Shown here one piece after another: positions 1 through 64,000 of a stretch of DNA of 64,000 nucleotides. The position numbers were made by a program, and so were the translations under genes. Below the pieces are notes generated by a model. That model was not told the origin of the DNA. It did not search any database and was given only the letters and a program-made list of their open reading frames with translations. This DNA is from Trileptium ribeirensis. Taxonomy: Eukaryota > Nematoda > Enoplea > Enoplida > Thoracostomopsidae. The first letter of the stretch is position 1. Each line of letters opens with the position of its first letter. Location: positions 49,257 through 113,256 of the forward strand of contig JASANE010030027.1 of the NCBI GenBank assembly GCA_030248225.1, read 5' to 3'.

Positions 1-248
1 TTGAACGTGCAGTCAGGGGCCTCCTATCCCCGGACGGTCATCACCGTCAAAGTTTTAACGCGAAGCGGCGACTGGTTGGGGTTTCTGCGTGATGCCTATT
101 TTCCGTCGGTGTGGAGCGTAGTGTCCGGTCTCCTAAATCAGCTTAATCAGCCTAATTTTCTTTATTTCGTTCAGCGTGCCTCGCACAACACTCATCCCGG
201 TGATCAAATTCGTCAGTTACAACAAAGGTATACGACAGATTATGCGAA
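1..248 (+). other. Unassigned open stretch at window edge
   Basis: The first frame is open from the window edge to a stop at 298-300, but the tail of that frame runs into a minisatellite and I see no recognisable domain. There is no evidence of splice sites or family similarity, so I do not call a gene. It could be the end of an exon of something to the left. Confidence 0.2.
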
Positions 249-696
249 ACTGTTCATTGATATAGTACGGCATTTTCATGTAAACGGTTCACTGACATGA
301 TACCGTATCTTATACAAGCTATTCACTGATATGGTACGACATTTTATGCAAACGGTTCACTGATATGACACAACATTTTATGCAAACGGTTCACTGATAT
401 GATACAACATTTTATACAAACTGTTCACTGATATGATACAACATTTTATACAAACTGTTCACTGATATGATACAACATTTTATACAAACTGTTCACTGAT
501 ATGATGCAACATTTTATACAAACTGTTCACTGATATGATACAACGTTTTATACAAACTGTTCACTGATATGATACAACAATTTATACAAACTGTTCACTG
601 ATATGATACAACATTTTATACAAACTGTTCACTGATATGATACAACATTTTATACAAACTGTTCACTGATACGGTATAACATTTTATGCAAACGGT
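249..696. repeat. 34-bp minisatellite, about 13 copies
   Basis: The unit ACTGTTCACTGATATGATAC plus 14 further bases repeats about 13 times with few differences in the centre and more at both edges. The edge copies carry CGG variants (AAACGGTTCAC) while the centre is nearly uniform. Period 34 is not a multiple of 3, so this does not code. Confidence 0.95.
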
Positions 697-1489
697 CAGG
701 TACCGGTACAATTTTGGGTGCGAAAGTCATGAAATGCTCGTGACAGGGCCGGAATGGCCCTGTTACAATTTTGTGTCGTTTTTTTCCTTTACTGTTCGCG
801 AGTTGCGTAATTGCGGATCACTTGTTTTTCGCGGTTGCAGTTTTTGATTCCCCGGTTTTTGTTCCGACTGCGGTTTGCGATATTATTGCGTGTTGGAGGA
901 CTTTGGCGATGTTTGGGGACAACATATCGATTGTGATAGAGTTTAATCGCCGACATCGATTTACGTTTTGAGCATCACTTTATTTATTGCGTCGCAGCAA
1001 TTGTTTACGTTCATAATGACCTTGTTTTGTATGCGGCGAACTCCCACGTGATGACTCAGGATAGTACTGATCTGCATAACGTAATTTCGGTCGGTATGGT
1101 GAATCTTTATGCTTTCGAGTCTAGACATTCGAGGTGATCCCATTTTATACTGGATGCATCCTCGTTGTTGTCACATTTTATCCAGGCATTCCATTCATCC
1201 CGGACTATAATTTGTCAAATTCGATCGCGCGTGTGATTTTTCTGCCGATCCTTGCTATTCCAGATGCCGAAGACGTGGAACATTGCTCCTCGGTATAAAC
1301 GAGTTTAACCGAGCGCCGTCCTCTGTTCACTGCCAGGAGACGCAGCTGTCTACCCTTTGGCTTTTACGGTACGACTACAGAACTTGCCACTTGCGGTTTC
1401 TTTTGCGGAAATGTTGGATTTTTCGAGAGCCCGTGAGTTGGGTATTGTGGCCAGAGATTATCAGTCATACATCCTGAAGCATTGGTTCT
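697..1489. other. Unique sequence, nothing identified
   Basis: Only short chance frames are present. I see no domain, no repeat and no RNA gene here. Confidence 0.5.
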
Positions 1490-1820
1490 AGGAGTGATAT
1501 CCTAAGGCACATAAACCCACACCGCGTCTACCCTCTCCGAGACTACACCCTACACGTACCACTACCTCTCTCCAAACCTCGGAAAGGCAGAAGGTGTGTT
1601 CCAGATTTTAGCAAACACTGGTAAAAATAGAGTGAAAATTGACAAGATTGGGGTAAAATCGGGAAAAAAGGCCTCAACACGGGTAGAGATCGTCGAAATT
1701 CTCAGCATCCTTTCAGGATCTCCTCCGAGGGGTCTACCCTCGTGAGACGATCTCCCCGACCACGCCGACCCGTGTACCTCCTGTAAAACCCCTGGACCTC
1801 AGCATGTATGATCATCAATT
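1490..1820. repeat. Dispersed C/T-rich repeat, copy 1
   Basis: The stretch has a C-rich flank, then an inner part with CAGAAGG followed by repeated GGTAAAA-like words, then GAGGGGTCTACCC and a tail CAGCATGTATGA. The same order of blocks recurs at 3930-4300, and the inner block recurs at 11925-12235. This suggests a dispersed, non-coding mobile repeat; its class is not determined. Confidence 0.4.
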
Positions 1821-1949
1821 GTTTTCGTATCGTTTGCATCTGCGGCTTCTTTGGTCGCATATCGGTCGGTTGCTCATTCAATGCAATAATACCACGTAGA
1901 GGTTTGGGCAGCGGCGTACTTGGGTGTCCATTGTCACCGCTGACATATG

Positions 1950-3640
1950 TTGATGCTTAATTTTTCGTATACACAGCAATTCCATTGTTTCGCACCTCGA
2001 TATGCTGCTGTTGCTGCTTTTCGGCTTTCCATGTTAACTCGTGATCCTGGTGTTCCATTGCGCGTTGCTTGAGTTCGCGTTCCTCGTGCGATTCTACGTA
2101 CTCGACTGAATCCTTGATCTCTGTTTGTTGTTTAAGTATGACCTCGACCAGATTAAAAACATCAGGCACCAACATCTGAGCGTTATTACCGCATTTCGTG
2201 AAGTCATCACGTTGATGACGCCACGTTCACGATAAACATTCGCATGCCAATGTTTGAGAAATTCTTTTCTTGCTAAAGAACAGCAGGCATCTTTTTCAAC
2301 GGCACTTATCGTTCGTGACCCATCGATATTTTGATCGACCCTAGCGCGACATCTTGTCAAACACTTTACGCCACTGTTTCACTCTTTCTAATTGTTCGGC
2401 TGTTAGCGGGAATAATTTGCCCGGATCTACTTATCTACTTCATTTGAAACAGCTGAATATATTCCGCTCTTCAGTGTCGACAAAAATATTCGACTTAAAA
2501 TATTTTGTCAAATTTGAATATGACAGAAGCCCATGCGCGTAGATGTCGAGAACTGTGGCGTATTCTTCGGTCACAGGGTTCGAGCGATGTCATTAAACTG
2601 TAACCTGTTCGCTGCTGTACGATAGTTGTCCAAAGGAATAAGTGAATGGACCACATTCCATAGCGGTAATTTTTTGTCCGTTTTAGTGCCCACGACGAAA
2701 TACGAGTTGCGATTCCGGTCAATGTTTGAAAATAACGTGTGTCGTCACGGCAGTAATGAATAAAACGAAGTGCTTTATTATTGTCCGATACGTATTGTCA
2801 TTGTGATAGTTCTATTTCTAATCCTGAAATAGATCAATATTTTGCGGCAATTGCGTTTTTCCCTTGCAACTTCACAGTATAGTTGTAGGAACTTGTTCAA
2901 ACTGTTTGTTTGTTGCGTACGACAGTCGATAATTGAGTGAAGGAGCTAGAGCAAGTCCACTCGCCTGCGTTGGGGTGACGTCGTTTGATCGCACCGGTAC
3001 CATGACGGTTTCCACAACCGGATCATCGTCGAACAATAATGTTGTAACGCCCCACTGTTACATCAAATCCTGAATTGCTTGTGGCAAACTTTCTTGCGAA
3101 CTTAGCTGCGTCAGCAATCGCTGTGACTCCATTGACTGTCGTCAGCATGAGGATCCTTGCGAAATTTTTCCCTCATTGTGCATTTCCTATGCCGACTTTC
3201 TGAACTAATCCGCTGGTATCCAATCCAATTCTTCTTTGAAAAGTGTAGTCTTTCGAGAACATCGTCCACCGTTGCTGTTGAATCCGGCTTTTCACGTTGT
3301 TGATTTATCAACTATGCACTTTGGGTATCGTTGGATAGTATTTTTACGTCAGTCCAGGTGTTGCGCGATCTCAGCCAATGGTTCTACAGGCATTACCGAA
3401 TCGAGAATAATCGTATAGCGGCCTTTCGTGAAGCCAATCAAAATATAGTATATATATATAGGCCGCCATATTTTCCAGAAGCGTGTTGTATGTTTGACAG
3501 AACCCTTGTCCTTTTCACTCGGTACGTGCGATTGTGGCATCATTCGAAGATTTTGATCCGTGGCCCAAGATTCGTTTCGTTTGACGTTAATCGGTCGTTA
3601 TTTCATTTGAATTTGAGAAGATTAGGATGTTGAGAAGCTT
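1950..3640 (-). pseudogene. Decayed protein-coding block, family unknown
   Basis: Several minus-strand frames follow one another with protein-like composition but in different frames: 3349-3543, 3111-3311, about 2930-3110, 2094-2360 and 1957-2175. They include phrases such as TRFWKIWRP, LTAEQLERVKQWRK and a charged Gln-rich tail. Overlapping frames at 2094-2175 look like one reading frame broken by a shift. No catalytic motif is recognised. I infer an old, broken gene, perhaps from a mobile element or integrated virus, but cannot name the family. Confidence 0.35.
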
Positions 3641-3929
3641 ATAGTGTATGACTATTATAAAAAGAACATATAAATAAACACAATTTCATTATCTGAGCAT
3701 GGGCGTTATGCTCAGACTCATTTTCGTACAGCCTACAAAATTGATCATCGGGTTTTCATTGCGATACGCCGAAATCAATTATCGATAGACGTGTTTTTAC
3801 TCTGCTTTCGTTAAACTACGACAAATAAATGCTGGCTTGATTCCGGATTTTTGGATAACATATAAGAGCACTGGGGATTTTAGACGTTGTCCTTATCACC
3901 AATTATAGGCGTATTAATCAAAGGGCCAT

Positions 3930-4300
3930 TCCGCCATGATAGCTAAGACTTACTCCTAAGCCATGGCCAACCTATTCAGGGTACCAAGCCACCCACCTTG
4001 TGCGACGCACCCCTCTCCCTATACCTAGCGCCGCAGAAGGTAAAAATTAGGGTAAAACTGGTTAAATTGGATACGTTTAGACAAATGTCAGCGCAGGGGG
4101 TTCTACCTTCCCTGAGGACCTTCCTTCCTCCCAAGGGCCCCTACCTTCCCTAACGACGACCCTCCGACGTCCTCTACTGCTGAGACTGCCTCCTGGTTAC
4201 CTTCCCCCACAGGGGTCTCTACTCTTCTGAGATGAGTTCCCCCCCCCCCGCTAACCGTGGCGACCCCTATGAGACCTCGAAGAGCCAGCATGTACGACAC
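3930..4300. repeat. Dispersed C/T-rich repeat, copy 2
   Basis: It has the same block order as 1490-1820: C-rich start, CAGAAGG with GGTAAAA words, AGGGGTCTCTAC, and a tail CAGCATGTACGA. A run of ten C is present near 4238. Confidence 0.4.
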
Positions 4301-5562
4301 AAATGTATTTTATGATCATATATACTAAATATGTATACTATATAATTAAAACTGCTAAAAATACGTTATGTGCCGATTAACATCAAATTAGACCAGAAAT
4401 CAATATTGGCATTCGGACGCTTCTTAAAACATTATAACAGCATATATTTTAAGCTGTGATTTTAGATCATTACCGCAATCCGTATAACTAAAATCACAGC
4501 AATAACTATTTAATATACACACTTGAGATCATAGCCGCAACCACAATTTAAAATTATTACAAAATCTATATTTCTTTAAACACATGCGGTGTTTACGTCT
4601 TAAAACGCCCGCCATGCGGAAGGTTTGTCCCTGTACCGTAATGACCATATCATTTCGCATGGTACTCAGAAGATATAAAATTCAGCACAAGTGAATTCGC
4701 GGACACCATATATATTAGTCTATGATGTCTTCGACACCCTATGTTCGAATATTTGTTTAAAAAATCCGGGAAAATTAGCTAAGTGCGACTTCGAATTATT
4801 CACGATAATTGGTTGTATTTCATAAACCATGCCATTTAAGGCTTTGCATAGGAAGTGCATGAACAAATATTTCACTGTATAAACTCCCTGCAACGGAAAA
4901 ACAGCAAGGCTTCTTCTGAAATGATGTTAATCATCGATAGCTAGGAATTTACGGCGTCCATGATACCATACATAAACTCTGGGTGTCCAAAACACCATAC
5001 ATAATTACTTACAGTGTTGGCGTTCTGTACACTATATCGTTAACGGTGTAACGCAGGCTGGACGTGGACAAGACTTCCACGTGGTCTGCAACCTGTAACG
5101 TAAACGCCGCTTTGAGCCTTTGAACCAACAAGGACCATGCCTTTTTTAGAACGTAGTAAAAATTACGTATCACTTTGAATTGAAACAAGAATAAATAAAA
5201 GAAAGAAAATGAGTTCTATTACTTATGTACAGAATATGTATGATTTTGCACGGCAGATTGCTCGATCAGGTCGTCCGTTGTGTAACTCCTTCTTATGCAT
5301 CGCCAGCAATACTAGAGTGCTTCTGGCTGTTTGTCGTCCAGGCCACGTGTGCTTGATGCAACCATTGACAACACCGGTCGCTGCCGGCTTTGTTGATTAC
5401 GAATCCCGTTTTATTATCACTGCTGCATGATCTGTTGCAACTGCCATAGACGTAATGCTGCGGGGTACTTTATTGTCTTTTTGCCGTTCGTTCCGACGGA
5501 GTTTAGCCTCGTACCCTTAGTAATCAAAATATAATTCAAGATGAAAATACATCAAATACTCA
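4301..5562. other. AT-rich sequence, nothing identified
   Basis: No domain, RNA gene or repeat was recognised. The frame at 5209-5430 has no family features. Confidence 0.5.
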
Positions 5563-5723
5563 TCAGGTTCCAGTGGCGGATCTAGAAATTTCTGATGGGG
5601 GGATCCAAAATTTTTGTAACTAATTTTTCCCAAACCCTACTTTGCAAGCTTTGCTACAACAAAAAGGCGATATAAAATTTGCGCGCCATCGCCATAGTCA
5701 CAAAGTTATGCAATTAGTTCAAG

Positions 5724-5963
5724 TCACAATAAAAAATCAATGCGCCGGTTTATCTCCTGTGCGAATCTGTCGATAACTTCTTCAACGTCAATAGGTTTCT
5801 CCGGGTGGATATACATAAGTGCCAGACCGGTGAGCTGTTCATCAGTAGGTGTGCTTCTCAGGTAGTTCTTGATAAGGGCCATGGCACTGAAGGCGCGCTC
5901 AGCAGTGCAAGTTGTTACGGGGATCGTGGCGAAGATTTTAGGCAAATTTTTGATCACAGGCAA
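5724..5963 (-). pseudogene. hAT-A transposase, C-terminal dimerization block
   Basis: About 79 codons contain the hAT C-terminal signature: IFATIPVTTCTAERAFSAM followed by LIKNYLRST and ALMYIH. This is the dimerization region (hAT_C) seen in all active hAT transposases. It is separated from the preceding coding block by about 620 bp of AT-rich sequence without recognisable catalytic sequence. Confidence 0.85.
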
Positions 5964-6584
5964 CCTGAAGGAACGAATTTAACTAAGTATGTTTAACAGA
6001 TGGGGCCAGCAGATGATCCTAAAATTGAAACTGTGGACTCCCTTAAATTAAGCAATCAAGCAGATTACTTTAGCAATAGTTGAGGTGTAGTTAAGGAAAG
6101 ATTGTATTAAATAATTTCAATAAAAAGAGCTTTGCCATGTGCTATATACAAATTCCATCTGGGGTCCTGAAGCATTTGAGTCATGCACATAAAATAGTGT
6201 TAGGATCAGCAAACTGGGTTAGAAGAACGTGCTGTCACTGTTGTGCTGAAATTACTAGACAAAAATGGATTTCAAATTATCGCGTTATATATACTAACCT
6301 GTTAAGGAATTGATGAAGAACCTCGATAGCATGGAATTCGTTTCCCGATTTACATGGAATTCCAGCTACTAGGTTACTAACCATGTTTAACAGATGCCGA
6401 ATTCAAACTGTGACAGACGAACTTGACTTAAACCGACTAGTTTAGCAATGGTTAATGAATAGTTAAGGAAAGTTTATATTAAATAGTTTCAATCAGACAG
6501 GACTCGGTAAGTTCACATATGTTCACATATGGGTTTCAAATTGCATGGCACTCATACTAACCTGTTTGGAACTAGATCAAGAGC

Positions 6585-7165
6585 TCAAGTCTTAGATATA
6601 TATGTGGCATATTTTCCAGCAATCCGCAAGTGGTTTTCCAAATCTGTGTCCCCGCTTTCAACTCTGAAGTTCAGTAAAGCCCGGAAATTGCCATCACTTT
6701 TGACAACTGGTTCATCAAGATTTAGCTCCCCGTCATCCCTGTGCCCTCGGTAGCTGATCCCCAGTCGCCCGCACAAAATGGTTGTTTTAATTATTGGTGC
6801 CAAACGCTTACGGTGATCAAGAACATGGCTGCGACGATTCCTGTCCAACAATTGTGCAATATCAACTCCAGTTTGTATTGATTTGACGAAGCTTTCGGCT
6901 AAAGCAACGGAACTTCCGTGATATTTGTTTTCCAAGTGTTTGGCCAAATATGCATCTTTGCCGGTGAGATGGGAGAATTTAAGCAGTGGTATGGTAACGA
7001 GTTGTCCAAGTTCAATGCGCTTGTTCCTATCATTTTCCGTAGTTTCCATGCTGAACAGGGCACACGGAACACAGATCACGCCGCCGAGGTGCGGTGAAAA
7101 CTTGAAGCAGTCGTGTTTATCGCCACTGATATGTCCTCTATTTAGGAAAACTTTCTGAGGGGGTT
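6585..7165 (-). pseudogene. hAT-A transposase, zinc-finger and DUF4371 block
   Basis: This part reads a TTF-type zinc-finger-like segment (GGVICVPCALF) and a following segment with TGKDAYLAKHLENKYH, matching the order zinc finger then DUF4371 in ZMYM1-like hAT proteins. It ends at a stop at 6585. The catalytic Asp residues expected further downstream are absent from the element. Confidence 0.7.
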
Positions 7166-7513
7166 GTTTGGCCCCTTCGACTTCATTGTGTACGGAAACT
7201 TGAAATTTTGATCTGGCATCCAGTGCTCGGTTAGCAAAATGACTTTCTGGTGATCACTGAGATCCCGAACATTGTCTAGGGAGCGGGAGCCCTCGACGAA
7301 TACTATGCCGATGTCATCAGGATTTGCGTTGAGTGCAACTTTTCGGACATCTGGTTGTACGGGCTCTTCTTGCTCACATACTATTGGCTCTGCGCCCTCA
7401 TTACTAGCCGCTGATGTTCCAGGTTTGTCGCCGCCGGATGAAGCCTTGAAGAACTGAGTTAATGCGGTAGTTTTAAGCTTTTTAGGAGGCGGTTCAGTAG
7501 GTTTATCTTCCAT
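7142..7513 (-). pseudogene. hAT-A transposase, N-terminal block
   Basis: The block starts with an ATG at 7513 and a basic PPPKKLK motif followed by TTALTQFFK, an arrangement common at the N-terminus of DUF4371-type hAT transposases. It runs about 123 codons and then hits a stop at 7142. The next block continues the expected protein in another frame from about 7165, so a frameshift lies near 7145-7165. The block is not translatable into a whole transposase. Confidence 0.7.
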
Positions 7514-7908
7514 TACAAATGGAAAAATAGATTCTATGTCCAGTTATTATATCGACTATGGCAGTTCTATAATTTGAAAATAGTTAATCATTATTTACAA
7601 GTACGAAGTTCCTCCGTTCAAATGGTAGATAATTCTAGCTCAAAGCAGCTTGTAGGTTGAGCTAAAAGCAATGTCTTGAGTTCACACTAAGTGACTTAAT
7701 GAGCTAGTATACATAGTCGAAAACGGAAGCTACGATTGAAACAAAACTGGTTGTACAGAAACGCCGAGCGCAGCGAGGTGGGAAGCCAGAGCGGAGTTGT
7801 TTTCTTGCATCTGAAAAAGGCGCTTTTTTAGCTTAAAATTTTTCATCTCAGGTCCGGTGGGGGGGATCCGACCCATGGATCCCCCCTGGATCCGCCCGTG
7901 TCAGGTTC

Positions 7909-8663
7909 CGTAACTTCGGGTCCTCAGATGGGTTGGCCTCATTGGATTATTTGAGCTTTATCCTGCTCAGCATTTCGTGTAGCGTTATTATTTTCTGGTG
8001 ATTGTGATTGCACCGCGTCGCCTGGTTGCTACTGAGCACCTTGGCGTCATTCTCCTTTTCTAAACAAAGATATCACATGGCTTCCGTGCACCTGTGCAGC
8101 CTCCACGCAAAGTCCGTAATGAAGCCAGGTTCTTCACTGGAAAAGCAGAAAGTTTGTTCATGTGCAAATTCATGAGCCTTTTTCTAATTTTTCGATAATT
8201 CAGAGAAAACTATAACGCCTTCCTAAAGTAATATGTGTACGCCGACGATACTAAAACGGCGGTGGCCTCTCTAGTACTAAAATACTCGCTATTCAGCTTA
8301 CATAAATGCAAGACCGTCCGTAGTTATACAGCGCCGGCAATTAAACTAACAATCTTAGCCGTTATAACGAGATCATCTGCGAGAACAAGACAAAAGGTCG
8401 TAGTTAATCCTAAAATTTTTTCATTAACTGGTCCTTCGTTTCTTTTCTAAATGAATGTACAAAACCTCCACAGCAGTTTAAGAAAATTTGACCAAACGAT
8501 TTGAACGGCGTTAAAACTCGATTGAACGTTTTAACAAAGAAAACAAAATTAACTTCAACAGAAGCCTTGTAAAAATTACTACAGAAATTCTGCCCTAACT
8601 ATGTAATTTCTCTGAGATGTTGAACTGATGTTTTGTTTGTAAAAAATTTGCATTTTTTGTTTA
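7909..8663. other. Unique sequence, nothing identified
   Basis: No recognisable gene, RNA or repeat lies between the right target duplication of hAT A and the tRNA-like relic at 8664. Confidence 0.5.
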
Positions 8664-8750
8664 GTTGGGCTGTTGTGGATTCGAAACCACGGCCTTACGC
8701 CTATGGATCCGCCAGCAGAAACTCTGTTGACTGAGTTACGCGTGCCCAAC
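8664..8750 (-). tRNA. tRNA-like pseudogene or SINE head
   Basis: On the minus strand GTTGGGC at the start pairs perfectly with GCCCAAC at the end, a 7-bp acceptor-like stem. An A-box-like segment TAACTCAGTCAACAGAGT folds as a D-arm, and GGTTTCGAATCC resembles a B box with one extra T. The stretch between acceptor and A box is 5 bases too long, the D-loop GG is AA, and no proper anticodon arm forms. It is therefore probably a tRNA pseudogene or tRNA-derived element rather than a working tRNA. Confidence 0.45.
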
Positions 8751-9394
8751 TTCATACCAAAATACAAAACTACAATATTCGACGATAGTTAAGTGTCTGC
8801 TCGCGGATCCAGAGGCAGAAGTAGTCAAATAGTGCCAGTATTAGAAGACTATCAGTTTTTTTGAGCAAAATTACAGATGTATTGCTAACGCCGTTTGGCT
8901 TTTATCCTGCCATTTTATCAAATAACATTGAATTCCGGACTGAAAGTCAACTAAGATACTCAAAAACATTAAAAAATATTGAGTAGCAGCTGTAGTAAAC
9001 TACGCTGCCTGGCCGTAGATCCAGACATCCATTTAGGTTTCCTCGATTGCGACCCATTATTGCCGAACACTTCAGTGAGCTACTGAAAACCTTAAACGTC
9101 TGACAATAAAGTCTGTATAATGAGATATCTGCTGTAATACGTCTTGTTTTATAAAGAAAACTTTGAGACTGTTTCTAATTCATAATTAAATTCATGCCTT
9201 ACACCAAATGGAATTCCTAGCCAAATTTTCCTAAGATACAGCAACGTTTTGACAAACCACATGCTGTTATCTTCTAACTATGGTTGATCGCTTTAAACAG
9301 TCAATTCTACAATGCTACAAGCTAGTGCGCATGGTCCTTGTATTTCTTATCCTTTCCTTCTTTAAATTACCATGTATTTAGCACAATCTTGAAC

Positions 9395-9485
9395 AAAATT
9401 TTGCCTAGACGACGGGTTGAACCTGAACATCGTGCACTAGCCACTAGGCTATTTTGGAGCTGGTGCTCTATCTCTTAATGAAGCT
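9395..9485 (-). repeat. tRNA-derived SINE relic
   Basis: On the minus strand TAGCCTAGTGGCTAGTGC fits the tRNA A box closely, and 28 bases from its start GGTTCAACCC fits the B box. The A-B spacing is shorter than in a real tRNA and no acceptor stem is present, as expected for the head of a tRNA-derived SINE. Confidence 0.5.
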
Positions 9486-11016
9486 CGCAAACCGAGCTAA
9501 CTACAACTACAACTACACAGAGCACGACAAGCTTGATAACCAACTATTTAGACAATGTACGCTGTGACAAATGTGTTCCTTTACTGATAGTAACCATAAT
9601 ACCTGTAGTACAAAACTTTTTGTCCTATGGTAATACACTACGGAGCAATTACTATATATTCGAATATCGAGCAGATCGTGAGCTGTGACACCGTTTCTTG
9701 ACACTGGTAGGAAGGATCATTTAACCATGCGTATAGTGCAGCGTTAAACAGAGAATAAAGATGTATCTTCGTCAATGTCAAACCAAGATCACGTTCGGTG
9801 TTTGTGTAATACGGGGAATGAGTACTGCAACCACAACAGTAAAGTTTTTATGCAACCATGATCGAGGACATTAACGAAATTTTTAGATTCGTTAAAGTTG
9901 CCAATGAAAGTGGTGAATAAAGAGCCAAATAGTTAACGCATGGAACGTCCATGTATGAGTAATAGCAAACATACGTAGAAAAAGTGTGTCTTATGACCTT
10001 AAGCTGTTGAGACCATTGGCGGCGCGAGTCAATACGGAATAGCGAAAATATCGGCCGTAACGTTTCCAAAAGGATCATTGCCTAGAAAGAAATTATATTA
10101 AAAAGGCTACACGCAATATCGTCCGTAACAGGTCAATATCGTATTGCGGGTTTACCTAGTGTAATCCACCCGAACTACATTGTAGGGCATGACATAATGC
10201 CACGCGCAGATCGAAGATTCTGTGTTCAAAAGTAAAAGGCGTCATCTTTATAAGATTAGCCAATTGACGCGATATATTCAATAAGATTTAGAAAAGTTGA
10301 ACAATATTTTTCACCTTATGCTTCGTCAATATTTACGAAATAAATCTAAAATGCTTACACGCTGTATGGAAAATTACGTAACTATCAATGGCCAAGATCG
10401 CATAATCTACCACGGTAACACGGTAGGAAGTCACGTCTTTAGTGTTATACAATACTTAACGGTAAACTATGTTGTACGTAGCGCGACCCAAGAAACTTTG
10501 GAAACTACCATTAGAAAAACTGGCATACCTAATACTGTAGTTTGCAAAATGTCAAATCAACACTGTGATTCTAATCCTACTGAACAAACAGCTTCGTGGA
10601 AATATACGCTTACGTCACTGGATATAATATGCCACGTCACGTCCAAAATGTGTTAGCACCTGCTACGTCAAAAAGCGATTGTTAGGTATGAGAAACAGAT
10701 GGTCAGTGTGTACAAGATACAAAGACTACCTTGCCTCAGGAATTAACATTTATAACAGCTACAGCGCTATGACACGCATTAATGCATTGGCAAATCCTTT
10801 ATGTGGGTACGGGTTGGTTTGACAGGCAAAGGATTGTTTTTATTCCCGCGTAGCAATTTTTACAGCGGGTGTTACGTGTTGCTTAAGTAGCTTATTACTT
10901 GCCTAATAGCATTGAAATCAAAAGTATATATTATACTCTATTTTATTATAGTTGTAAGTTCATAAGGTAATAAACTTTTATCTATTATCCAAAAACAGTT
11001 TATAGGCGGTTTTTAT
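9486..11016. other. AT-rich sequence, one unassigned frame
   Basis: The plus frame 10297-10656 (119 codons, beginning at a TTG) is open but shows no recognisable domain or splice context. Nothing else was recognised. Confidence 0.4.
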
Positions 11017-11283
11017 ATCCTTCCATGAATTTAGCTTATCAACACAATCCTTCCATGAATTTAGCTTATCAACACAATCCTTCCATGAATTTAGCTTATC
11101 AACACAATCCTTCCATGAATTTAGCTTATCAACACAATCCTTCCATGAATTTAGCTTATCAACACAATCCTTCCATGAATTTAACTTATCAACACAATCC
11201 TTCCATGAATTTAGCTTATCAACACAATCCTTCCATGAATTTAGCCTATCAACACAATCCTTCCATGAATTTAGCTTATCAAC
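11017..11283. repeat. 30-bp minisatellite, nine copies
   Basis: The unit AATCCTTCCATGAATTTAGC plus TTATCAACAC repeats nine times almost without change. The period is ten codons, so a plus frame reads MNLAYQHNPS over and over. This frame is a by-product of the period, with no sign of a real gene around it. Confidence 0.95.
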
Positions 11284-11924
11284 TGATTGTGTTTATCATT
11301 AACACCAGGTATAAATTTGTAAGCGCTTTTTCAATGAAGGAATTTCACTTGTATAATATTGTCATGGGAATGAAGCATTTCTAATAAATATGTATATTAA
11401 ATTTGAATACAAAATTATTTGCAACCAAATAACTTTAATTTTCATTCCAAACAACACAGTAACAAAGCATACTGCGGAGGACAGGTGAAATTAGCCAAGT
11501 CGTCGATCCACCTGCACGAAAACTGTGTAGAGCGATACCGGCTGATATAACACATTTTAGCAATAGTTATAAATCCAACGGCCTCGAGATAAGGTGCAGG
11601 AACAAGATTGTGAGAAACTGAAGTTCAATCGTAATACAGGTCTGAAACGACGGAAAAGAAAGCCAGACAAATACTCCGAAAGCGACGACGCAACAAAAAA
11701 ACGAGCCTCCATGCCGCAACTGATTAGTTTTTGAGCCCAAATTTCGAAGTTCGAAATAATTCGATCCCCGCACCACGTTGCCAAGTGTTAAAGCCAGAGC
11801 GTCACGGAAAATCAAAAAACCAGGAAACATCTATGCATGAATCTCAGCTGAATCCTTTGCGTAAACATGTCTAATGGATTCTTTCGTTTAATAACAGATT
11901 TGAGACTGCATAAAATTATGCTCA

Positions 11925-12235
11925 TACATACTCATAGATGAATCGACGATTGTCCCCATTGAGGCTCGGATCTGCTCCTCTCTCTACAACGGAGCGTTGC
12001 CGACCATCCCCCTGCTCTTTGAGGGGCAGGGCAATTCCGTACCTCCCCCTCCCCAACCTTCCGCCCTGGAAAAACAGTTTTAGCAAATATAGGCAAAAAT
12101 TATGGCAAGAATAGGCAAACCTTGAGCGAAAATTGTCAATATTGAGGGAAAATATGCAAAAGTTTTGGAAACATTGATTAAAATTAACCAAATATTGAGT
12201 CCCCAAAATTAAGAAACTTTAAAACTTTAACCACA
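11925..12235. repeat. Dispersed C/T-rich repeat, copy 3
   Basis: A C-rich segment is followed by TTTTAGCAAATATAGGCAAA-like words that match the inner part of the copy at 1490-1820 (TTTTAGCAAACACTGGTAAA). The tail block seen in the other two copies is not clear here. Confidence 0.3.
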
Positions 12236-12259
12236 TTGGGGATCTGCCAACCCCCCCCC

Positions 12260-14640
12260 GCCAGCGCGAAACACCCACTGCTCGTGCTTTTATGCTTGGA
12301 AATGTATATATATATGTATTCGCGTAAAAACATGGGATTTGTGCACTTTAAATATAAATGGATCTTCTTTTTTGCACTGAAGTATTTTTATCGCTTCAGA
12401 TGGTTATTACGTGGTACTGAATACACATGTATCTCTAGTATGTTTTTAATGTGTCTTCTACGAAATACACGATGTGTTATGAGGGCGGTAGCATATTGTA
12501 TATCGTGAAACTTCCGCAAAACAGTTCATTTCTTGATATATTTTAGCGTCGAGCAATATTGCGTCGGAAATAAAAACTTTAGGACCCAAGAATATCTTGC
12601 TGTAAAAAGTTGCGAAGTTTTTTATTTAGGTTTGACAGTCACAAACATAGCTGTTTTCGAATTTCTGCTGTTAGAACCCATGCCTCTAGCTGGGGTCCCA
12701 CATACAGATTTATCAATCAGAGAAAATAAAACTTTCCTAAGGTTCAAAGTTATTCTACAGTTTATCATGCTATAAATACTACATGAGGAATTCGTACCAA
12801 AAATTAAATACAATATACCTAGTGTTACTCTAGCGGAATAAGAAAAGCTATAACGCTAAATTTTATTGTGAACATCTATCACCATTGCGATAAACAAAAC
12901 CAATTATCAGCAGAATATTTGAGACGACAAATTTGAGATGTTCACTGGTATACATTGATTTAACAGAGATTTAGAAATGAAGGTTATTGCAACAAATAAC
13001 AAGAAGCAACACAAAGACCACTCTAGCGGCAGAGCGCAAGCGTAAACCTAGCCTCGAGGGTGGAGATTGTTAACCATATAATCAATTTATAATTAACTCA
13101 TAATAAAAGTACAAAGACTTCCGCATCCACGCATTTGCCTAGTCTACTAACTACAGCATAGAATGAGAAATTTATTCTTTAATCGGCAATACGGAGTTGC
13201 GTATGAGTTAACCGCGACCAAAATTAAAGATTGAAAATAACACCAGTACGTCGAAGAGTGATATATAAGCAAGAGTCTTATACACAAAGCAAGTTTTTAT
13301 TAAGTCCAATATCCAATAAATAATAGTTGCAACACTTCACCGTTGGTACTGACAGGCAGTCTTACGTGAAATATCTTGAGAAACTTGATGGACTACCATC
13401 GTATGCATATTGGCAGGCGGAAAACAATGCAGAAGTCATGACTTATTAGGAAACCGCATGCCTAGTTCTTTACAAAGTCTTTGTCGTACAATAGCCAATT
13501 ATAATAAATCTATTCATCTCTATCCATTTGGTAAAAATTTTATTCCTTGTTATCAGACTTTGTATATTATTGCATTCGACTCTTCAATCTCTTGTTTTGC
13601 TGCGATTCTCGAAATACTTAACAACAACAAAATTCAAACACAAAACTTGGAAGGAAGTAGAGCGCTTTACCGTGACGAATGGGCCTCTTGTGGTTTAATG
13701 AAACAGGCATCTAGATTTAAACTTTTTCAAGTCAGGTCAGAAAAGGCAATCACTTTCCAATTCTACAAGCAAATAGCTTTACGTTTAATATACCAGCGTA
13801 AGTAGCAATATGAAATATGAACACAAGGTCCCATCTGTGATTTGGTATTTTAAATCTGAGCAGAAGACCATAAAATGCGATTTTTCATGCAAAAATTGCC
13901 CATTCTGATTTTTGTTGCGGTTGAATTCGGTGTTAAATTATAATAGTTTGTTATGCTTTTTCAGTACGCAGTGCTTGTTTTAATTGAACAAATGTCACTA
14001 TGTTCTAAAAACTCAAAATGAAATTGGGTCAATGTAACTTTTCTGGTCAACTTGGGCCATTTATGACAATCGGGCCAGTTACGACAATTATTACGATAGT
14101 GGTGCTTTTACATACATACATGCACATATTACACGTGTATGCATATACAAAAAGTGTATCTGTAATAGTATGTGTAGTGTAGTAGTATATATCTGCAAAT
14201 GCGTATCTGTAATAGTATATATCTGTAATAGTATTTATGTGTACATAATATGTTGGCCAATCTGTTTATACATATATAATACAGGCGCAGCGCCACGGAG
14301 GGTTGCGGATTCGGCGCCGCTTCTCCTGATATATCTAGGGGGGTGCGGCTTTCGATACATGCATTAAATATGTCAGAAAAAATGTTCGCACAAAGGCGTG
14401 AAAAAAATTTTGCAACTTCGGCGCACTAAACATTAACGCAATGGAGCCGCTCACCGTGAAGAAAATCGCGCGCCCAGGGTTCCATACTGAAAAACCAACT
14501 CGTGTGATGAAAAACAGTCCCCTGTTTCAAAAAACTGCTCTCCGCATAGTGAGGCACGTGCTGCACGGTCCCATACAGTGAAACAGTGAAATCCCTAAAG
14601 TGAAATCGTGCTAGCGTCCCTGATATGATGAAATATACAC
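12260..14640. other. AT-rich sequence, nothing identified
   Basis: Short chance frames only. Low-complexity TACATA/GTATA stretches lie at 14100-14280, followed by a GC-rich segment (14283-14345) of unknown origin. Confidence 0.4.
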
Positions 14641-14662
14641 CTTAACAATATTATCATATTTT

Positions 14663-15320
14663 ATATAATATATATCGAACTATAAGATTTTGCATGTTCG
14701 GATGGTACTGTTACGTTCTGACATAGCCATTTGTTTATAAAACACCAGAACTCTGCAGTCACGGCGCGTCCAACGCTTGACTGTAGTCAAAAACTTGAAC
14801 CGTTTAATAAGAAATTGTCTACTCGTGGTCTATATAAACTGTATATGTATTTTGACTATAAAACACTGCCAATCTATTGATAGAATCGAAGTATGTATAG
14901 TATCTCACACTGTTGGATATTTGACTCGAAATATGTAGCAAACTATTTTCCCTTTACGCAAGTTCTTGGCTGTCAGCAGTTTTCTATTTCCGAGCTGTTT
15001 ATTTCAAATCTTTCCCACTTGGTGTGTTATAATATATATCGAACTATAAGATTCTGCATGTTCGGAGAATACTGTTACGTTCTGACATAGCGCTTTGTTT
15101 ATAAAACACCAGAACTCTGCAGTCACGGGTATACAAAGCTTGACTGTAGTCAAAACTTTAACCATTTAGTGAGAAATTGTCAACATGAGATCTATGCAAA
15201 CTGTATAAATATTTTTACTATAAAACAATGCCAATCTATAGATAGAATTAAAGTATATATGTATCAGCAATTTGTCAGTTCTCGAGGTTTTCATTTCAAA
15301 TCTTTCCCACTTGTTGTGAC
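14663..15320. repeat. Diverged tandem pair, period 364 bp
   Basis: The block beginning ATAATATATATCGAAC at 14665 recurs at 15029. Shared landmarks include ACACCAGAACTCTGCAGTCA, TTGACTGTAGTCAAAA and TTTCAAATCTTTCCCACTTG, in the same order. The second copy has lost about 60 bases before the last landmark. Confidence 0.85.
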
Positions 15321-15329
15321 TTTTCATTT

Positions 15330-17545
15330 CTTTAATTTCAAGTTTACTTAATGTTTTCCGGGTTCTGACATTTTCGATTTTGCCGGTTTTTAATTTTATA
15401 GTCAGAACATTTTCCCTTTCCCATTTCCCAGCATTTTCCAGGTTTCGGGTTTTTCGTTCTCCAAAATTTTTCTACCTCCGGTCTCACTAGCAATCCATTT
15501 CCTGTTTTCCAGATATTAATGATTTCTTGCCATTTTTCAATTTAGCACTACCTATCATGTTGCTGCTTCCCTATCATCCCGTTCTCTTTTTTCATGGTTC
15601 ATGTTTTCCAACATTTCAAATTATGTAACATTTTTTCATTACACGAGTTTCCCGTTTCTCCAGTTCCCCATTTTGCAACATTTTCATATATTCTGTGCTT
15701 CCAGTACCCAATATTTCCGCCATTAACAATATCTGTTTCCCCAAGTTTCCTATTTCCAAAATTTTTCTGATGCCCTGGTTTTGTGTTTCGCAACGTTTCC
15801 AAGATTACGTTTTCAACATTTTCCGGTTACTGACTTTTCTAAATCCATTATTTATCAGTTTTCATGTTTCCCAATTTTCCCGTTTCTCCACATTTGTCGT
15901 TTTAATAAGCTTTTTTGGGTTACAAAGACTGTCGATTACAAACATTTTCTCGATTGCACAATTTCCTGTCTTTTAGCATTTCCTGTTTCCACTAGCTGAA
16001 ATTTTAAAGTTTCCCCATTTTCTGCTATTTTCCGTTACGCACATCTTTCCATTTTCCTTGCGAATCTTCAGTGTCATAAAATTTTCTTTATTTCCAAGAG
16101 TACCCATGTTTTCTCAACATCTTAGATTTTCCCGATACCACAGTTTTCCTTCATTTATTTATGTTTTCTTAATTCCACTTGCCAAAATTTCTTAAACCGA
16201 CAGAAAACATTTTCCCGGTTCCTATTTCCTAACGTATTTTCATATCTTTAGTTTTCTGCTTCTACATTTTGTCGTTCCATAATTTCCTGTCCAGAATATT
16301 TTCATTTACCTACCATTTCGTTTCTCAAAATCTTCGGATTTCCAGTTTTCAAAGTTTTGCATTTTCCAGCTCTAGACTTCCCTGTCTTCAAACTTTTCAG
16401 CTTCTAGTTTGCAAGAATATATCGGTTTCTCTCGGTTCCAGTTTCTCCTGCATTTTCCAGTTTCTCACTTCCTTCGCATAACTTCTTGTTTGCCAAAATT
16501 TGCGGCTCGAGTATCCCATTTCCAAATATTTTCCTTTTTCTCAAGTTTGCAGCTCTCCTAACATGTTCCTGTGAAGCTATTCTCAGTTCCTAACAATTCC
16601 GAGTTTGCAACATTCTAACATTTTGCGTTTCCTCATATTTTTATTTTTTAAGTTCCACTAAAAATTTTATACCGTTTTCAAAAGTTTTCCTATATTCTGT
16701 TTTCTCGATTTTGTAACATTTTGCGCGCTTAAAAGCTTCGCATTTCAAAAGCTCCCATTTCCAAAATTTCGTTGTTTCCCTCATTCCATTTTCCATTTAT
16801 GGTGTGGCTCATTTCTCCACAGAATCTTGTTTTCCAGTTTCAAACAATTTCCTATTTTCAAAGTTTCCACCTACTGCTTCTGAATTACTATCGTCTTTCT
16901 ATTTCCCAATTTCCTCATACATTTACCATTTTCCCAGTTTTCCGATTTTTTCTCGGGTTTAACAGCCACCTCGATTCTAAATATATTCAAATTTGACGCT
17001 TCCCGACATGTTGCCGTTTCTCAACTTTCCCGCTTTACAACATATCTTATAGCTTATTATATATTTAACATTTCGCGACATTTTCCGAATTTAAATCTTT
17101 TCCTTTTCCCAAATGTTTTGTTTCCAGTTTCCGTTTCCTGAGATTTGCATATGACGTGACTTTCCGCTCCCCAGAATTTTTAATTTTCCGAGTTTCAACA
17201 TTTTCCTTTCCGAAATATTCTGTTTATCTACAGTTTCAGTTTATAGTTTACCAGGTTATCCGTTTAAAATATATTTCTCAAGTGCCATGTTTTCTAAGTT
17301 TCTGGTTTTCGATATTTTCTGATTTCCCCGAATTTATCAATATCCTAATTACCAGTATTTTTACTCTTGCCAAAATTTTTATTAACTTTTTCGTTTCTAC
17401 TATTTCCCGTTTTCCAACAATTTTGAGTTTCTCAAGTTTCCTAAGATTTTCCAATCTCATGTTCTCCCTTCACAAATACGCTAAGATTTCCCTTTCCCGG
17501 ATTTTACGTTTGCTGCGCTTACGTTTCCCCACATCAAGCTCGGCT
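15330..17545. repeat. Degenerate pyrimidine-rich tandem array, left part
   Basis: The plus strand repeats loose variants of TTTCCCA-ACATTTTCCAGTTTC with units of about 18-24 bases. Individual copies differ greatly, but the words TTTCC, CATTTTC and AGTTTC recur throughout and A/G-rich words are rare. Minus frames read strings such as GNRK and ENVGK as by-products. The array stops near 17545 and resumes near 18300. Confidence 0.85.
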
Positions 17546-17798
17546 AACACAACGCGATGCCACTAACCATGCTATTTTGCAACACCGTATGTGCATCCGC
17601 ATCCATTTTACGAAAAAAATTGGAAATTCGATAAGTACTAACCCAGAATTAGCGATTTCAAATGAGGTAGTGACCGTTCGGTGACACTTTCCAGCTTTTA
17701 AGTAAGGATTCGTCTATGTCCACGAACAAGTTTAATGTAACTGTGACGTCATAAATGAAATAGTACTACAGCATATCTGCTATTATTCGTAGTCATAA

Positions 17799-18295
17799 TG
17801 TAACCTTCGTGGTTCTAGGATGTGTTGGTGCAACTAAAACTGCATACGAAATAACAACAGATTGCCGCAAAACAAACCAATGCGACATCCAAGGAATACG
17901 TTATTTTATAAGCTTATCCCTGAATCCTTGATGCGTCAGCATATATATTAGCGTAGTTTATTTCTTGCCATACAATACAACAAAATCAAATACGGTACAT
18001 ATAAAACACAGCTTAACCGTGCTCACCAGATCATTTTAACTGCACAGCTTCTGAGCTGGACCAAGGCCCGCGCAACTGGTTCAGTCTTACTTTTGTAACT
18101 TAATATCTGAGAATTCAAACTATGTTTTGCTTCAAAGCTGTAATGCTTTTGATTGACATACAAGAGATGCGAAGCAGCGTACAAATGATTGGTACTGCAA
18201 AATCTACTCCCTAACTTAATTTTTAATTTAAGCAACAGAGAACCCTTTCTTATCAAATGAGAAATATCATGGAGATGCAAATCTCAAACGGAAAT
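17799..18295 (-). mobile_element. Solo LTR relic related to LTR element B
   Basis: The left edge TGTAACCTTCGTGGTTCTAG aligns with the LTR edge of element B (TGTAGCCTACGTGGTCCTAG). Further in, AACCGTGCTCACCAGATC and GCACAGCTTCTGAG align with the same order in that LTR. The rest has diverged and the right end is not certain. It sits exactly where the pyrimidine-rich array is interrupted, with no internal coding region, so a solo LTR is the simplest reading. Confidence 0.6.
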
Positions 18296-18299
18296 CAGT

Positions 18300-21150
18300 T
18301 TCATTGTTTCCATTTCCAAACACTTTACCGGTTCTCCGGTGTTCTGTGTCACCGCATTTCTCATTTTATAAGTTAATGTTTCTCAATAATTTAACTTTTC
18401 TAACGTCCTTATATATCTCCGTTTTCATAATGTCGACTTTCCTGTTATTTTCCCATATTACTGTTTCGCAATATTCCCTAGTGTCCCGATTTTGAACATT
18501 TTCCCAATTCCCACATTCGCAAGTTATCGGCTTCCCATCATTCTTGTGTTTCAACATTTTTCATTTCTAGTTTTTTTATTAGGCTAGATTTGTTTCCAAA
18601 TAATTTCCTTGCTTTCTATTTCCCAATATTTCTCATAAAAGTTGTTTCCTTTTGCAGTGAATATCCGGTTTCTAGGTATCCAACTTCCAGTTTCATGTCT
18701 TCTTTTTTGGAATACCTTTTCGTTTCTAACTGTTAGCCGTTTCTCTACCTCACTATTTGTAATCGTTGCCCAGTTTTTTGATAGCCAATGTTTTCCGTCT
18801 CTCAAGCAGTTTTCCCACTTTATTATTTCCCAACACTCTGCAGTTTCCTGATTCGAAAAGTTTCCCGAATCCCATATTTCCCACCGTCGCTAATTTGCAA
18901 AACTTTCTCATTTCCTGCCTTTCCAATTTAACTAGGTGTTCATTTGGACCAGTTTCTGGTTCTCTGTTCCCCAACATTTTCGTTTCATGAGCTTCTGGAC
19001 TTTTATCACTTTCGCGTACCTCAAGCATCTGTCGTCCTAACATTCAAGGATTTTGTGTTTCCCTCCGAACAGTTTCCTGCTTCCCAAGGTTCTTGTTTAC
19101 CAGCAATTTCCAGTGACCTACATCTAAAAATTATCCGTTTTCCTACGCAGTATTTTCAAACATTTTCCATTTTCCCACTTCCCGGCATTTTCCCTTTTTC
19201 CAACTTTCATGGTTTTTAATATTTTTCATTTCCAGTATTCTCTGTTTAAGCAATTTCAACAAATTTTCCTGATTTATGTTTTCTGTATCATTCTCATTTG
19301 AAGCGTTTCTAGTTTTCCAACACATTTCGATTTTCAATTCTAACTTTTCAATATTTTTAGTTTCATGTTTCCCAAATAGAAAAAGTTTCCCAACTTTCTC
19401 GTTTCCTGTACTTGACATCTGCCAAACTTGGCCTTTCCCAATATTTTCTAATTTTATAATTTACTTAATACCAACTTTTTTGTTTCCCAATTTTCAACTT
19501 CTATTCCAATTCTACTAATACTGGTTTATCCAGCTTTCCTGTTTCTCTACATTTTTCTTTTTTCGTAATTTCTTTTTAAGTAGTTTTTCGCGTCGAAAAC
19601 ATTTTTGTTTTGTTTTTTATATCTTTCTCATTTCAAGGGTCTTACGGTTTCTAACACTTTTTCGTTTTCGTAGCATCTAGCTTTCCAACATTTGCATTTT
19701 TCGTGTTCGCTACTTCCTAGCTATTTGTGGCATTCCAGCATTGTCCAGTTTCCCTGCTTTGATTTATCCGTATCCCAGCATTGTCCAGTTACCAACAAGC
19801 CAACGTTTTAACGACTTCCTTCGTTTTCTAGTTTCAGGTTGCAAAATTTTTTGTTTTTTCAGGTTTTCCTTCTCCGAAGGTTTTCGATGTCTATAACTGC
19901 CGTTTCCGGATATTTGTCAGCTTCACCCTTTTCCAGATTTTGTCGTTTTCCAACATTTCACTTTTGTAAACTTTGCTGTTTCCCCACGTTTTTAATTTCT
20001 ATCGTAACCATTTAACTAACTTTCAAAATGTATGTTTCAAAAAATATTTTTCTACTTTCATTTTTCTGTTTCACAACATTTCCATGTCAAGACACTCCCA
20101 GCTTATACTTTTCTTGCGTTTCCGAACTGTATGACTTATTAACATTTGACAGTGTAATGTTTGCCAATTTTCAAGAACGCTTTTCCGCTTTCCCATTTTC
20201 TTGTTTTTTAGCAGTGTGAAGTTTCCTACATCTTAACATTAGTTTCTATATCTACCGTTTATCAATATTTTCGCGTTTTTCACTTACCAACATTTTCTCC
20301 ATTAGTGTTCGTTTCCAAAGATCTTCGATTTTCGATTTCGCAACATTTACCCATTTTTTTAGTTTTTTGTTTTTAACATTTATCAGTTTCACGATTAACA
20401 TGTATCGCTTCCTGACATATTCCAAGTTTTCCTGTATCCAACTTTCTAGCTTTTCAATGTTCGCAGTTCACATCATTTCCTTTTCAAGAGCTTCCCATTT
20501 TCCAACATTTTTCTGTTTTTCATAGCATTCAATTTCCAGCGGTTTCGTGTTTCCCCACTTTCACACATTTTCCCGTCTTGCTACTTTAGTGTTTCTCAGC
20601 GGTTTGCTTTGTAACCTTAGTTGTTTCCCGTCATATTCCATTTTCCGATATCTTGTTTAACTTTTTCCGTTTTCAACATTTTTCATTACCTGCATTTCTC
20701 TGATTACAAGCATTTATTAGGTTATTGAATGACAAGCTTTCTTTTTCTAAAGGTTCCTAATTTCCGGGTGCCCTACATTTCCGTTTCCCAAGTATCTAGC
20801 TTCCCAGTGTTTTCCAGTTTAATATTCGCTGAGCAATATTTTCTACTTTCAGGTTTCCTGTTCCCGAGCACTATTTCTTTTCCAGCATTTCGCGCTTTGT
20901 AATATATAATCAAATAAAAAAATAATTCCTGTTTTCTATTCTTCTTTATTTTACTATTTACCGATGTTTTGCAGTGTCCCAATTTTCAACAATTTTTCGA
21001 TTTCTAAGTGTTCTGTTTCCCAACCTTTCTATTTTCCGTCATATTGCATTTCTCATTCTCTCCGATTACTAGTTTTTCGTTCCTAAACTTTCAAGAATTT
21101 CTTTTTACAATACTTTTTCGATCATCTCATCTCTCGACGTTTTCAGATTC
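18300..21150. repeat. Degenerate pyrimidine-rich tandem array, right part
   Basis: This is the same repeat as 15330-17545, with the same words and strand bias. Together the two parts cover about 5.1 kb. No coding potential is indicated; all frames in this block are read-through of the repeat. Confidence 0.85.
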
Positions 21151-21172
21151 ATGTTTTCTATTTGAGAATAGA

Positions 21173-21275
21173 GGCGTGCGCCGATGAGAAATCGGCGGCG
21201 GCGGCGTGAGAGCCAAAATGTATCGGCGGCGGGCGGCGCGCCGGCGCGCCGCCGATGGCATTGGCCGATCCAAAT
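21173..21275. other. GC-rich palindrome cluster
   Basis: In very AT-rich surroundings this 100-bp block is almost all GC. It contains a perfect 22-base palindrome at 21232-21253 (arms GGCGGCGCGCC) and an inverted repeat at about 21180-21197 (GCCGAT GAGAA ATCGGC). It abuts the right edge of the pyrimidine-rich array. It may be the end of a mobile element or a structured insertion; no function is assigned. Confidence 0.7.
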
Positions 21276-21961
21276 TAAAAAATTTAACTATCAAAGTTTT
21301 TACGCATAACATTAAAATCAATTTTTCGATTCCGAATTATGTTTATGCTATCTTCATTTCCCATACAAAGTAAATGTAAATTAACGGCTCGAAGCCAATT
21401 GACAGCAGCATGTGTTTATTAATACACAAAATTTTTAAAGCTAATACACATTTATATATTGAATATAATATTCACTGAAATATGTTCAATGCAAACATTA
21501 CCTCGCATGTGAAATAGATACAGATTTCACAACGATGCGTATTTTTCTGCAAATTAGTTAATCCAAAAATGCAAATTATTTATTAATAAGTTGTGACTCG
21601 TCACATTAACGCATTAGTTTGACGCTCTCGTTAATTAAAATTGTAAAATGCTAATTAAGAATAAAAATAATCGAAAATTCAATATAAGGATGATTTAAAT
21701 GAATCATGACGATAAATCATGTTATATTACTGACATATATTTATATCAAGACAATAATCAACATTAAACGGATAATCACCGGGTGTTTAAAGTTGAGTCA
21801 TAGAGAGAAACAATATATAATAGTTCAGAGGTGATATTTTAAGAGCTAAATCTGTAGCCAAATAACGAACTCAATTATCAAACTACAGCTGCTTCGCTCA
21901 ACACAAATTGCAAGCAGCTGTATCAAAAAGCTATTTGGGTACAGCTGTAGCTCTCAAAAGG

Positions 21962-22195
21962 TTAGCTCTGTTCAACACCAACAAATAGAACATACTGCTG
22001 AACTAACATAACAATTACGGGTGGTTGTAACAAAAATATCTCAGGTATTACTGTATCATTAGCTTTCTTCCAGGATTTAATTTCCGGGCTATGATCGACA
22101 TCAAAAAATTTGTCATATTTCACGCTATTCAGCACCGAATTTATGAAGATTTTAATTGCTTGAAAATCATAAAATCTCTGTGTACTTCGTGATTT
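21962..22195 (-). other. Open frame without ATG at its head
   Basis: A minus frame stays open for 78 codons between two stops, with protein-like composition (for example KYDKFFDVDHSPEIKSWKKA). It may be an exon or a broken mobile-element fragment. It does not match wntless and I cannot name it. Confidence 0.2.
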
Positions 22196-22409
22196 TTACT
22201 TTGAATTCCACAATATTATAGAAAAGTACTTAAATTTTTTCGAAACAAGTGAACCGATACTGTTTGAAACTATTTTGAATTGTTTTCCGGACAGAGTCCG
22301 AAAAATCGCTAGTAGGAAATTTTTGGCAAAAAGTCCAGAAATTTATGGACAATGCCCACCTTAAAATTGGAAATTAGACATTTGCGAATGACTGAATGCC
22401 AGCTCCCTT

Positions 22410-23402
22410 TCAAGAAGAATCAAGACACTGTTTAACAAAATCATAATTGTCGTGAATAACGACAATTTTGTGAACATTAGCCGGACTAAGCATCGAGCGC
22501 CTGGAAGTTACGACGTAACCAGCGACAGAGAACACTCTCTCTGATGGGACACTCGTTGCAGGTACACACAAAACTGACCTAGCCAGTTTTGAGAGAGCAG
22601 GCCAGTCACGCTGCCGTCGGTTCCAGAATTCAAGTACATTCTCATTAGGTACGTCATCAGAAATGCACGACAGCAACGAATTAATTTCGTGGTTGAGCCC
22701 GCGAGACATGTTGTTTTTCGTTGAATGTTTCTTTGCCAATAAACTTACACGCGGGCAGGACTGTTTTGGCTCAGAAGCTCCGCCACTGTCAACTTGCCTG
22801 GTTTCAACAACAGGGGCTGGTTGCTGGTAAAAAGGACACGCCATTTTATTGAGAAAGCTGGCGCGATCAGTCTGGTTATCATCCAAATACTTAGATACAA
22901 TGTCCAGATCTTTGCTTCTAGGATCCAGCAAAGCTGCAGTTACCAAGTCTTCTGTGATTGGAAATCGTCGACTTAAACAGTTCATCATAGCACCCTTTAA
23001 TTGTTTTATAGGAGCTGAGTCACGGATCTTGCCTACCAGCTTCGATTCCAAAATACTGAGAAACAGCAATGAAAGGTTTGCCGTTGGATAATTTGACCCC
23101 GAAAGCACCTTTGTACTTTCATCGAAGTCAGATAGAAAATCGGCTAACTCGGCAACCAAACTCCACTCGTCGTCGTCTAAATCGTGGCTGCCCAATCCAG
23201 CGGAAACCAGGAGCCTAGATACAGCGATTTTGTTGCGTAACAAACTTTGAGTCATCCGTAAAGTGCTGTTCCAACGGGTGGAGACGTCGCGTTTGAGAGT
23301 AGTAGGAGGCTGAACGCATTGATTGGCCATTGTATGCAGCGGCTCATCGTCTTCGAGTTCCAAATTTCCTTCCACAACGAGTTGGTATTCCAGTTCAGCT
23401 AT
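22410..23402 (-). CDS. hAT-B transposase exon 4 (dimerization)
   Basis: Acceptor AAATTTCAG precedes 23402; stop at 22410-22412. The exon includes TRWNSTLRM and the hAT C-terminal motif near its end. Confidence 0.9.
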   Translation of the reverse strand: MAELEYQLVVEGNLELEDDEPLHTMANQCVQPPTTLKRDVSTRWNSTLRMTQSLLRNKIAVSRLLVSAGLGSHDLDDDEWSLVAELADFLSDFDESTKVLSGSNYPTANLSLLFLSILESKLVGKIRDSAPIKQLKGAMMNCLSRRFPITEDLVTAALLDPRSKDLDIVSKYLDDNQTDRASFLNKMACPFYQQPAPVVETRQVDSGGASEPKQSCPRVSLLAKKHSTKNNMSRGLNHEINSLLSCISDDVPNENVLEFWNRRQRDWPALSKLARSVLCVPATSVPSERVFSVAGYVVTSRRSMLSPANVHKIVVIHDNYDFVKQCLDSS

Positions 23403-26400
23403 CTGAAATTTTATTAAATTATTTTAGAGGAAGTGTGCCTAATTCCACCTATATACGCCCTATGGGTCCTAAGTCCGTCATATACACACATTCACATACA
23501 CAAAGCAGACATGCACATACACACATACACATGCACATACCCACATGCACATACACACATGCACATGCACATACCCACATGCACATTTAAGTTTTGGTAT
23601 TACGATGAGAAAAAACGAAGTGCTTTCACTGTCTATTAATGGATCGAAGCAATCGAAATCCAAAACCAACATGATTGTCGACCTTGTTTAAAAACATGTG
23701 TGCCAAAGCCGAAATTGGAACATTGTTCAAAAACTGCACCGCATGCTCAAGGGCCGAAGTACTAGAGGGTGAATAGCCGAGGCCTCGCAGGGTGGTCATC
23801 CTGTCGCCGGCGTTTCGTGAGGAGGGGAGGGGTGCGGCGCCTTCGACGCCTATGAGTTTCGTCCCGGGGTGTCGTTAGGACGCAGTACCTATGCGTTAAA
23901 CAGGTACTATACTTTGGTCTAGGCGGATAAGATGATGGGTGGTGTAATGGGCAATCATCATGGCCAGCCTACACACAATGCTTCGGCATAATAACACGGA
24001 TTGTCACCTAGTGCCAATTGCATGTTTATCATGTGGTTCTCTGTCATTTAAAATATCAGGTAAATTGGAATCGCCCGTTGGGATAAACAGGACCTATAAC
24101 GTACAAACATTCATAATATATTTAAACGCATCATATATTTAGTGTCAATATTTGTACTGAGCACAATGAACGCATACGATGAATTATGCAGAAAAAATCT
24201 AGGACTACTTTTTTAACGAACTGTAATCATGGAGTGTAATTTTGACAACACCGTGCTAAATATTTTTATGTATAGAACTGTTACGCCGCTTCCTCTGAAA
24301 TAACATGTATTCTAATTACGATTAACAGAACATTTACCGGATATTTTACTAAGAAAATAGATGTAAAATATATGTTTCCCACGAATTCTCACCAAAAATT
24401 TCGAAAACGTCATTTTTAATGCCAAGTATGAACCAGAAGTGTAAAAAATATTTGCCCAACAATATTTTTAACACTTGCAATGAGTTTATCTGCCCAGAAA
24501 ACCCCATATAAGACACTAAAAGCAACAAAATTTGCTGGAAATGAAGAAAAACGAACAGTACCCTTGAATTCGCAGTGTTCGATTTCTTAAAAGAAAACGT
24601 GTTTGTCTAAAAATGATTATTTAACAAGCTATGTTGTTTTATTATTTTCATTTATAGTATTTTATGAAAGTTAACTTACCGCAGTCAAACTTTCGTTTAA
24701 CGCCTCATTTCCCAGCCGCTCTAATTCCTCCGTTTTGTATGATAAATTTCGGACGATGACTCGACATTTCGCCAAAGTTTCGTACACCATTGGAACCTTG
24801 GCAATTCCGTCCTTCATTGTCAAGTTATGCAGGCCGTGGCCTTGGCAGCCGTAACTTTTGATGCCGGCGAGCTCACAGGCGGCTTTGACATTAGCCCCGC
24901 AGTCGCGTACAATGACGATTGACTTTGATTGCAGCTCGAACACGCCAATTGTTTTCTTTATCTCCGCCTTAATGTTGCTTGCGGTATGTGCTTGCGGCAT
25001 TGGAGCGTGCCTGAAAGAATCGTAATTCATTTTAAGCAATATTCTGTTTCGCGATATCTTTATAATGGCTGAGATAGCTAACCCTGCGGCTAATACTTAA
25101 ATAAATAAACAAAAAATGACAAGTTTCAGCCCCACGCTTCGTTTGATATCCCCAACGGCTGAAGTTGGGGAAAGATAAAACTCCATCCCAGCTGTGGTTT
25201 AGCCCAAGGCCCGTGTAACATCCATCTACAACTCAGATTAACTAAGAGTTGAACTATAAGTCGATTTGATATTTCGGAATAGGCTATTTTTCCAAACATC
25301 ACAATTGTGACTAATGGGCATCAACGGATCGTACTTTGAGGCAGTAGTGATACGAGACACATAGTCAGCTACAGTATCCAGAGACCCACTGTTAGGCTTC
25401 AAACCACCAATAAGTGTCACACAAAATATAGGAACTGTATTATTGAGAATAATATTAATATGTCTTGGACAGTTGTGGACGTCCGAATATCCTGCGTGGG
25501 TAAACTGAGATTCTGTTTTGCTTCTGTGTGGGAAATCTGGGGCAAACTGACCCGGGGTATAAAGCCAGCAAGACAATCTGCATTTTTGATAATGTGGTCC
25601 AGAAAGGGCTAATAAAACTAACCTTAACGTTAAATTGACCATTTGCATGTTATCGTCCAAGAAATGGTACGTGAAACCAATGTACCGTCTGTGGCCACAC
25701 CCATCTGTCCACGGGTCTAGTGTCATCGCACCGAAAGGGGGTGATTTCTGGAGCTGGTCTTTGATCAGATTGATGGTGGCAGTGTACATGTCGTCAAGGG
25801 CGCCTCGAGAAATTGTAGTCCGATGCGGTAGCTCGGCTTTGCTTTGAACGATACCGCGCTTAACAGCGAAGTCCTAAAGTTATAAAAAACATTAAATAAA
25901 TTATCATGTGATGTCTTTTTTCTATTATCCTCATTTTGTAAAAGTTGAGGTATAAACAGCGTGTAACTAAATATCTGTGTCACTAAACAATAAGATCCCA
26001 ACATCGGTATCACTAAATAATAAGATTTCAACATTGGTATCACTAAACAATAAGATCCCAACATCGGTATCACTAAATAATAAGATTTCAACATTGGTAT
26101 CACTAAATAATAAGATTTCAACATTGGTATCACTAAACAATAAGATCCCAACATCGGTATCACTAAATAATAAGATTTCAACATTGGTATCACTAAATAA
26201 TAAGATTGCAACATTGGTATCACTAAACAATAAGATCCCAACATCGGTATCACTAAACAATAAGATTCCAACATCGACATCATTAAACAATGAGAGTCTT
26301 ATATCCGAGTCACTAAACAATATTACAACGGCAACATCAGTTACACTAGGAAGTACCATAAAACTTACAACAAAGCCTTGAGCGTTCACAGTCGAAAATG

Positions 26401-26836
26401 GCAAATAGTCTCTCGCAAACCACAATGCTAAGTCTCGAGCTAATAGTGATGACGCTTTCGAGGAAGGTTTTTTAGACCGGCGCGCAGTTGTCCCAAAGTA
26501 GGTGTGCAAGTTTCTGGCAGCGTTAGGCTTATTTATTACTTCACGGTCGATATCATGAGCAATTTTTAAATGCGACCACAGGTTGGTCGTTGAAACCGAT
26601 GAGTTGTAGGATTTAATGCCGGCGGTCTGCAATTGTTGCTCTGGGTTAGACTCCTTTGCTAATTTCAAGCATTCAGCACAAAAGATACGGCCGTTATCGC
26701 ATTGAGCTCCCTCAGCCTGTCGAAGTTTTCCAAAATATGCCCATACAGCGCTAACAGACGGTGAAGACGCTGATGAAGTTATTATTGTAACGTCATCAAT
26801 TTTATACAGTTTCCACTCGTTCGGCAAAGCAGCCAT
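22410..26836 (-). CDS. hAT transposase, four exons, 680 residues
   Basis: The product would bind element ends and catalyse cut-and-paste transposition in the nucleus. Exons are 26369-26836, 25623-25873, 24680-25010 and 22410-23402; their phases join without a stop to 680 residues, a usual length for hAT transposases. Exon 1 carries a BED-type zinc finger (FCAECLK then HLKIAH). Exon 2 has TLDPWTDGCGHRRYIGFTYH, the first catalytic Asp region; exon 3 has VRDCGANVKAAC, the second; exon 4 ends with the dimerization region (PSERVFSVAGYVVTSRR). All splice sites are GT-AG. No frame break is visible, so the copy may be young, active or domesticated. Domestication cannot be judged from one copy. Confidence 0.9.
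23478..23590. repeat. CA/CATG microsatellite
   Basis: Mixed ACAC and ATGCAC words (CATACACACATGCACATACC type) lie in intron 3 of the hAT-B transposase. A GC-rich stretch of unknown origin follows at 23760-23900. Confidence 0.9.
24680..25010 (-). CDS. hAT-B transposase exon 3
   Basis: Acceptor TTCTTTCAG precedes 25010; donor GTAAGT follows 24680; 331 bases starting in phase 2 and ending in phase 0. Contains VRDCGANVKAAC and CQGHGLHNL, typical of the hAT core. Confidence 0.85.
25623..25873 (-). CDS. hAT-B transposase exon 2
   Basis: Acceptor ACTTTAG precedes 25873; donor GTTAGT follows 25623; 251 bases ending in phase 2. Contains the first catalytic region (LDPWTDG). Confidence 0.85.
25978..26310. 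repeat. 30-bp minisatellite with two alternating unit types
   Basis: About ten units of 30 bp lie inside intron 1 of the hAT-B transposase. Type A has AAACAATAAGATCCCAACATC; type B has AAATAATAAGATTTCAACATT. The order is A B A B B A B B A A, with the last units decaying. Both strands read open because the period is ten codons; this is not coding. Confidence 0.95.
26369..26836 (-). CDS. hAT-B transposase exon 1 (BED finger)
   Basis: ATG at 26836; 156 codons; ends at donor GTAAGT (26368-26363). The intron that follows carries a 30-bp minisatellite, which keeps an accidental frame open into it. Confidence 0.85.
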
Positions 26837-27924
26837 AGAGATAAAAATATTTCCTCGTTATTTACAATAATTATTTATGGCGTATGCAATCACTGAAAAC
26901 AATTAAATACAAAATTAGGATATGGATATAAAACTTCAGCTTGAATCATAGATGTGCATGTAAAAATCATCTGGTGAACATGTCCGGACATTGTCCGAAT
27001 CGCCGAAAATTGGACATTTCTTCAATATGTCAGGAAATTTCCGGACACTGTCCGGAAATTGTCCGCTTAAAAACGGGGAACCGGATAATTGCATATTACT
27101 GAGTTGAACTAATTGGTGTGATCCATTACGAAAACCTTATTCATAACCCCACACACTATTTTCAACTCGCAAAGGTGCCTGTAACATGTATTATAAACAT
27201 GTTCAATTATACTCTCTTGAGCTACCTATATTTGTTCTTGATAATAGATGATGTCATCGAACTATTTGTATTTACGAAAAATCAAATAACGCGTTTTTAC
27301 CCGCCATGTTTTTTATTCGTAATTTTGCCACTGGCATACATAATTCTAGCGTATTGTTGTTTCAAACGGTAGAGGGAATTGGATGAAATACTTACACACA
27401 AATGCGTCTTAGGAATCGGATTAAATGCAGATATGGGGTTTTTAATGGGCTTAAGAGACCAGAAATAAACGAAAATAGTCATATTTCCAAAACCAATGAA
27501 ATATAACGGTCTTAATGTCCTGGCTCATTTTTAGAACAATTTGAGCTCTATGTAGCTGCTAATGACGCGTTGTACGAGTGGGTATGATATATATTAAGCA
27601 AAAACTCATTTTAAAATGGCCCCGAGATCCGAAATGTTCAAAAACTGTTAAATCTGCATAACATATTGAATACATTGGAGAATAAGCGAACTTCCATTTA
27701 GCTGCATATAACTCGTTATTGCGGTGGTAATCTCTATCGTACGATGTATTTAACAACGTCGCGAGACCTCAAATACACGAAAACGGTAACCAGAATCCAT
27801 CTCTGAACACTCTGTTCAACTTGACAACAATGGATGTCGATTAGGACAGACCCGTGAACTACGGTTAGCATGTAGCTGGCATAGAAATACAGGACGAAAA
27901 CGCAATCAATACACCGCTACTTAC

Positions 27925-27988
27925 TGCGAGATTCGTTCCTAATGATGTCGACCAGATACTGTAACACGGATTCGTCAAATGGACACCC
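27925..27988 (-). CDS. wls: wls exon 10, last exon found
   Basis: Acceptor TTTATTTCAG; donor GTAAGT. Codes for [12 protein letters not shown] and GTNLA. Ends in phase 0. The next exon, expected to start with a membrane segment, was not found in the window. Confidence 0.92.
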
Positions 27989-30900
27989 CTGAAATAAACA
28001 CAGTACAGTATTCTGTAGAAAGCACTTGGTTCTCAATCATTCCTAAAGTCGAAATCAAACAGTGCCTATTAGTGAGACAGTTCATAGTTCATATTTATAT
28101 TGCATATAGTACAACCTTATTGGATGATAACCTGGCCTTTCCACAGAGGGGCCATGATTTTCGACTTTTCAATAGCTAAATTTTGGCTTTCCATTAAGTC
28201 ACCAAACAACTATTTTGAGCTGACACAAAACACGATCGTCTGGACAAGAACGGTTATAGCTAAACTCAATACTACTGCTTTACTAATCACGACAAATTCC
28301 AGAGTACATGAAATGCGGCCAGCAGAAATCAGCGTTTTCGATAGGTTAATAATAAATACGAAACAAAAACAACTATAATTTATACTTTGTAAATGCAACA
28401 AAACGAGATAAAAAGTAATTATAAGACCCACAGTTGACCTGGGAGACCGAGTTTCCACCCAGCAAACCTAGGGAAAATTCTCATGTGATATTAACGGGCT
28501 TCCGCATGTTGGATCTAGAGGCACAGGTTAAAATTTATTCTTGTGGATAGGCCAGAAACTATAAAACCATTTTCGCTATGAGATGACCAAACTATTAATG
28601 CTTTTTCATTCTGAGTTTACCAAACAATGAATATAATTTCAGTTCAAAAAGAAGTGTCCGTGACTCAATTACCAACGTTGCGTTTCCCCAAGGTCAAGTT
28701 CGAGGGTCGGCCCATGACTCGCCCTTCGAGAGCCCCCTAAAATATTAAGTACAAGTACGTCGAAGTTGTCCAAAAACAGACGTGTTTATAACCGTGCGAC
28801 AGGCTTACCGGAGGCTAGATTGTCCTGAGTTTGTCCAGATCCAGATACTACTACAGCGGCTACCCCTCGCAGAAGGTAATGGAAGTTAGGTTATCTTGAA
28901 GTCCAAATAATGATACTATTAACTGTCACGGAAAATAGTAAGGTTTCGACTGTTTTGAAGTTGACCAAAAACTATTGAGGATTTTAGCATTCGTCGAGGG
29001 TAGTTCAGGTTAGGTCGTTTTGTGGCAGTCCAGAAAACAAAACTATTAGCCGTCTGGATGGTAGTATAAGATAGGTTAAATTGTTTTGATGTTGTCCAAA
29101 AATGAGCAGTTATTAGTAGCAACGGAGCAGTGAAAGCAGGGCTTGTTAGGCCACAAGTAGGCCAACACTTGCTTCAATAGCGACTTCTGTTGTGTCACTG
29201 TATTGTCAGTTTAGTGAACTACTCTAAGTGTTTTTCGAAATAACTGTGGTAATCGTGTAATTGTTTGCTAGACAATCCCCTAATATAAAAGGCTCTGTAG
29301 GAGTGTCTTCCATCAAGTTTCCTATAGCTTAATATGTCTTCAGCAGTGATTTCCTCAAAACATTGATTCAGAAGAACACCAGTCGTTTAGCGATAGCAAC
29401 GCTATTCGGTAGATTGTATGACCACAACAAAATGATTACTATAAAACATGACAACTTTATGACATAGTACAAAAAAACTTAAAATGCGTCATATAATACA
29501 TCTGTAACGATACATGTTGTTGTCAATTTACAGCACCGAAAATTGCTCAAACACCAGAATCATAGTATACCAACCTTTGGCAGAGATCAAAGATAAGCAT
29601 ACAAACACACGCAAATATAACGGCGCTCAAACGTTTCCAATAGTGCGAAAAGTCATGCTTGGCTGTGTCATCCTTAAAAAAGACAATATAGCAATATTTC
29701 TACAGTACTGTGTATTATTCGCTACTGATGGGGAAGCTAAGGACGCATCTCTTCCAAAACCAGGCCTGACGTCCTCTATCGTAATTCTGCTACCTGTGTA
29801 ATTTCTAATTCAGTATCTGCTTCTAACCATTTATGTATACGTTCGGTAACCTATTGTTTCGGCTAAATATCTCTATAAATTGTTCTTTTATAACATCGCC
29901 TTACATAACTTTTACAAAATTTTAGCTCAAATTATCAAAATTGATGTTTTAGAGTTAGTTTAAATGTTTGCTTATCCTCCTGAAATTGCATCCAGGAGCC
30001 CAGCCCTGCTGAGACACATCTAGTGATAACTCAGCTATGGTCACGCTAACATCCAGGAGCCCAGCCCTGCTGAGACACATCTAGTGATAACTCAGCTATG
30101 GTCACGCTAATATTGTTTCGAACGTACGGCTCCCTTAACCAAAAACAATCATTTCCTAGTAATAAAAAATGCGCCAAACTTGGCTTAGCGAAAATGTTTC
30201 AATACCAAAAAGAAATGTTTACATTAATAATAATTAGTCTTCGATTGGAAATTCGGATATTGAAGATGTTTGACATATACTAATTACAAATACAGCTGAA
30301 AATTTTTCGAAATCTTAACTTTTCATCCAGCACTCAATGATAAACCAGTCATATATCATATGAAACGTAAAAAAATTTTGATTGATTACGTAGGAGATTC
30401 GCTGTATAAAGTGCGTTGGTAAATTTTATAGTGGCCACACTGACAGTTCCGTTTAAATTAGTCTATAGAAGAAAAATCAAACGTAAGCTTGATCTACTAG
30501 AAAATTTTGAGGCGAATATCCCACACAATATGTAATAGACATTATTACAAATACAGAAATGCGCTTAATCATGGCTATGAAAAACCAAGTACGTTGAAGC
30601 TGACAGAACAATGGAGGATTAACCCTCTCGGATACACAATTAATATTGTAAACTCTACAAAGAAGAACTATTACCAAAATATGTGAAAATACAAAATTCA
30701 ACCATCGAAAGCCTACAAAAATAAGCAAAACTAGAATTACCATCAAATGTTCGCCAGTGAATATTAACCAAAACGATGCAAGAACGGCGTAGAATATTCC
30801 TTGACGTATGTCCGAAAACAATAGTAGAAATGGCATTTTGATCCACAGAGAAAACCATTCAATGGGGACTAAAATTAATATAACAAGATGTATGTCCTTG

Positions 30901-33900
30901 ACGTATGTCCGAAAACAATAGTAGAAATGGCATTTTGATCCACAGAGAAAACCATTCAATGGGGACTAAAATTAATATAACAAGATTTTTAACAATTATT
31001 AAAATAATTTGGGATTTGTCCAAGATATATTTGCAATCACTTGCATATCATTCAAAATTTGATTGCTTCAATATTTTTAACAAATTGTTTTGAAAGTTTG
31101 GCATTTGAAAAGTACACTGCATGACGTGAAAACACTTAGGCGAACTGGATATTTTCAGAAAACTTATTTGAGGAAGAGATTGGCGGAATTGGCTAAATTT
31201 CAGTATTTGTGACACGGCTAAGTGTCTTCATAATTTTGTAAACGTATCTGCAGGTATTCGAATCATTTAGCTAATAAGAGTTGAATACTGACCTATTTTT
31301 GACCAAGATAAACTCAAATTTCGTTTCTTTGGTTTGAAGCTTTATCACGGCTAACTCTGATAACATTTAAAATAATGAACAGAGTAGGACATACAAAGAA
31401 TTGCTTTATTTCAAAATAAAACTTTACTTTCGTTTACAATAAAAGCAATAAGGTATACAAATGTTCTAATAATGTTTTGAACGCTCATACAACGAACAGT
31501 TCGACTGATGTTGTTAAAATTTTAAGTCTGTATTTGTATATGGGTATGCACATTAACAGAATTTGTAGTATCTCAGTATAATAAAGTGCAAAATGCATTT
31601 TATAGCACAAACCGTATAAAATTTGTAAATATCGTTTGTAACTTTAAAAGGCTGGACGGATTTGATGTAAATTTTAGCACAGCGCCGCCTAACCTTAGGA
31701 GGTAGTAGTATAGTATAAATAGGGCTTTCCATGAGCACACACAATGAGAAAAATTATATACAGATCCAAAATTATGACAATTTCGGTGTTACTGCTTAAT
31801 ATTTTGCAAATGGCTAGGGCTGCAATTAGTCTTGGGGAACGGCTGCCCTTGATTTGAAACACACAGATGGGCGGTCCGTATAATTTTTGACCGGCCAACG
31901 GCTATCCACGGTCGTGGCTCAACGACTAGCTGATGGCTCAAGGGCCAGCCAATGAAAAATGTACGGCTAAATGTCAAGAAGCTTCTTTTACTAGAATACG
32001 AATTTACTTTTCGTAAACGCTTCTTCAGGATTTGTTCTAAAATTTTGCTTCATTTCAATTTATGAAGTTTTGCATAGCACACTGGAGTTGGGCGTTGGTT
32101 ATTGGCAATTACACCAAAAAGTTTCTGCAATGTGGTTTAGTTCAATTGCTATAAGGCAGTCATCGCATAGACCACAGCTGCACACCAACGGTATTGCCGA
32201 AAGTTAACGGCCATCTCGAAACACTATCTGTGATGAAACAAAGTTTTCAGCTTCGGTAAAGTACGTCCGAGAAGCAAACATAGTATTGGTCTCTCCATAG
32301 GACCTAAATTTTACCTGGGGGTGTTATAAATCGCGAGATTTATTAACCGTTTCAAACTGGTGAAACGGCGCTCACTTCCCTCATGCAATACATTTTGTAA
32401 TCTGACTAAATCTGCTTATATCCTGTAGCCTACGTGGTCCTAGGGGTGTTTAGAACCACCGTAGATTACAATACTCCAATGTTTTACTAGCTTATTCCTA
32501 GGGCCTTAATGTGTCACCACTTATATCGAATATAGTTACGCACACTATAACAAATTATAACTTCTATACACATTAAACAAATAAACGGCTGAACCGTACT
32601 CACCCTGATCGCACAGCTTCTGAGGCCCGCACCTAACTGCGCAACCGTTTAAATACCCAAGCTATAAGTTTTACTCCCAATTTTCTCCTAGTTGATTTCT
32701 CTAAGTGATCGAAATTACATAGTAAGTTTTCCAAGTTTTTCTCTGGTTCCACTCCCCTAAAATTCTCTCTTAAACCTAAGTGAATTTTAGTCGTTAGAGA
32801 ATAAGTTTTTATGAAATTCTCCGAATTCCTAAGTATAAACAAAATTTAAGATTTTATTCGAAAATCCAGCAGATACACATACACATATCCGCTAATGTGG
32901 GCCTAATGCTTAAGGCACCCAACCGTTACACTCAAATTCGATATATTCCCAACTTATGGCCTAGACTCACATAAAACTCTCTTGTTTCTGTTGCTCCCTT
33001 GCGAACTCTCTCGAAATTAGCTAAGTCTTAAAATTTCTCTCGCACCTGTACAAAAGTTCCAACACAATACGAAATACATCAAGCGCGCATAGAAATGTAA
33101 ACACACGACAAATGATACTGCATACATACACTACGTTCCAACATACAACAAATTCATAAACTATGTGTGACAAACATACACTTCGTATAGAAATAAACAT
33201 ATACATATACAATACATATACTTTTGTATACAATATTTCATAACAACAATGTAGACTGTAAACACACAATAAATGTATTGCACATATGGTAAACAAACAA
33301 ACAATACATAAGGGAAGGAAATTAGGCCATGCTAAGTGGAGTGTTTGGGGTTTGCGACCTAATACGTCCCCCCGGTTTCACATGAGGGAATCTGTTTCCC
33401 AAGACAATACATCGATACATTACCCCCTCCGCCACACAAAAATTTGTCCCCAAATTTTCCTTACATTTCACGTAAAAACGGTACAACATTGCTCGGCATG
33501 ACACAGTATTACATCAACAACTGTTCTATTCATACACCACATCTGATATTTTTGTGTTTTAATCCCATTCAATGTCTTATCACGGATAGAATATTTTATC
33601 TTCAGTCATCGAACACATCAGAGTCTGGCAAGATAATATGATTCAACCATATAGTTTAATAGTCACCGTTTCGAATATGCCACCCCGATATACCAAGGCA
33701 CACCATAACCACGTAAATCAAAAGCTTCCGCACGTAATGTTCTACCACCACCAATCATAGCACACAGTCATTGAAGCAGCATCCAAAATATCAAAAATTT
33801 CACTTTAGAAATAGCGTTATTGACTGCGACAAATTTGCACACATAACCACTCGTTCATTTCCGTAAACAATGTCACTCCGAGTGTCCCTACGATTGACAT

Positions 33901-36900
33901 TGAATGACAAACAACTCTGTTCGTTCGGATTGACACATGATGAAGGGTTCGAGGTGCAGAATTTTATAGACACTATAAAGCATTTAAAAGTCAATAGAGC
34001 TTGCGGTTACTCCTAATCTCGTACTCTGGCATTCTATTTTCTGGCATAGTAATCAAATACACTTTATGAATACGCACATTTTTACAGATTTCAAACATAC
34101 AAACGTATATATGTTTCCCAATTTTTTTAATCTTAGTTACCTATTTTAATGATGTTTCGTTTATACGCAGATAACAAAAAGGTTAACAACAAAGCTTTTT
34201 AAACGTTAGTGCGTCCAGTGATTTAGTTCTGTCCTTACAGTATTAAGATAACATGTAGAATAAAGTACTTCGTAATACATGCGAACAATATTATGATTTT
34301 AGGAATTTTAGAAGGTTATTGTTTTGACGTTAATAACTACAATACATCTTTTGAAACTCATTATATTATATCACACCACATTTGCTAGCATAATTGTGAA
34401 ATCTTAGCACCGCTGAACAAAAAAATCACCTACTATTTGCATGGAAAATTTAACACATACTTTATAAAATAATACACGGGAATAAACAATTTTGCTATGA
34501 TTCCTACATATTTAATAACACGTCACCAATGGGAAAGTAGCACATGGAATTAGATTTTCAGATCATTTTATACGTGACCAAAACACTGTTCAACGTGCAG
34601 AGTTCGGTTTCTACTAACATTATCGTTACGTTTTCGATTGACCGTTATAACTCATCACTCAGTTTTATGCCCTTTTACGACTTTATGGTTGAACCTTTTC
34701 CAAGTATCAGCATTGCGATATAGTACAGCTTCGACGGTATGGACACACAAACAACGTAGTATAACTCAATGATCACTGCTATAAATAATGCTCTTGCTTA
34801 GCGTTATATATTACATTATATAAATAGAAGCATATGTCTATACATACATATATTAAATTAGCTTTTCCAAGCTACCTATACCTGGAGAGTGGAAGCCTCT
34901 CCTAACCACTGGGGGAGGTCGAAATACCTAGGTGGGGACTGGGTGTGTAAAATTGATGAAAAGTTAATTGCAAATAATTGTTCCAATTAATTGAATAACC
35001 AACAAATAAACTGCTGATTTACCAATAATTTTTTACAGCATTAGGGGTCTCTGAGAGGTTCTAATTATCTGGGCAGTTCGAATTACGCTTCGAATTACTC
35101 CTATTTGGGTAAGACATTATGTGCTTTCATATATACAAGTATATATGTATATACGTAGCCGCATATATCCATAAACATGTACTAGGTCATTATGGAAATA
35201 CATTTTATACATATGAAAATAATACCGCTGCTACATTGATGTTTTGTTCAAAATTTTGCTGCATTTTATTGAAGCAGCTGTGCGTGTAGAAACGTTTTAC
35301 ATATTTGTTCAGTAGAAAAATATACCAATGTGCTGCGCTGCAAACAACATTTTTTAATTGTTTAGACACAACATCCAAGCAACAATTTAAGGAATAAGCA
35401 CTTACATATGCTGCATAAATATTTTGGATGAGCCGAGATCACGCAGGGACATAAAATCCCCTGCGTGATCACTTCAAACATATGTCGAGGTACACAGGGA
35501 CATTGCACCCCCTGTGTGTCTATCTTGTATGCATTCAAACGGCACACAGGGACATTATACCCCCTATGTGTCAATTTTTTTATAATTTAACGGCGCATAC
35601 GAGACTTAAAACCCTCGTATGTCGTCATGGCATTAGAGGAGCGACAACAGGCAAGACTCACGGGGACATAAATTCTCCGTGAGTCACCCTAGGGTACCCA
35701 GGATCGCGAGAAGCAGGACCATTGGGTTTCTAATCTAAGAATAGGTCAAAAATCTCGCAACTTCCTTGAGTTGAGATTTTTCTTTTTTGAGCTAGAAAAT
35801 TTTACACGTAGCGCAAAGGCACGTAACACTGAAAATGCACACACAAATGTGATTTGACATAATTAAAAATCGTAGGTTCAGGGCGAGACTCCTTTTTTAC
35901 CCTTTTTTACACGGGATCTTACCTTGAAAAACATATCTATGCGCGAAAAACCAAGTCGGGATGGATGGCCGTCAAGAGTACGGAGCCCACCCGCAAAACA
36001 TATCATTGTACTAAAACCACATATTGAGAAGCGCTCACGAGACTATTCAGGCTTGAGTTTCCTATCCCCATTTTTATTATTTTTTCCCCTTGAGCACAGG
36101 ATGTATTGCATACACGCGGCTAGATGGCCACTAAACCGGAGCCTAGCAGAAGACAGACGGTAAATATGTAAAAGAACACATATTTAAAAGACATGCTAGC
36201 AGAACATTGAGCATGAGTTTTCTCCGAGTGAGTGGTTCAACACGAGCACAAAACCAATTTAGGGATGACCAACCGACCCCGTTGCTCAATCCCCGCCTTG
36301 GTTGAAACTGCCTATCAGGGACGCCGTCGACAGTGCATCCTCACTGTTGTGTGACCTCAGGTACACGGCTGATTTTCATTACCTGGCTAGAGCAGGGGAC
36401 ATGAAAGGTTTTCCGTGAGCAACTTGAGCTTAAAACCGAGAAAGCCCCCTGTCTGTTTATACCAATAAGGACTAGTACACACATCCAATTGTGAAACACT
36501 AAAGATTTTTTATAAAGCAAAAACTTTGCAACTTATCAACTTAAAACTAAATTGTAATATTGGATGTGTGGATTAGCTCCTTCCTCTAAGTTCAAAAATC
36601 CCTTTTTATATTTTGGGGAACATTTATTTTTAAAATTTTACAGCTTCTTTAAGCACCTAGTTTTTTACTATCAGCAAGGTACCAAAGTTTTAAGCTATTT
36701 TTGCTAAGTTATACTACATATGATAAATTGTTTGATCGCGATAGCTGTAAATCTTACTTGTTAACACGTAACGACTTACGTAAAATTTCTCGTATTGGCC
36801 TTGAGGTAAATTTTTTTGGAACACATTGTTCCGTATATTGACTATAGACCTGCTTTAAAAATTCTACTTAATATGAATTACAATTCTAGATCTATTTTAA

Positions 36901-39900
36901 GTTTTAAAAAATCCCTTTTTGATTTTGTTTGTAACATTACCACCTAATAAGGTTCCACCGATATTCACATATGGCACAAGACTCAATTTCTCAAAACCGT
37001 TTTTACATAAGTCAACAAGTTTATTACTTACCTGGGTTGAGCTTACTCCAATATTTCTTTTTTTAAACTCCAATTCATAATCGTCTTTGATCACTGCCAT
37101 ACGTAATGCGCCAAGGGAATGTTATTATATTATGGATCAGACACCACAACCATTTCTTTTATTGACCATCTAAAAGCCTGGAAACATCAAACTGAGAAGC
37201 AACGCTTCTCCATAAACAACGATATATTTCCAATTTTTTTATGAACGTTGCCTATTCGTGGATTTCCGCTCCAATAACTTGAAGTTATTGGGACTTTCCG
37301 TAAAGTGATTTTAAATGCTGTTACCTGTAACGATTGCATGTCAGTTCCTAGATTATTTTTTACATTGTTAAGAACGCGCCTTATAAAAGCCGACAAAAAC
37401 GAAGCGTATAAATGTATTATAATGATCAGGTAAACATAAAAATACTTTATACTTTCGAGTAAAAGCAAGTATGACCCATAACTTAAAACTGTATTTCAAA
37501 AATATTTGAAAATCATATCAAAAATTTCGTAAGAAGATTTAAACATTATTTTTTTAATGTTCATTAGATTTACCCATTAGGAGCTCCCCGTGTTTACCAT
37601 TTTGATAATGACAGTGGTTAACGATACGCCACTAGGCTCCCAGTAGTTAACCCAAATGTCGCAAATACTACAAATCTTTCTCTAAAACTTTTTTATTTTT
37701 ATTCACAAGAGGAAGAAAATTGTTGCCTTTTTATAGGCTTGGACAATAATAATTATATTGCCCTATTAAAAAAGAAATAGTAAGGAAACTGAATATCGAT
37801 GAATTAATGTATTTTTAACTCCATCCTAAAACTTGTAATCACTCCATGTCACAGTTTATTTAGGTAAGAACACTTAAGTAATATCTCCCAGGAAAGGGCT
37901 GAGAACACTGACCAAGCTTGCCTCAATTTTTCTTTTGAAATTTAATAATTGTAGTTCAGTAGCTTTTGAAAAACAGAAGGTTTCAAAACGAGTATGGGAT
38001 CGCGCACGTTTTAAAATTTTCATCCTAACAGTTTTACAAATTTGATTACATAATTGCCGTGATCCTTTGATTACACCGCTAAAAATTTGCGACAAATGCT
38101 TTGAAAATTTGAGTCTTAACGCTATAGTACATAGCAACTTGCATGAATCCCGAATTGCGTTACGTAGTCCACATTTGTCCGTAAATATCTTTTCGACCAA
38201 CAAGCAAAATATGTCTAACTCCATAACATTGTTGTTTGATTTGCGGGTTGTTGTACTTGAAGGAACATAACGTCACATTTTTGACCATCGGGAAAATTAA
38301 GAACTGTATTGCCCTGAATACTACCAAAACATCTGGAAAACAAACATACACACACAAAAGCATCGCATAGCAACATAATCACAATTGTTTGCCCATATAT
38401 TGTTGCAGACAACACAATGATACTGTGTTCCATCAAACACACAGTCATAACTCGTACAAAGTTTCCACCATTTCCGAATACTTTTAACTCTAGTGAAGTT
38501 GAGGTCAAATCTTTACTCCCTATAAATCCGTATGCTATTTCTTGCGTATCTATACATGCAACCTTCAAATTCCTTATTACAACAACTCGCTGTTTAAGTT
38601 CAAGATTAACAGAGGCATCGTATGTCAATTCGCTCTTTGTAGCAATAATGTCTGAAAGCACTTCACGTTGTTTAACACCATTCACTGACTTGATATGAGT
38701 TCCAGTGAAATTTATTACTTTTGACACCATGGTTTGTTCTTGATCAAAACACCGCGGAACTCGCCATTGCTTACACCTAAGTGAACGCATTAATTTTCCT
38801 CGAACACTCTTTGATATAAACCCAGTTTGCGAATCGGTCCGTATGTTCCATTTCTTGTTCCGACTGTTGCACCTGAAAACTGTCAGAGAACCCTTTCGAG
38901 ACCCCACATTTCGATTCGTGCAAGACATATCATTTGTAGAACAAGTTGTAGTACAAGTTAGCGTATCTACTGGAGCAGCTGGTTTCATTCTTTTGTTACA
39001 CAATTCAGGATTCGGTCTTTTTAAATAAACCACCGGTATGTCAGTACATGCGAAATTTTCAGTGGAGTCCACCGACGCATTGTTTAAGCTATTTTTATGT
39101 GATTTACTACCAATGAACTTTAGGTTTTGTGCCAGCGGTTCTGTCTCTATTGAACCTATAAAATTTTCAATACACTCTTGCCTACGCGCCTTAGCTATAG
39201 CCGCTTGAAATGATTCAGGCCTAGCAGTTAACACAAATCCCCGAATTGTTCTATTCAATCCACATAGAAAATTTTCCATTGCAATAGTATCCCTAGTCTC
39301 ATTAGACAATGTAGGAAAAGCTTTCTTTACCAAGTGGGCAACATCCCTTGCGTAAGTGTCAACAGGTTCGTAAAAGCTTTGCGACCTCTCCCTCAATTTG
39401 GCACCATAACTGTATGTGAGATATTTTGGCACCAAAATTTCAACTAAACAATTTTTCAACAAATCATAATTTTTCATTATTTCACCAGATAAAGATTCCC
39501 ATTTGCGAGCAGCTTCACTGCGCAAAAACGCCGGTTGTATACGAGCCATATCATCCTTAGTCCATTGGTTTACAAAAGAAATGCGTTCGAAAATTCCTAT
39601 CCATTCCTCAAAATCATCTCCGAAGTTTCCATAATAAACAGGGATATCTTCAGCTTCAAAAATATTAGGTTGTCTTTGACCTGCCCCTCCAATCCCATTT
39701 GGATCAAAATTCATAGTTTTTTCAGTACACATCCAATCGCATAAAAAAATTGAAACACTTTGGGCTACCCTAAGTTTTTTAAGTATAATTCACCAATATT
39801 ATTTCCAATCAGGGACTTTAACCAACTGAAGTTTACCCTTGTTCGTAGTTCCCACCTAGTTCGACAGTCCAGGCTTGCGGCACCAAAATGTAGCCTACGT

Positions 39901-42900
39901 GGTCCTAGGGATGTTTAGAACCACCGTAGATTACACACAGCTATGACAGTTTCACACAAAATACTCCAATGTTTTACTAGCCTTTTCCTAGGGTCTTAAT
40001 GTGTCACCACTTATATCGGATATAGTCTATTACGCACACTATAACAAATTATAAATTCTATACACATTAAATAAATAAACGGCTGAACCGTACTCTCCCT
40101 GATCGCACAGCTTCTGAGGCCGACTGAGCCCGCACCTAACTGCGTAACCGTTTAAATACCCAAGCTATAAGTTTTACTCCCAATTTTCTCCTAGTTGATT
40201 TCTCTAAGTGATCGAAATTACATAGTAAGTTTTCCAAACCCCCCTCTGACGTTTTATTTCCCCCACCCCCCCCACTCCCCTAAAATTCTCTCTTAAACCT
40301 AAGTGAATTTTAGTCGTTAGAGAATAAGTTTTTATGAAATGCCCGGAATTCCTAAGTATAAACAAAATTTAAGATTTTATTCGAAAATCCAGCAGATACA
40401 CATACACATATCCGCTAATGTGGACCTAATGTTTAAGGCACCCAACCCTTACACTCAAATTCGATATATTTCCAACTTATGGCCTAGACTCACATAAAAC
40501 TCTCTTGTTTCTGTTACTCCCTTGCGAACTCTCTCGAAATTAGCTAAGTCTTACAATTTCTTTTGCACCCTGTACAAAAGTTCCAACACAATACGAAATA
40601 CATCAAGCGCGCATAGAAATGTAAACACACGACAAATGATACTGCATACATACACTACGTTCCAAGATACAACAAATTCATAAACTATGTGTGACAAACA
40701 TACACTTCGTATAGAAATAAACATATACATATACAATACATATACTTTTGTTTACAATATTTCATAACAACAATGTAGACTGTAAACACACAATGTATTG
40801 CACATATGGTAAACAAACAAACAATACATAAGGGAAGGAAATTAGGCCATGTGAAGTGGAGTTAAGATCGTCGGCCCGTCGTGTTTGGGGTTTGGAACCT
40901 AATACGTCCCCCCGGTTTCACATGAGGGAATCTGTTTCCCAAGACAATACATCGTTACAATCCTATGTTTTAGTCAGACAGAATTATTTATTGCGACTGC
41001 TTAAAATCAAAAGCAAAAACAACTACGAGTCAACATGTCGAAATACTAAGTAGTCAGTGGTCATAGTAAGAAATCTATTACTGTTGCTGCTTTCAGACCG
41101 TAAACAAGTATACATTACGATCAAATTATTGTTACCTAAAGTATACCGAGTGCACTACATTTGAAACCAAAAGTTACTTTTATCAAAAAAATGGTAGTTG
41201 ACATTGTAGAACTAAGAAAAGTGTATAAGACTCAAAATAAATGATAACACTAGAGTGTCGATAAGCATACCACCGCGCAAACTTACGGTTCACGAAAGCC
41301 ATTGTTATTCCAAGACCAAACAGTATTCTGAAAACAAAAAAATTCGAAAATTTCAGGTTACGTCCATCAATTCAGTCTATTAAACGTGCTTACAAGCATA
41401 ACGTAAATATTGTAACGCATGCCCGTGAAAACACTGATATCACATTTACTGTGTTTGTGGAGCGATTATAAAAATAAAGCAACTACGAATGGCTTAAGGT
41501 AGAAGAGCTGACGTCACTCGAGAAATAAGTCGTAAAATAGAGAATAATTTTAGGGAAAACGTCCGGCATGAAAAGCGATACTCCAACTTGTTATTGTGTC
41601 GGAGGTAAATGTTTACTTTGAGTTAGTCAATAACATCCGTAGACGACACTTAATTTAATGAAGCGGGAACTTCCACAAATAGTTTTGTTAGCGGCAAAAA
41701 TCGTTAAAATTTCGTTTTGTCCGTATATGGAGTTGATAATTCATCACCGGATTGTGTCAGAAGTAAATGTTTACTTTGAGCTTAATCAATAACATCCGAA
41801 GAGGACGCCTTATTGAAGCGGGAGCTTCCGCAAATAGTTCTGTTAGCGACAAAAATAGTTAAAATTTCGTTTTGTCCGTCTGCGGAGTTGATAATTCATC
41901 ACCGGATTGATGGATAGACGAATCTCCATAAATTTTATTTGATCACAAATTCAGAGGCTAAACCGCCGATTACGTTTACCGGGTCAAAATGGGCCCCCAA
42001 AGGCATATATATTCATTTTTTCTTAATTTATGGTCATCGGTTTCGTGACCCATTTATCTCGAGAAAGAGGCTACAACTCTGCTGATTTTTTGTCGAAACT
42101 ACCGTTTTCGAGATTTAGAAAGTACCACAAACAGTGAAAATTTCAAAAATTTTATAGAACAAGTTTTTTGCTTGTTGTTGGAGATTATAGGGTAATTTAA
42201 CCGTTTAAACAAGTTGGTTTTATTGTGTTAACATCACATTGGCTACGTTAACCCTCCGGGGTGGTACTGGAGCAAGATTTCGTATATTTTGGCTTAAAAA
42301 ATGTCAAATTTAAAAACAGTAATATTTCGCCACTTTTTCAATATACGGATACAATCATAACTAAATGCACAAAAAATCGAACGCAAATGAATTCGAACTA
42401 TTTGGTTTTGATATATAACTAAAATGACAGTAGGTTGTCATTGAAATATTACCGGTGTATAAAAATATATTATGTACATAATAATAGCTATCATGGGAGT
42501 TTAGGCGGGCTTAGGACCCTGAATTTAGAATGACAAAATGGTCAATAAGTGCAGAGTAGCCACATTCGCTCCGTTTCACTTCGCTTTACGAGTTACTAAG
42601 TTTATTAGTATATTGAAGTAAAAATAGATAATCTAGTCCATGCGAGATACATAAACTAAACATATATGTCACTTAAATAAAAACCAGTGACTCCTACATA
42701 CGAAGGCTACCACTGCTAGACGAAAAAAACAGTTAATACGCATACAAACACGCAGTGCAACGTACTTCTCGAGCAAAATAGGCTCTCGCGGCAGGCCCTG
42801 TATACGACGCCAAAACCAAATAAGAGCGACAATCACACAGGGGGCAGCGATCGTTTTGATTGACAGCCAAACTTTTGTAAAGCCTCCGTTTTGGTGAATC

Positions 42901-45900
42901 ATCTGCAAAGCACACCGTTCGTTGAACAGTACTATTTGAATAAACATTACTCCCGCGACGGATAACAGCGAACGATAAACTATTTAATAATATGCCACTA
43001 TTATGCCAAGTAATATTACTGATCCAAACTAAGAAAATTATTCGGGTCGGACCGGTCCGAATCGACGCACAAACAAAAAATCTAATTTGAGCCAAAACAC
43101 ACTTTGTCCAACCTATTTCACTACAGATAATTTTAGAGTTTATTTTGACTTCTATCAAGTTATTGTACCACGTACTACAGAACAGAAACTATTAGTGTAA
43201 AATTTTTAAAACAAATCAAGTTATTAAAATGTTTAAATGCCATAAAAGAAATTAATCGCGTACATGTTCGATTGTGCGGGAAGAAAACTGGGTGATTGCC
43301 AATACGAATTTAAAGTGCAAAAACACCGGGTTCAGTGATAGCCGCGGGACAAAGAAGACCAAGCTATATTGTGGTAATGCGCATATCATGGGTCCTACAC
43401 ATGTGCTTGGATATATACGTTCCAATTGTACGATTCAAATATTAAATTAGACTTTAAATGACTTCCAACTTTAATTTGTATCCAAACAAAAAGATACGCG
43501 TGTGGTAAGGAATTAAGCACATCATATATCAACACTAAAATTCTTCATAACAAAAATATACTTATATACCTGTAACTTATGATCACCCATTTCCACTTTT
43601 TAGTTATTTGCTACATAAATTATGTCCAAAACTTGAATTTTACGAAAACAGAAACTTTTATTTAAAATTTGATACATTAAAATCAGAGTCTTTTCAAACA
43701 TCTTTACCAATATTCCCTATGCATAATGGTCACCGCCACTTTGTCTAATTTCAATTTTTATTTTAAACCTTTTAATTCTATATGCAAAGAATTTACCCTT
43801 AATATTTCTGACTAAAAAGCAAAATTATAAGTAGTTTTAATACAAAATTATATACTTTTATTTAAACAAAACTTTGAATCAGTTTCCGCCATGACAAGAG
43901 CTTATAATTCCTTTGTGTTAAAACCGATTATGATATGGCTTATTTCACATACAAGCTTGGCTAATGCGTGAGTCCATTTTAAGTCCTTATAACTAGGTTG
44001 TCCTTTAGTGAAGCCAATTCCCGATCCTAAAAGCGTTGTGCTCGTACATTACGATTTTTCCCATGTACGCGTACACTATTTGCTATACAGCATACCAGGT
44101 GTTGTTCGCGGTCACTATTTTGCGATCTAGCATTGATGATCCCTTATACGTAAACAGATTGCCGTTAGCGTTTTTTTTCACACACACCGCGAACAAATCT
44201 GTACACATACTCGTAAATACACCGCGAACATTATATTTGTCTGATTCAGCATGTCGTTTGACGAACATCGTACATCATAGAGCAAATATTCGCGTTTATA
44301 AAAATGCGATTACCACTGTCAAAAATGTAAACGCGAGTATTTGCAAAATTCAGTATACAAGATTTTGATAAAATAACAAGCATTATGTACGCATCTAAAG
44401 TGGACTAACGCATAATATCAAAATTACAAGCCGAAATTCAAATGTATGCACTATTTTTAAGACTATAATTATAAATTTACACCCTACTAACGAAATTTTA
44501 ACTGAAATTTCCAGTCATTTCGTATTAAAATAACTTTGAGTCCTATTAAAAAAATTTTTTATAATATGAAAAATAAAAGCCAGTATATGAATGAAACACA
44601 TGTATGAATATAATATATATATATAAACAATATACAGATGCACATTTTACAAACAAAATAATACATCGCACTAGCTCCCACATTTAACCCAATTGCATTA
44701 ACCACCACTAAACACTCTTTACTCTGGAATTTGATCCGTTCGACGGTTTTTCGTTCAATTCACTTAGCAGTGATATAATCTCTCGTTTTTATAATGCCCT
44801 GCTGAGAGATATTTGCTACAGTAGCATTTTGCTATTCTAAACTAATGATTTTTAATGATTAAACTAATAATTTTAAACTATTTCCCTCTGCAGTACATTA
44901 TGTTTTCGAAAATTTGTCGGACTGAAATGTATTCTCATATTTTAGGGCTTGATACAAGCTCTTGAAATTAGAATATGGTGATACAAAATAGTAGTATTAT
45001 TCAGACCCGTGTAAAATTTTTACACCGTTAGCTAACTTCTATATATCTTAACTACACACAAAATTGTCGAGGCGAAGTAGCAACAATAAATCAAATGCAA
45101 TTATTGAGGACTAAGCCTATAACTATGGGAGAAGGTCTTGAATAATGTCACAAAAATAGATCATAATAATTGGACACTAATGCCGAAACCGTTAAGGGTG
45201 TTGATCTAGGGTACAAACAAAACATGCATCAATTTTACAAAAGCTACTTAGAAGATTATTTGAAAGCTCATAAAGAAAACATCGATTTCAAATTAACATC
45301 TAATAATCGCTACAATTTCATATATTAAAACGCGACAGGAACAACGACGAAAATCCACAGCTGCATAAAATTTTGACCATGTCGAATGGGTATTGTTACT
45401 CAATTTCACAAAATTTTTGCAAGAATAACGTTAACTGGTCATGATTCACCCACTCATTAGCATTTAATAATACATGTATAATTGTAAAATTCATCTATTT
45501 AAAAAAACACAGAAATTCTGTACAATCTCTGCTGACGAAAACACCCATGTGCTACGATTATAGAAAACCAGCTACTTCGACGCCGAGTTAGCGATGTTCG
45601 TTTTGTTTACCTCTAGACAACTATATTAAATTTTTGGTACAACATAATCAGAAACTCCGCGACATTTTCGGCTACAAAAAGTTCCCTTATGATGCAATTT
45701 TTGAAATCTGCGATATAGAACCAGAAAAGCACACAAAGCCACCAACCACTAATTCGAGGTCCGTCCAACGACCGATGAGTTTGTTATACAACCGGTCTTC
45801 GTAAATCGGAAGACGAATATTGATCAGCAAATAGGGATAATGACTTGTTCCAAACTCGAACAGTTCTATAGGATGGCATGAATAGTCTATGCTGTGATTC

Positions 45901-48900
45901 TAAACAATCAAAATACAAAAAATAAAATACCAAAACAACTCAAAGTGTCACCAGAAAAAGCATAAAAGGTTAAAAACAGAAAAGATATTCCGAGTGGTTA
46001 CATTAAAATATCTGAACAGAAAAAAATAAAGTAATTCGCGAACACGCAATCAAAAATATATCAGCGGGGGGTCCTCCGGATAACACCCCCCGCAAAATGC
46101 GACACCCCCAGTTCAGAACATTTACACATCATAAAATTTATAGAACTTTTACGCTGTAGGCATTTGCGATTTCCGCATAGGATGATACCACATAAATATC
46201 CTATCTTTTCTTTCATTTAACAGCTCTTCGTGATTACAGACCATTCTACCTTTCTATTTCTACTTTTTAATGAAAATTGTCCAAAATCAGATTACTGATA
46301 GTGCCAAAACGTAACACTTTTAGTTCCCTGCTGTGTCCAACACAAGTAGCGACATACTCAATATAAAAGTAAACATTGAAAGCAATGGTTTCACGCATAT
46401 TGCAGATTACCTGAACAGAACGGTATAGAGGCATTAGATGGATGCAGCTAAGTATTTATAGTCTGGTCGAACCATCGTCAGTTTTTCTCAATGTTTGTTA
46501 AGTTTAGGTACACATCCGGGATACTGGTAAAATGATGTAGCACCACGGTATTTGCACAATCCTGGGATCCGACGCACCACAGGTGACGCGAAATTTCTCA
46601 GGCTGCTATGATGGCCAGCAGCAAGTAACATCCTGCAAGAGATAGTGAAGGGAAAACTCCGATCCTCAAACATTTTTGCTGGATCACTTCAAGCTTTATA
46701 ACGATTGTGTACATCCAGTAAAGATCCGCAGTTTAGGTGTATTAAGATCCCATGCATTTTAGAAGTTAGCGAACTGTATACCGCGGGTAGGCCAACTGCG
46801 AAAACTATGACTGCTAAGAATAAGCTAAGACTACAATTTAGGCTAAATTAGGTTCTTGAGTTTACAGTAAGATTCAAATTTAACAACGTACTCCATTTTG
46901 TTCACAGCTGAGTGGTCGTGTGGTCTTGGTATGAACAATTTCCTTCCATGCGTTGGGTGGATCGTTCAAATTACGATAGCCAATTCTGACATCGAGAAGG
47001 ATGGTCGAGTTTTGCGCTGAAAAATTACTAAATTGCAGAATTTTATAACAGAATAATTTTCAAAAGCTTGCTGCTACAGAATTCAATTGTCCTGTAATAC
47101 AATACATGCCGAAAAATTACTATTACTATTACTGTCCCCGATTTTCGACATTAGGTATAAGCCGTCAAAGTCATAGCGTCATACATAATCAGAAAAAATC
47201 ATTTTGATCTATTTAAATAATATTATTACAGGTTACACACGCAGCATTGTATCACCTCATGGCGTCTCCAGGATTCCCGACGTGGTACATACATAGAAAA
47301 ACGTTGCAATAACAGACGTTGTCTTAATATAATGTTTCATTTTGTTTGCTAATACCCTTTAAAATTAAAGTGGTATACACGTGATAACCACTCTCCAATA
47401 CCAAGCAGTAGGTTCAAAACCAGGTTCGGCGGTTTTGGCTAGAGCGTCGTATTCTTATTTAATTTCCCATCAGCTACTATTATTTATTGTGATATGCTAA
47501 TATATTATGGGAACGGGGTTACTGTTGACCAAATAAAGTCGTCTTTAACCCCGCTATTCCTGAAGCAGGTTAACACCGCAGAGCGAATATAAAAAATACT
47601 GATCACAAAAATGTATATACATTATGTGTAAGTCGGTCTAAGCAAAAAAACCATTATGAATGAACTTACAAACATTACCGATGCAAAAATCCACACTTAT
47701 TCGTTTCAGTTCACTGGAAAAGGATGAGAAATGCCGAGATTTAACTGAGAAGGATGACACTGAGAAGGATTTAACTGAAAAGGATGAAAAATGCCGAGAT
47801 TTAACTGAGAAGGATTTAACTGAAAAGGATCAGAAATGCCGATATTTACTGATACAAAAATCCACACTTATTCGTTTCAGTTCACTGCAAAAGGATGAGA
47901 AATGCCGAGATTTAACTGAGAAGGATGACACTGAGAAGAATTTAACTGAAAACGATGAGAAATACCGAGATTTAACTGAGAAGGATGACACTGAGAAGGA
48001 TTTAACTGAAAAGGATGAGAAATGCCGAGATTTAACTGAGAAGGATGACACTGAGAAGGATTTAACTGAGAAGGATGAGAAATGCCGAGATTTAACTGAG
48101 AAGGATGACACTGAGAAGGATTTAACTGAAAAGGATGAGAAATGCCGAGATTTACTGATACAAAAATTCACACTTATTCGTTTCAGTTCACTGGAAAAGG
48201 ATGAGAAATGCCGAGATTGAATTTAATGAAATATCCCGTACACACATGTGGCAAATAACTGATCTCACGAATTAAGCTAACTGTGAACCAATATAACGAA
48301 AACATTCAGAATGTTTCTCGCCTGAAATTTTATATCACCCAAAGTACAACCAGACGCAAAATTAAGTGCGCAACAGAATGCAAGCCGGAACGATTGAAAT
48401 ATAGCCCGTCCGCGTCAGCACTACCTTTGACCGTCGCTTATTCTTGTTCAAATATTTTACTGCATCGGGTAGTCAACTGCATTTCAACAATGAAACTGCT
48501 GGAAAATATTTTATTGTCTTCCAAAAATATTAGCGACGCGATGTTTAAATCAAAATTACCATTATTTGATGCTCAGAAACTCTACGATACTTTTACCTTT
48601 TGACAACATTTAAAGACAAAATCTTGAACGTACAAATACACAATTTAAGTCCTTTGTAATCGGCACAGTTCGCTAAATGATCAATATATAAGCTTCTACC
48701 AGATGTTCGTTCAGTGGCAGAAAGTTTATCTATAACTATATAACAAACAGCAGTACCAACTCCCTCCATGGAGGCACAAAAGTTTGACTTCCTAGATGGT
48801 GACATTTTTAATAGCTATGCAGACCCAAATCTACGGAAATAGACTAGAACTCGCACGCAAGGGTGACACGGAGTGAGCGTGGTTTCATTTTTAAGATATG

Positions 48901-51900
48901 ATTTTGTTTCCTGTAACAGGCTGAGTTTGATGAATATACCACCCTAAAACCTCTTGAACTCTGAATCCATTGAAAATCCTAAAATATCGTTGATGCTAAC
49001 CTCATCAAAAACAACTGACAACGAATCAAGTATTTGTGCAGGTCTCTAGATAACCAAACCATCGTATTCCGCCTACAGGAAAACCTATTTAGACAATTCA
49101 TGATGACCTGTACGCAAAACATAACCAAACAACTAGACTAAAATCTTGAAATCGGGTTCATTGACTCTAAATCCATTGGAAATCCATAAAATATGCACGA
49201 TGTGCTCTAGATAACCAAACCATTGTATTCAGAATATTGGAAAACATATATAGACAAATCTTGATTATCTGTACGCAATATGTAACCAAATACCAGAAGA
49301 CAACTATATTCTAATAATCGCGTTCACTGACATTAACCCATGAAACGGTTTGAAATATGCACGCTGGACCAAGATAACCAAAACACTGCATTCAGAAATA
49401 CCTACAAATAGACCATTCCTGATACCCTGCACGCAAAACATAACCAATCTAACGAAGATAGACTACAGTTCGAAAATCAGGTTCGTCGACAGTTAAACCA
49501 TCGAAATCCAATGAAAAGGTATAATATAGTCAAATTAGACAGACTGTAGATAGCAAAGCCAACATATTCAGTGTAATTGATAACCTAATAGGCACCTATT
49601 GTATGGTAAAAACACGCAATAACATGCCGAAAATTGGAAAATCACTATTTCTGGCAAAGAATTGACGAACCATATTCAGCGGCTCAGGGAGTGGTGCAAA
49701 AAAGTCGTGAAGTTGTAGATCTCGATGAGCTGACTCTTCGATGGGAAGCCTGTATCGCAAGATATGGGCTGCGAAACACTGGTACCCGTATGGCCCTTAA
49801 TTAACATGATTTTTGCCATTTTCACTCCGAAGATGGAAGGGCACATCCTCGCCACTTTTGCTATGGAGTAAAAAGTTTACCGAAATCCATCCATCCGAGG
49901 ATAAGATGTGAATGACAGAAACAGAAAAAAAGAAATTTCTCATTTTTCCACTAGCGTCCTCACTGAACACACTGCTCGCTCCGCTCCGTTTCAATAACCA
50001 CAGTAATAACGACTGATGACATATCATAAGCAACTACAGAGACTTTCAATTATGAAATAAAACCAACGAGAGAAATAAATTTGAATGTTAAGATAAAAAT
50101 AACATTGCTTCAATGAAGGGTACAAAAAACCCTCATTTTGACCTCTAACCCCTAACCATGGGGCGTCATACCCCAGTACCCTTGGCACCATGGGTCGCAG
50201 AGCAAAACCAGCAAAGGCAATGAGTTTCCTATGCCCGAAAACCCCCAAGTGAAACTATTCAGCCGCCCAGGACGTCAGAACAACTTTTCTAATTTTGGGA
50301 CGAGGAACCATGAGGGTGCCATACCTCAAACCCCATAACTCCATAACCGGAGCCTTAATCGAAAAACAAAAAAGTGGCATCGGCATTTGTCATTTTACTA
50401 TGAAATAAAACCAACTAGAGAAAAAAATTCGAAAGTTACGCACAAAAATAACCTTGCTTCCGTGAAGAGTACTAAAATGGTGTAAAAAACCTCATTTTGA
50501 CCTCTGACCCCGAACCAAGGGGGCGCCATATCCTTGTATGCATGGGTCGCAGAGTAAAACCAATACCGGCAATGAGCTTCCCATGCCAAAAACCCCCAAG
50601 CGAAACTTTTCAGCCGCCCAGGCCGTCAGAACAAATTTTCTAATTTTGAGAGGAGGAACCATGATGGTGCCATACATCAAACCCGGAGTCTTAATCGAAA
50701 AACAAAAAAGAGGCATCGGCATTTATCATTTTACTATAAAATAAAACCAACCACAGAAAGAAATTCGAATGTTAAGATAAAAATAACCTTGCTTCCGTGA
50801 AGGGTACTAAAAACCCTCTTTTTGACCTCTGACCCCCGACCATGGGGCGTCATACCCACGTAACCATGGGTCGCAGAGCAAAACGGGCACCGGTATTGAG
50901 TTTCCCATGCCCGAAAACCTCCAGGTAAAACTTATCAGCCATCCAAAACGTCAAAACAAATTTTGAAATTTTAGATCGAGGAATTATTCTGGTGCCATAC
51001 CCCCGTACCTCAAACCCCATAAATCCTGAACCGGAACCTTATCGAAAAACAAAAAAGAGGCATCGGCATTTATCATTTTATTATGAAATAAAATCATCCA
51101 GAGAAAAAATTCGATAGTTAAGATAAAAATAACCTTGTTTCCTTGAAGGGTACTAAAATGGGGTCAAAAAACCACATTTTGCCCCCTGACCCCGAAACCA
51201 AACCCCACATCAAAAAACGCTCGGGATGTACAATCAATCGAGGTAAATCGACTATGCCGGTTCGAATGAGCCCAATATCATGAAAATCTGTTAGGGCGTT
51301 CCCGAGTTATGGCCGATCACACACACACAGAATTTAAAAGATTTCAATCCTGCACCACACAATCTCCACTACGTTTCACTACGTTCTGATAACAACTTTT
51401 TACATAGATCTAACTATTTACAGAATCAATAAAGACAAGGTCGCATTAATATCAGACGCACCTAATGGCGTGAAATTGTCCACTTCAATCTCCGGAATCA
51501 GTAGCCCAAGTAGCCATTGAAAATACGGCGAATACGCTAGTTCTGCTCCTTCACGAGGTCCGGGTGTTTGAAAAACGAAAACAATGTCACTGGCCTCGGA
51601 TACGTTTTCAATTTGTCGTGGTCCAGAAGACGTGTCGAGTTTGTAGCAATTTGGCGCTTCAAATGGTCGAATATAGAACCAGTCATGGGGTCGACGTCGC
51701 AGATCGAGGCACTGGGTACCGATATGTGGCATACTTGATGTAGGTGCAGGCGCTAAAACTACAATTAGTACGATAAAACCATATTGTAATTAAAATTATC
51801 AATAATCAAAATTAGAGTAAACGCAATATTTTCCAAGTCATCTTAGTTACAAAAATTTTACCTGAAGCTTGACATAGCGGGCCAAAGCTCGAAATTGGGG

Positions 51901-52397
51901 GAGCTGCAAGTATATGTAGCGATTCCTCCACGTACATCTGGGAACCCCCTTTGTATAGGCAACCATAAAACAGTCAAAAACTATGTACCTTCATGACTGA
52001 ACTCAATATTGTACATATCAAAGAAGGCAAAATGTTAACGATTTTATCCCATCAGGAAAAAATTCCATGTTTGAATTCCATGAAAAACCATGTTTCAAAG
52101 TTTAAGATATTAATTATATACCTTAACCGATGACATAACCAAAATATATCCCCGGATTTCTTTCCTCGGATTTCTTCTTCTTCTTTTCCTATATTTTTCC
52201 TCGGATATGCTAGCCCACATCCCTGACATCAGACTAATTACAACATCCCACTTTTGCACAGGAATATCGACATTTACGCACACTCACTTACCGAATAATC
52301 CACCAACAAGGAAGCAGGCTAACAACGCAAATCCGAGTGCAAAGAATAAAACAAATAGTTTTCCATTACTTAAGTTTTCTACCACTGCGCCAGCCAT
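27925..52397 (-). CDS. wls: Wntless (Wnt sorting receptor), N-terminal 395 residues in ten exons
   Basis: Wntless carries palmitoleoylated Wnts from the Golgi to the cell surface and is recycled by retromer. Ten exons join with matching phases: 52292-52397, 51862-51903, 51462-51752, 46892-47016, 45747-45899, 42766-42902, 41287-41327, 30741-30868, 29575-29672, 27925-27988. The start [10 protein letters not shown] plus a hydrophobic anchor (about residues 14-34, ending FLVGGLF) is the family start. Conserved landmarks follow in order: [36 protein letters not shown] with WFWRR and [20 protein letters not shown] with GEH, HYWK, and [12 protein letters not shown]. No stop or shift is seen, so the gene looks functional. 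The C-terminal membrane segments (about 140 residues) were not found and may lie left of the window. Confidence 0.93.
28740..29110. repeat. Degenerate repeats in wls intron 9
   Basis: Four to five loose copies of a block containing AGGTTAGGT, GTTTTGA-GTTGTCCAAAAA and AACTATTAG occur at about 60-70 bp spacing. They are too diverged to set a firm unit. Confidence 0.55.
29575..29672 (-). CDS. wls: wls exon 9
   Basis: Acceptor TTTTTTAAG; donor AG-GTTGGT. Codes for DFSHYWKRL and a hydrophobic segment ending LIFDLCQR. The donor was chosen over GTATAC four bases later because it alone fits the phase of exon 10. Confidence 0.88.
29989..30110. repeat. Perfect 61-bp tandem duplication, wls intron 8 vicinity
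   Basis: The block starting CATCCAGGAGCCCAGCCCTG occurs twice in direct succession without a difference I can see, so it arose recently. It lies in intron 8, between exons 8 and 9. Confidence 0.95.
30741..30868 (-). CDS. wls: wls exon 8
   Basis: Acceptor TTAATTTTAG; donor GTAATT. Codes for [16 protein letters not shown] and GEHLM. The acceptor and first two thirds of the exon are duplicated just upstream (30895-30986); only the downstream copy gives an open product. Confidence 0.93.
30798..30986. repeat. 97-bp tandem duplication covering wls exon 8 acceptor
   Basis: Two identical 92-bp copies (30798-30889 and 30895-30986) are separated by 5 bases. Each contains the 3-prime splice site and the first 71 bases of exon 8. 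Confidence 0.95.
31000..32419. other. wls intron 7, unique part
   Basis: AT-rich intron between exon 8 and the left target site of LTR element B; nothing recognised. Confidence 0.5.
32424..33419 (-). repeat. 3-prime LTR of element B
   Basis: 996 bp. In element orientation it contains a TATA-like TATTTAAA at about 32645-32652 and, about 45 bases downstream, an intact splice donor-like AGG-GTGAGT (about 32599-32606). Confidence 0.93.
33420..33433 (-). promoter_or_regulatory. Polypurine tract of element B
   Basis: GGCGGAGGGGGTAA on the minus strand directly abuts the TGTA start of the 3-prime LTR, where plus-strand DNA synthesis is primed. Confidence 0.85.
33434..35436. other. Element B interior, 3-prime part, non-coding
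   Basis: No long frame and no retroviral domain was seen on either strand. AT-rich with short TATA/TACA runs near 34800-34860 and 35130-35200. Confidence 0.55.
35437..35685. repeat. Five-hairpin array in element B
   Basis: Five inverted repeats follow at about 54-bp spacing: 35437-35470, 35492-35517, 35543-35570, 35596-35621, 35655-35685. Stem arms are GATCACGCAGGG, ACACAGGG, CACACAGGG (one mismatch), CATACGAG and GACTCACGG, each matched by its complement on the other side. The loop side is similar in all (ACATAAAA, ACATTGCA, ACATTATA, ACTTAAAA, ACATAAAT). The array lies about 2 kb before the 3-prime LTR in element orientation. Confidence 0.9.
35686..38214. other. Element B interior, central part, no pol
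   Basis: Minus frames at 37874-38224, 37187-37468 and 36897-37100 are open but show no reverse transcriptase, RNase H or integrase motif. They may be remains of element-specific proteins or chance frames. Confidence 0.5.
38215..39732 (-). CDS. Gag-like protein with degenerate knuckle and possible protease remnant
   Basis: An ATG-started frame of 505 codons lies 140 bases inside the 5-prime LTR. Residues about 28-195 form a Ty3/Gypsy-type Gag core ([33 protein letters not shown]). Near residue 300 the string [16 protein letters not shown] occupies the place and spacing of a CCHC zinc knuckle, but three of the four ligands are replaced. The C-terminal 150 residues include CIDTQ and NFPDGQ, which may be a decayed aspartic protease (DTG to DTQ); this is inference. 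A hydrophobic run ([16 protein letters not shown]) lies there too. The frame is unbroken despite these losses. No pol follows. Confidence 0.8.
   Translation of the reverse strand: MCTEKTMNFDPNGIGGAGQRQPNIFEAEDIPVYYGNFGDDFEEWIGIFERISFVNQWTKDDMARIQPAFLRSEAARKWESLSGEIMKNYDLLKNCLVEILVPKYLTYSYGAKLRERSQSFYEPVDTYARDVAHLVKKAFPTLSNETRDTIAMENFLCGLNRTIRGFVLTARPESFQAAIAKARRQECIENFIGSIETEPLAQNLKFIGSKSHKNSLNNASVDSTENFACTDIPVVYLKRPNPELCNKRMKPAAPVDTLTCTTTCSTNDMSCTNRNVGSRKGSLTVFRCNSRNKKWNIRTDSQTGFISKSVRGKLMRSLRCKQWRVPRCFDQEQTMVSKVINFTGTHIKSVNGVKQREVLSDIIATKSELTYDASVNLELKQRVVVIRNLKVACIDTQEIAYGFIGSKDLTSTSLELKVFGNGGNFVRVMTVCLMEHSIIVLSATIYGQTIVIMLLCDAFVCVCLFSRCFGSIQGNTVLNFPDGQKCDVMFLQVQQPANQTTMLWS
39872..39885 (-). 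promoter_or_regulatory. tRNA primer-binding site of element B
   Basis: TGGTGCCGCAAGCC on the minus strand, three bases after the 5-prime LTR. TGG pairs with the CCA end of a tRNA. The tRNA was not identified. Confidence 0.75.
39889..40959 (-). repeat. 5-prime LTR of element B
   Basis: 1071 bp. Compared with the other LTR it has a C-rich insertion at about 40238-40265 and short extra segments. The splice donor-like site of the other LTR reads GAGAGT here, so the GT is lost. Confidence 0.93.
41287..41327 (-). CDS. wls: wls exon 7 (41 bp)
   Basis: Acceptor GTTTTCAG; donor GTAAGT. It reads [13 protein letters not shown] between LLEK of exon 6 and PIEWF of exon 8, and its phases (one base in, one base out) fit both neighbours. 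Confidence 0.9.
41593..41909. repeat. 158-bp tandem duplication, wls intron 6
   Basis: The block starting ATTGTGTCGGAGGTAAATG recurs 158 bases later with about 10 percent differences; both copies end in GATAATTCATCACCGGATT. Confidence 0.9.
42766..42902 (-). CDS. wls: wls exon 6 (second membrane segment)
   Basis: Acceptor TGCTTTGCAG; donor GTACGT. Codes for [12 protein letters not shown], then a hydrophobic segment ending WFWRR, then PILLEK. Confidence 0.93.
42960..45740. other. wls intron 5
   Basis: AT-rich intron. The frame 44036-44368 is open but without any recognisable domain. Nothing else was seen. Confidence 0.5.
45747..45899 (-). CDS. wls: wls exon 5
   Basis: Acceptor GATTGTTTAG; donor GTTGGT. 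51 codons include [12 protein letters not shown] and LLINIRLP, the strongly conserved end of the luminal domain. Confidence 0.9.
46064..46093. other. Short perfect hairpin in wls intron 4
   Basis: GCGGGGGG and CCCCCCGC form an 8-bp all-GC stem around a 14-base loop, in an AT-rich intron. Confidence 0.8.
46892..47016 (-). CDS. wls: wls exon 4
   Basis: Acceptor TTTTTCAG; donor GTACGT. 125 bases code for the family segment with [10 protein letters not shown] and AWKEIVH, ending in phase 0. Confidence 0.88.
47355..47440 (+). repeat. Possible tRNA-derived SINE head
   Basis: GTAGGTTCAAAACC matches a tRNA B box, and CGTGATAACCACTC upstream loosely resembles an A box. No acceptor stem is seen. The call is weak. 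Confidence 0.25.
47660..48220 (+). repeat. 60-bp minisatellite with open 186-codon frame, wls intron 3
   Basis: Units of 60 bp read [20 protein letters not shown] in the plus frame; an interspersed segment reading STLIRFSSL occurs three times, giving a higher-order pattern. An ATG-started frame spans the block (47660-48220) antisense to wls. No promoter, splice or domain evidence supports a protein, and a period of 20 codons keeps frames open by itself. Confidence 0.9.
48930..49600. repeat. Degenerate tandem repeat, period about 180 bp, wls intron 3
   Basis: Three to four loose copies share GATAACCAAACCATNGTATTC, GTACGCAA-ATNTAACCAA and AAATCCATTGGAAATCC in the same order. Copies are much diverged. 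Confidence 0.7.
50046..51260. repeat. 345-bp tandem array, 3.5 copies, wls intron 3
   Basis: TATGAAATAAAACCAAC-type starts occur at 50050, 50398, 50734 and 51080 (spacings 348, 336, 346). Each unit contains CATGGGTCGCAGAGCAAAAC, CAGCCGCCCAGGACGTCAGA and AAAAAGAGGCATCGGCATTT. The last unit breaks off and is followed by CCGAGTTATGGCCGATCACA and a short CA run at about 51320. Confidence 0.92.
51462..51752 (-). CDS. wls: wls exon 3 (luminal domain)
   Basis: Acceptor TTGTAGTTTTAG; donor G-GTGCGT at 51461. Contains [13 protein letters not shown] and [10 protein letters not shown]. The frame stays open to 51418 past the donor, but phase and alignment to the family place the exon end at 51462. Confidence 0.9.
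51862..51903 (-). CDS. wls: wls exon 2 (42 bp)
   Basis: Acceptor ACTTGCAG, donor CAG-GTAAAA. It codes for a Pro/Ser-rich stretch ([13 protein letters not shown]) between the anchor and the luminal domain. Confidence 0.85.
52292..52397 (-). CDS. wls: wls exon 1 (start and membrane anchor)
   Basis: ATG at 52397; 35 codons plus one base; donor GTAAGT. A possible 3-prime splice site (TTACTTTTAG ending at 52409) lies just before the ATG, so a 5-prime untranslated intron is likely. An out-of-frame ATG occurs 5 bases upstream. Confidence 0.9.
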
Positions 52398-52622
52398 CGC
52401 ATATATTTCTAAAAGTAACATAAATTTTTGTAGGTTACATTGGCGGCAGGTGCTGATCTCCCGGTTTATGGCAATAACAGCTACTGCTGCAAAAAAGCAC
52501 AGGGGTACCAGTTCTGATTCTAATATTGCTTATCTTCCAGGCATGCTCATACCATGTATTTTAGATACACTGACGCCAGGGAATAACCGGCACCAGCAAC
52601 CGCAACCGTCCATTTAAACCGG
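52398..52622 (-). promoter_or_regulatory. Presumed wls 5-prime flank
   Basis: The 225 bases between the wls ATG and the tandem array should hold the 5-prime untranslated region or its last intron. The TTACTTTTAG next to the ATG looks like a splice acceptor. No TATA box was identified. Confidence 0.35.
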
Positions 52623-54535
52623 ATCAGTTTTTATTCCACACATATATACATGGCTGCATAGAGACATGGACACATAAAAAGATTAACAGAACACTTAAAA
52701 CGTGCCTTAGCGGTCTGGTGCCCTTTGCCTTCTTGCCAATGCAAAGCTTGCATATTCAACTCTCGTCGGAACCTTTTTGTGTTTCAGCAGTTTTTATTCC
52801 ACACATATATACATGGCTGCATAGAGACATGGACACATAAAAAGATTAACAGAACACTTAAAACGTGTCTTAGCGGTCTGGTGCCCTTTGCCTTCTTGCC
52901 AATGCAAAGCTTGCATATTGAACTCTCGTCGGAACCTTTTTGTGTTTTAGCAGTTTTTATTCCACACATATATACATGGCTGCATAGAGACATGGACACA
53001 TAAAAAGATTTACAGAACACTTAAAACTTGTCTTAGCGGTCTAGTGCCCTTTGCCTTCTTGCCAATGCAAAGCTTGCATATTGAACTCTCGTCGAAACCT
53101 TTTTGTGTTTTAGCAGTTTTTAATTCCACACATGTATACATGCAAGAGAAGACACAAACAACACAAAACCCCCCCCCCCCACAACCAAACCCCCACAGAC
53201 CACACAAAATGCTGCATAGAGACATGGACACATAAAAAGATTTACAGAACACTTAAAACGTGTCTTAGCGGTCCCCCCCCCCCTAGTGCCCTTTGCCTTC
53301 TTGCCAATGCAAAGCTTGCATATTCAACTCTCGTCGGAACCTTTTTGTGTTTCAGCAGTTTTTATTCACCCTTCCAATCAAACCATAAACCTAACCTTTT
53401 ATTCACACGTATATACATGGCTGCATAGAGACATGGACACATAAAAAGATTTACAGAACACTTAAAACTTGTCTTAGCGGTCTAGTGCCCTTTGCCTTCT
53501 TGCCAATGCAAAGCTTGCATATTGAACTCTCGTCGAAACCTTTTTGTGTTTTAGCAGTTTTTAATTCCACAAATGTATACATGGCTGCATAGAGACATGG
53601 ACACATAAAAAGATTTACAGAACACTTAAAACGTGTCTTAGCGGTCTAGTGCCCTTTGCCTTCTTGCCAATGCAAAGCTTGCATATTGAACTCTCGTCGG
53701 AACCTTTTTGTGTTTTAGCAGTTTTTATTCCACACATATATACATGGCTGCATAGAGACATGGACACATAAAAAGATTAACAGAACACTTAAAACGTGCC
53801 TTAGCGGTCTGGTGCCCTTTGCCTTCTTGCCAATGCAAAGCTTGCATATTCAACTCTCGTCCCCACCCCCACAACCAAGAACGAAACCTTTTTGTGTTTT
53901 AGCAGTTTTTATTCCACACATATATACATGGCTGCATAGAGACATGGACACATAAAAAGATTTACAGAACACTTAAAACTTGTCTGAGCGGTCTAGTGCC
54001 CTTTGCCTTCTTGCCAATGCAAAGCTTGCATATTGAACTCTCGTCGGAACCTTTTTGTGTTTTAGCAATTTTTATTCCACACATATATACATGGCTGCAT
54101 AGAGACATGGACACATAAAAACATTTACAGAACACTTAAAACGTGTCTTAGCGGTCTAGTGCCCTTTGCCTTCTTGCCAATGCAAAGCTTGCATATTGAA
54201 CTCTCGTCGGAACCTTTTTGTGTTTCAGCAGTTTTTATTCCACACATATATACATGGCTGCATAGAGACATGGACACATAAAAAGATTAACAGAACACTT
54301 AAAACGTGTCTTAGCGGTCTAGTGCCCTTTGCCTTCTTGCCAATGCAAAGCTTGCATATTCAACTCTCGTCGGAACCTTTTTGTGTTTCAGCAGTTTTTA
54401 TTCCACACATATATACATGGCTGCATAGAGACATGGACACATAAAAAGATTAACAGAACACTTAAAACGTGTCTTAGCGGTCTGGTGCCCTTTGCCTTCT
54501 TGCCAATGCAAAGCTTGCATATTCAACTCTCGTAT
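52623..54535. repeat. 163-bp tandem array, about eleven copies
   Basis: CAGTTTTTATTCCACACATA-type starts recur at 52625, 52788, 52951, 53117, 53360, 53547, 53719, 53904, 54067, 54231 and 54393. Units differ by only a few bases. Four insertions with C-runs or C-rich text (about 53137-53212, 53271, 53368-53402, 53861-53882) lengthen some units. The period is 1 mod 3, so the recurring frames here are by-products. The array ends where element C starts. Confidence 0.95.
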
Positions 54536-54536
54536 A

Positions 54537-55174
54537 TGTAGTGTAAATCAACCCTGCCTTGTGCAGGCAAGACAATTAAATATGTTGTAACTGTTATTGC
54601 AAAATTCTGTGAATATTAATGTGTTGGAGTTTCTTAAAATTCGTGACATTTCAGTAGTTATAAATGTTTAGTCTAGGAGGTTGCCAGAGCGGCACTGACA
54701 TTATACTATGACATTTTCTTATTGTTGTATCGTGGGTATTTAAGTGCTATGAATCTTGATTAAACGAGTTTTAGTGTTGAAAACCAGCTGGGAAACCAGT
54801 TGTATTATTAGCGTGGCTTCATCGTTGTACCATTATTCATCGTTTCGTTTAGCTGCCTGAGCAAGACAAGCGCCATTGTTTAATATTTACTGCTTGGAAC
54901 GCCAGAAACTTTGGCTTACCAGCTTGCCCGGAAACGGCTCGCTGTACCTGCCTGCAGAAGGCAGCAAGATTAGCGAATTGCATACGTGCCTGAACAAGGC
55001 GGGTTGACAAACGCGTGCCCGAGCAGGGCTCACAGTCGTTGCCTGAATAAGGCAGCACTGCCTGAAGAAGGCAGTATATCACGATTGCGGATTGCTTGTC
55101 TAGACAGTGATTGCCGACCAGGATTGTAGCAATTATACCTAGTTTACACTTCGCGAACCCTGTGCAACGTTACA
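54537..55174 (+). repeat. 5-prime LTR of element C
   Basis: The start TGTAGTG follows the array directly and the end GTTACA is followed after one base by the primer-binding site. A TATA-like GTATTTAAG lies at about 54735-54745. The second half holds a hairpin array. The second LTR lies outside the window, so the left end rests on the TG motif and on the end of the array. Confidence 0.8.
54854..55073 (+). repeat. Seven-hairpin array in the LTR of element C
   Basis: Seven 15-base elements follow the pattern TGCCTGANNAAGGCA at 54854, 54925, 54949, 54987, 55016, 55040 and 55059. Most have a 4-6 bp stem GCCT/AGGC. The copy at 55016 reads TGCCCGAGCAGGGCT, where both sides of the stem changed together. 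Confidence 0.85.
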
Positions 55175-55175
55175 T

Positions 55176-55191
55176 TGGTGGCAACGGAGGG
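55176..55191 (+). promoter_or_regulatory. tRNA primer-binding site of element C
   Basis: TGGTGGCAACGGAGGG follows the LTR end after one base; TGG pairs with a tRNA CCA end. The tRNA is not identified. Confidence 0.8.
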
Positions 55192-55253
55192 ATTCAGCCG
55201 CCACAGAATCCCGCGTCGCACTAGATTATCGGTACCCTGTGTAAGCTTTCACC

Positions 55254-56700
55254 GTGTCTGAACGACAGCGTTTATCTTCCGACGCTAGCCAAGCACGCGA
55301 TCAACGAGAAAGACAACGTGTGTTAGATCGTGTAGAGTTACAGTTGACCGCATTCCAAACAGCGGTCACTAAGCAACTGGGAGAAATTACCCGGGCTTTG
55401 ACGGACCAACAGTCCGGAGTTGTAAGACTCGACACGACACAGCAGAAGTACATTGTGTCTACTGCCACACAGCTCGACGCAATCCGCGAGGCGATAATCA
55501 ATCAACAAAAATCTACACGCTCCACAAATTGCCCCTCCACAACGGAACTTCGCGCTATTTTTTCGCCAAATTTTCAAACACTGAGAGAAGGTCTAGAACA
55601 GAACGGTGTGGCAATATCGAATCTCGCGACTATCATAAAAGACACACAAACCACATCGTCCCCCACATCGACAGTACCTAAGCAACTGGTTCACTATAAA
55701 ATACATCGAGAGTGTCATAAAGGAGACATTGCGTCGAAGGAAGACTACGAAGATATGAGCCAGCGTGGGCCAAATATCTCGATCACCCCATTTAGCGGTG
55801 ATAAAAGCGAAGATTTTCAAAGCTGGAGAAGCAATGAATTTGAGATAAAATTTCAAGCTAATGGTTGGCCAGAGGATAACAAAGCGGCGTTGCTGGGAGT
55901 ACATTTGACCGGACATGCCAAGTTTTTATTCAACGGTCTGAGCGCAGCTGACAAACAAAACTACAGCCTGTTAGTCTCTCGCCTAGATCAGGAATTGATG
56001 ACTGAAGACAGAAGGCGATTTCTAAGCGACCGCTATGATATACGCGTTCAAAATGAAGGTGAAACTGTTAGCCAGTATGCTCAGGCGCTCACTGAACTAG
56101 CACACTCTGCTCTCAGTTACATGACGGTCGATGCCGAAAAACAGACGAACCTACGAAATAAGTTTATCGCTGGTTTGAAGCCTAGAATTCGCGAAGAAGT
56201 GAAGGTCATGGGACCCAATACTATGGCTGAAGCGATTTTGTGCGCAGAAAGAGTAGAAACCAAATTTACAGCTGAAAAGAATTGCACAGGGTCGGGAACC
56301 GCAAACTCGCTTCAGTGGTGCGCCGATGGCAGGTTGCAGGATAATACCCGTACAGATGACGCAATCCGAGAATTAGTGGAGCGCCTTGACAGATGGGAAC
56401 GCAATCAGATGATTAATGCACTATCGACTGCCTCGGGTACACCTGAACCAAGTGTGCGGCAACGGCAAGAAAGTAGACCAAACAATTATCCAGGGAATAG
56501 TGGGTCTGTTATGTATGGACGGCAGCGGTTTACCTTGACAAACCGTCCTATTTGTCAAATATGTTCGAAATCGGGCCACACGGCTCTGAACTGCGCCAAT
56601 ATTCCTCGACAGCAGTTGTCACAGCGAGATTTCTGTGAATATCATCGGTTATATGGTCATCGCACGCAGGATTGTCGCGCACGGGGTCGTGACAGCGGTG
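55254..56700 (+). other. Gag region of element C
   Basis: A helical, Gln-rich N-terminus is followed by a retrotransposon Gag core (PFSGDKSEDFQSWRSNEFEI, YDIRVQNEGETVSQYAQAL, KFIAGLKPRIREEV). A CCHC knuckle is CQICSKSGHTALNC at residues 434-447. A second, CX2HX4HX4C, is CEYHRLYGHRTQDC at about 462-475. Gag forms the particle and binds RNA. Confidence 0.92.
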
Positions 56701-59700
56701 GTCGGCCAAGTCGTTTTACTGATAATCGTAGCCGAACTTTTGACAACCGCAGGGGACCCGTAACTTCAGTAAAGCATATTGTGTCAACTAATGCTGTAAA
56801 GCAGGATTGGCAGGTTGAACCAGCTATTACGTCATTCCTGGGCACTGTTGTATGCAAACCCGTCGATGCCAAGTGGAGACGCGTGACCAATTTCGGTACT
56901 GGAATATCGAATCCCAGTCATGATACCGGAGGAATTTCTTCAGATGCAATTCAGTGTCCTGGTGCAGACAGCAACTCGACTGATCCTGGCGGACCTCCAG
57001 CACAAGCAGCATTGCCAATTACTGGCAGGACTTCAGGAATCTCTGAGGCCCAACATGCGCAAGGAAGGCAACGCAATTACAACGACTGCGCTCAACCTGT
57101 TTGTATAAAGACGGTTAAAAGTGGTTCCGACGATCGTGGTAAAACAACATTTCTCTTTATCGGTGACGAGCAACTACAAAAAATGCCTGATACTGAGGGT
57201 AGTCGCATTTGTATTAAACGGGGATTGACCATGCGGGAAGTAGATGAAATGTTGGAGCTGCAGTTGGACAGTAGAAAAAATGAATCAAACTCGGCTGTAA
57301 CAGTTGTTATTCACTGTGGTTCCAACGACCTGGCCAACATGGTGCAATTGGATGCTGCGATGTTGCCTGATACTGAGCAAATTGATCGTACAATCAGAAT
57401 GGCAGTTAGGCGCATTGCAAGTGTTATTCAGTATACATCCCGGCGGGTCGAGGCAGTATACTGGTCTAATGTTACCGATCGTCGTGATGTCCCCCAACAA
57501 ACTTTAAGCTATTTTCGTGATCGCTTGAAGGTTTATGTTCGAGCACTTGGTGCAACAGCAACCAGGTATTGCGTGTTGGAGAACGATAATTTGTTCGACG
57601 GTGAATTTTCAATTCGTGACATATCATCACTCTCGCCGTTCTTGTCCGATTATGGCATGTTCAAGCTTGCCCATTGTTTTTCGTACAGGATTCCCCGATT
57701 TGCTACTGACCTCATGGAACGGCTTTCTGATGGTCGACCTGTCAATGGCCTTATCACGTCAACAGCAATTTCTACCGTGTTTAGGCAGCGAATACTTTTA
57801 AGCAACGATTATCCTGATTTTACCGAACAACCTGAATCACAACAAAACCCAGGTGACTCGTTCCCTCGACCAATGACGTTGGCGCAAACGAGAGCAGAAC
57901 AGTTCATGCTTGCAGATCGCTCGACGAGGGAGATACAAGGTGATAGGGCAGAGCGGTTCGAACGACAAAGGCAGTGGGCACAAGCTGACCGAGACTACAT
58001 AATACGGTCAAGAGCCACAGCGAAACAAGCTATACTACCAGCTGTAACTCGGAATTCGGGAAATAAAGGGCGCTTGTTAGCCGTTTTGGAACGATTAGAG
58101 TCGTCCAGATTGGAGGCACCAAAAGAGGTTCCAACCACGTCCGGATGTAATCCTGCGTCTTTAAATGTGGGTAAAACCTCATTAACCGAAGATAGCATAC
58201 AGAAGACTAAACTTTTACACAGGCGACGACGATCTGCCTCGGTGAGAGATGACCGAAGAACCAGTACTGAAAGAAACGGTACTACATATCCGAATTTAGC
58301 AATATTTCGAAGACGATCAGTACCCTCAGCACTGCTTCTGCTTTTCGCGATACTATATGTACTGTCGGTAGGGTCGTCAAGTACAGTAATCCGTACCAAC
58401 CCTCTTCTCTGTCAGAAGCAACAGCATAAGCAAACGTGGCGTATACCCGATATTCCTACTTGCGACGGTCATGCCTCTAATAGCTCGGAGATGCCAGTTG
58501 ATGTAATCCTACAACTATATCGTCGAAATATAATCCAATACGTTAGCGATGCGTGGCTATGCTCGAAGTCAACAGGAAAAGTTGAAACGTTCACGTACTT
58601 TTTCAACGACGAAAATTTAAAGCGATCAAGTACTTCTGACGGCCAAGTCTCCCTAAATGAATGTCAGCGGATGCGCGACTTGAAGGAATGTTCGGCAGGT
58701 GCCCTGACACAGCAAGGAAATTTGTGGACTACCACAAATAAATTAGATTGGTTTTATCCAGGAGGTGGAATCCATTGTTGCCATTGGAAAGCTTTTGAAG
58801 CGACAAATTGTGTTCTGTCTGCGTCTAAGGTATATAAGAGACATGATTCCACTACTATGGAATCCACAGCTGGTGATGTAGCCCACTGCGCCTATGACGG
58901 AGGGTCGTGTACGCTGTCCCGCGGTCGAGTTCTGTTGTGGACTCCTAACATGACAGAAAAATGTGAGTTTATAAAGTGGCGCAGAATATCTGGCTCGATG
59001 CGAGGCACACAGTGGGTCTCTTCGGATGGCACTTTAGCGCTGACGTATAAGGGAAGTAAAATACGAGCTGACTGTGATGGATTGCAAATTCAGTTATCCG
59101 ATCAGGGAATTCCATTTCGGGTGATTTGGCGAAAACATGAAAGCTCGGATTTCAAAGCAAACCGTTTGCTAAAGACGCTGATGCAACTGCCAGGTAGCCG
59201 TCGTCGTAGGTCCCGACGCGAAACGACCGATGCGTCTTTGGGAGTTGTAACACCAGAGCTTTTGGCATCTAGCCTGCAAGCGCTTGAAATTTACGCTTCT
59301 CGATCAATTTCATTCGCCTATGACCATGCCATAGCTTCAACATGTAATTTGATGCGGCAAATGGGACAAATGATACGGGAATTTACGACTGCGAATCCCA
59401 CGCTGGCAATGCGTGCGTGGCTAAAACATTCAAATTTGATAGCATCAGCAGCTGGCGATTTTATCGAGGTTTGGCCATGTTTCGAAATCAGTGACGGGGA
59501 TTTTCATTTTTTACCAATGAATACGACATGTACAACCGGACTGCCGATATCCTTATGGATAGGAAACGAAACTAAGACGGGTTACTTCAATTCGCAAACA
59601 AATATCGTCACTCAATTCACGACAGAAACAGATTGTGCTCTTGAAAACGAAGTTCCGCTGACGCTGCGTAATGGATCATATTTTTACAAAACTACGGGTC

Positions 59701-62700
59701 TACTATACCCTATAAATAACTATAAGGTGCTTGATGTGTACAACGGGCTATCTGTAATTAATGCGACACGACTGCCTGATATTATTTTCCATCCAATCGT
59801 TATGTACCGTCTGAACGAGCTAAGAGGCCGAATTACAATGAACGACGTATTCCGGGCGTACGATCAACAAAGAAAGATATTAAATATGCTCGGTGTACCT
59901 TCGGAAGAACCAGCAACGAAAGAAGTAGCCACAAAGACAGCCACGGCTATAGTACAAACCGGACTGTTCAGTTTTCTATTTGGATTTCGTGTCGATTTTC
60001 AACAACTCTGGATATTTCTGTGTTGCTTGTGGGTAACGATTACTTGTTTTTGGAAGCTAGTTGGACGTTGGATAAGGAACAGTTTTGCAGATATAAGTCA
60101 AATGGATTCCTTGCGGTGGAAATTTTTATCATCCGCTAAGCGTCAGAATATTGAAGTTGGAAATATTGTCACGTCTGATACCGGTATCGAGTCTATGGCG
60201 GGAGTAACACCACCGATGGTTCTCGTAACAGAAGGCACCAATTCGACTGTCATTCACGAAACTCAGTCAATACCCAACGAATCAGTACAGGCCCGTAGTT
60301 TTCAACCTTACAGACTTAATTCCCTAACGGCATCTCAAGGTGAACCAGGTACTATCAACATAATGCTTAATGGTAATTTGGTCGAGGTTCTTTTGGACAC
60401 AGGAGCTCAAATTTCGCTGGTCAACGCTGATGTAGCTCAAGCTGTAGGACTAGCGGTAGAGATGCTGAAACCGTTTTTCATCAAGCACGGAACTGTGCGT
60501 TCAGCCTCCGGACATATGATGACCATCAATGGTTATGTTGTCGCCACAGTGCAGCTTGGAACTCGTAAATATGAAGGACCGCTTGCGGTGTCTTCAAAGC
60601 TACCGTACAACGCGATTTTGGGACGTGATTTTTTGTCACAGTTGGGTCCCTTTCAACTAGATTATTCTACAAATTTGATGAAAGTCGGCAACGACAACAT
60701 TGCCATACATAAGCAGAAGGTACAAATTCCATCAGCATCATACGTGACACTGTTGGATACGGTCTGTATACCGCCTATGACAGAAATTGTGTTATGCGGC
60801 AAATCAAATACAGGAAGCAAAGAACCCCGTCTGATTGAACCATGGAAAGATAACGCTGCTAATGTGAACATTGCGTTAGCCCCTACGATAGTGAAACCTA
60901 ATAATGACATGGTGGTACCGGTACGACTTCTAAATCCAGGGAGTTCTCCAGTGACCGTCTACAAAGAAACGAAAGTCGGTATAGAAACTAATCTAGAACC
61001 AGATCAAATCTGTGATGTTGATACGCAGGTATGGGCATCAGACAAAGTACTTAATGCGGTTACACTCGCTATGTCAAAGACAACTACTTTAGATACTAAC
61101 TTTTTACAACATCTTGACCTATCTGAATCGGCACTAAGTGGAGCAAACCTGGAAGAACTAAAGACACTCCTGTTGGAATATAAAGACATATTTGCAACAA
61201 GTGACGCTGACTTGGGAACGGCCAAAGGCGTTTATCACACAATTGATACCGGTGACGCCGCACCTGTCAGACAAAAACCGTACCGTACACCGTTCGCTAC
61301 GCGAGAATACGTGTCTCTGAAGATAAAAGAAATGCTCGGAAACAGGATTATCGAACCTTCCACAAGCGAGTGGGCGTCTCCGATTGTACTCGCGAAGAAA
61401 AAAGATGGGTCATGGAGGTTTTGCGTTGACTACAGAAAACTCAATGCGGTAACGCGACGGGATAGCTACCCGATGAAACGAATAGACGACGTGATGGGTT
61501 CGTTAAACAAGGCAAAATTATTTTGTACACTGGACATGAAAAGCGGTTACCACCAGATCCCAATGGATCCGGATAGCCAACACAAGACAGCGTTTATAAC
61601 TTACGAAGGTCTGTATGAGTTCCGTAAGTTACCGTTCGGATTGTCCAATGCTCCTGCTACTTTTCAGCGACTAATGGAAAGTATACTTGCAGGCCTTGAT
61701 TGGAAGATTTGTCTTGTTTACCTGGACGACATCCTCGTGATAGGGTCAACACCAGAAGAATTGCTGCAACGGTTACGTATGGTATTCGACAGGTTGAGAA
61801 TTGCTGATCTTAAACTTACGCTTAAGAAGTGTCAATTTGGACAAACGCATGTTCCATTTCTGGGGCACATATTGTCGAGCGATGGATATTTTCCAGAATG
61901 CACAAAGGTAGATAAAATTATTAATTGGCCTGTGCCCAAAAACGGAAAAGAAGTTCAGCGATTTATGGGTTTGGCGTCGTACTATAGACAATTTATATGG
62001 TGTTTTTCAAAAATAGCTGCACCTCTTCACTCATTATATGCTAAGTCAACAAAGTTTAAATGGACTGAGGAGTGCCAGAAGGCATTCGATGAATTAAAAA
62101 GACGACTGTCAAGTAAACCGGTGTTGGCGTTTCCCGATTTTTCGAAACCTTTCGTGTTGCAAACCGATGCCAGTGATATCGCAATTGGGGCCGTGCTAAG
62201 CCAGCTGGATGAGAATATGAAAGACCATCCGGTGTCGTACGCAAGCCGTATGCTAACGAAGGCGGAAAGGCGTTATCCGGTGATTGAACGGGAAACGTTG
62301 GCTGTTGTTTGGGCAATCCGGCACTACCAACCGTATTTATATGGGCGTCCATTCTCGGTTGTCACAGACCACCAGCCATTAAAATGGCTGCTAACAGTAA
62401 AGGATCCACATGGTCGTTTGTGTCGTTGGAGCTTGATGTTACAGGCATACGATGTGACAATAGTTCATAAATCGGGAAAGGAAAACAAAAACGCAGACGC
62501 GTTGTCACGACGGTCAGAAACCGAAGGGACTCCAGTCGCTAATGGAGAAGTATGTCAAACGTGTACCGATATCTTGAGACAAGCGAAACAGAATGACAGT
62601 ATGGTATCGGCCATTACGGATTTGGTGGCAAATGGTGATTCAGTCAACGAACAGATAGAAATGTGGTCGAGGGCACAAAGGGGAGACAACATGATATCGG

Positions 62701-63023
62701 ACATGATACGACAGCTGGAGGCTGGAGAAGAAGTAAAAGATACTACAATGTGCGTTAAAAACGGACTTCTATATCGTAAGAGCACTGTCCGTGGGCAGCT
62801 GCAGTGCTACACACCACTTGAGTTGCGTGAGCAGGTAATGAACGCTAGCCATGATCATCTTTTTGGCGGTCATCTTGGTATTCGGAAGACGTTTCGGAAG
62901 ATTTCGGAGCGGTACTATTGGCCAACAATGAATGCGGATACTAAGAAATGGTGTTTCAATTGTGAAGCGTGCGCTACGCGGAAAAATCCGCAAAGATGGA
63001 CAAAACCCCTCTACATCCAATAG
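55254..63023 (+). CDS. Gag-SGNH-Env-Pro-RT-RNase H-IN polyprotein, single frame
   Basis: One open frame of 2589 codons. Order by residue: coiled coil about 1-75, Gag core 175-345, two zinc knuckles 434-475, SGNH-like domain 630-828, charged linker, hydrophobic leader about 1022-1042, envelope-like ectodomain to about 1584, membrane anchor 1585-1604, aspartic protease (DTGA at 1715), reverse transcriptase (YLDD at 2156-2159), RNase H (Asp 2305) and the integrase zinc-binding part (His 2533, 2540). The first in-frame start is GTG at 55254, preceded by ACC and a stop at 55242; the first ATG is at 55755 and would remove the coiled coil. The frame ends in a stop at 63021 where integrase should go on. 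It may be a defective copy or hold a sequence error. Confidence 0.9.
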   Translation: MSERQRLSSDASQARDQRERQRVLDRVELQLTAFQTAVTKQLGEITRALTDQQSGVVRLDTTQQKYIVSTATQLDAIREAIINQQKSTRSTNCPSTTELRAIFSPNFQTLREGLEQNGVAISNLATIIKDTQTTSSPTSTVPKQLVHYKIHRECHKGDIASKEDYEDMSQRGPNISITPFSGDKSEDFQSWRSNEFEIKFQANGWPEDNKAALLGVHLTGHAKFLFNGLSAADKQNYSLLVSRLDQELMTEDRRRFLSDRYDIRVQNEGETVSQYAQALTELAHSALSYMTVDAEKQTNLRNKFIAGLKPRIREEVKVMGPNTMAEAILCAERVETKFTAEKNCTGSGTANSLQWCADGRLQDNTRTDDAIRELVERLDRWERNQMINALSTASGTPEPSVRQRQESRPNNYPGNSGSVMYGRQRFTLTNRPICQICSKSGHTALNCANIPRQQLSQRDFCEYHRLYGHRTQDCRARGRDSGGRPSRFTDNRSRTFDNRRGPVTSVKHIVSTNAVKQDWQVEPAITSFLGTVVCKPVDAKWRRVTNFGTGISNPSHDTGGISSDAIQCPGADSNSTDPGGPPAQAALPITGRTSGISEAQHAQGRQRNYNDCAQPVCIKTVKSGSDDRGKTTFLFIGDEQLQKMPDTEGSRICIKRGLTMREVDEMLELQLDSRKNESNSAVTVVIHCGSNDLANMVQLDAAMLPDTEQIDRTIRMAVRRIASVIQYTSRRVEAVYWSNVTDRRDVPQQTLSYFRDRLKVYVRALGATATRYCVLENDNLFDGEFSIRDISSLSPFLSDYGMFKLAHCFSYRIPRFATDLMERLSDGRPVNGLITSTAISTVFRQRILLSNDYPDFTEQPESQQNPGDSFPRPMTLAQTRAEQFMLADRSTREIQGDRAERFERQRQWAQADRDYIIRSRATAKQAILPAVTRNSGNKGRLLAVLERLESSRLEAPKEVPTTSGCNPASLNVGKTSLTEDSIQKTKLLHRRRRSASVRDDRRTSTERNGTTYPNLAIFRRRSVPSALLLLFAILYVLSVGSSSTVIRTNPLLCQKQQHKQTWRIPDIPTCDGHASNSSEMPVDVILQLYRRNIIQYVSDAWLCSKSTGKVETFTYFFNDENLKRSSTSDGQVSLNECQRMRDLKECSAGALTQQGNLWTTTNKLDWFYPGGGIHCCHWKAFEATNCVLSASKVYKRHDSTTMESTAGDVAHCAYDGGSCTLSRGRVLLWTPNMTEKCEFIKWRRISGSMRGTQWVSSDGTLALTYKGSKIRADCDGLQIQLSDQGIPFRVIWRKHESSDFKANRLLKTLMQLPGSRRRRSRRETTDASLGVVTPELLASSLQALEIYASRSISFAYDHAIASTCNLMRQMGQMIREFTTANPTLAMRAWLKHSNLIASAAGDFIEVWPCFEISDGDFHFLPMNTTCTTGLPISLWIGNETKTGYFNSQTNIVTQFTTETDCALENEVPLTLRNGSYFYKTTGLLYPINNYKVLDVYNGLSVINATRLPDIIFHPIVMYRLNELRGRITMNDVFRAYDQQRKILNMLGVPSEEPATKEVATKTATAIVQTGLFSFLFGFRVDFQQLWIFLCCLWVTITCFWKLVGRWIRNSFADISQMDSLRWKFLSSAKRQNIEVGNIVTSDTGIESMAGVTPPMVLVTEGTNSTVIHETQSIPNESVQARSFQPYRLNSLTASQGEPGTINIMLNGNLVEVLLDTGAQISLVNADVAQAVGLAVEMLKPFFIKHGTVRSASGHMMTINGYVVATVQLGTRKYEGPLAVSSKLPYNAILGRDFLSQLGPFQLDYSTNLMKVGNDNIAIHKQKVQIPSASYVTLLDTVCIPPMTEIVLCGKSNTGSKEPRLIEPWKDNAANVNIALAPTIVKPNNDMVVPVRLLNPGSSPVTVYKETKVGIETNLEPDQICDVDTQVWASDKVLNAVTLAMSKTTTLDTNFLQHLDLSESALSGANLEELKTLLLEYKDIFATSDADLGTAKGVYHTIDTGDAAPVRQKPYRTPFATREYVSLKIKEMLGNRIIEPSTSEWASPIVLAKKKDGSWRFCVDYRKLNAVTRRDSYPMKRIDDVMGSLNKAKLFCTLDMKSGYHQIPMDPDSQHKTAFITYEGLYEFRKLPFGLSNAPATFQRLMESILAGLDWKICLVYLDDILVIGSTPEELLQRLRMVFDRLRIADLKLTLKKCQFGQTHVPFLGHILSSDGYFPECTKVDKIINWPVPKNGKEVQRFMGLASYYRQFIWCFSKIAAPLHSLYAKSTKFKWTEECQKAFDELKRRLSSKPVLAFPDFSKPFVLQTDASDIAIGAVLSQLDENMKDHPVSYASRMLTKAERRYPVIERETLAVVWAIRHYQPYLYGRPFSVVTDHQPLKWLLTVKDPHGRLCRWSLMLQAYDVTIVHKSGKENKNADALSRRSETEGTPVANGEVCQTCTDILRQAKQNDSMVSAITDLVANGDSVNEQIEMWSRAQRGDNMISDMIRQLEAGEEVKDTTMCVKNGLLYRKSTVRGQLQCYTPLELREQVMNASHDHLFGGHLGIRKTFRKISERYYWPTMNADTKKWCFNCEACATRKNPQRWTKPLYIQ
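57141..57735 (+). other. SGNH-hydrolase-like domain without nucleophile
   Basis: Block I of the SGNH/GDSL fold reads FLFIGDEQL (Asp 638, Glu 639), where active enzymes have GDS. Block III reads HCGSNDL (Gly 689, Asn 691), as in active enzymes. The last block reads LSDYGMFKLA (Asp 799), where active enzymes have a DG-x-H type motif; the His seems replaced. I infer a folded but non-catalytic SGNH domain. SGNH domains are known in some LINE elements; I know of no standard Ty3/Gypsy element with one between Gag and Env. Confidence 0.65.
58320..60075 (+). other. Envelope-like glycoprotein domain
   Basis: A hydrophobic leader after a basic stretch (about residues 1022-1042) is followed by a Cys-rich ectodomain with several N-glycosylation sites (NSS, NMT, NTT, NET, NGS, NAT). 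A multibasic furin-type site (four Arg, Ser, two Arg; residues 1316-1322) splits it into surface and membrane subunits. A membrane anchor lies at 1585-1604. This layout is that of viral fusion glycoproteins. The cysteine pattern suggested mononegavirus or jingchuvirus-type glycoproteins to me, but this is not established. A captured envelope in an old or defective copy. Confidence 0.75.
60345..60665 (+). other. Aspartic protease of element C
   Basis: VLLDTGAQISLVN carries the catalytic DTG (Asp 1715), and AILGRDFL marks the end of the retropepsin fold about 85 residues on. Confidence 0.93.
61270..61865 (+). other. Reverse transcriptase of element C
   Basis: Motifs in order: FCVDYRKLN, FCTLDMKSGYHQIPM, KLPFGLSNAPATFQRLM and VYLDDILV (Tyr 2156 to Asp 2159). 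All catalytic Asp residues are present. The type is Ty3/Gypsy. Confidence 0.97.
62140..62500 (+). other. RNase H of element C
   Basis: LQTDASDIAIGAVLSQ, ERETLAVVWAI, and VTDHQPLKWL give the acidic residues of a Ty3/Gypsy RNase H. ENKNADALSRR follows at the C-terminal end, as usual. Confidence 0.95.
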
Positions 63024-63830
63024 AAGTCGTATCACCATGGTACCAGGTGGCCTGCGACATAGTCGGACCGTTACCATGTACGAAATCCGGTAACAAATAC
63101 GTGGTTGTATTCATGGACTTTTTCACAAAATGGGTAGAATGCATCCCTACACCTGACACAAAGTCGATTACCATCGCCAAAATTTTTGTAGAACAAATTG
63201 TATGCCGTTTCGTGTTCCAGTGCGTTTTCTGATATTTTAGGTTTAGTTGTTCTCAGTCCAGCGGATAACTCTTAGTTTTGGTTTAAAATAACACGACAGC
63301 GTATCATCCTGCATGCGACGGTATGGTCGAGAGGTTTAATCGCACCACCTAAACAATGGTCAGTCTGTACGTTAACACGAATCAAGAAGAGAATTCCTAC
63401 GATAATCTTCCGTACGTTTCTTTTGCGTACCGAAGCAGTGTGCATGAGTCAACCCTAGTATTATTATATGAACTTCGGATCCCCATCCCGTTTAACCCAG
63501 ACAACTTGATGAACGTTACGAAAACGTTGGCGATGTTGGTGATTATGTTTTTTATCTAAATGAGAAGCCGACTACAGCTTGGGAAACAGCTCGGAGTTCT
63601 TATCGCCAGAGAGCGCAATATGCACAAGAAGCAACACGATAAGAAAACCCGGCCATTACCTTTTTTGGAAGGCGATCGAGTGTACCTTCATGTTCCGGTA
63701 GTTCAAGGAAAATCCAAGAAATTGGCAAAACATTGGAGAGGTCCGTATCGAATACTTAAAAATAACAGACGACGGACCGGAGCGCTAGTCGAGCCTGTGG
63801 CTAAAACTACTCGCACAAGATGAAAATTAG
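62760..63830 (+). pseudogene. Integrase of element C, broken
   Basis: The HHCC zinc-binding part is intact in the main frame (His 2533 and 2540, CFNCEAC). A frameshift near 62990-63020 puts the next part (VACDIVGPLP, first catalytic Asp) in the frame 62969-63232. That frame ends before the second Asp; the stretch 63200-63330 no longer reads the expected motif. The region with the catalytic Glu (GMVERFNR) is in yet another frame at about 63310-63350 and is followed by a stop. The C-terminal part with HWRGPYRIL lies in 63560-63823. At least three breaks make it non-functional. Confidence 0.88.
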
Positions 63831-64000
63831 TTAATGTTAGGCGCCTTAAACGTGCCCCCGTAGACCTAAACGTAGCTGATGCATATTATTTCAAAATATA
63901 GATGACTGTGACATTCATGGGAATGTACGAGGAGCGGCTGTGGAAACTCTAGAAGGTAGTGAATCTGCGCCAGGCGCAGCTTTAAACAAATCCAATATCC
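63831..64000 (+). other. End of integrase region, 3-prime LTR not reached
   Basis: One frame reads VNVRRLKRAP, typical of the Ty3/Gypsy integrase tail, to a stop near 63900. No LTR start matching 54537 is seen before the window ends. Confidence 0.6.

What the first reader, a model, noticed from the sequence alone, without database searches (positions are those of the whole stretch)
55254..63023. Envelope-like gene lies between gag and pro inside one 2589-codon frame
Seen: a single open frame with Gag, SGNH-like domain, envelope-like glycoprotein, protease, reverse transcriptase, RNase H and part of integrase. Established: envelope genes of Ty3/Gypsy, Bel/Pao and retroviruses normally lie downstream of pol and are made from a spliced RNA. 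Inference: this lineage makes its envelope from the same polyprotein or by internal splicing, which would need an unusual way to reach the secretory pathway. An uninterrupted frame over all domains in a partly decayed copy suggests the order is original and not a chance rearrangement.
Basis: partly seen in the sequence, partly recalled or inferred. Interest (0 to 1): 0.88.

Follow-up and report, generated by a model that had tools for sequence, protein, structure and literature searches.

The report
Retroelement with envelope inside its polyprotein
An animal genome carries a partly decayed virus-like jumping gene whose membrane-envelope protein appears to be coded in the middle of one long polyprotein instead of at the end, which would need an unusual way of making and placing its proteins if other copies share the layout.

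Summary
Window 55245-63023 (+) is one stop-free frame of 2592 codons (log10 P of no stop about -59). It codes for capsid (weak match), two zinc knuckles, a weak SGNH-like domain, an envelope-like glycoprotein, protease, RT, RNase H and the integrase zinc domain. The envelope part matches Monjiviricetes_fusion at E 1.7e-6, just under Pfam's cut-off. It has a furin-like site and the frame's only two strongly hydrophobic segments: signal-like at 58314-58394, anchor at 60006-60065. Integrase is broken after 63023. New here: no ATG for 1 kb of leader up to an in-frame ATG at 55755, so the likely product is a 2422-residue polyprotein. In control gypsy-type elements zinc knuckle and protease lie 55-94 residues apart (5 measurable of 34); here 1252. 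My preferred model is a membrane-threaded polyprotein, Gag and Pol cytosolic, Env lumenal; a spliced Env-Pol mRNA is the main rival. The host genome could not be searched and no close relative was found, so one copy carries the claim. New variant of a known kind.

The parts
54537..55174 (+). candidate 5' LTR (TG...CA, by eye; no second LTR in the window to confirm), with TATAAA at 54659, TATTTAA at 54737 and ATTAAA at 54575 and 54759
   Evidence: sequence read by eye; motifs located; no other copy in the window
55176..55187 (+). primer-binding-site-like stretch TGGTGGCAACGG just after the candidate LTR
   Evidence: the role is inferred from position, and no tRNA match was tested
54753..55754 (+). 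ATG-free leader; 1006 nt between ATGs at 54749 and 55755, the longest ATG-free run on either strand of the window
   Evidence: 0 ATG against 13.8 expected, 0 of 1500 Markov-1 shuffles reached zero
55245..55754 (+). in-frame open extension of 170 codons upstream of the first ATG; possible non-AUG-initiated N-terminal extension of Gag
   Evidence: no coding signal in the first 100 codons, present from 55545
55755..56750 (+). Gag: capsid-like domain and two zinc knuckles (56553, 56634)
   Evidence: Retrotrans_gag E 0.0028, Ty3_capsid 0.003; knuckle pattern
57120..57749 (+). SGNH/GDSL-like domain, weak; by eye the GDS serine is replaced (GDE), so probably not catalytic
   Evidence: Lipase_GDSL_2 E 0.026; sequence; single-sequence fold not informative
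57689..57714 (+). best-scoring 3' splice site of the element (first exon base 57689), followed by an in-frame ATG at 57714
   Evidence: score 6.86, 4th of 3148 AG sites on the + strand; 58416 (6.52) and 54567 (6.18) score nearly as high; weights recalled, not trained
58314..58394 (+). signal-like hydrophobic segment preceded by RRR
58380..59198 (+). envelope surface-like part, 273 aa, 12 Cys, 2 sequons; no Pfam match
59199..59225 (+). furin-like basic site (RRRRSRR)
   Evidence: cleavage not tested
59226..60005 (+). envelope membrane part with Monjiviricetes_fusion match, 260 aa, 4 Cys, 4 sequons
   Evidence: PF24664 E 1.7e-6, 2.6e-6 and 1.3e-5 in three cuts
60006..60065 (+). second hydrophobic segment, transmembrane anchor, followed by a basic stretch
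60330..60740 (+). aspartic protease, LLDTGA at 60390
   Evidence: gag-asp_proteas E 1.5e-11
61395..62480 (+). reverse transcriptase and RNase H, Ty3/gypsy type
   Evidence: RVT_1 1.6e-34, RT_RNaseH 4.6e-43; best PDB match 4ol8 (the next, 7q5b, is named Transposon Ty3-G) E 4.3e-91
62700..63023 (+). integrase zinc domain; the frame ends at 63023
   Evidence: Integrase_H2C2 5.1e-22
62966..63823 (+). decayed remainder of integrase in other frames: core piece 62966-63232 and C-terminal piece 63560-63823 with a GPY motif by eye
   Evidence: rve E 1.8e-4; SH3_Tf2-1 E 9.5e-4; both under cut-off; the piece 63353-63556 has no integrase match

Best explanation
This is one partly decayed copy of a Ty3/gypsy-type endogenous retrovirus-like element. 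Its glycoprotein, probably captured and of chuvirus/bornavirus type, sits between Gag (with an SGNH-like add-on) and protease in one frame. Most likely mechanism: ribosomes scan an AUG-free leader, start at 55755 and make one polyprotein. Gag and the SGNH-like part stay in the cytosol. The internal hydrophobic segment at 58314-58394, preceded by arginines, acts as a signal-anchor and sends the Env ectodomain into the ER lumen, where furin can cut at 59199. The second segment at 60006-60065 anchors Env and returns the chain to the cytosol, so protease, RT, RNase H and integrase start out as the cytoplasmic tail of Env and are cut free by the element's own protease. This resembles the threading of a flavivirus polyprotein (recalled). 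Shown: domain order, one frame, ATG-free leader, exactly two segments over the hydrophobicity threshold, basic residues on the predicted cytosolic sides. Inferred: initiation at 55755, membrane threading, all cleavages. Extra Gag would have to come from another mRNA or from selective turnover; this is not shown.
For: Open frame of 2592 codons, log10 P -59. The ATG-free run of 1006 nt is the longest on either strand of 64 kb and ends exactly at an in-frame ATG in front of the capsid domain. Only two segments exceed the hydrophobicity threshold in 2592 residues, one at each end of the envelope. Over 20 residues the charges are +4/-1 before the first and +3/-2 after the second. Envelope identity: PF24664 E 1.7e-6 plus BDV_G, furin-like site, 19 Cys and 6 sequons in 590 residues. 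The nearest in-frame ATG before the signal segment is 57906, 136 codons upstream, as expected if Env is not started on its own. No stop lies between Env and protease. GC3 is even.
Against: One copy only. The Pfam envelope match is just under the curated cut-off and covers about 112 residues; the first half of the envelope has no match. Equal amounts of Gag, Env and Pol would be unusual for a retroelement. The best splice acceptor of the element lies upstream of Env, which favours a spliced product. Basic residues also lie on the predicted lumenal side of the first segment (+3/0), so its orientation is not clear-cut. With codon weights trained on pol, the ORF frame is the best of six in only 3 of the 6 windows of 300 nt that cover env. 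A second TATA-like site at 54659 would put the ATGs at 54708 and 54749 into the leader. The single-sequence structure prediction failed (pLDDT 33.7).
Confidence: 0.5

Rival explanations
1. Same element, but Env comes from a spliced mRNA: a donor in the leader or gag joins the acceptor at 57689, translation starts at the in-frame ATG at 57714, and the product is Env with Pol still attached, because no stop lies between them.
For: 57689 is the 4th best of 3148 acceptor-like AG sites on the + strand of the window and the best in the element; the next ATG, 25 nt on, is in frame. Drosophila errantiviruses splice Env from exons upstream of gag or from within gag (PMC12992720, passages); Cer1 makes CERV by splicing out of an otherwise single frame (PMC10309623, passages); BARE makes a spliced Gag mRNA from one ORF (PMC3735527, abstract).
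Against: No good donor in 54537-56900: the best scores 2.7 and ranks 36th of 3403 GT sites. Two other acceptors in the element score nearly as high, 58416 (6.52, inside Env) and 54567 (6.18), so one high score proves little. The weights were recalled, not trained for this host. 200 residues would still precede the signal segment.
Confidence: 0.28
2. Chimeric single copy: a glycoprotein gene was joined into a gag-pol element by recombination here, and the order is not that of a living lineage.
For: Only one copy was seen. Published work reports chuvirus-type glycoprotein remains flanked by gypsy or Bel-Pao pieces in several insect groups without clear capture by gypsy elements (PMC10084718, passages).
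Against: 7.8 kb without a stop or frameshift across all joins; even GC3; both hydrophobic segments and the furin-like site present; no repeat pair at the joins in the scan of 48000-64000 for repeats of 40 nt or longer.
Confidence: 0.13
3. The SGNH-like and envelope region is an in-frame retained intron: splicing it out gives ordinary Gag-Pol, retaining it gives Gag-Env-Pol.
For: An acceptor of moderate score (4.9) lies at 60314, just before protease.
Against: No donor between the zinc knuckles and the SGNH-like domain is among the top five listed for its stretch; no RNA evidence.
Confidence: 0.06
4. The envelope call is wrong: the middle region is a gag/pol spacer with chance hydrophobic segments.
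For: PF24664 is just below its cut-off; no PDB sequence match.
Against: E 1.7e-6 with a second virus G family at the same place, plus signal-like segment, furin-like site and anchor in the right order. None of the 10 control regions that I chose for scanning, of 35 loci, matches PF24664 at E 0.05.
Confidence: 0.03

Closest known systems
Anakin, Bel/Pao element with a chuvirus glycoprotein, mosquitoes (PMC7642597, passages)
   Same: LTR element that captured a chuvirus-type glycoprotein
   Different: Anakin is Bel/Pao. The passages seen do not state where its glycoprotein lies; for Roo, Tas and Cer-7 they place the envelope-like protein downstream of the polyprotein. Here RT is Ty3/gypsy type and the glycoprotein precedes protease.
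Errantiviruses / envelope-carrying gypsy elements (PMC12992720, PMC13172572 and PMC12859917, passages)
   Same: Ty3/gypsy pol plus an envelope with signal peptide, furin site and TM; said to be widespread in metazoans, some mosquito gypsy elements having type III fusion glycoproteins
   Different: Env is made from a spliced mRNA and lies after pol in the layout described; here it is between gag and pro. The key survey (Chary and Hayashi 2025, eLife) is not held, so its elements could not be compared.
Bdelloid rotifer Vesta/Juno/TelKA elements (PMC5408684, abstract and part 1 of 2 of the Results)
   Same: LTR elements with captured GDSL/SGNH or envelope-like genes; GDSL derivatives without catalytic residues exist in Athena-L
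   Different: The extra genes are ORF3 downstream of pol, and the text seen assigns GDSL and the canonical envelope to different clades
Cer1 of C. elegans (PMC10309623, passages)
   Same: Gypsy/Ty3 element whose extra protein is made by splicing and shares the frame of the polyprotein in most exons
   Different: The extra part lies after pol and does not resemble retroviral Env
Troyka LTR elements (PMC12440569, parts 1 and 2 of 5)
   Same: Gag-Pol in one frame in animals
   Different: [quoted passage not shown] here both are present

Membership tests
Ty3/gypsy (Metaviridae) | pol order protease-RT-RNase H-integrase | tested here: met
Ty3/gypsy (Metaviridae) | RT closest to Ty3/gypsy RT | tested here: met
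   two best PDB matches are 4ol8 (E 4.3e-91) and 7q5b, Transposon Ty3-G (1.4e-90); the next is 1.6e-52; no tree was built
[quoted passage not shown]
   GPY seen by eye in the 63560-63823 piece
Ty3/gypsy (Metaviridae) | LTRs at both ends | tested here: inconclusive
   5' candidate only; the window ends before a 3' LTR
Errantivirus-like envelope-carrying gypsy element | envelope downstream of pol | tested here: not met
   an envelope-like part lies before protease; what lies beyond 64000 is unseen
Errantivirus-like envelope-carrying gypsy element | spliced env mRNA | not testable with these tools
   no RNA; an acceptor candidate only
Monjiviricetes-type fusion glycoprotein | profile match | tested here: inconclusive
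   E 1.7e-6, 26.7 bits against a cut-off of 27.0
Monjiviricetes-type fusion glycoprotein | fusion-protein fold | tested here: inconclusive
   single-sequence model pLDDT 33.7, not usable
SGNH hydrolase | profile match and fold | tested here: inconclusive
   E 0.026, well under cut-off; model pLDDT 44.8, pTM 0.36, no clear fold match
SGNH hydrolase | catalytic Ser of the GDS motif | tested here: not met
   GDE by eye, without an alignment; motif as described in PMC5408684

The most novel reading that the evidence does not exclude
A lineage of Ty3/gypsy retroviruses with genome order gag-(SGNH)-env-pro-pol whose whole protein set is a single membrane-threaded polyprotein, flavivirus-style, so that reverse transcriptase and integrase are carried into the particle on the cytoplasmic tail of the envelope.
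Probability: 0.3. Interest if true: 0.88.

Novelty: new variant of a known kind. Interest (0 to 1): 0.66.

Why it matters
In the retroviruses and errantiviruses described in the passages read here, env comes from a separate spliced RNA and, in the retroviral layout, is the last gene. That keeps Env on the secretory route and Pol in the cytosol (my inference). An element with Env inside the polyprotein would show a second solution and would mean that capture of a glycoprotein need not happen at the 3' end. It would also be a Ty3/gypsy case of capture of a chuvirus-type glycoprotein, which a 2023 survey said it had not clearly found (PMC10084718, passages). The claim is easy to test once other copies can be searched.

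Tried and rejected
Other copies in the window: none; only a distant decayed gag at 38215-39789 on the minus strand (capsid 27% over 160 residues, E 6.7e-8).

Relatives: five viral-contig scans, with envelope and RT queries and three RT/integrase patterns, found none. The genome contigs pattern scan gave 35 loci, all titled as bacterial or archaeal records, used here as control gypsy-type elements (I infer eukaryotic contamination; the pattern is exact, so they are a biased sample). L009 was dropped because no piece matched. Of the remaining 34, 8 have a zinc knuckle in the RT frame, with 258-460 residues from the last knuckle to RT against 1587 here; 5 of these also have the protease motif. 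L024 and L031 come from one MAG and may not be independent. 26 of 34 say nothing on the knuckle distance because gag is in another frame, missing or cut off. Counting overlapping stretches as one, 0 of 34 have two hydrophobic segments before RT in the RT frame and 4 of 34 have one. In L004 a separate upstream ORF has two hydrophobic segments but no Pfam match.

Structure: the envelope model (pLDDT 33.7) and the SGNH-region model (pLDDT 44.8) are too poor; fold searches with the latter gave no clear match and no SGNH hydrolase is among the 50 rows listed by either.

PDB sequence searches with envelope, capsid and SGNH-like pieces found nothing. NCBIfam gave only protease matches under their cut-offs and matches at E 0.01 or worse to unrelated families.

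Literature: no title or abstract start on an envelope between gag and pro in the listings. Listings are capped; of the 11 papers only PMC10309623 was opened. Only open-licence papers are held, and the most relevant survey (eLife 108449) is not. One search (bornavirus G) gave nothing that I opened.
Full report
What is there. Window 55245-63023 (+) is open from stop to stop, 2592 codons. With the region's own dinucleotide make-up about 132 stops would be expected, and the longest open run in 30 simulated 64-kb sequences was 264 codons. Scanned in pieces, the frame gives, in order, a Ty3-type capsid (weak), zinc knuckles at 56553 and 56634, a weak SGNH/GDSL-like region, an envelope-like region, aspartic protease, RT, RNase H and the integrase zinc domain. 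Integrase core and C-terminal pieces follow in other frames up to 63823, so integrase is broken in this copy. The RT is closest in the PDB to Ty3.

The envelope. The stretch 58314-60065 has a hydrophobic segment after three arginines, a 273-residue part with 12 cysteines, a basic furin-like site at 59199, a 260-residue part with 4 cysteines and a second hydrophobic segment. The second part matches Pfam Monjiviricetes_fusion in three cuts at E 1.7e-6, 2.6e-6 and 1.3e-5, with the bornavirus G family at the same place. The score is just below the curated cut-off (26.7 against 27.0 bits), so I call it envelope-like and probably of this type. The first part matches nothing. No other segment of the 2592 residues passes the hydrophobicity threshold (Kyte-Doolittle mean above 1.6 over 19 residues).

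How translation may start. Between ATGs at 54749 and 55755 there is none in any frame: 1006 nt, the longest such run on either strand of the window, against 13.8 expected and 0 of 1500 shuffles. TATTTAA at 54737 and ATTAAA at 54759 suggest that the RNA starts soon after; a second TATA-like site at 54659 would allow a longer leader holding the ATGs at 54708 and 54749, which open frames of 11 and 4 codons. With the first start, a scanning ribosome would first meet the in-frame ATG at 55755, in front of the capsid (inference). The 170 codons upstream are open, and their lack of ATG is only mildly unusual if they are coding (P 0.006 and 0.017 in two synonymous shuffles). Codon signal appears from 55545 but not in the first 100 codons. 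A non-AUG extension, as in murine leukaemia virus glyco-Gag (recalled), is possible.

How Env may be made. The nearest in-frame ATG before the signal segment is 57906. No stop separates Env from protease. Either one polyprotein threads the membrane twice, or an mRNA spliced to 57689 starts at 57714; in both cases Env carries Pol behind it unless cut or spliced off. The best donor-like site just after Env scores 3.1, at 60340, 25th of 3403 in the window. For the splice model: 57689 is the best acceptor of the element and 4th of 3148 in the window. Against it: 58416 and 54567 score nearly as high and no good donor lies in the leader or gag. The weights were recalled. A retained-intron model finds a moderate acceptor at 60314 but no donor. 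Codon signal, with weights trained on pol, is weaker in env than in pol: the ORF frame is the best of six in 3 of 6 windows covering env.

Controls. A degenerate RT pattern scanned over genome contigs gave 35 loci in records titled as prokaryotes; 34 match this RT at 37-52% identity. In 8 of 34 the last zinc knuckle and RT share a frame, 258-460 residues apart, against 1587 here; in 5 of 34 knuckle and protease motif lie 55-94 apart, against 1252 here. None of 34 has two separate hydrophobic segments before RT in that frame, 4 have one. Of 10 upstream regions that I chose for Pfam, 0 match PF24664 at E 0.05. These controls are not close relatives, so they show what is ordinary for such elements and not what this lineage does.

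The SGNH-like region. The match is weak (E 0.026) and by eye the serine of the GDS motif is replaced. If real it is likely a binding fold; [quoted passage not shown] The fold prediction did not help.

Comparison with print. Anakin is a Bel/Pao element with a chuvirus glycoprotein (PMC7642597, passages). A 2023 survey found no clear capture of such glycoproteins by gypsy elements (PMC10084718, passages). A 2026 paper speaks of type III fusion glycoproteins in some mosquito gypsy elements (PMC13172572, passages), so capture by gypsy elements as such may not be new. Insect errantiviruses splice env (PMC12992720, passages). Bdelloid elements carry GDSL or envelope genes after pol (PMC5408684, abstract and part 1 of 2 of the Results). 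The listings showed no report of an envelope between gag and pro, but most listed papers were not opened and the main survey of envelope-carrying gypsy elements is not held.

Limits. One copy; no host genome search, no homologue search in the protein database, no RNA, no second LTR. The order in this copy is firm (about 0.9, my estimate). That it is the order of a lineage is likely but untested. The mechanism is inference.

Noticed in passing
52629-54533: Array of about 11 full or partial copies of a 163-bp tandem repeat that ends within a few bases of the candidate 5' LTR start at 54537; the element may have inserted into a satellite array.
   Followed up: partly
55245-55754: In-frame, ATG-free 170-codon extension upstream of the first ATG, possibly a Gag extension started at a non-AUG codon.
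   Followed up: partly
38215-39789: Minus-strand ORF of 524 aa whose start resembles this capsid (27% over 160 residues, E 6.7e-8): a second, decayed gag with no Pfam match at E 0.1.
   Followed up: partly
22410-26857: Minus-strand ORFs with a hAT C-terminal dimerisation region (E 5.9e-18, 22413-23423) and a BED finger (E 2.6e-4, 25970-26857), probably remains of a hAT transposon.
   Followed up: no
30480-30965: Minus-strand piece matching Wntless (Pfam E 2.8e-9; Protein wntless homolog in the PDB E 1.9e-12): I infer that the host is an animal.
   Followed up: partly
47660-48245: 30/60-bp tandem repeats (from 48000, where the scan began) in a 186-aa open frame; by eye one frame reads as repeated DLTEKDEKC-like units.
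   Followed up: no
50051-51204: Up to four copies of a repeat with about 325-360 bp spacing.
   Followed up: no
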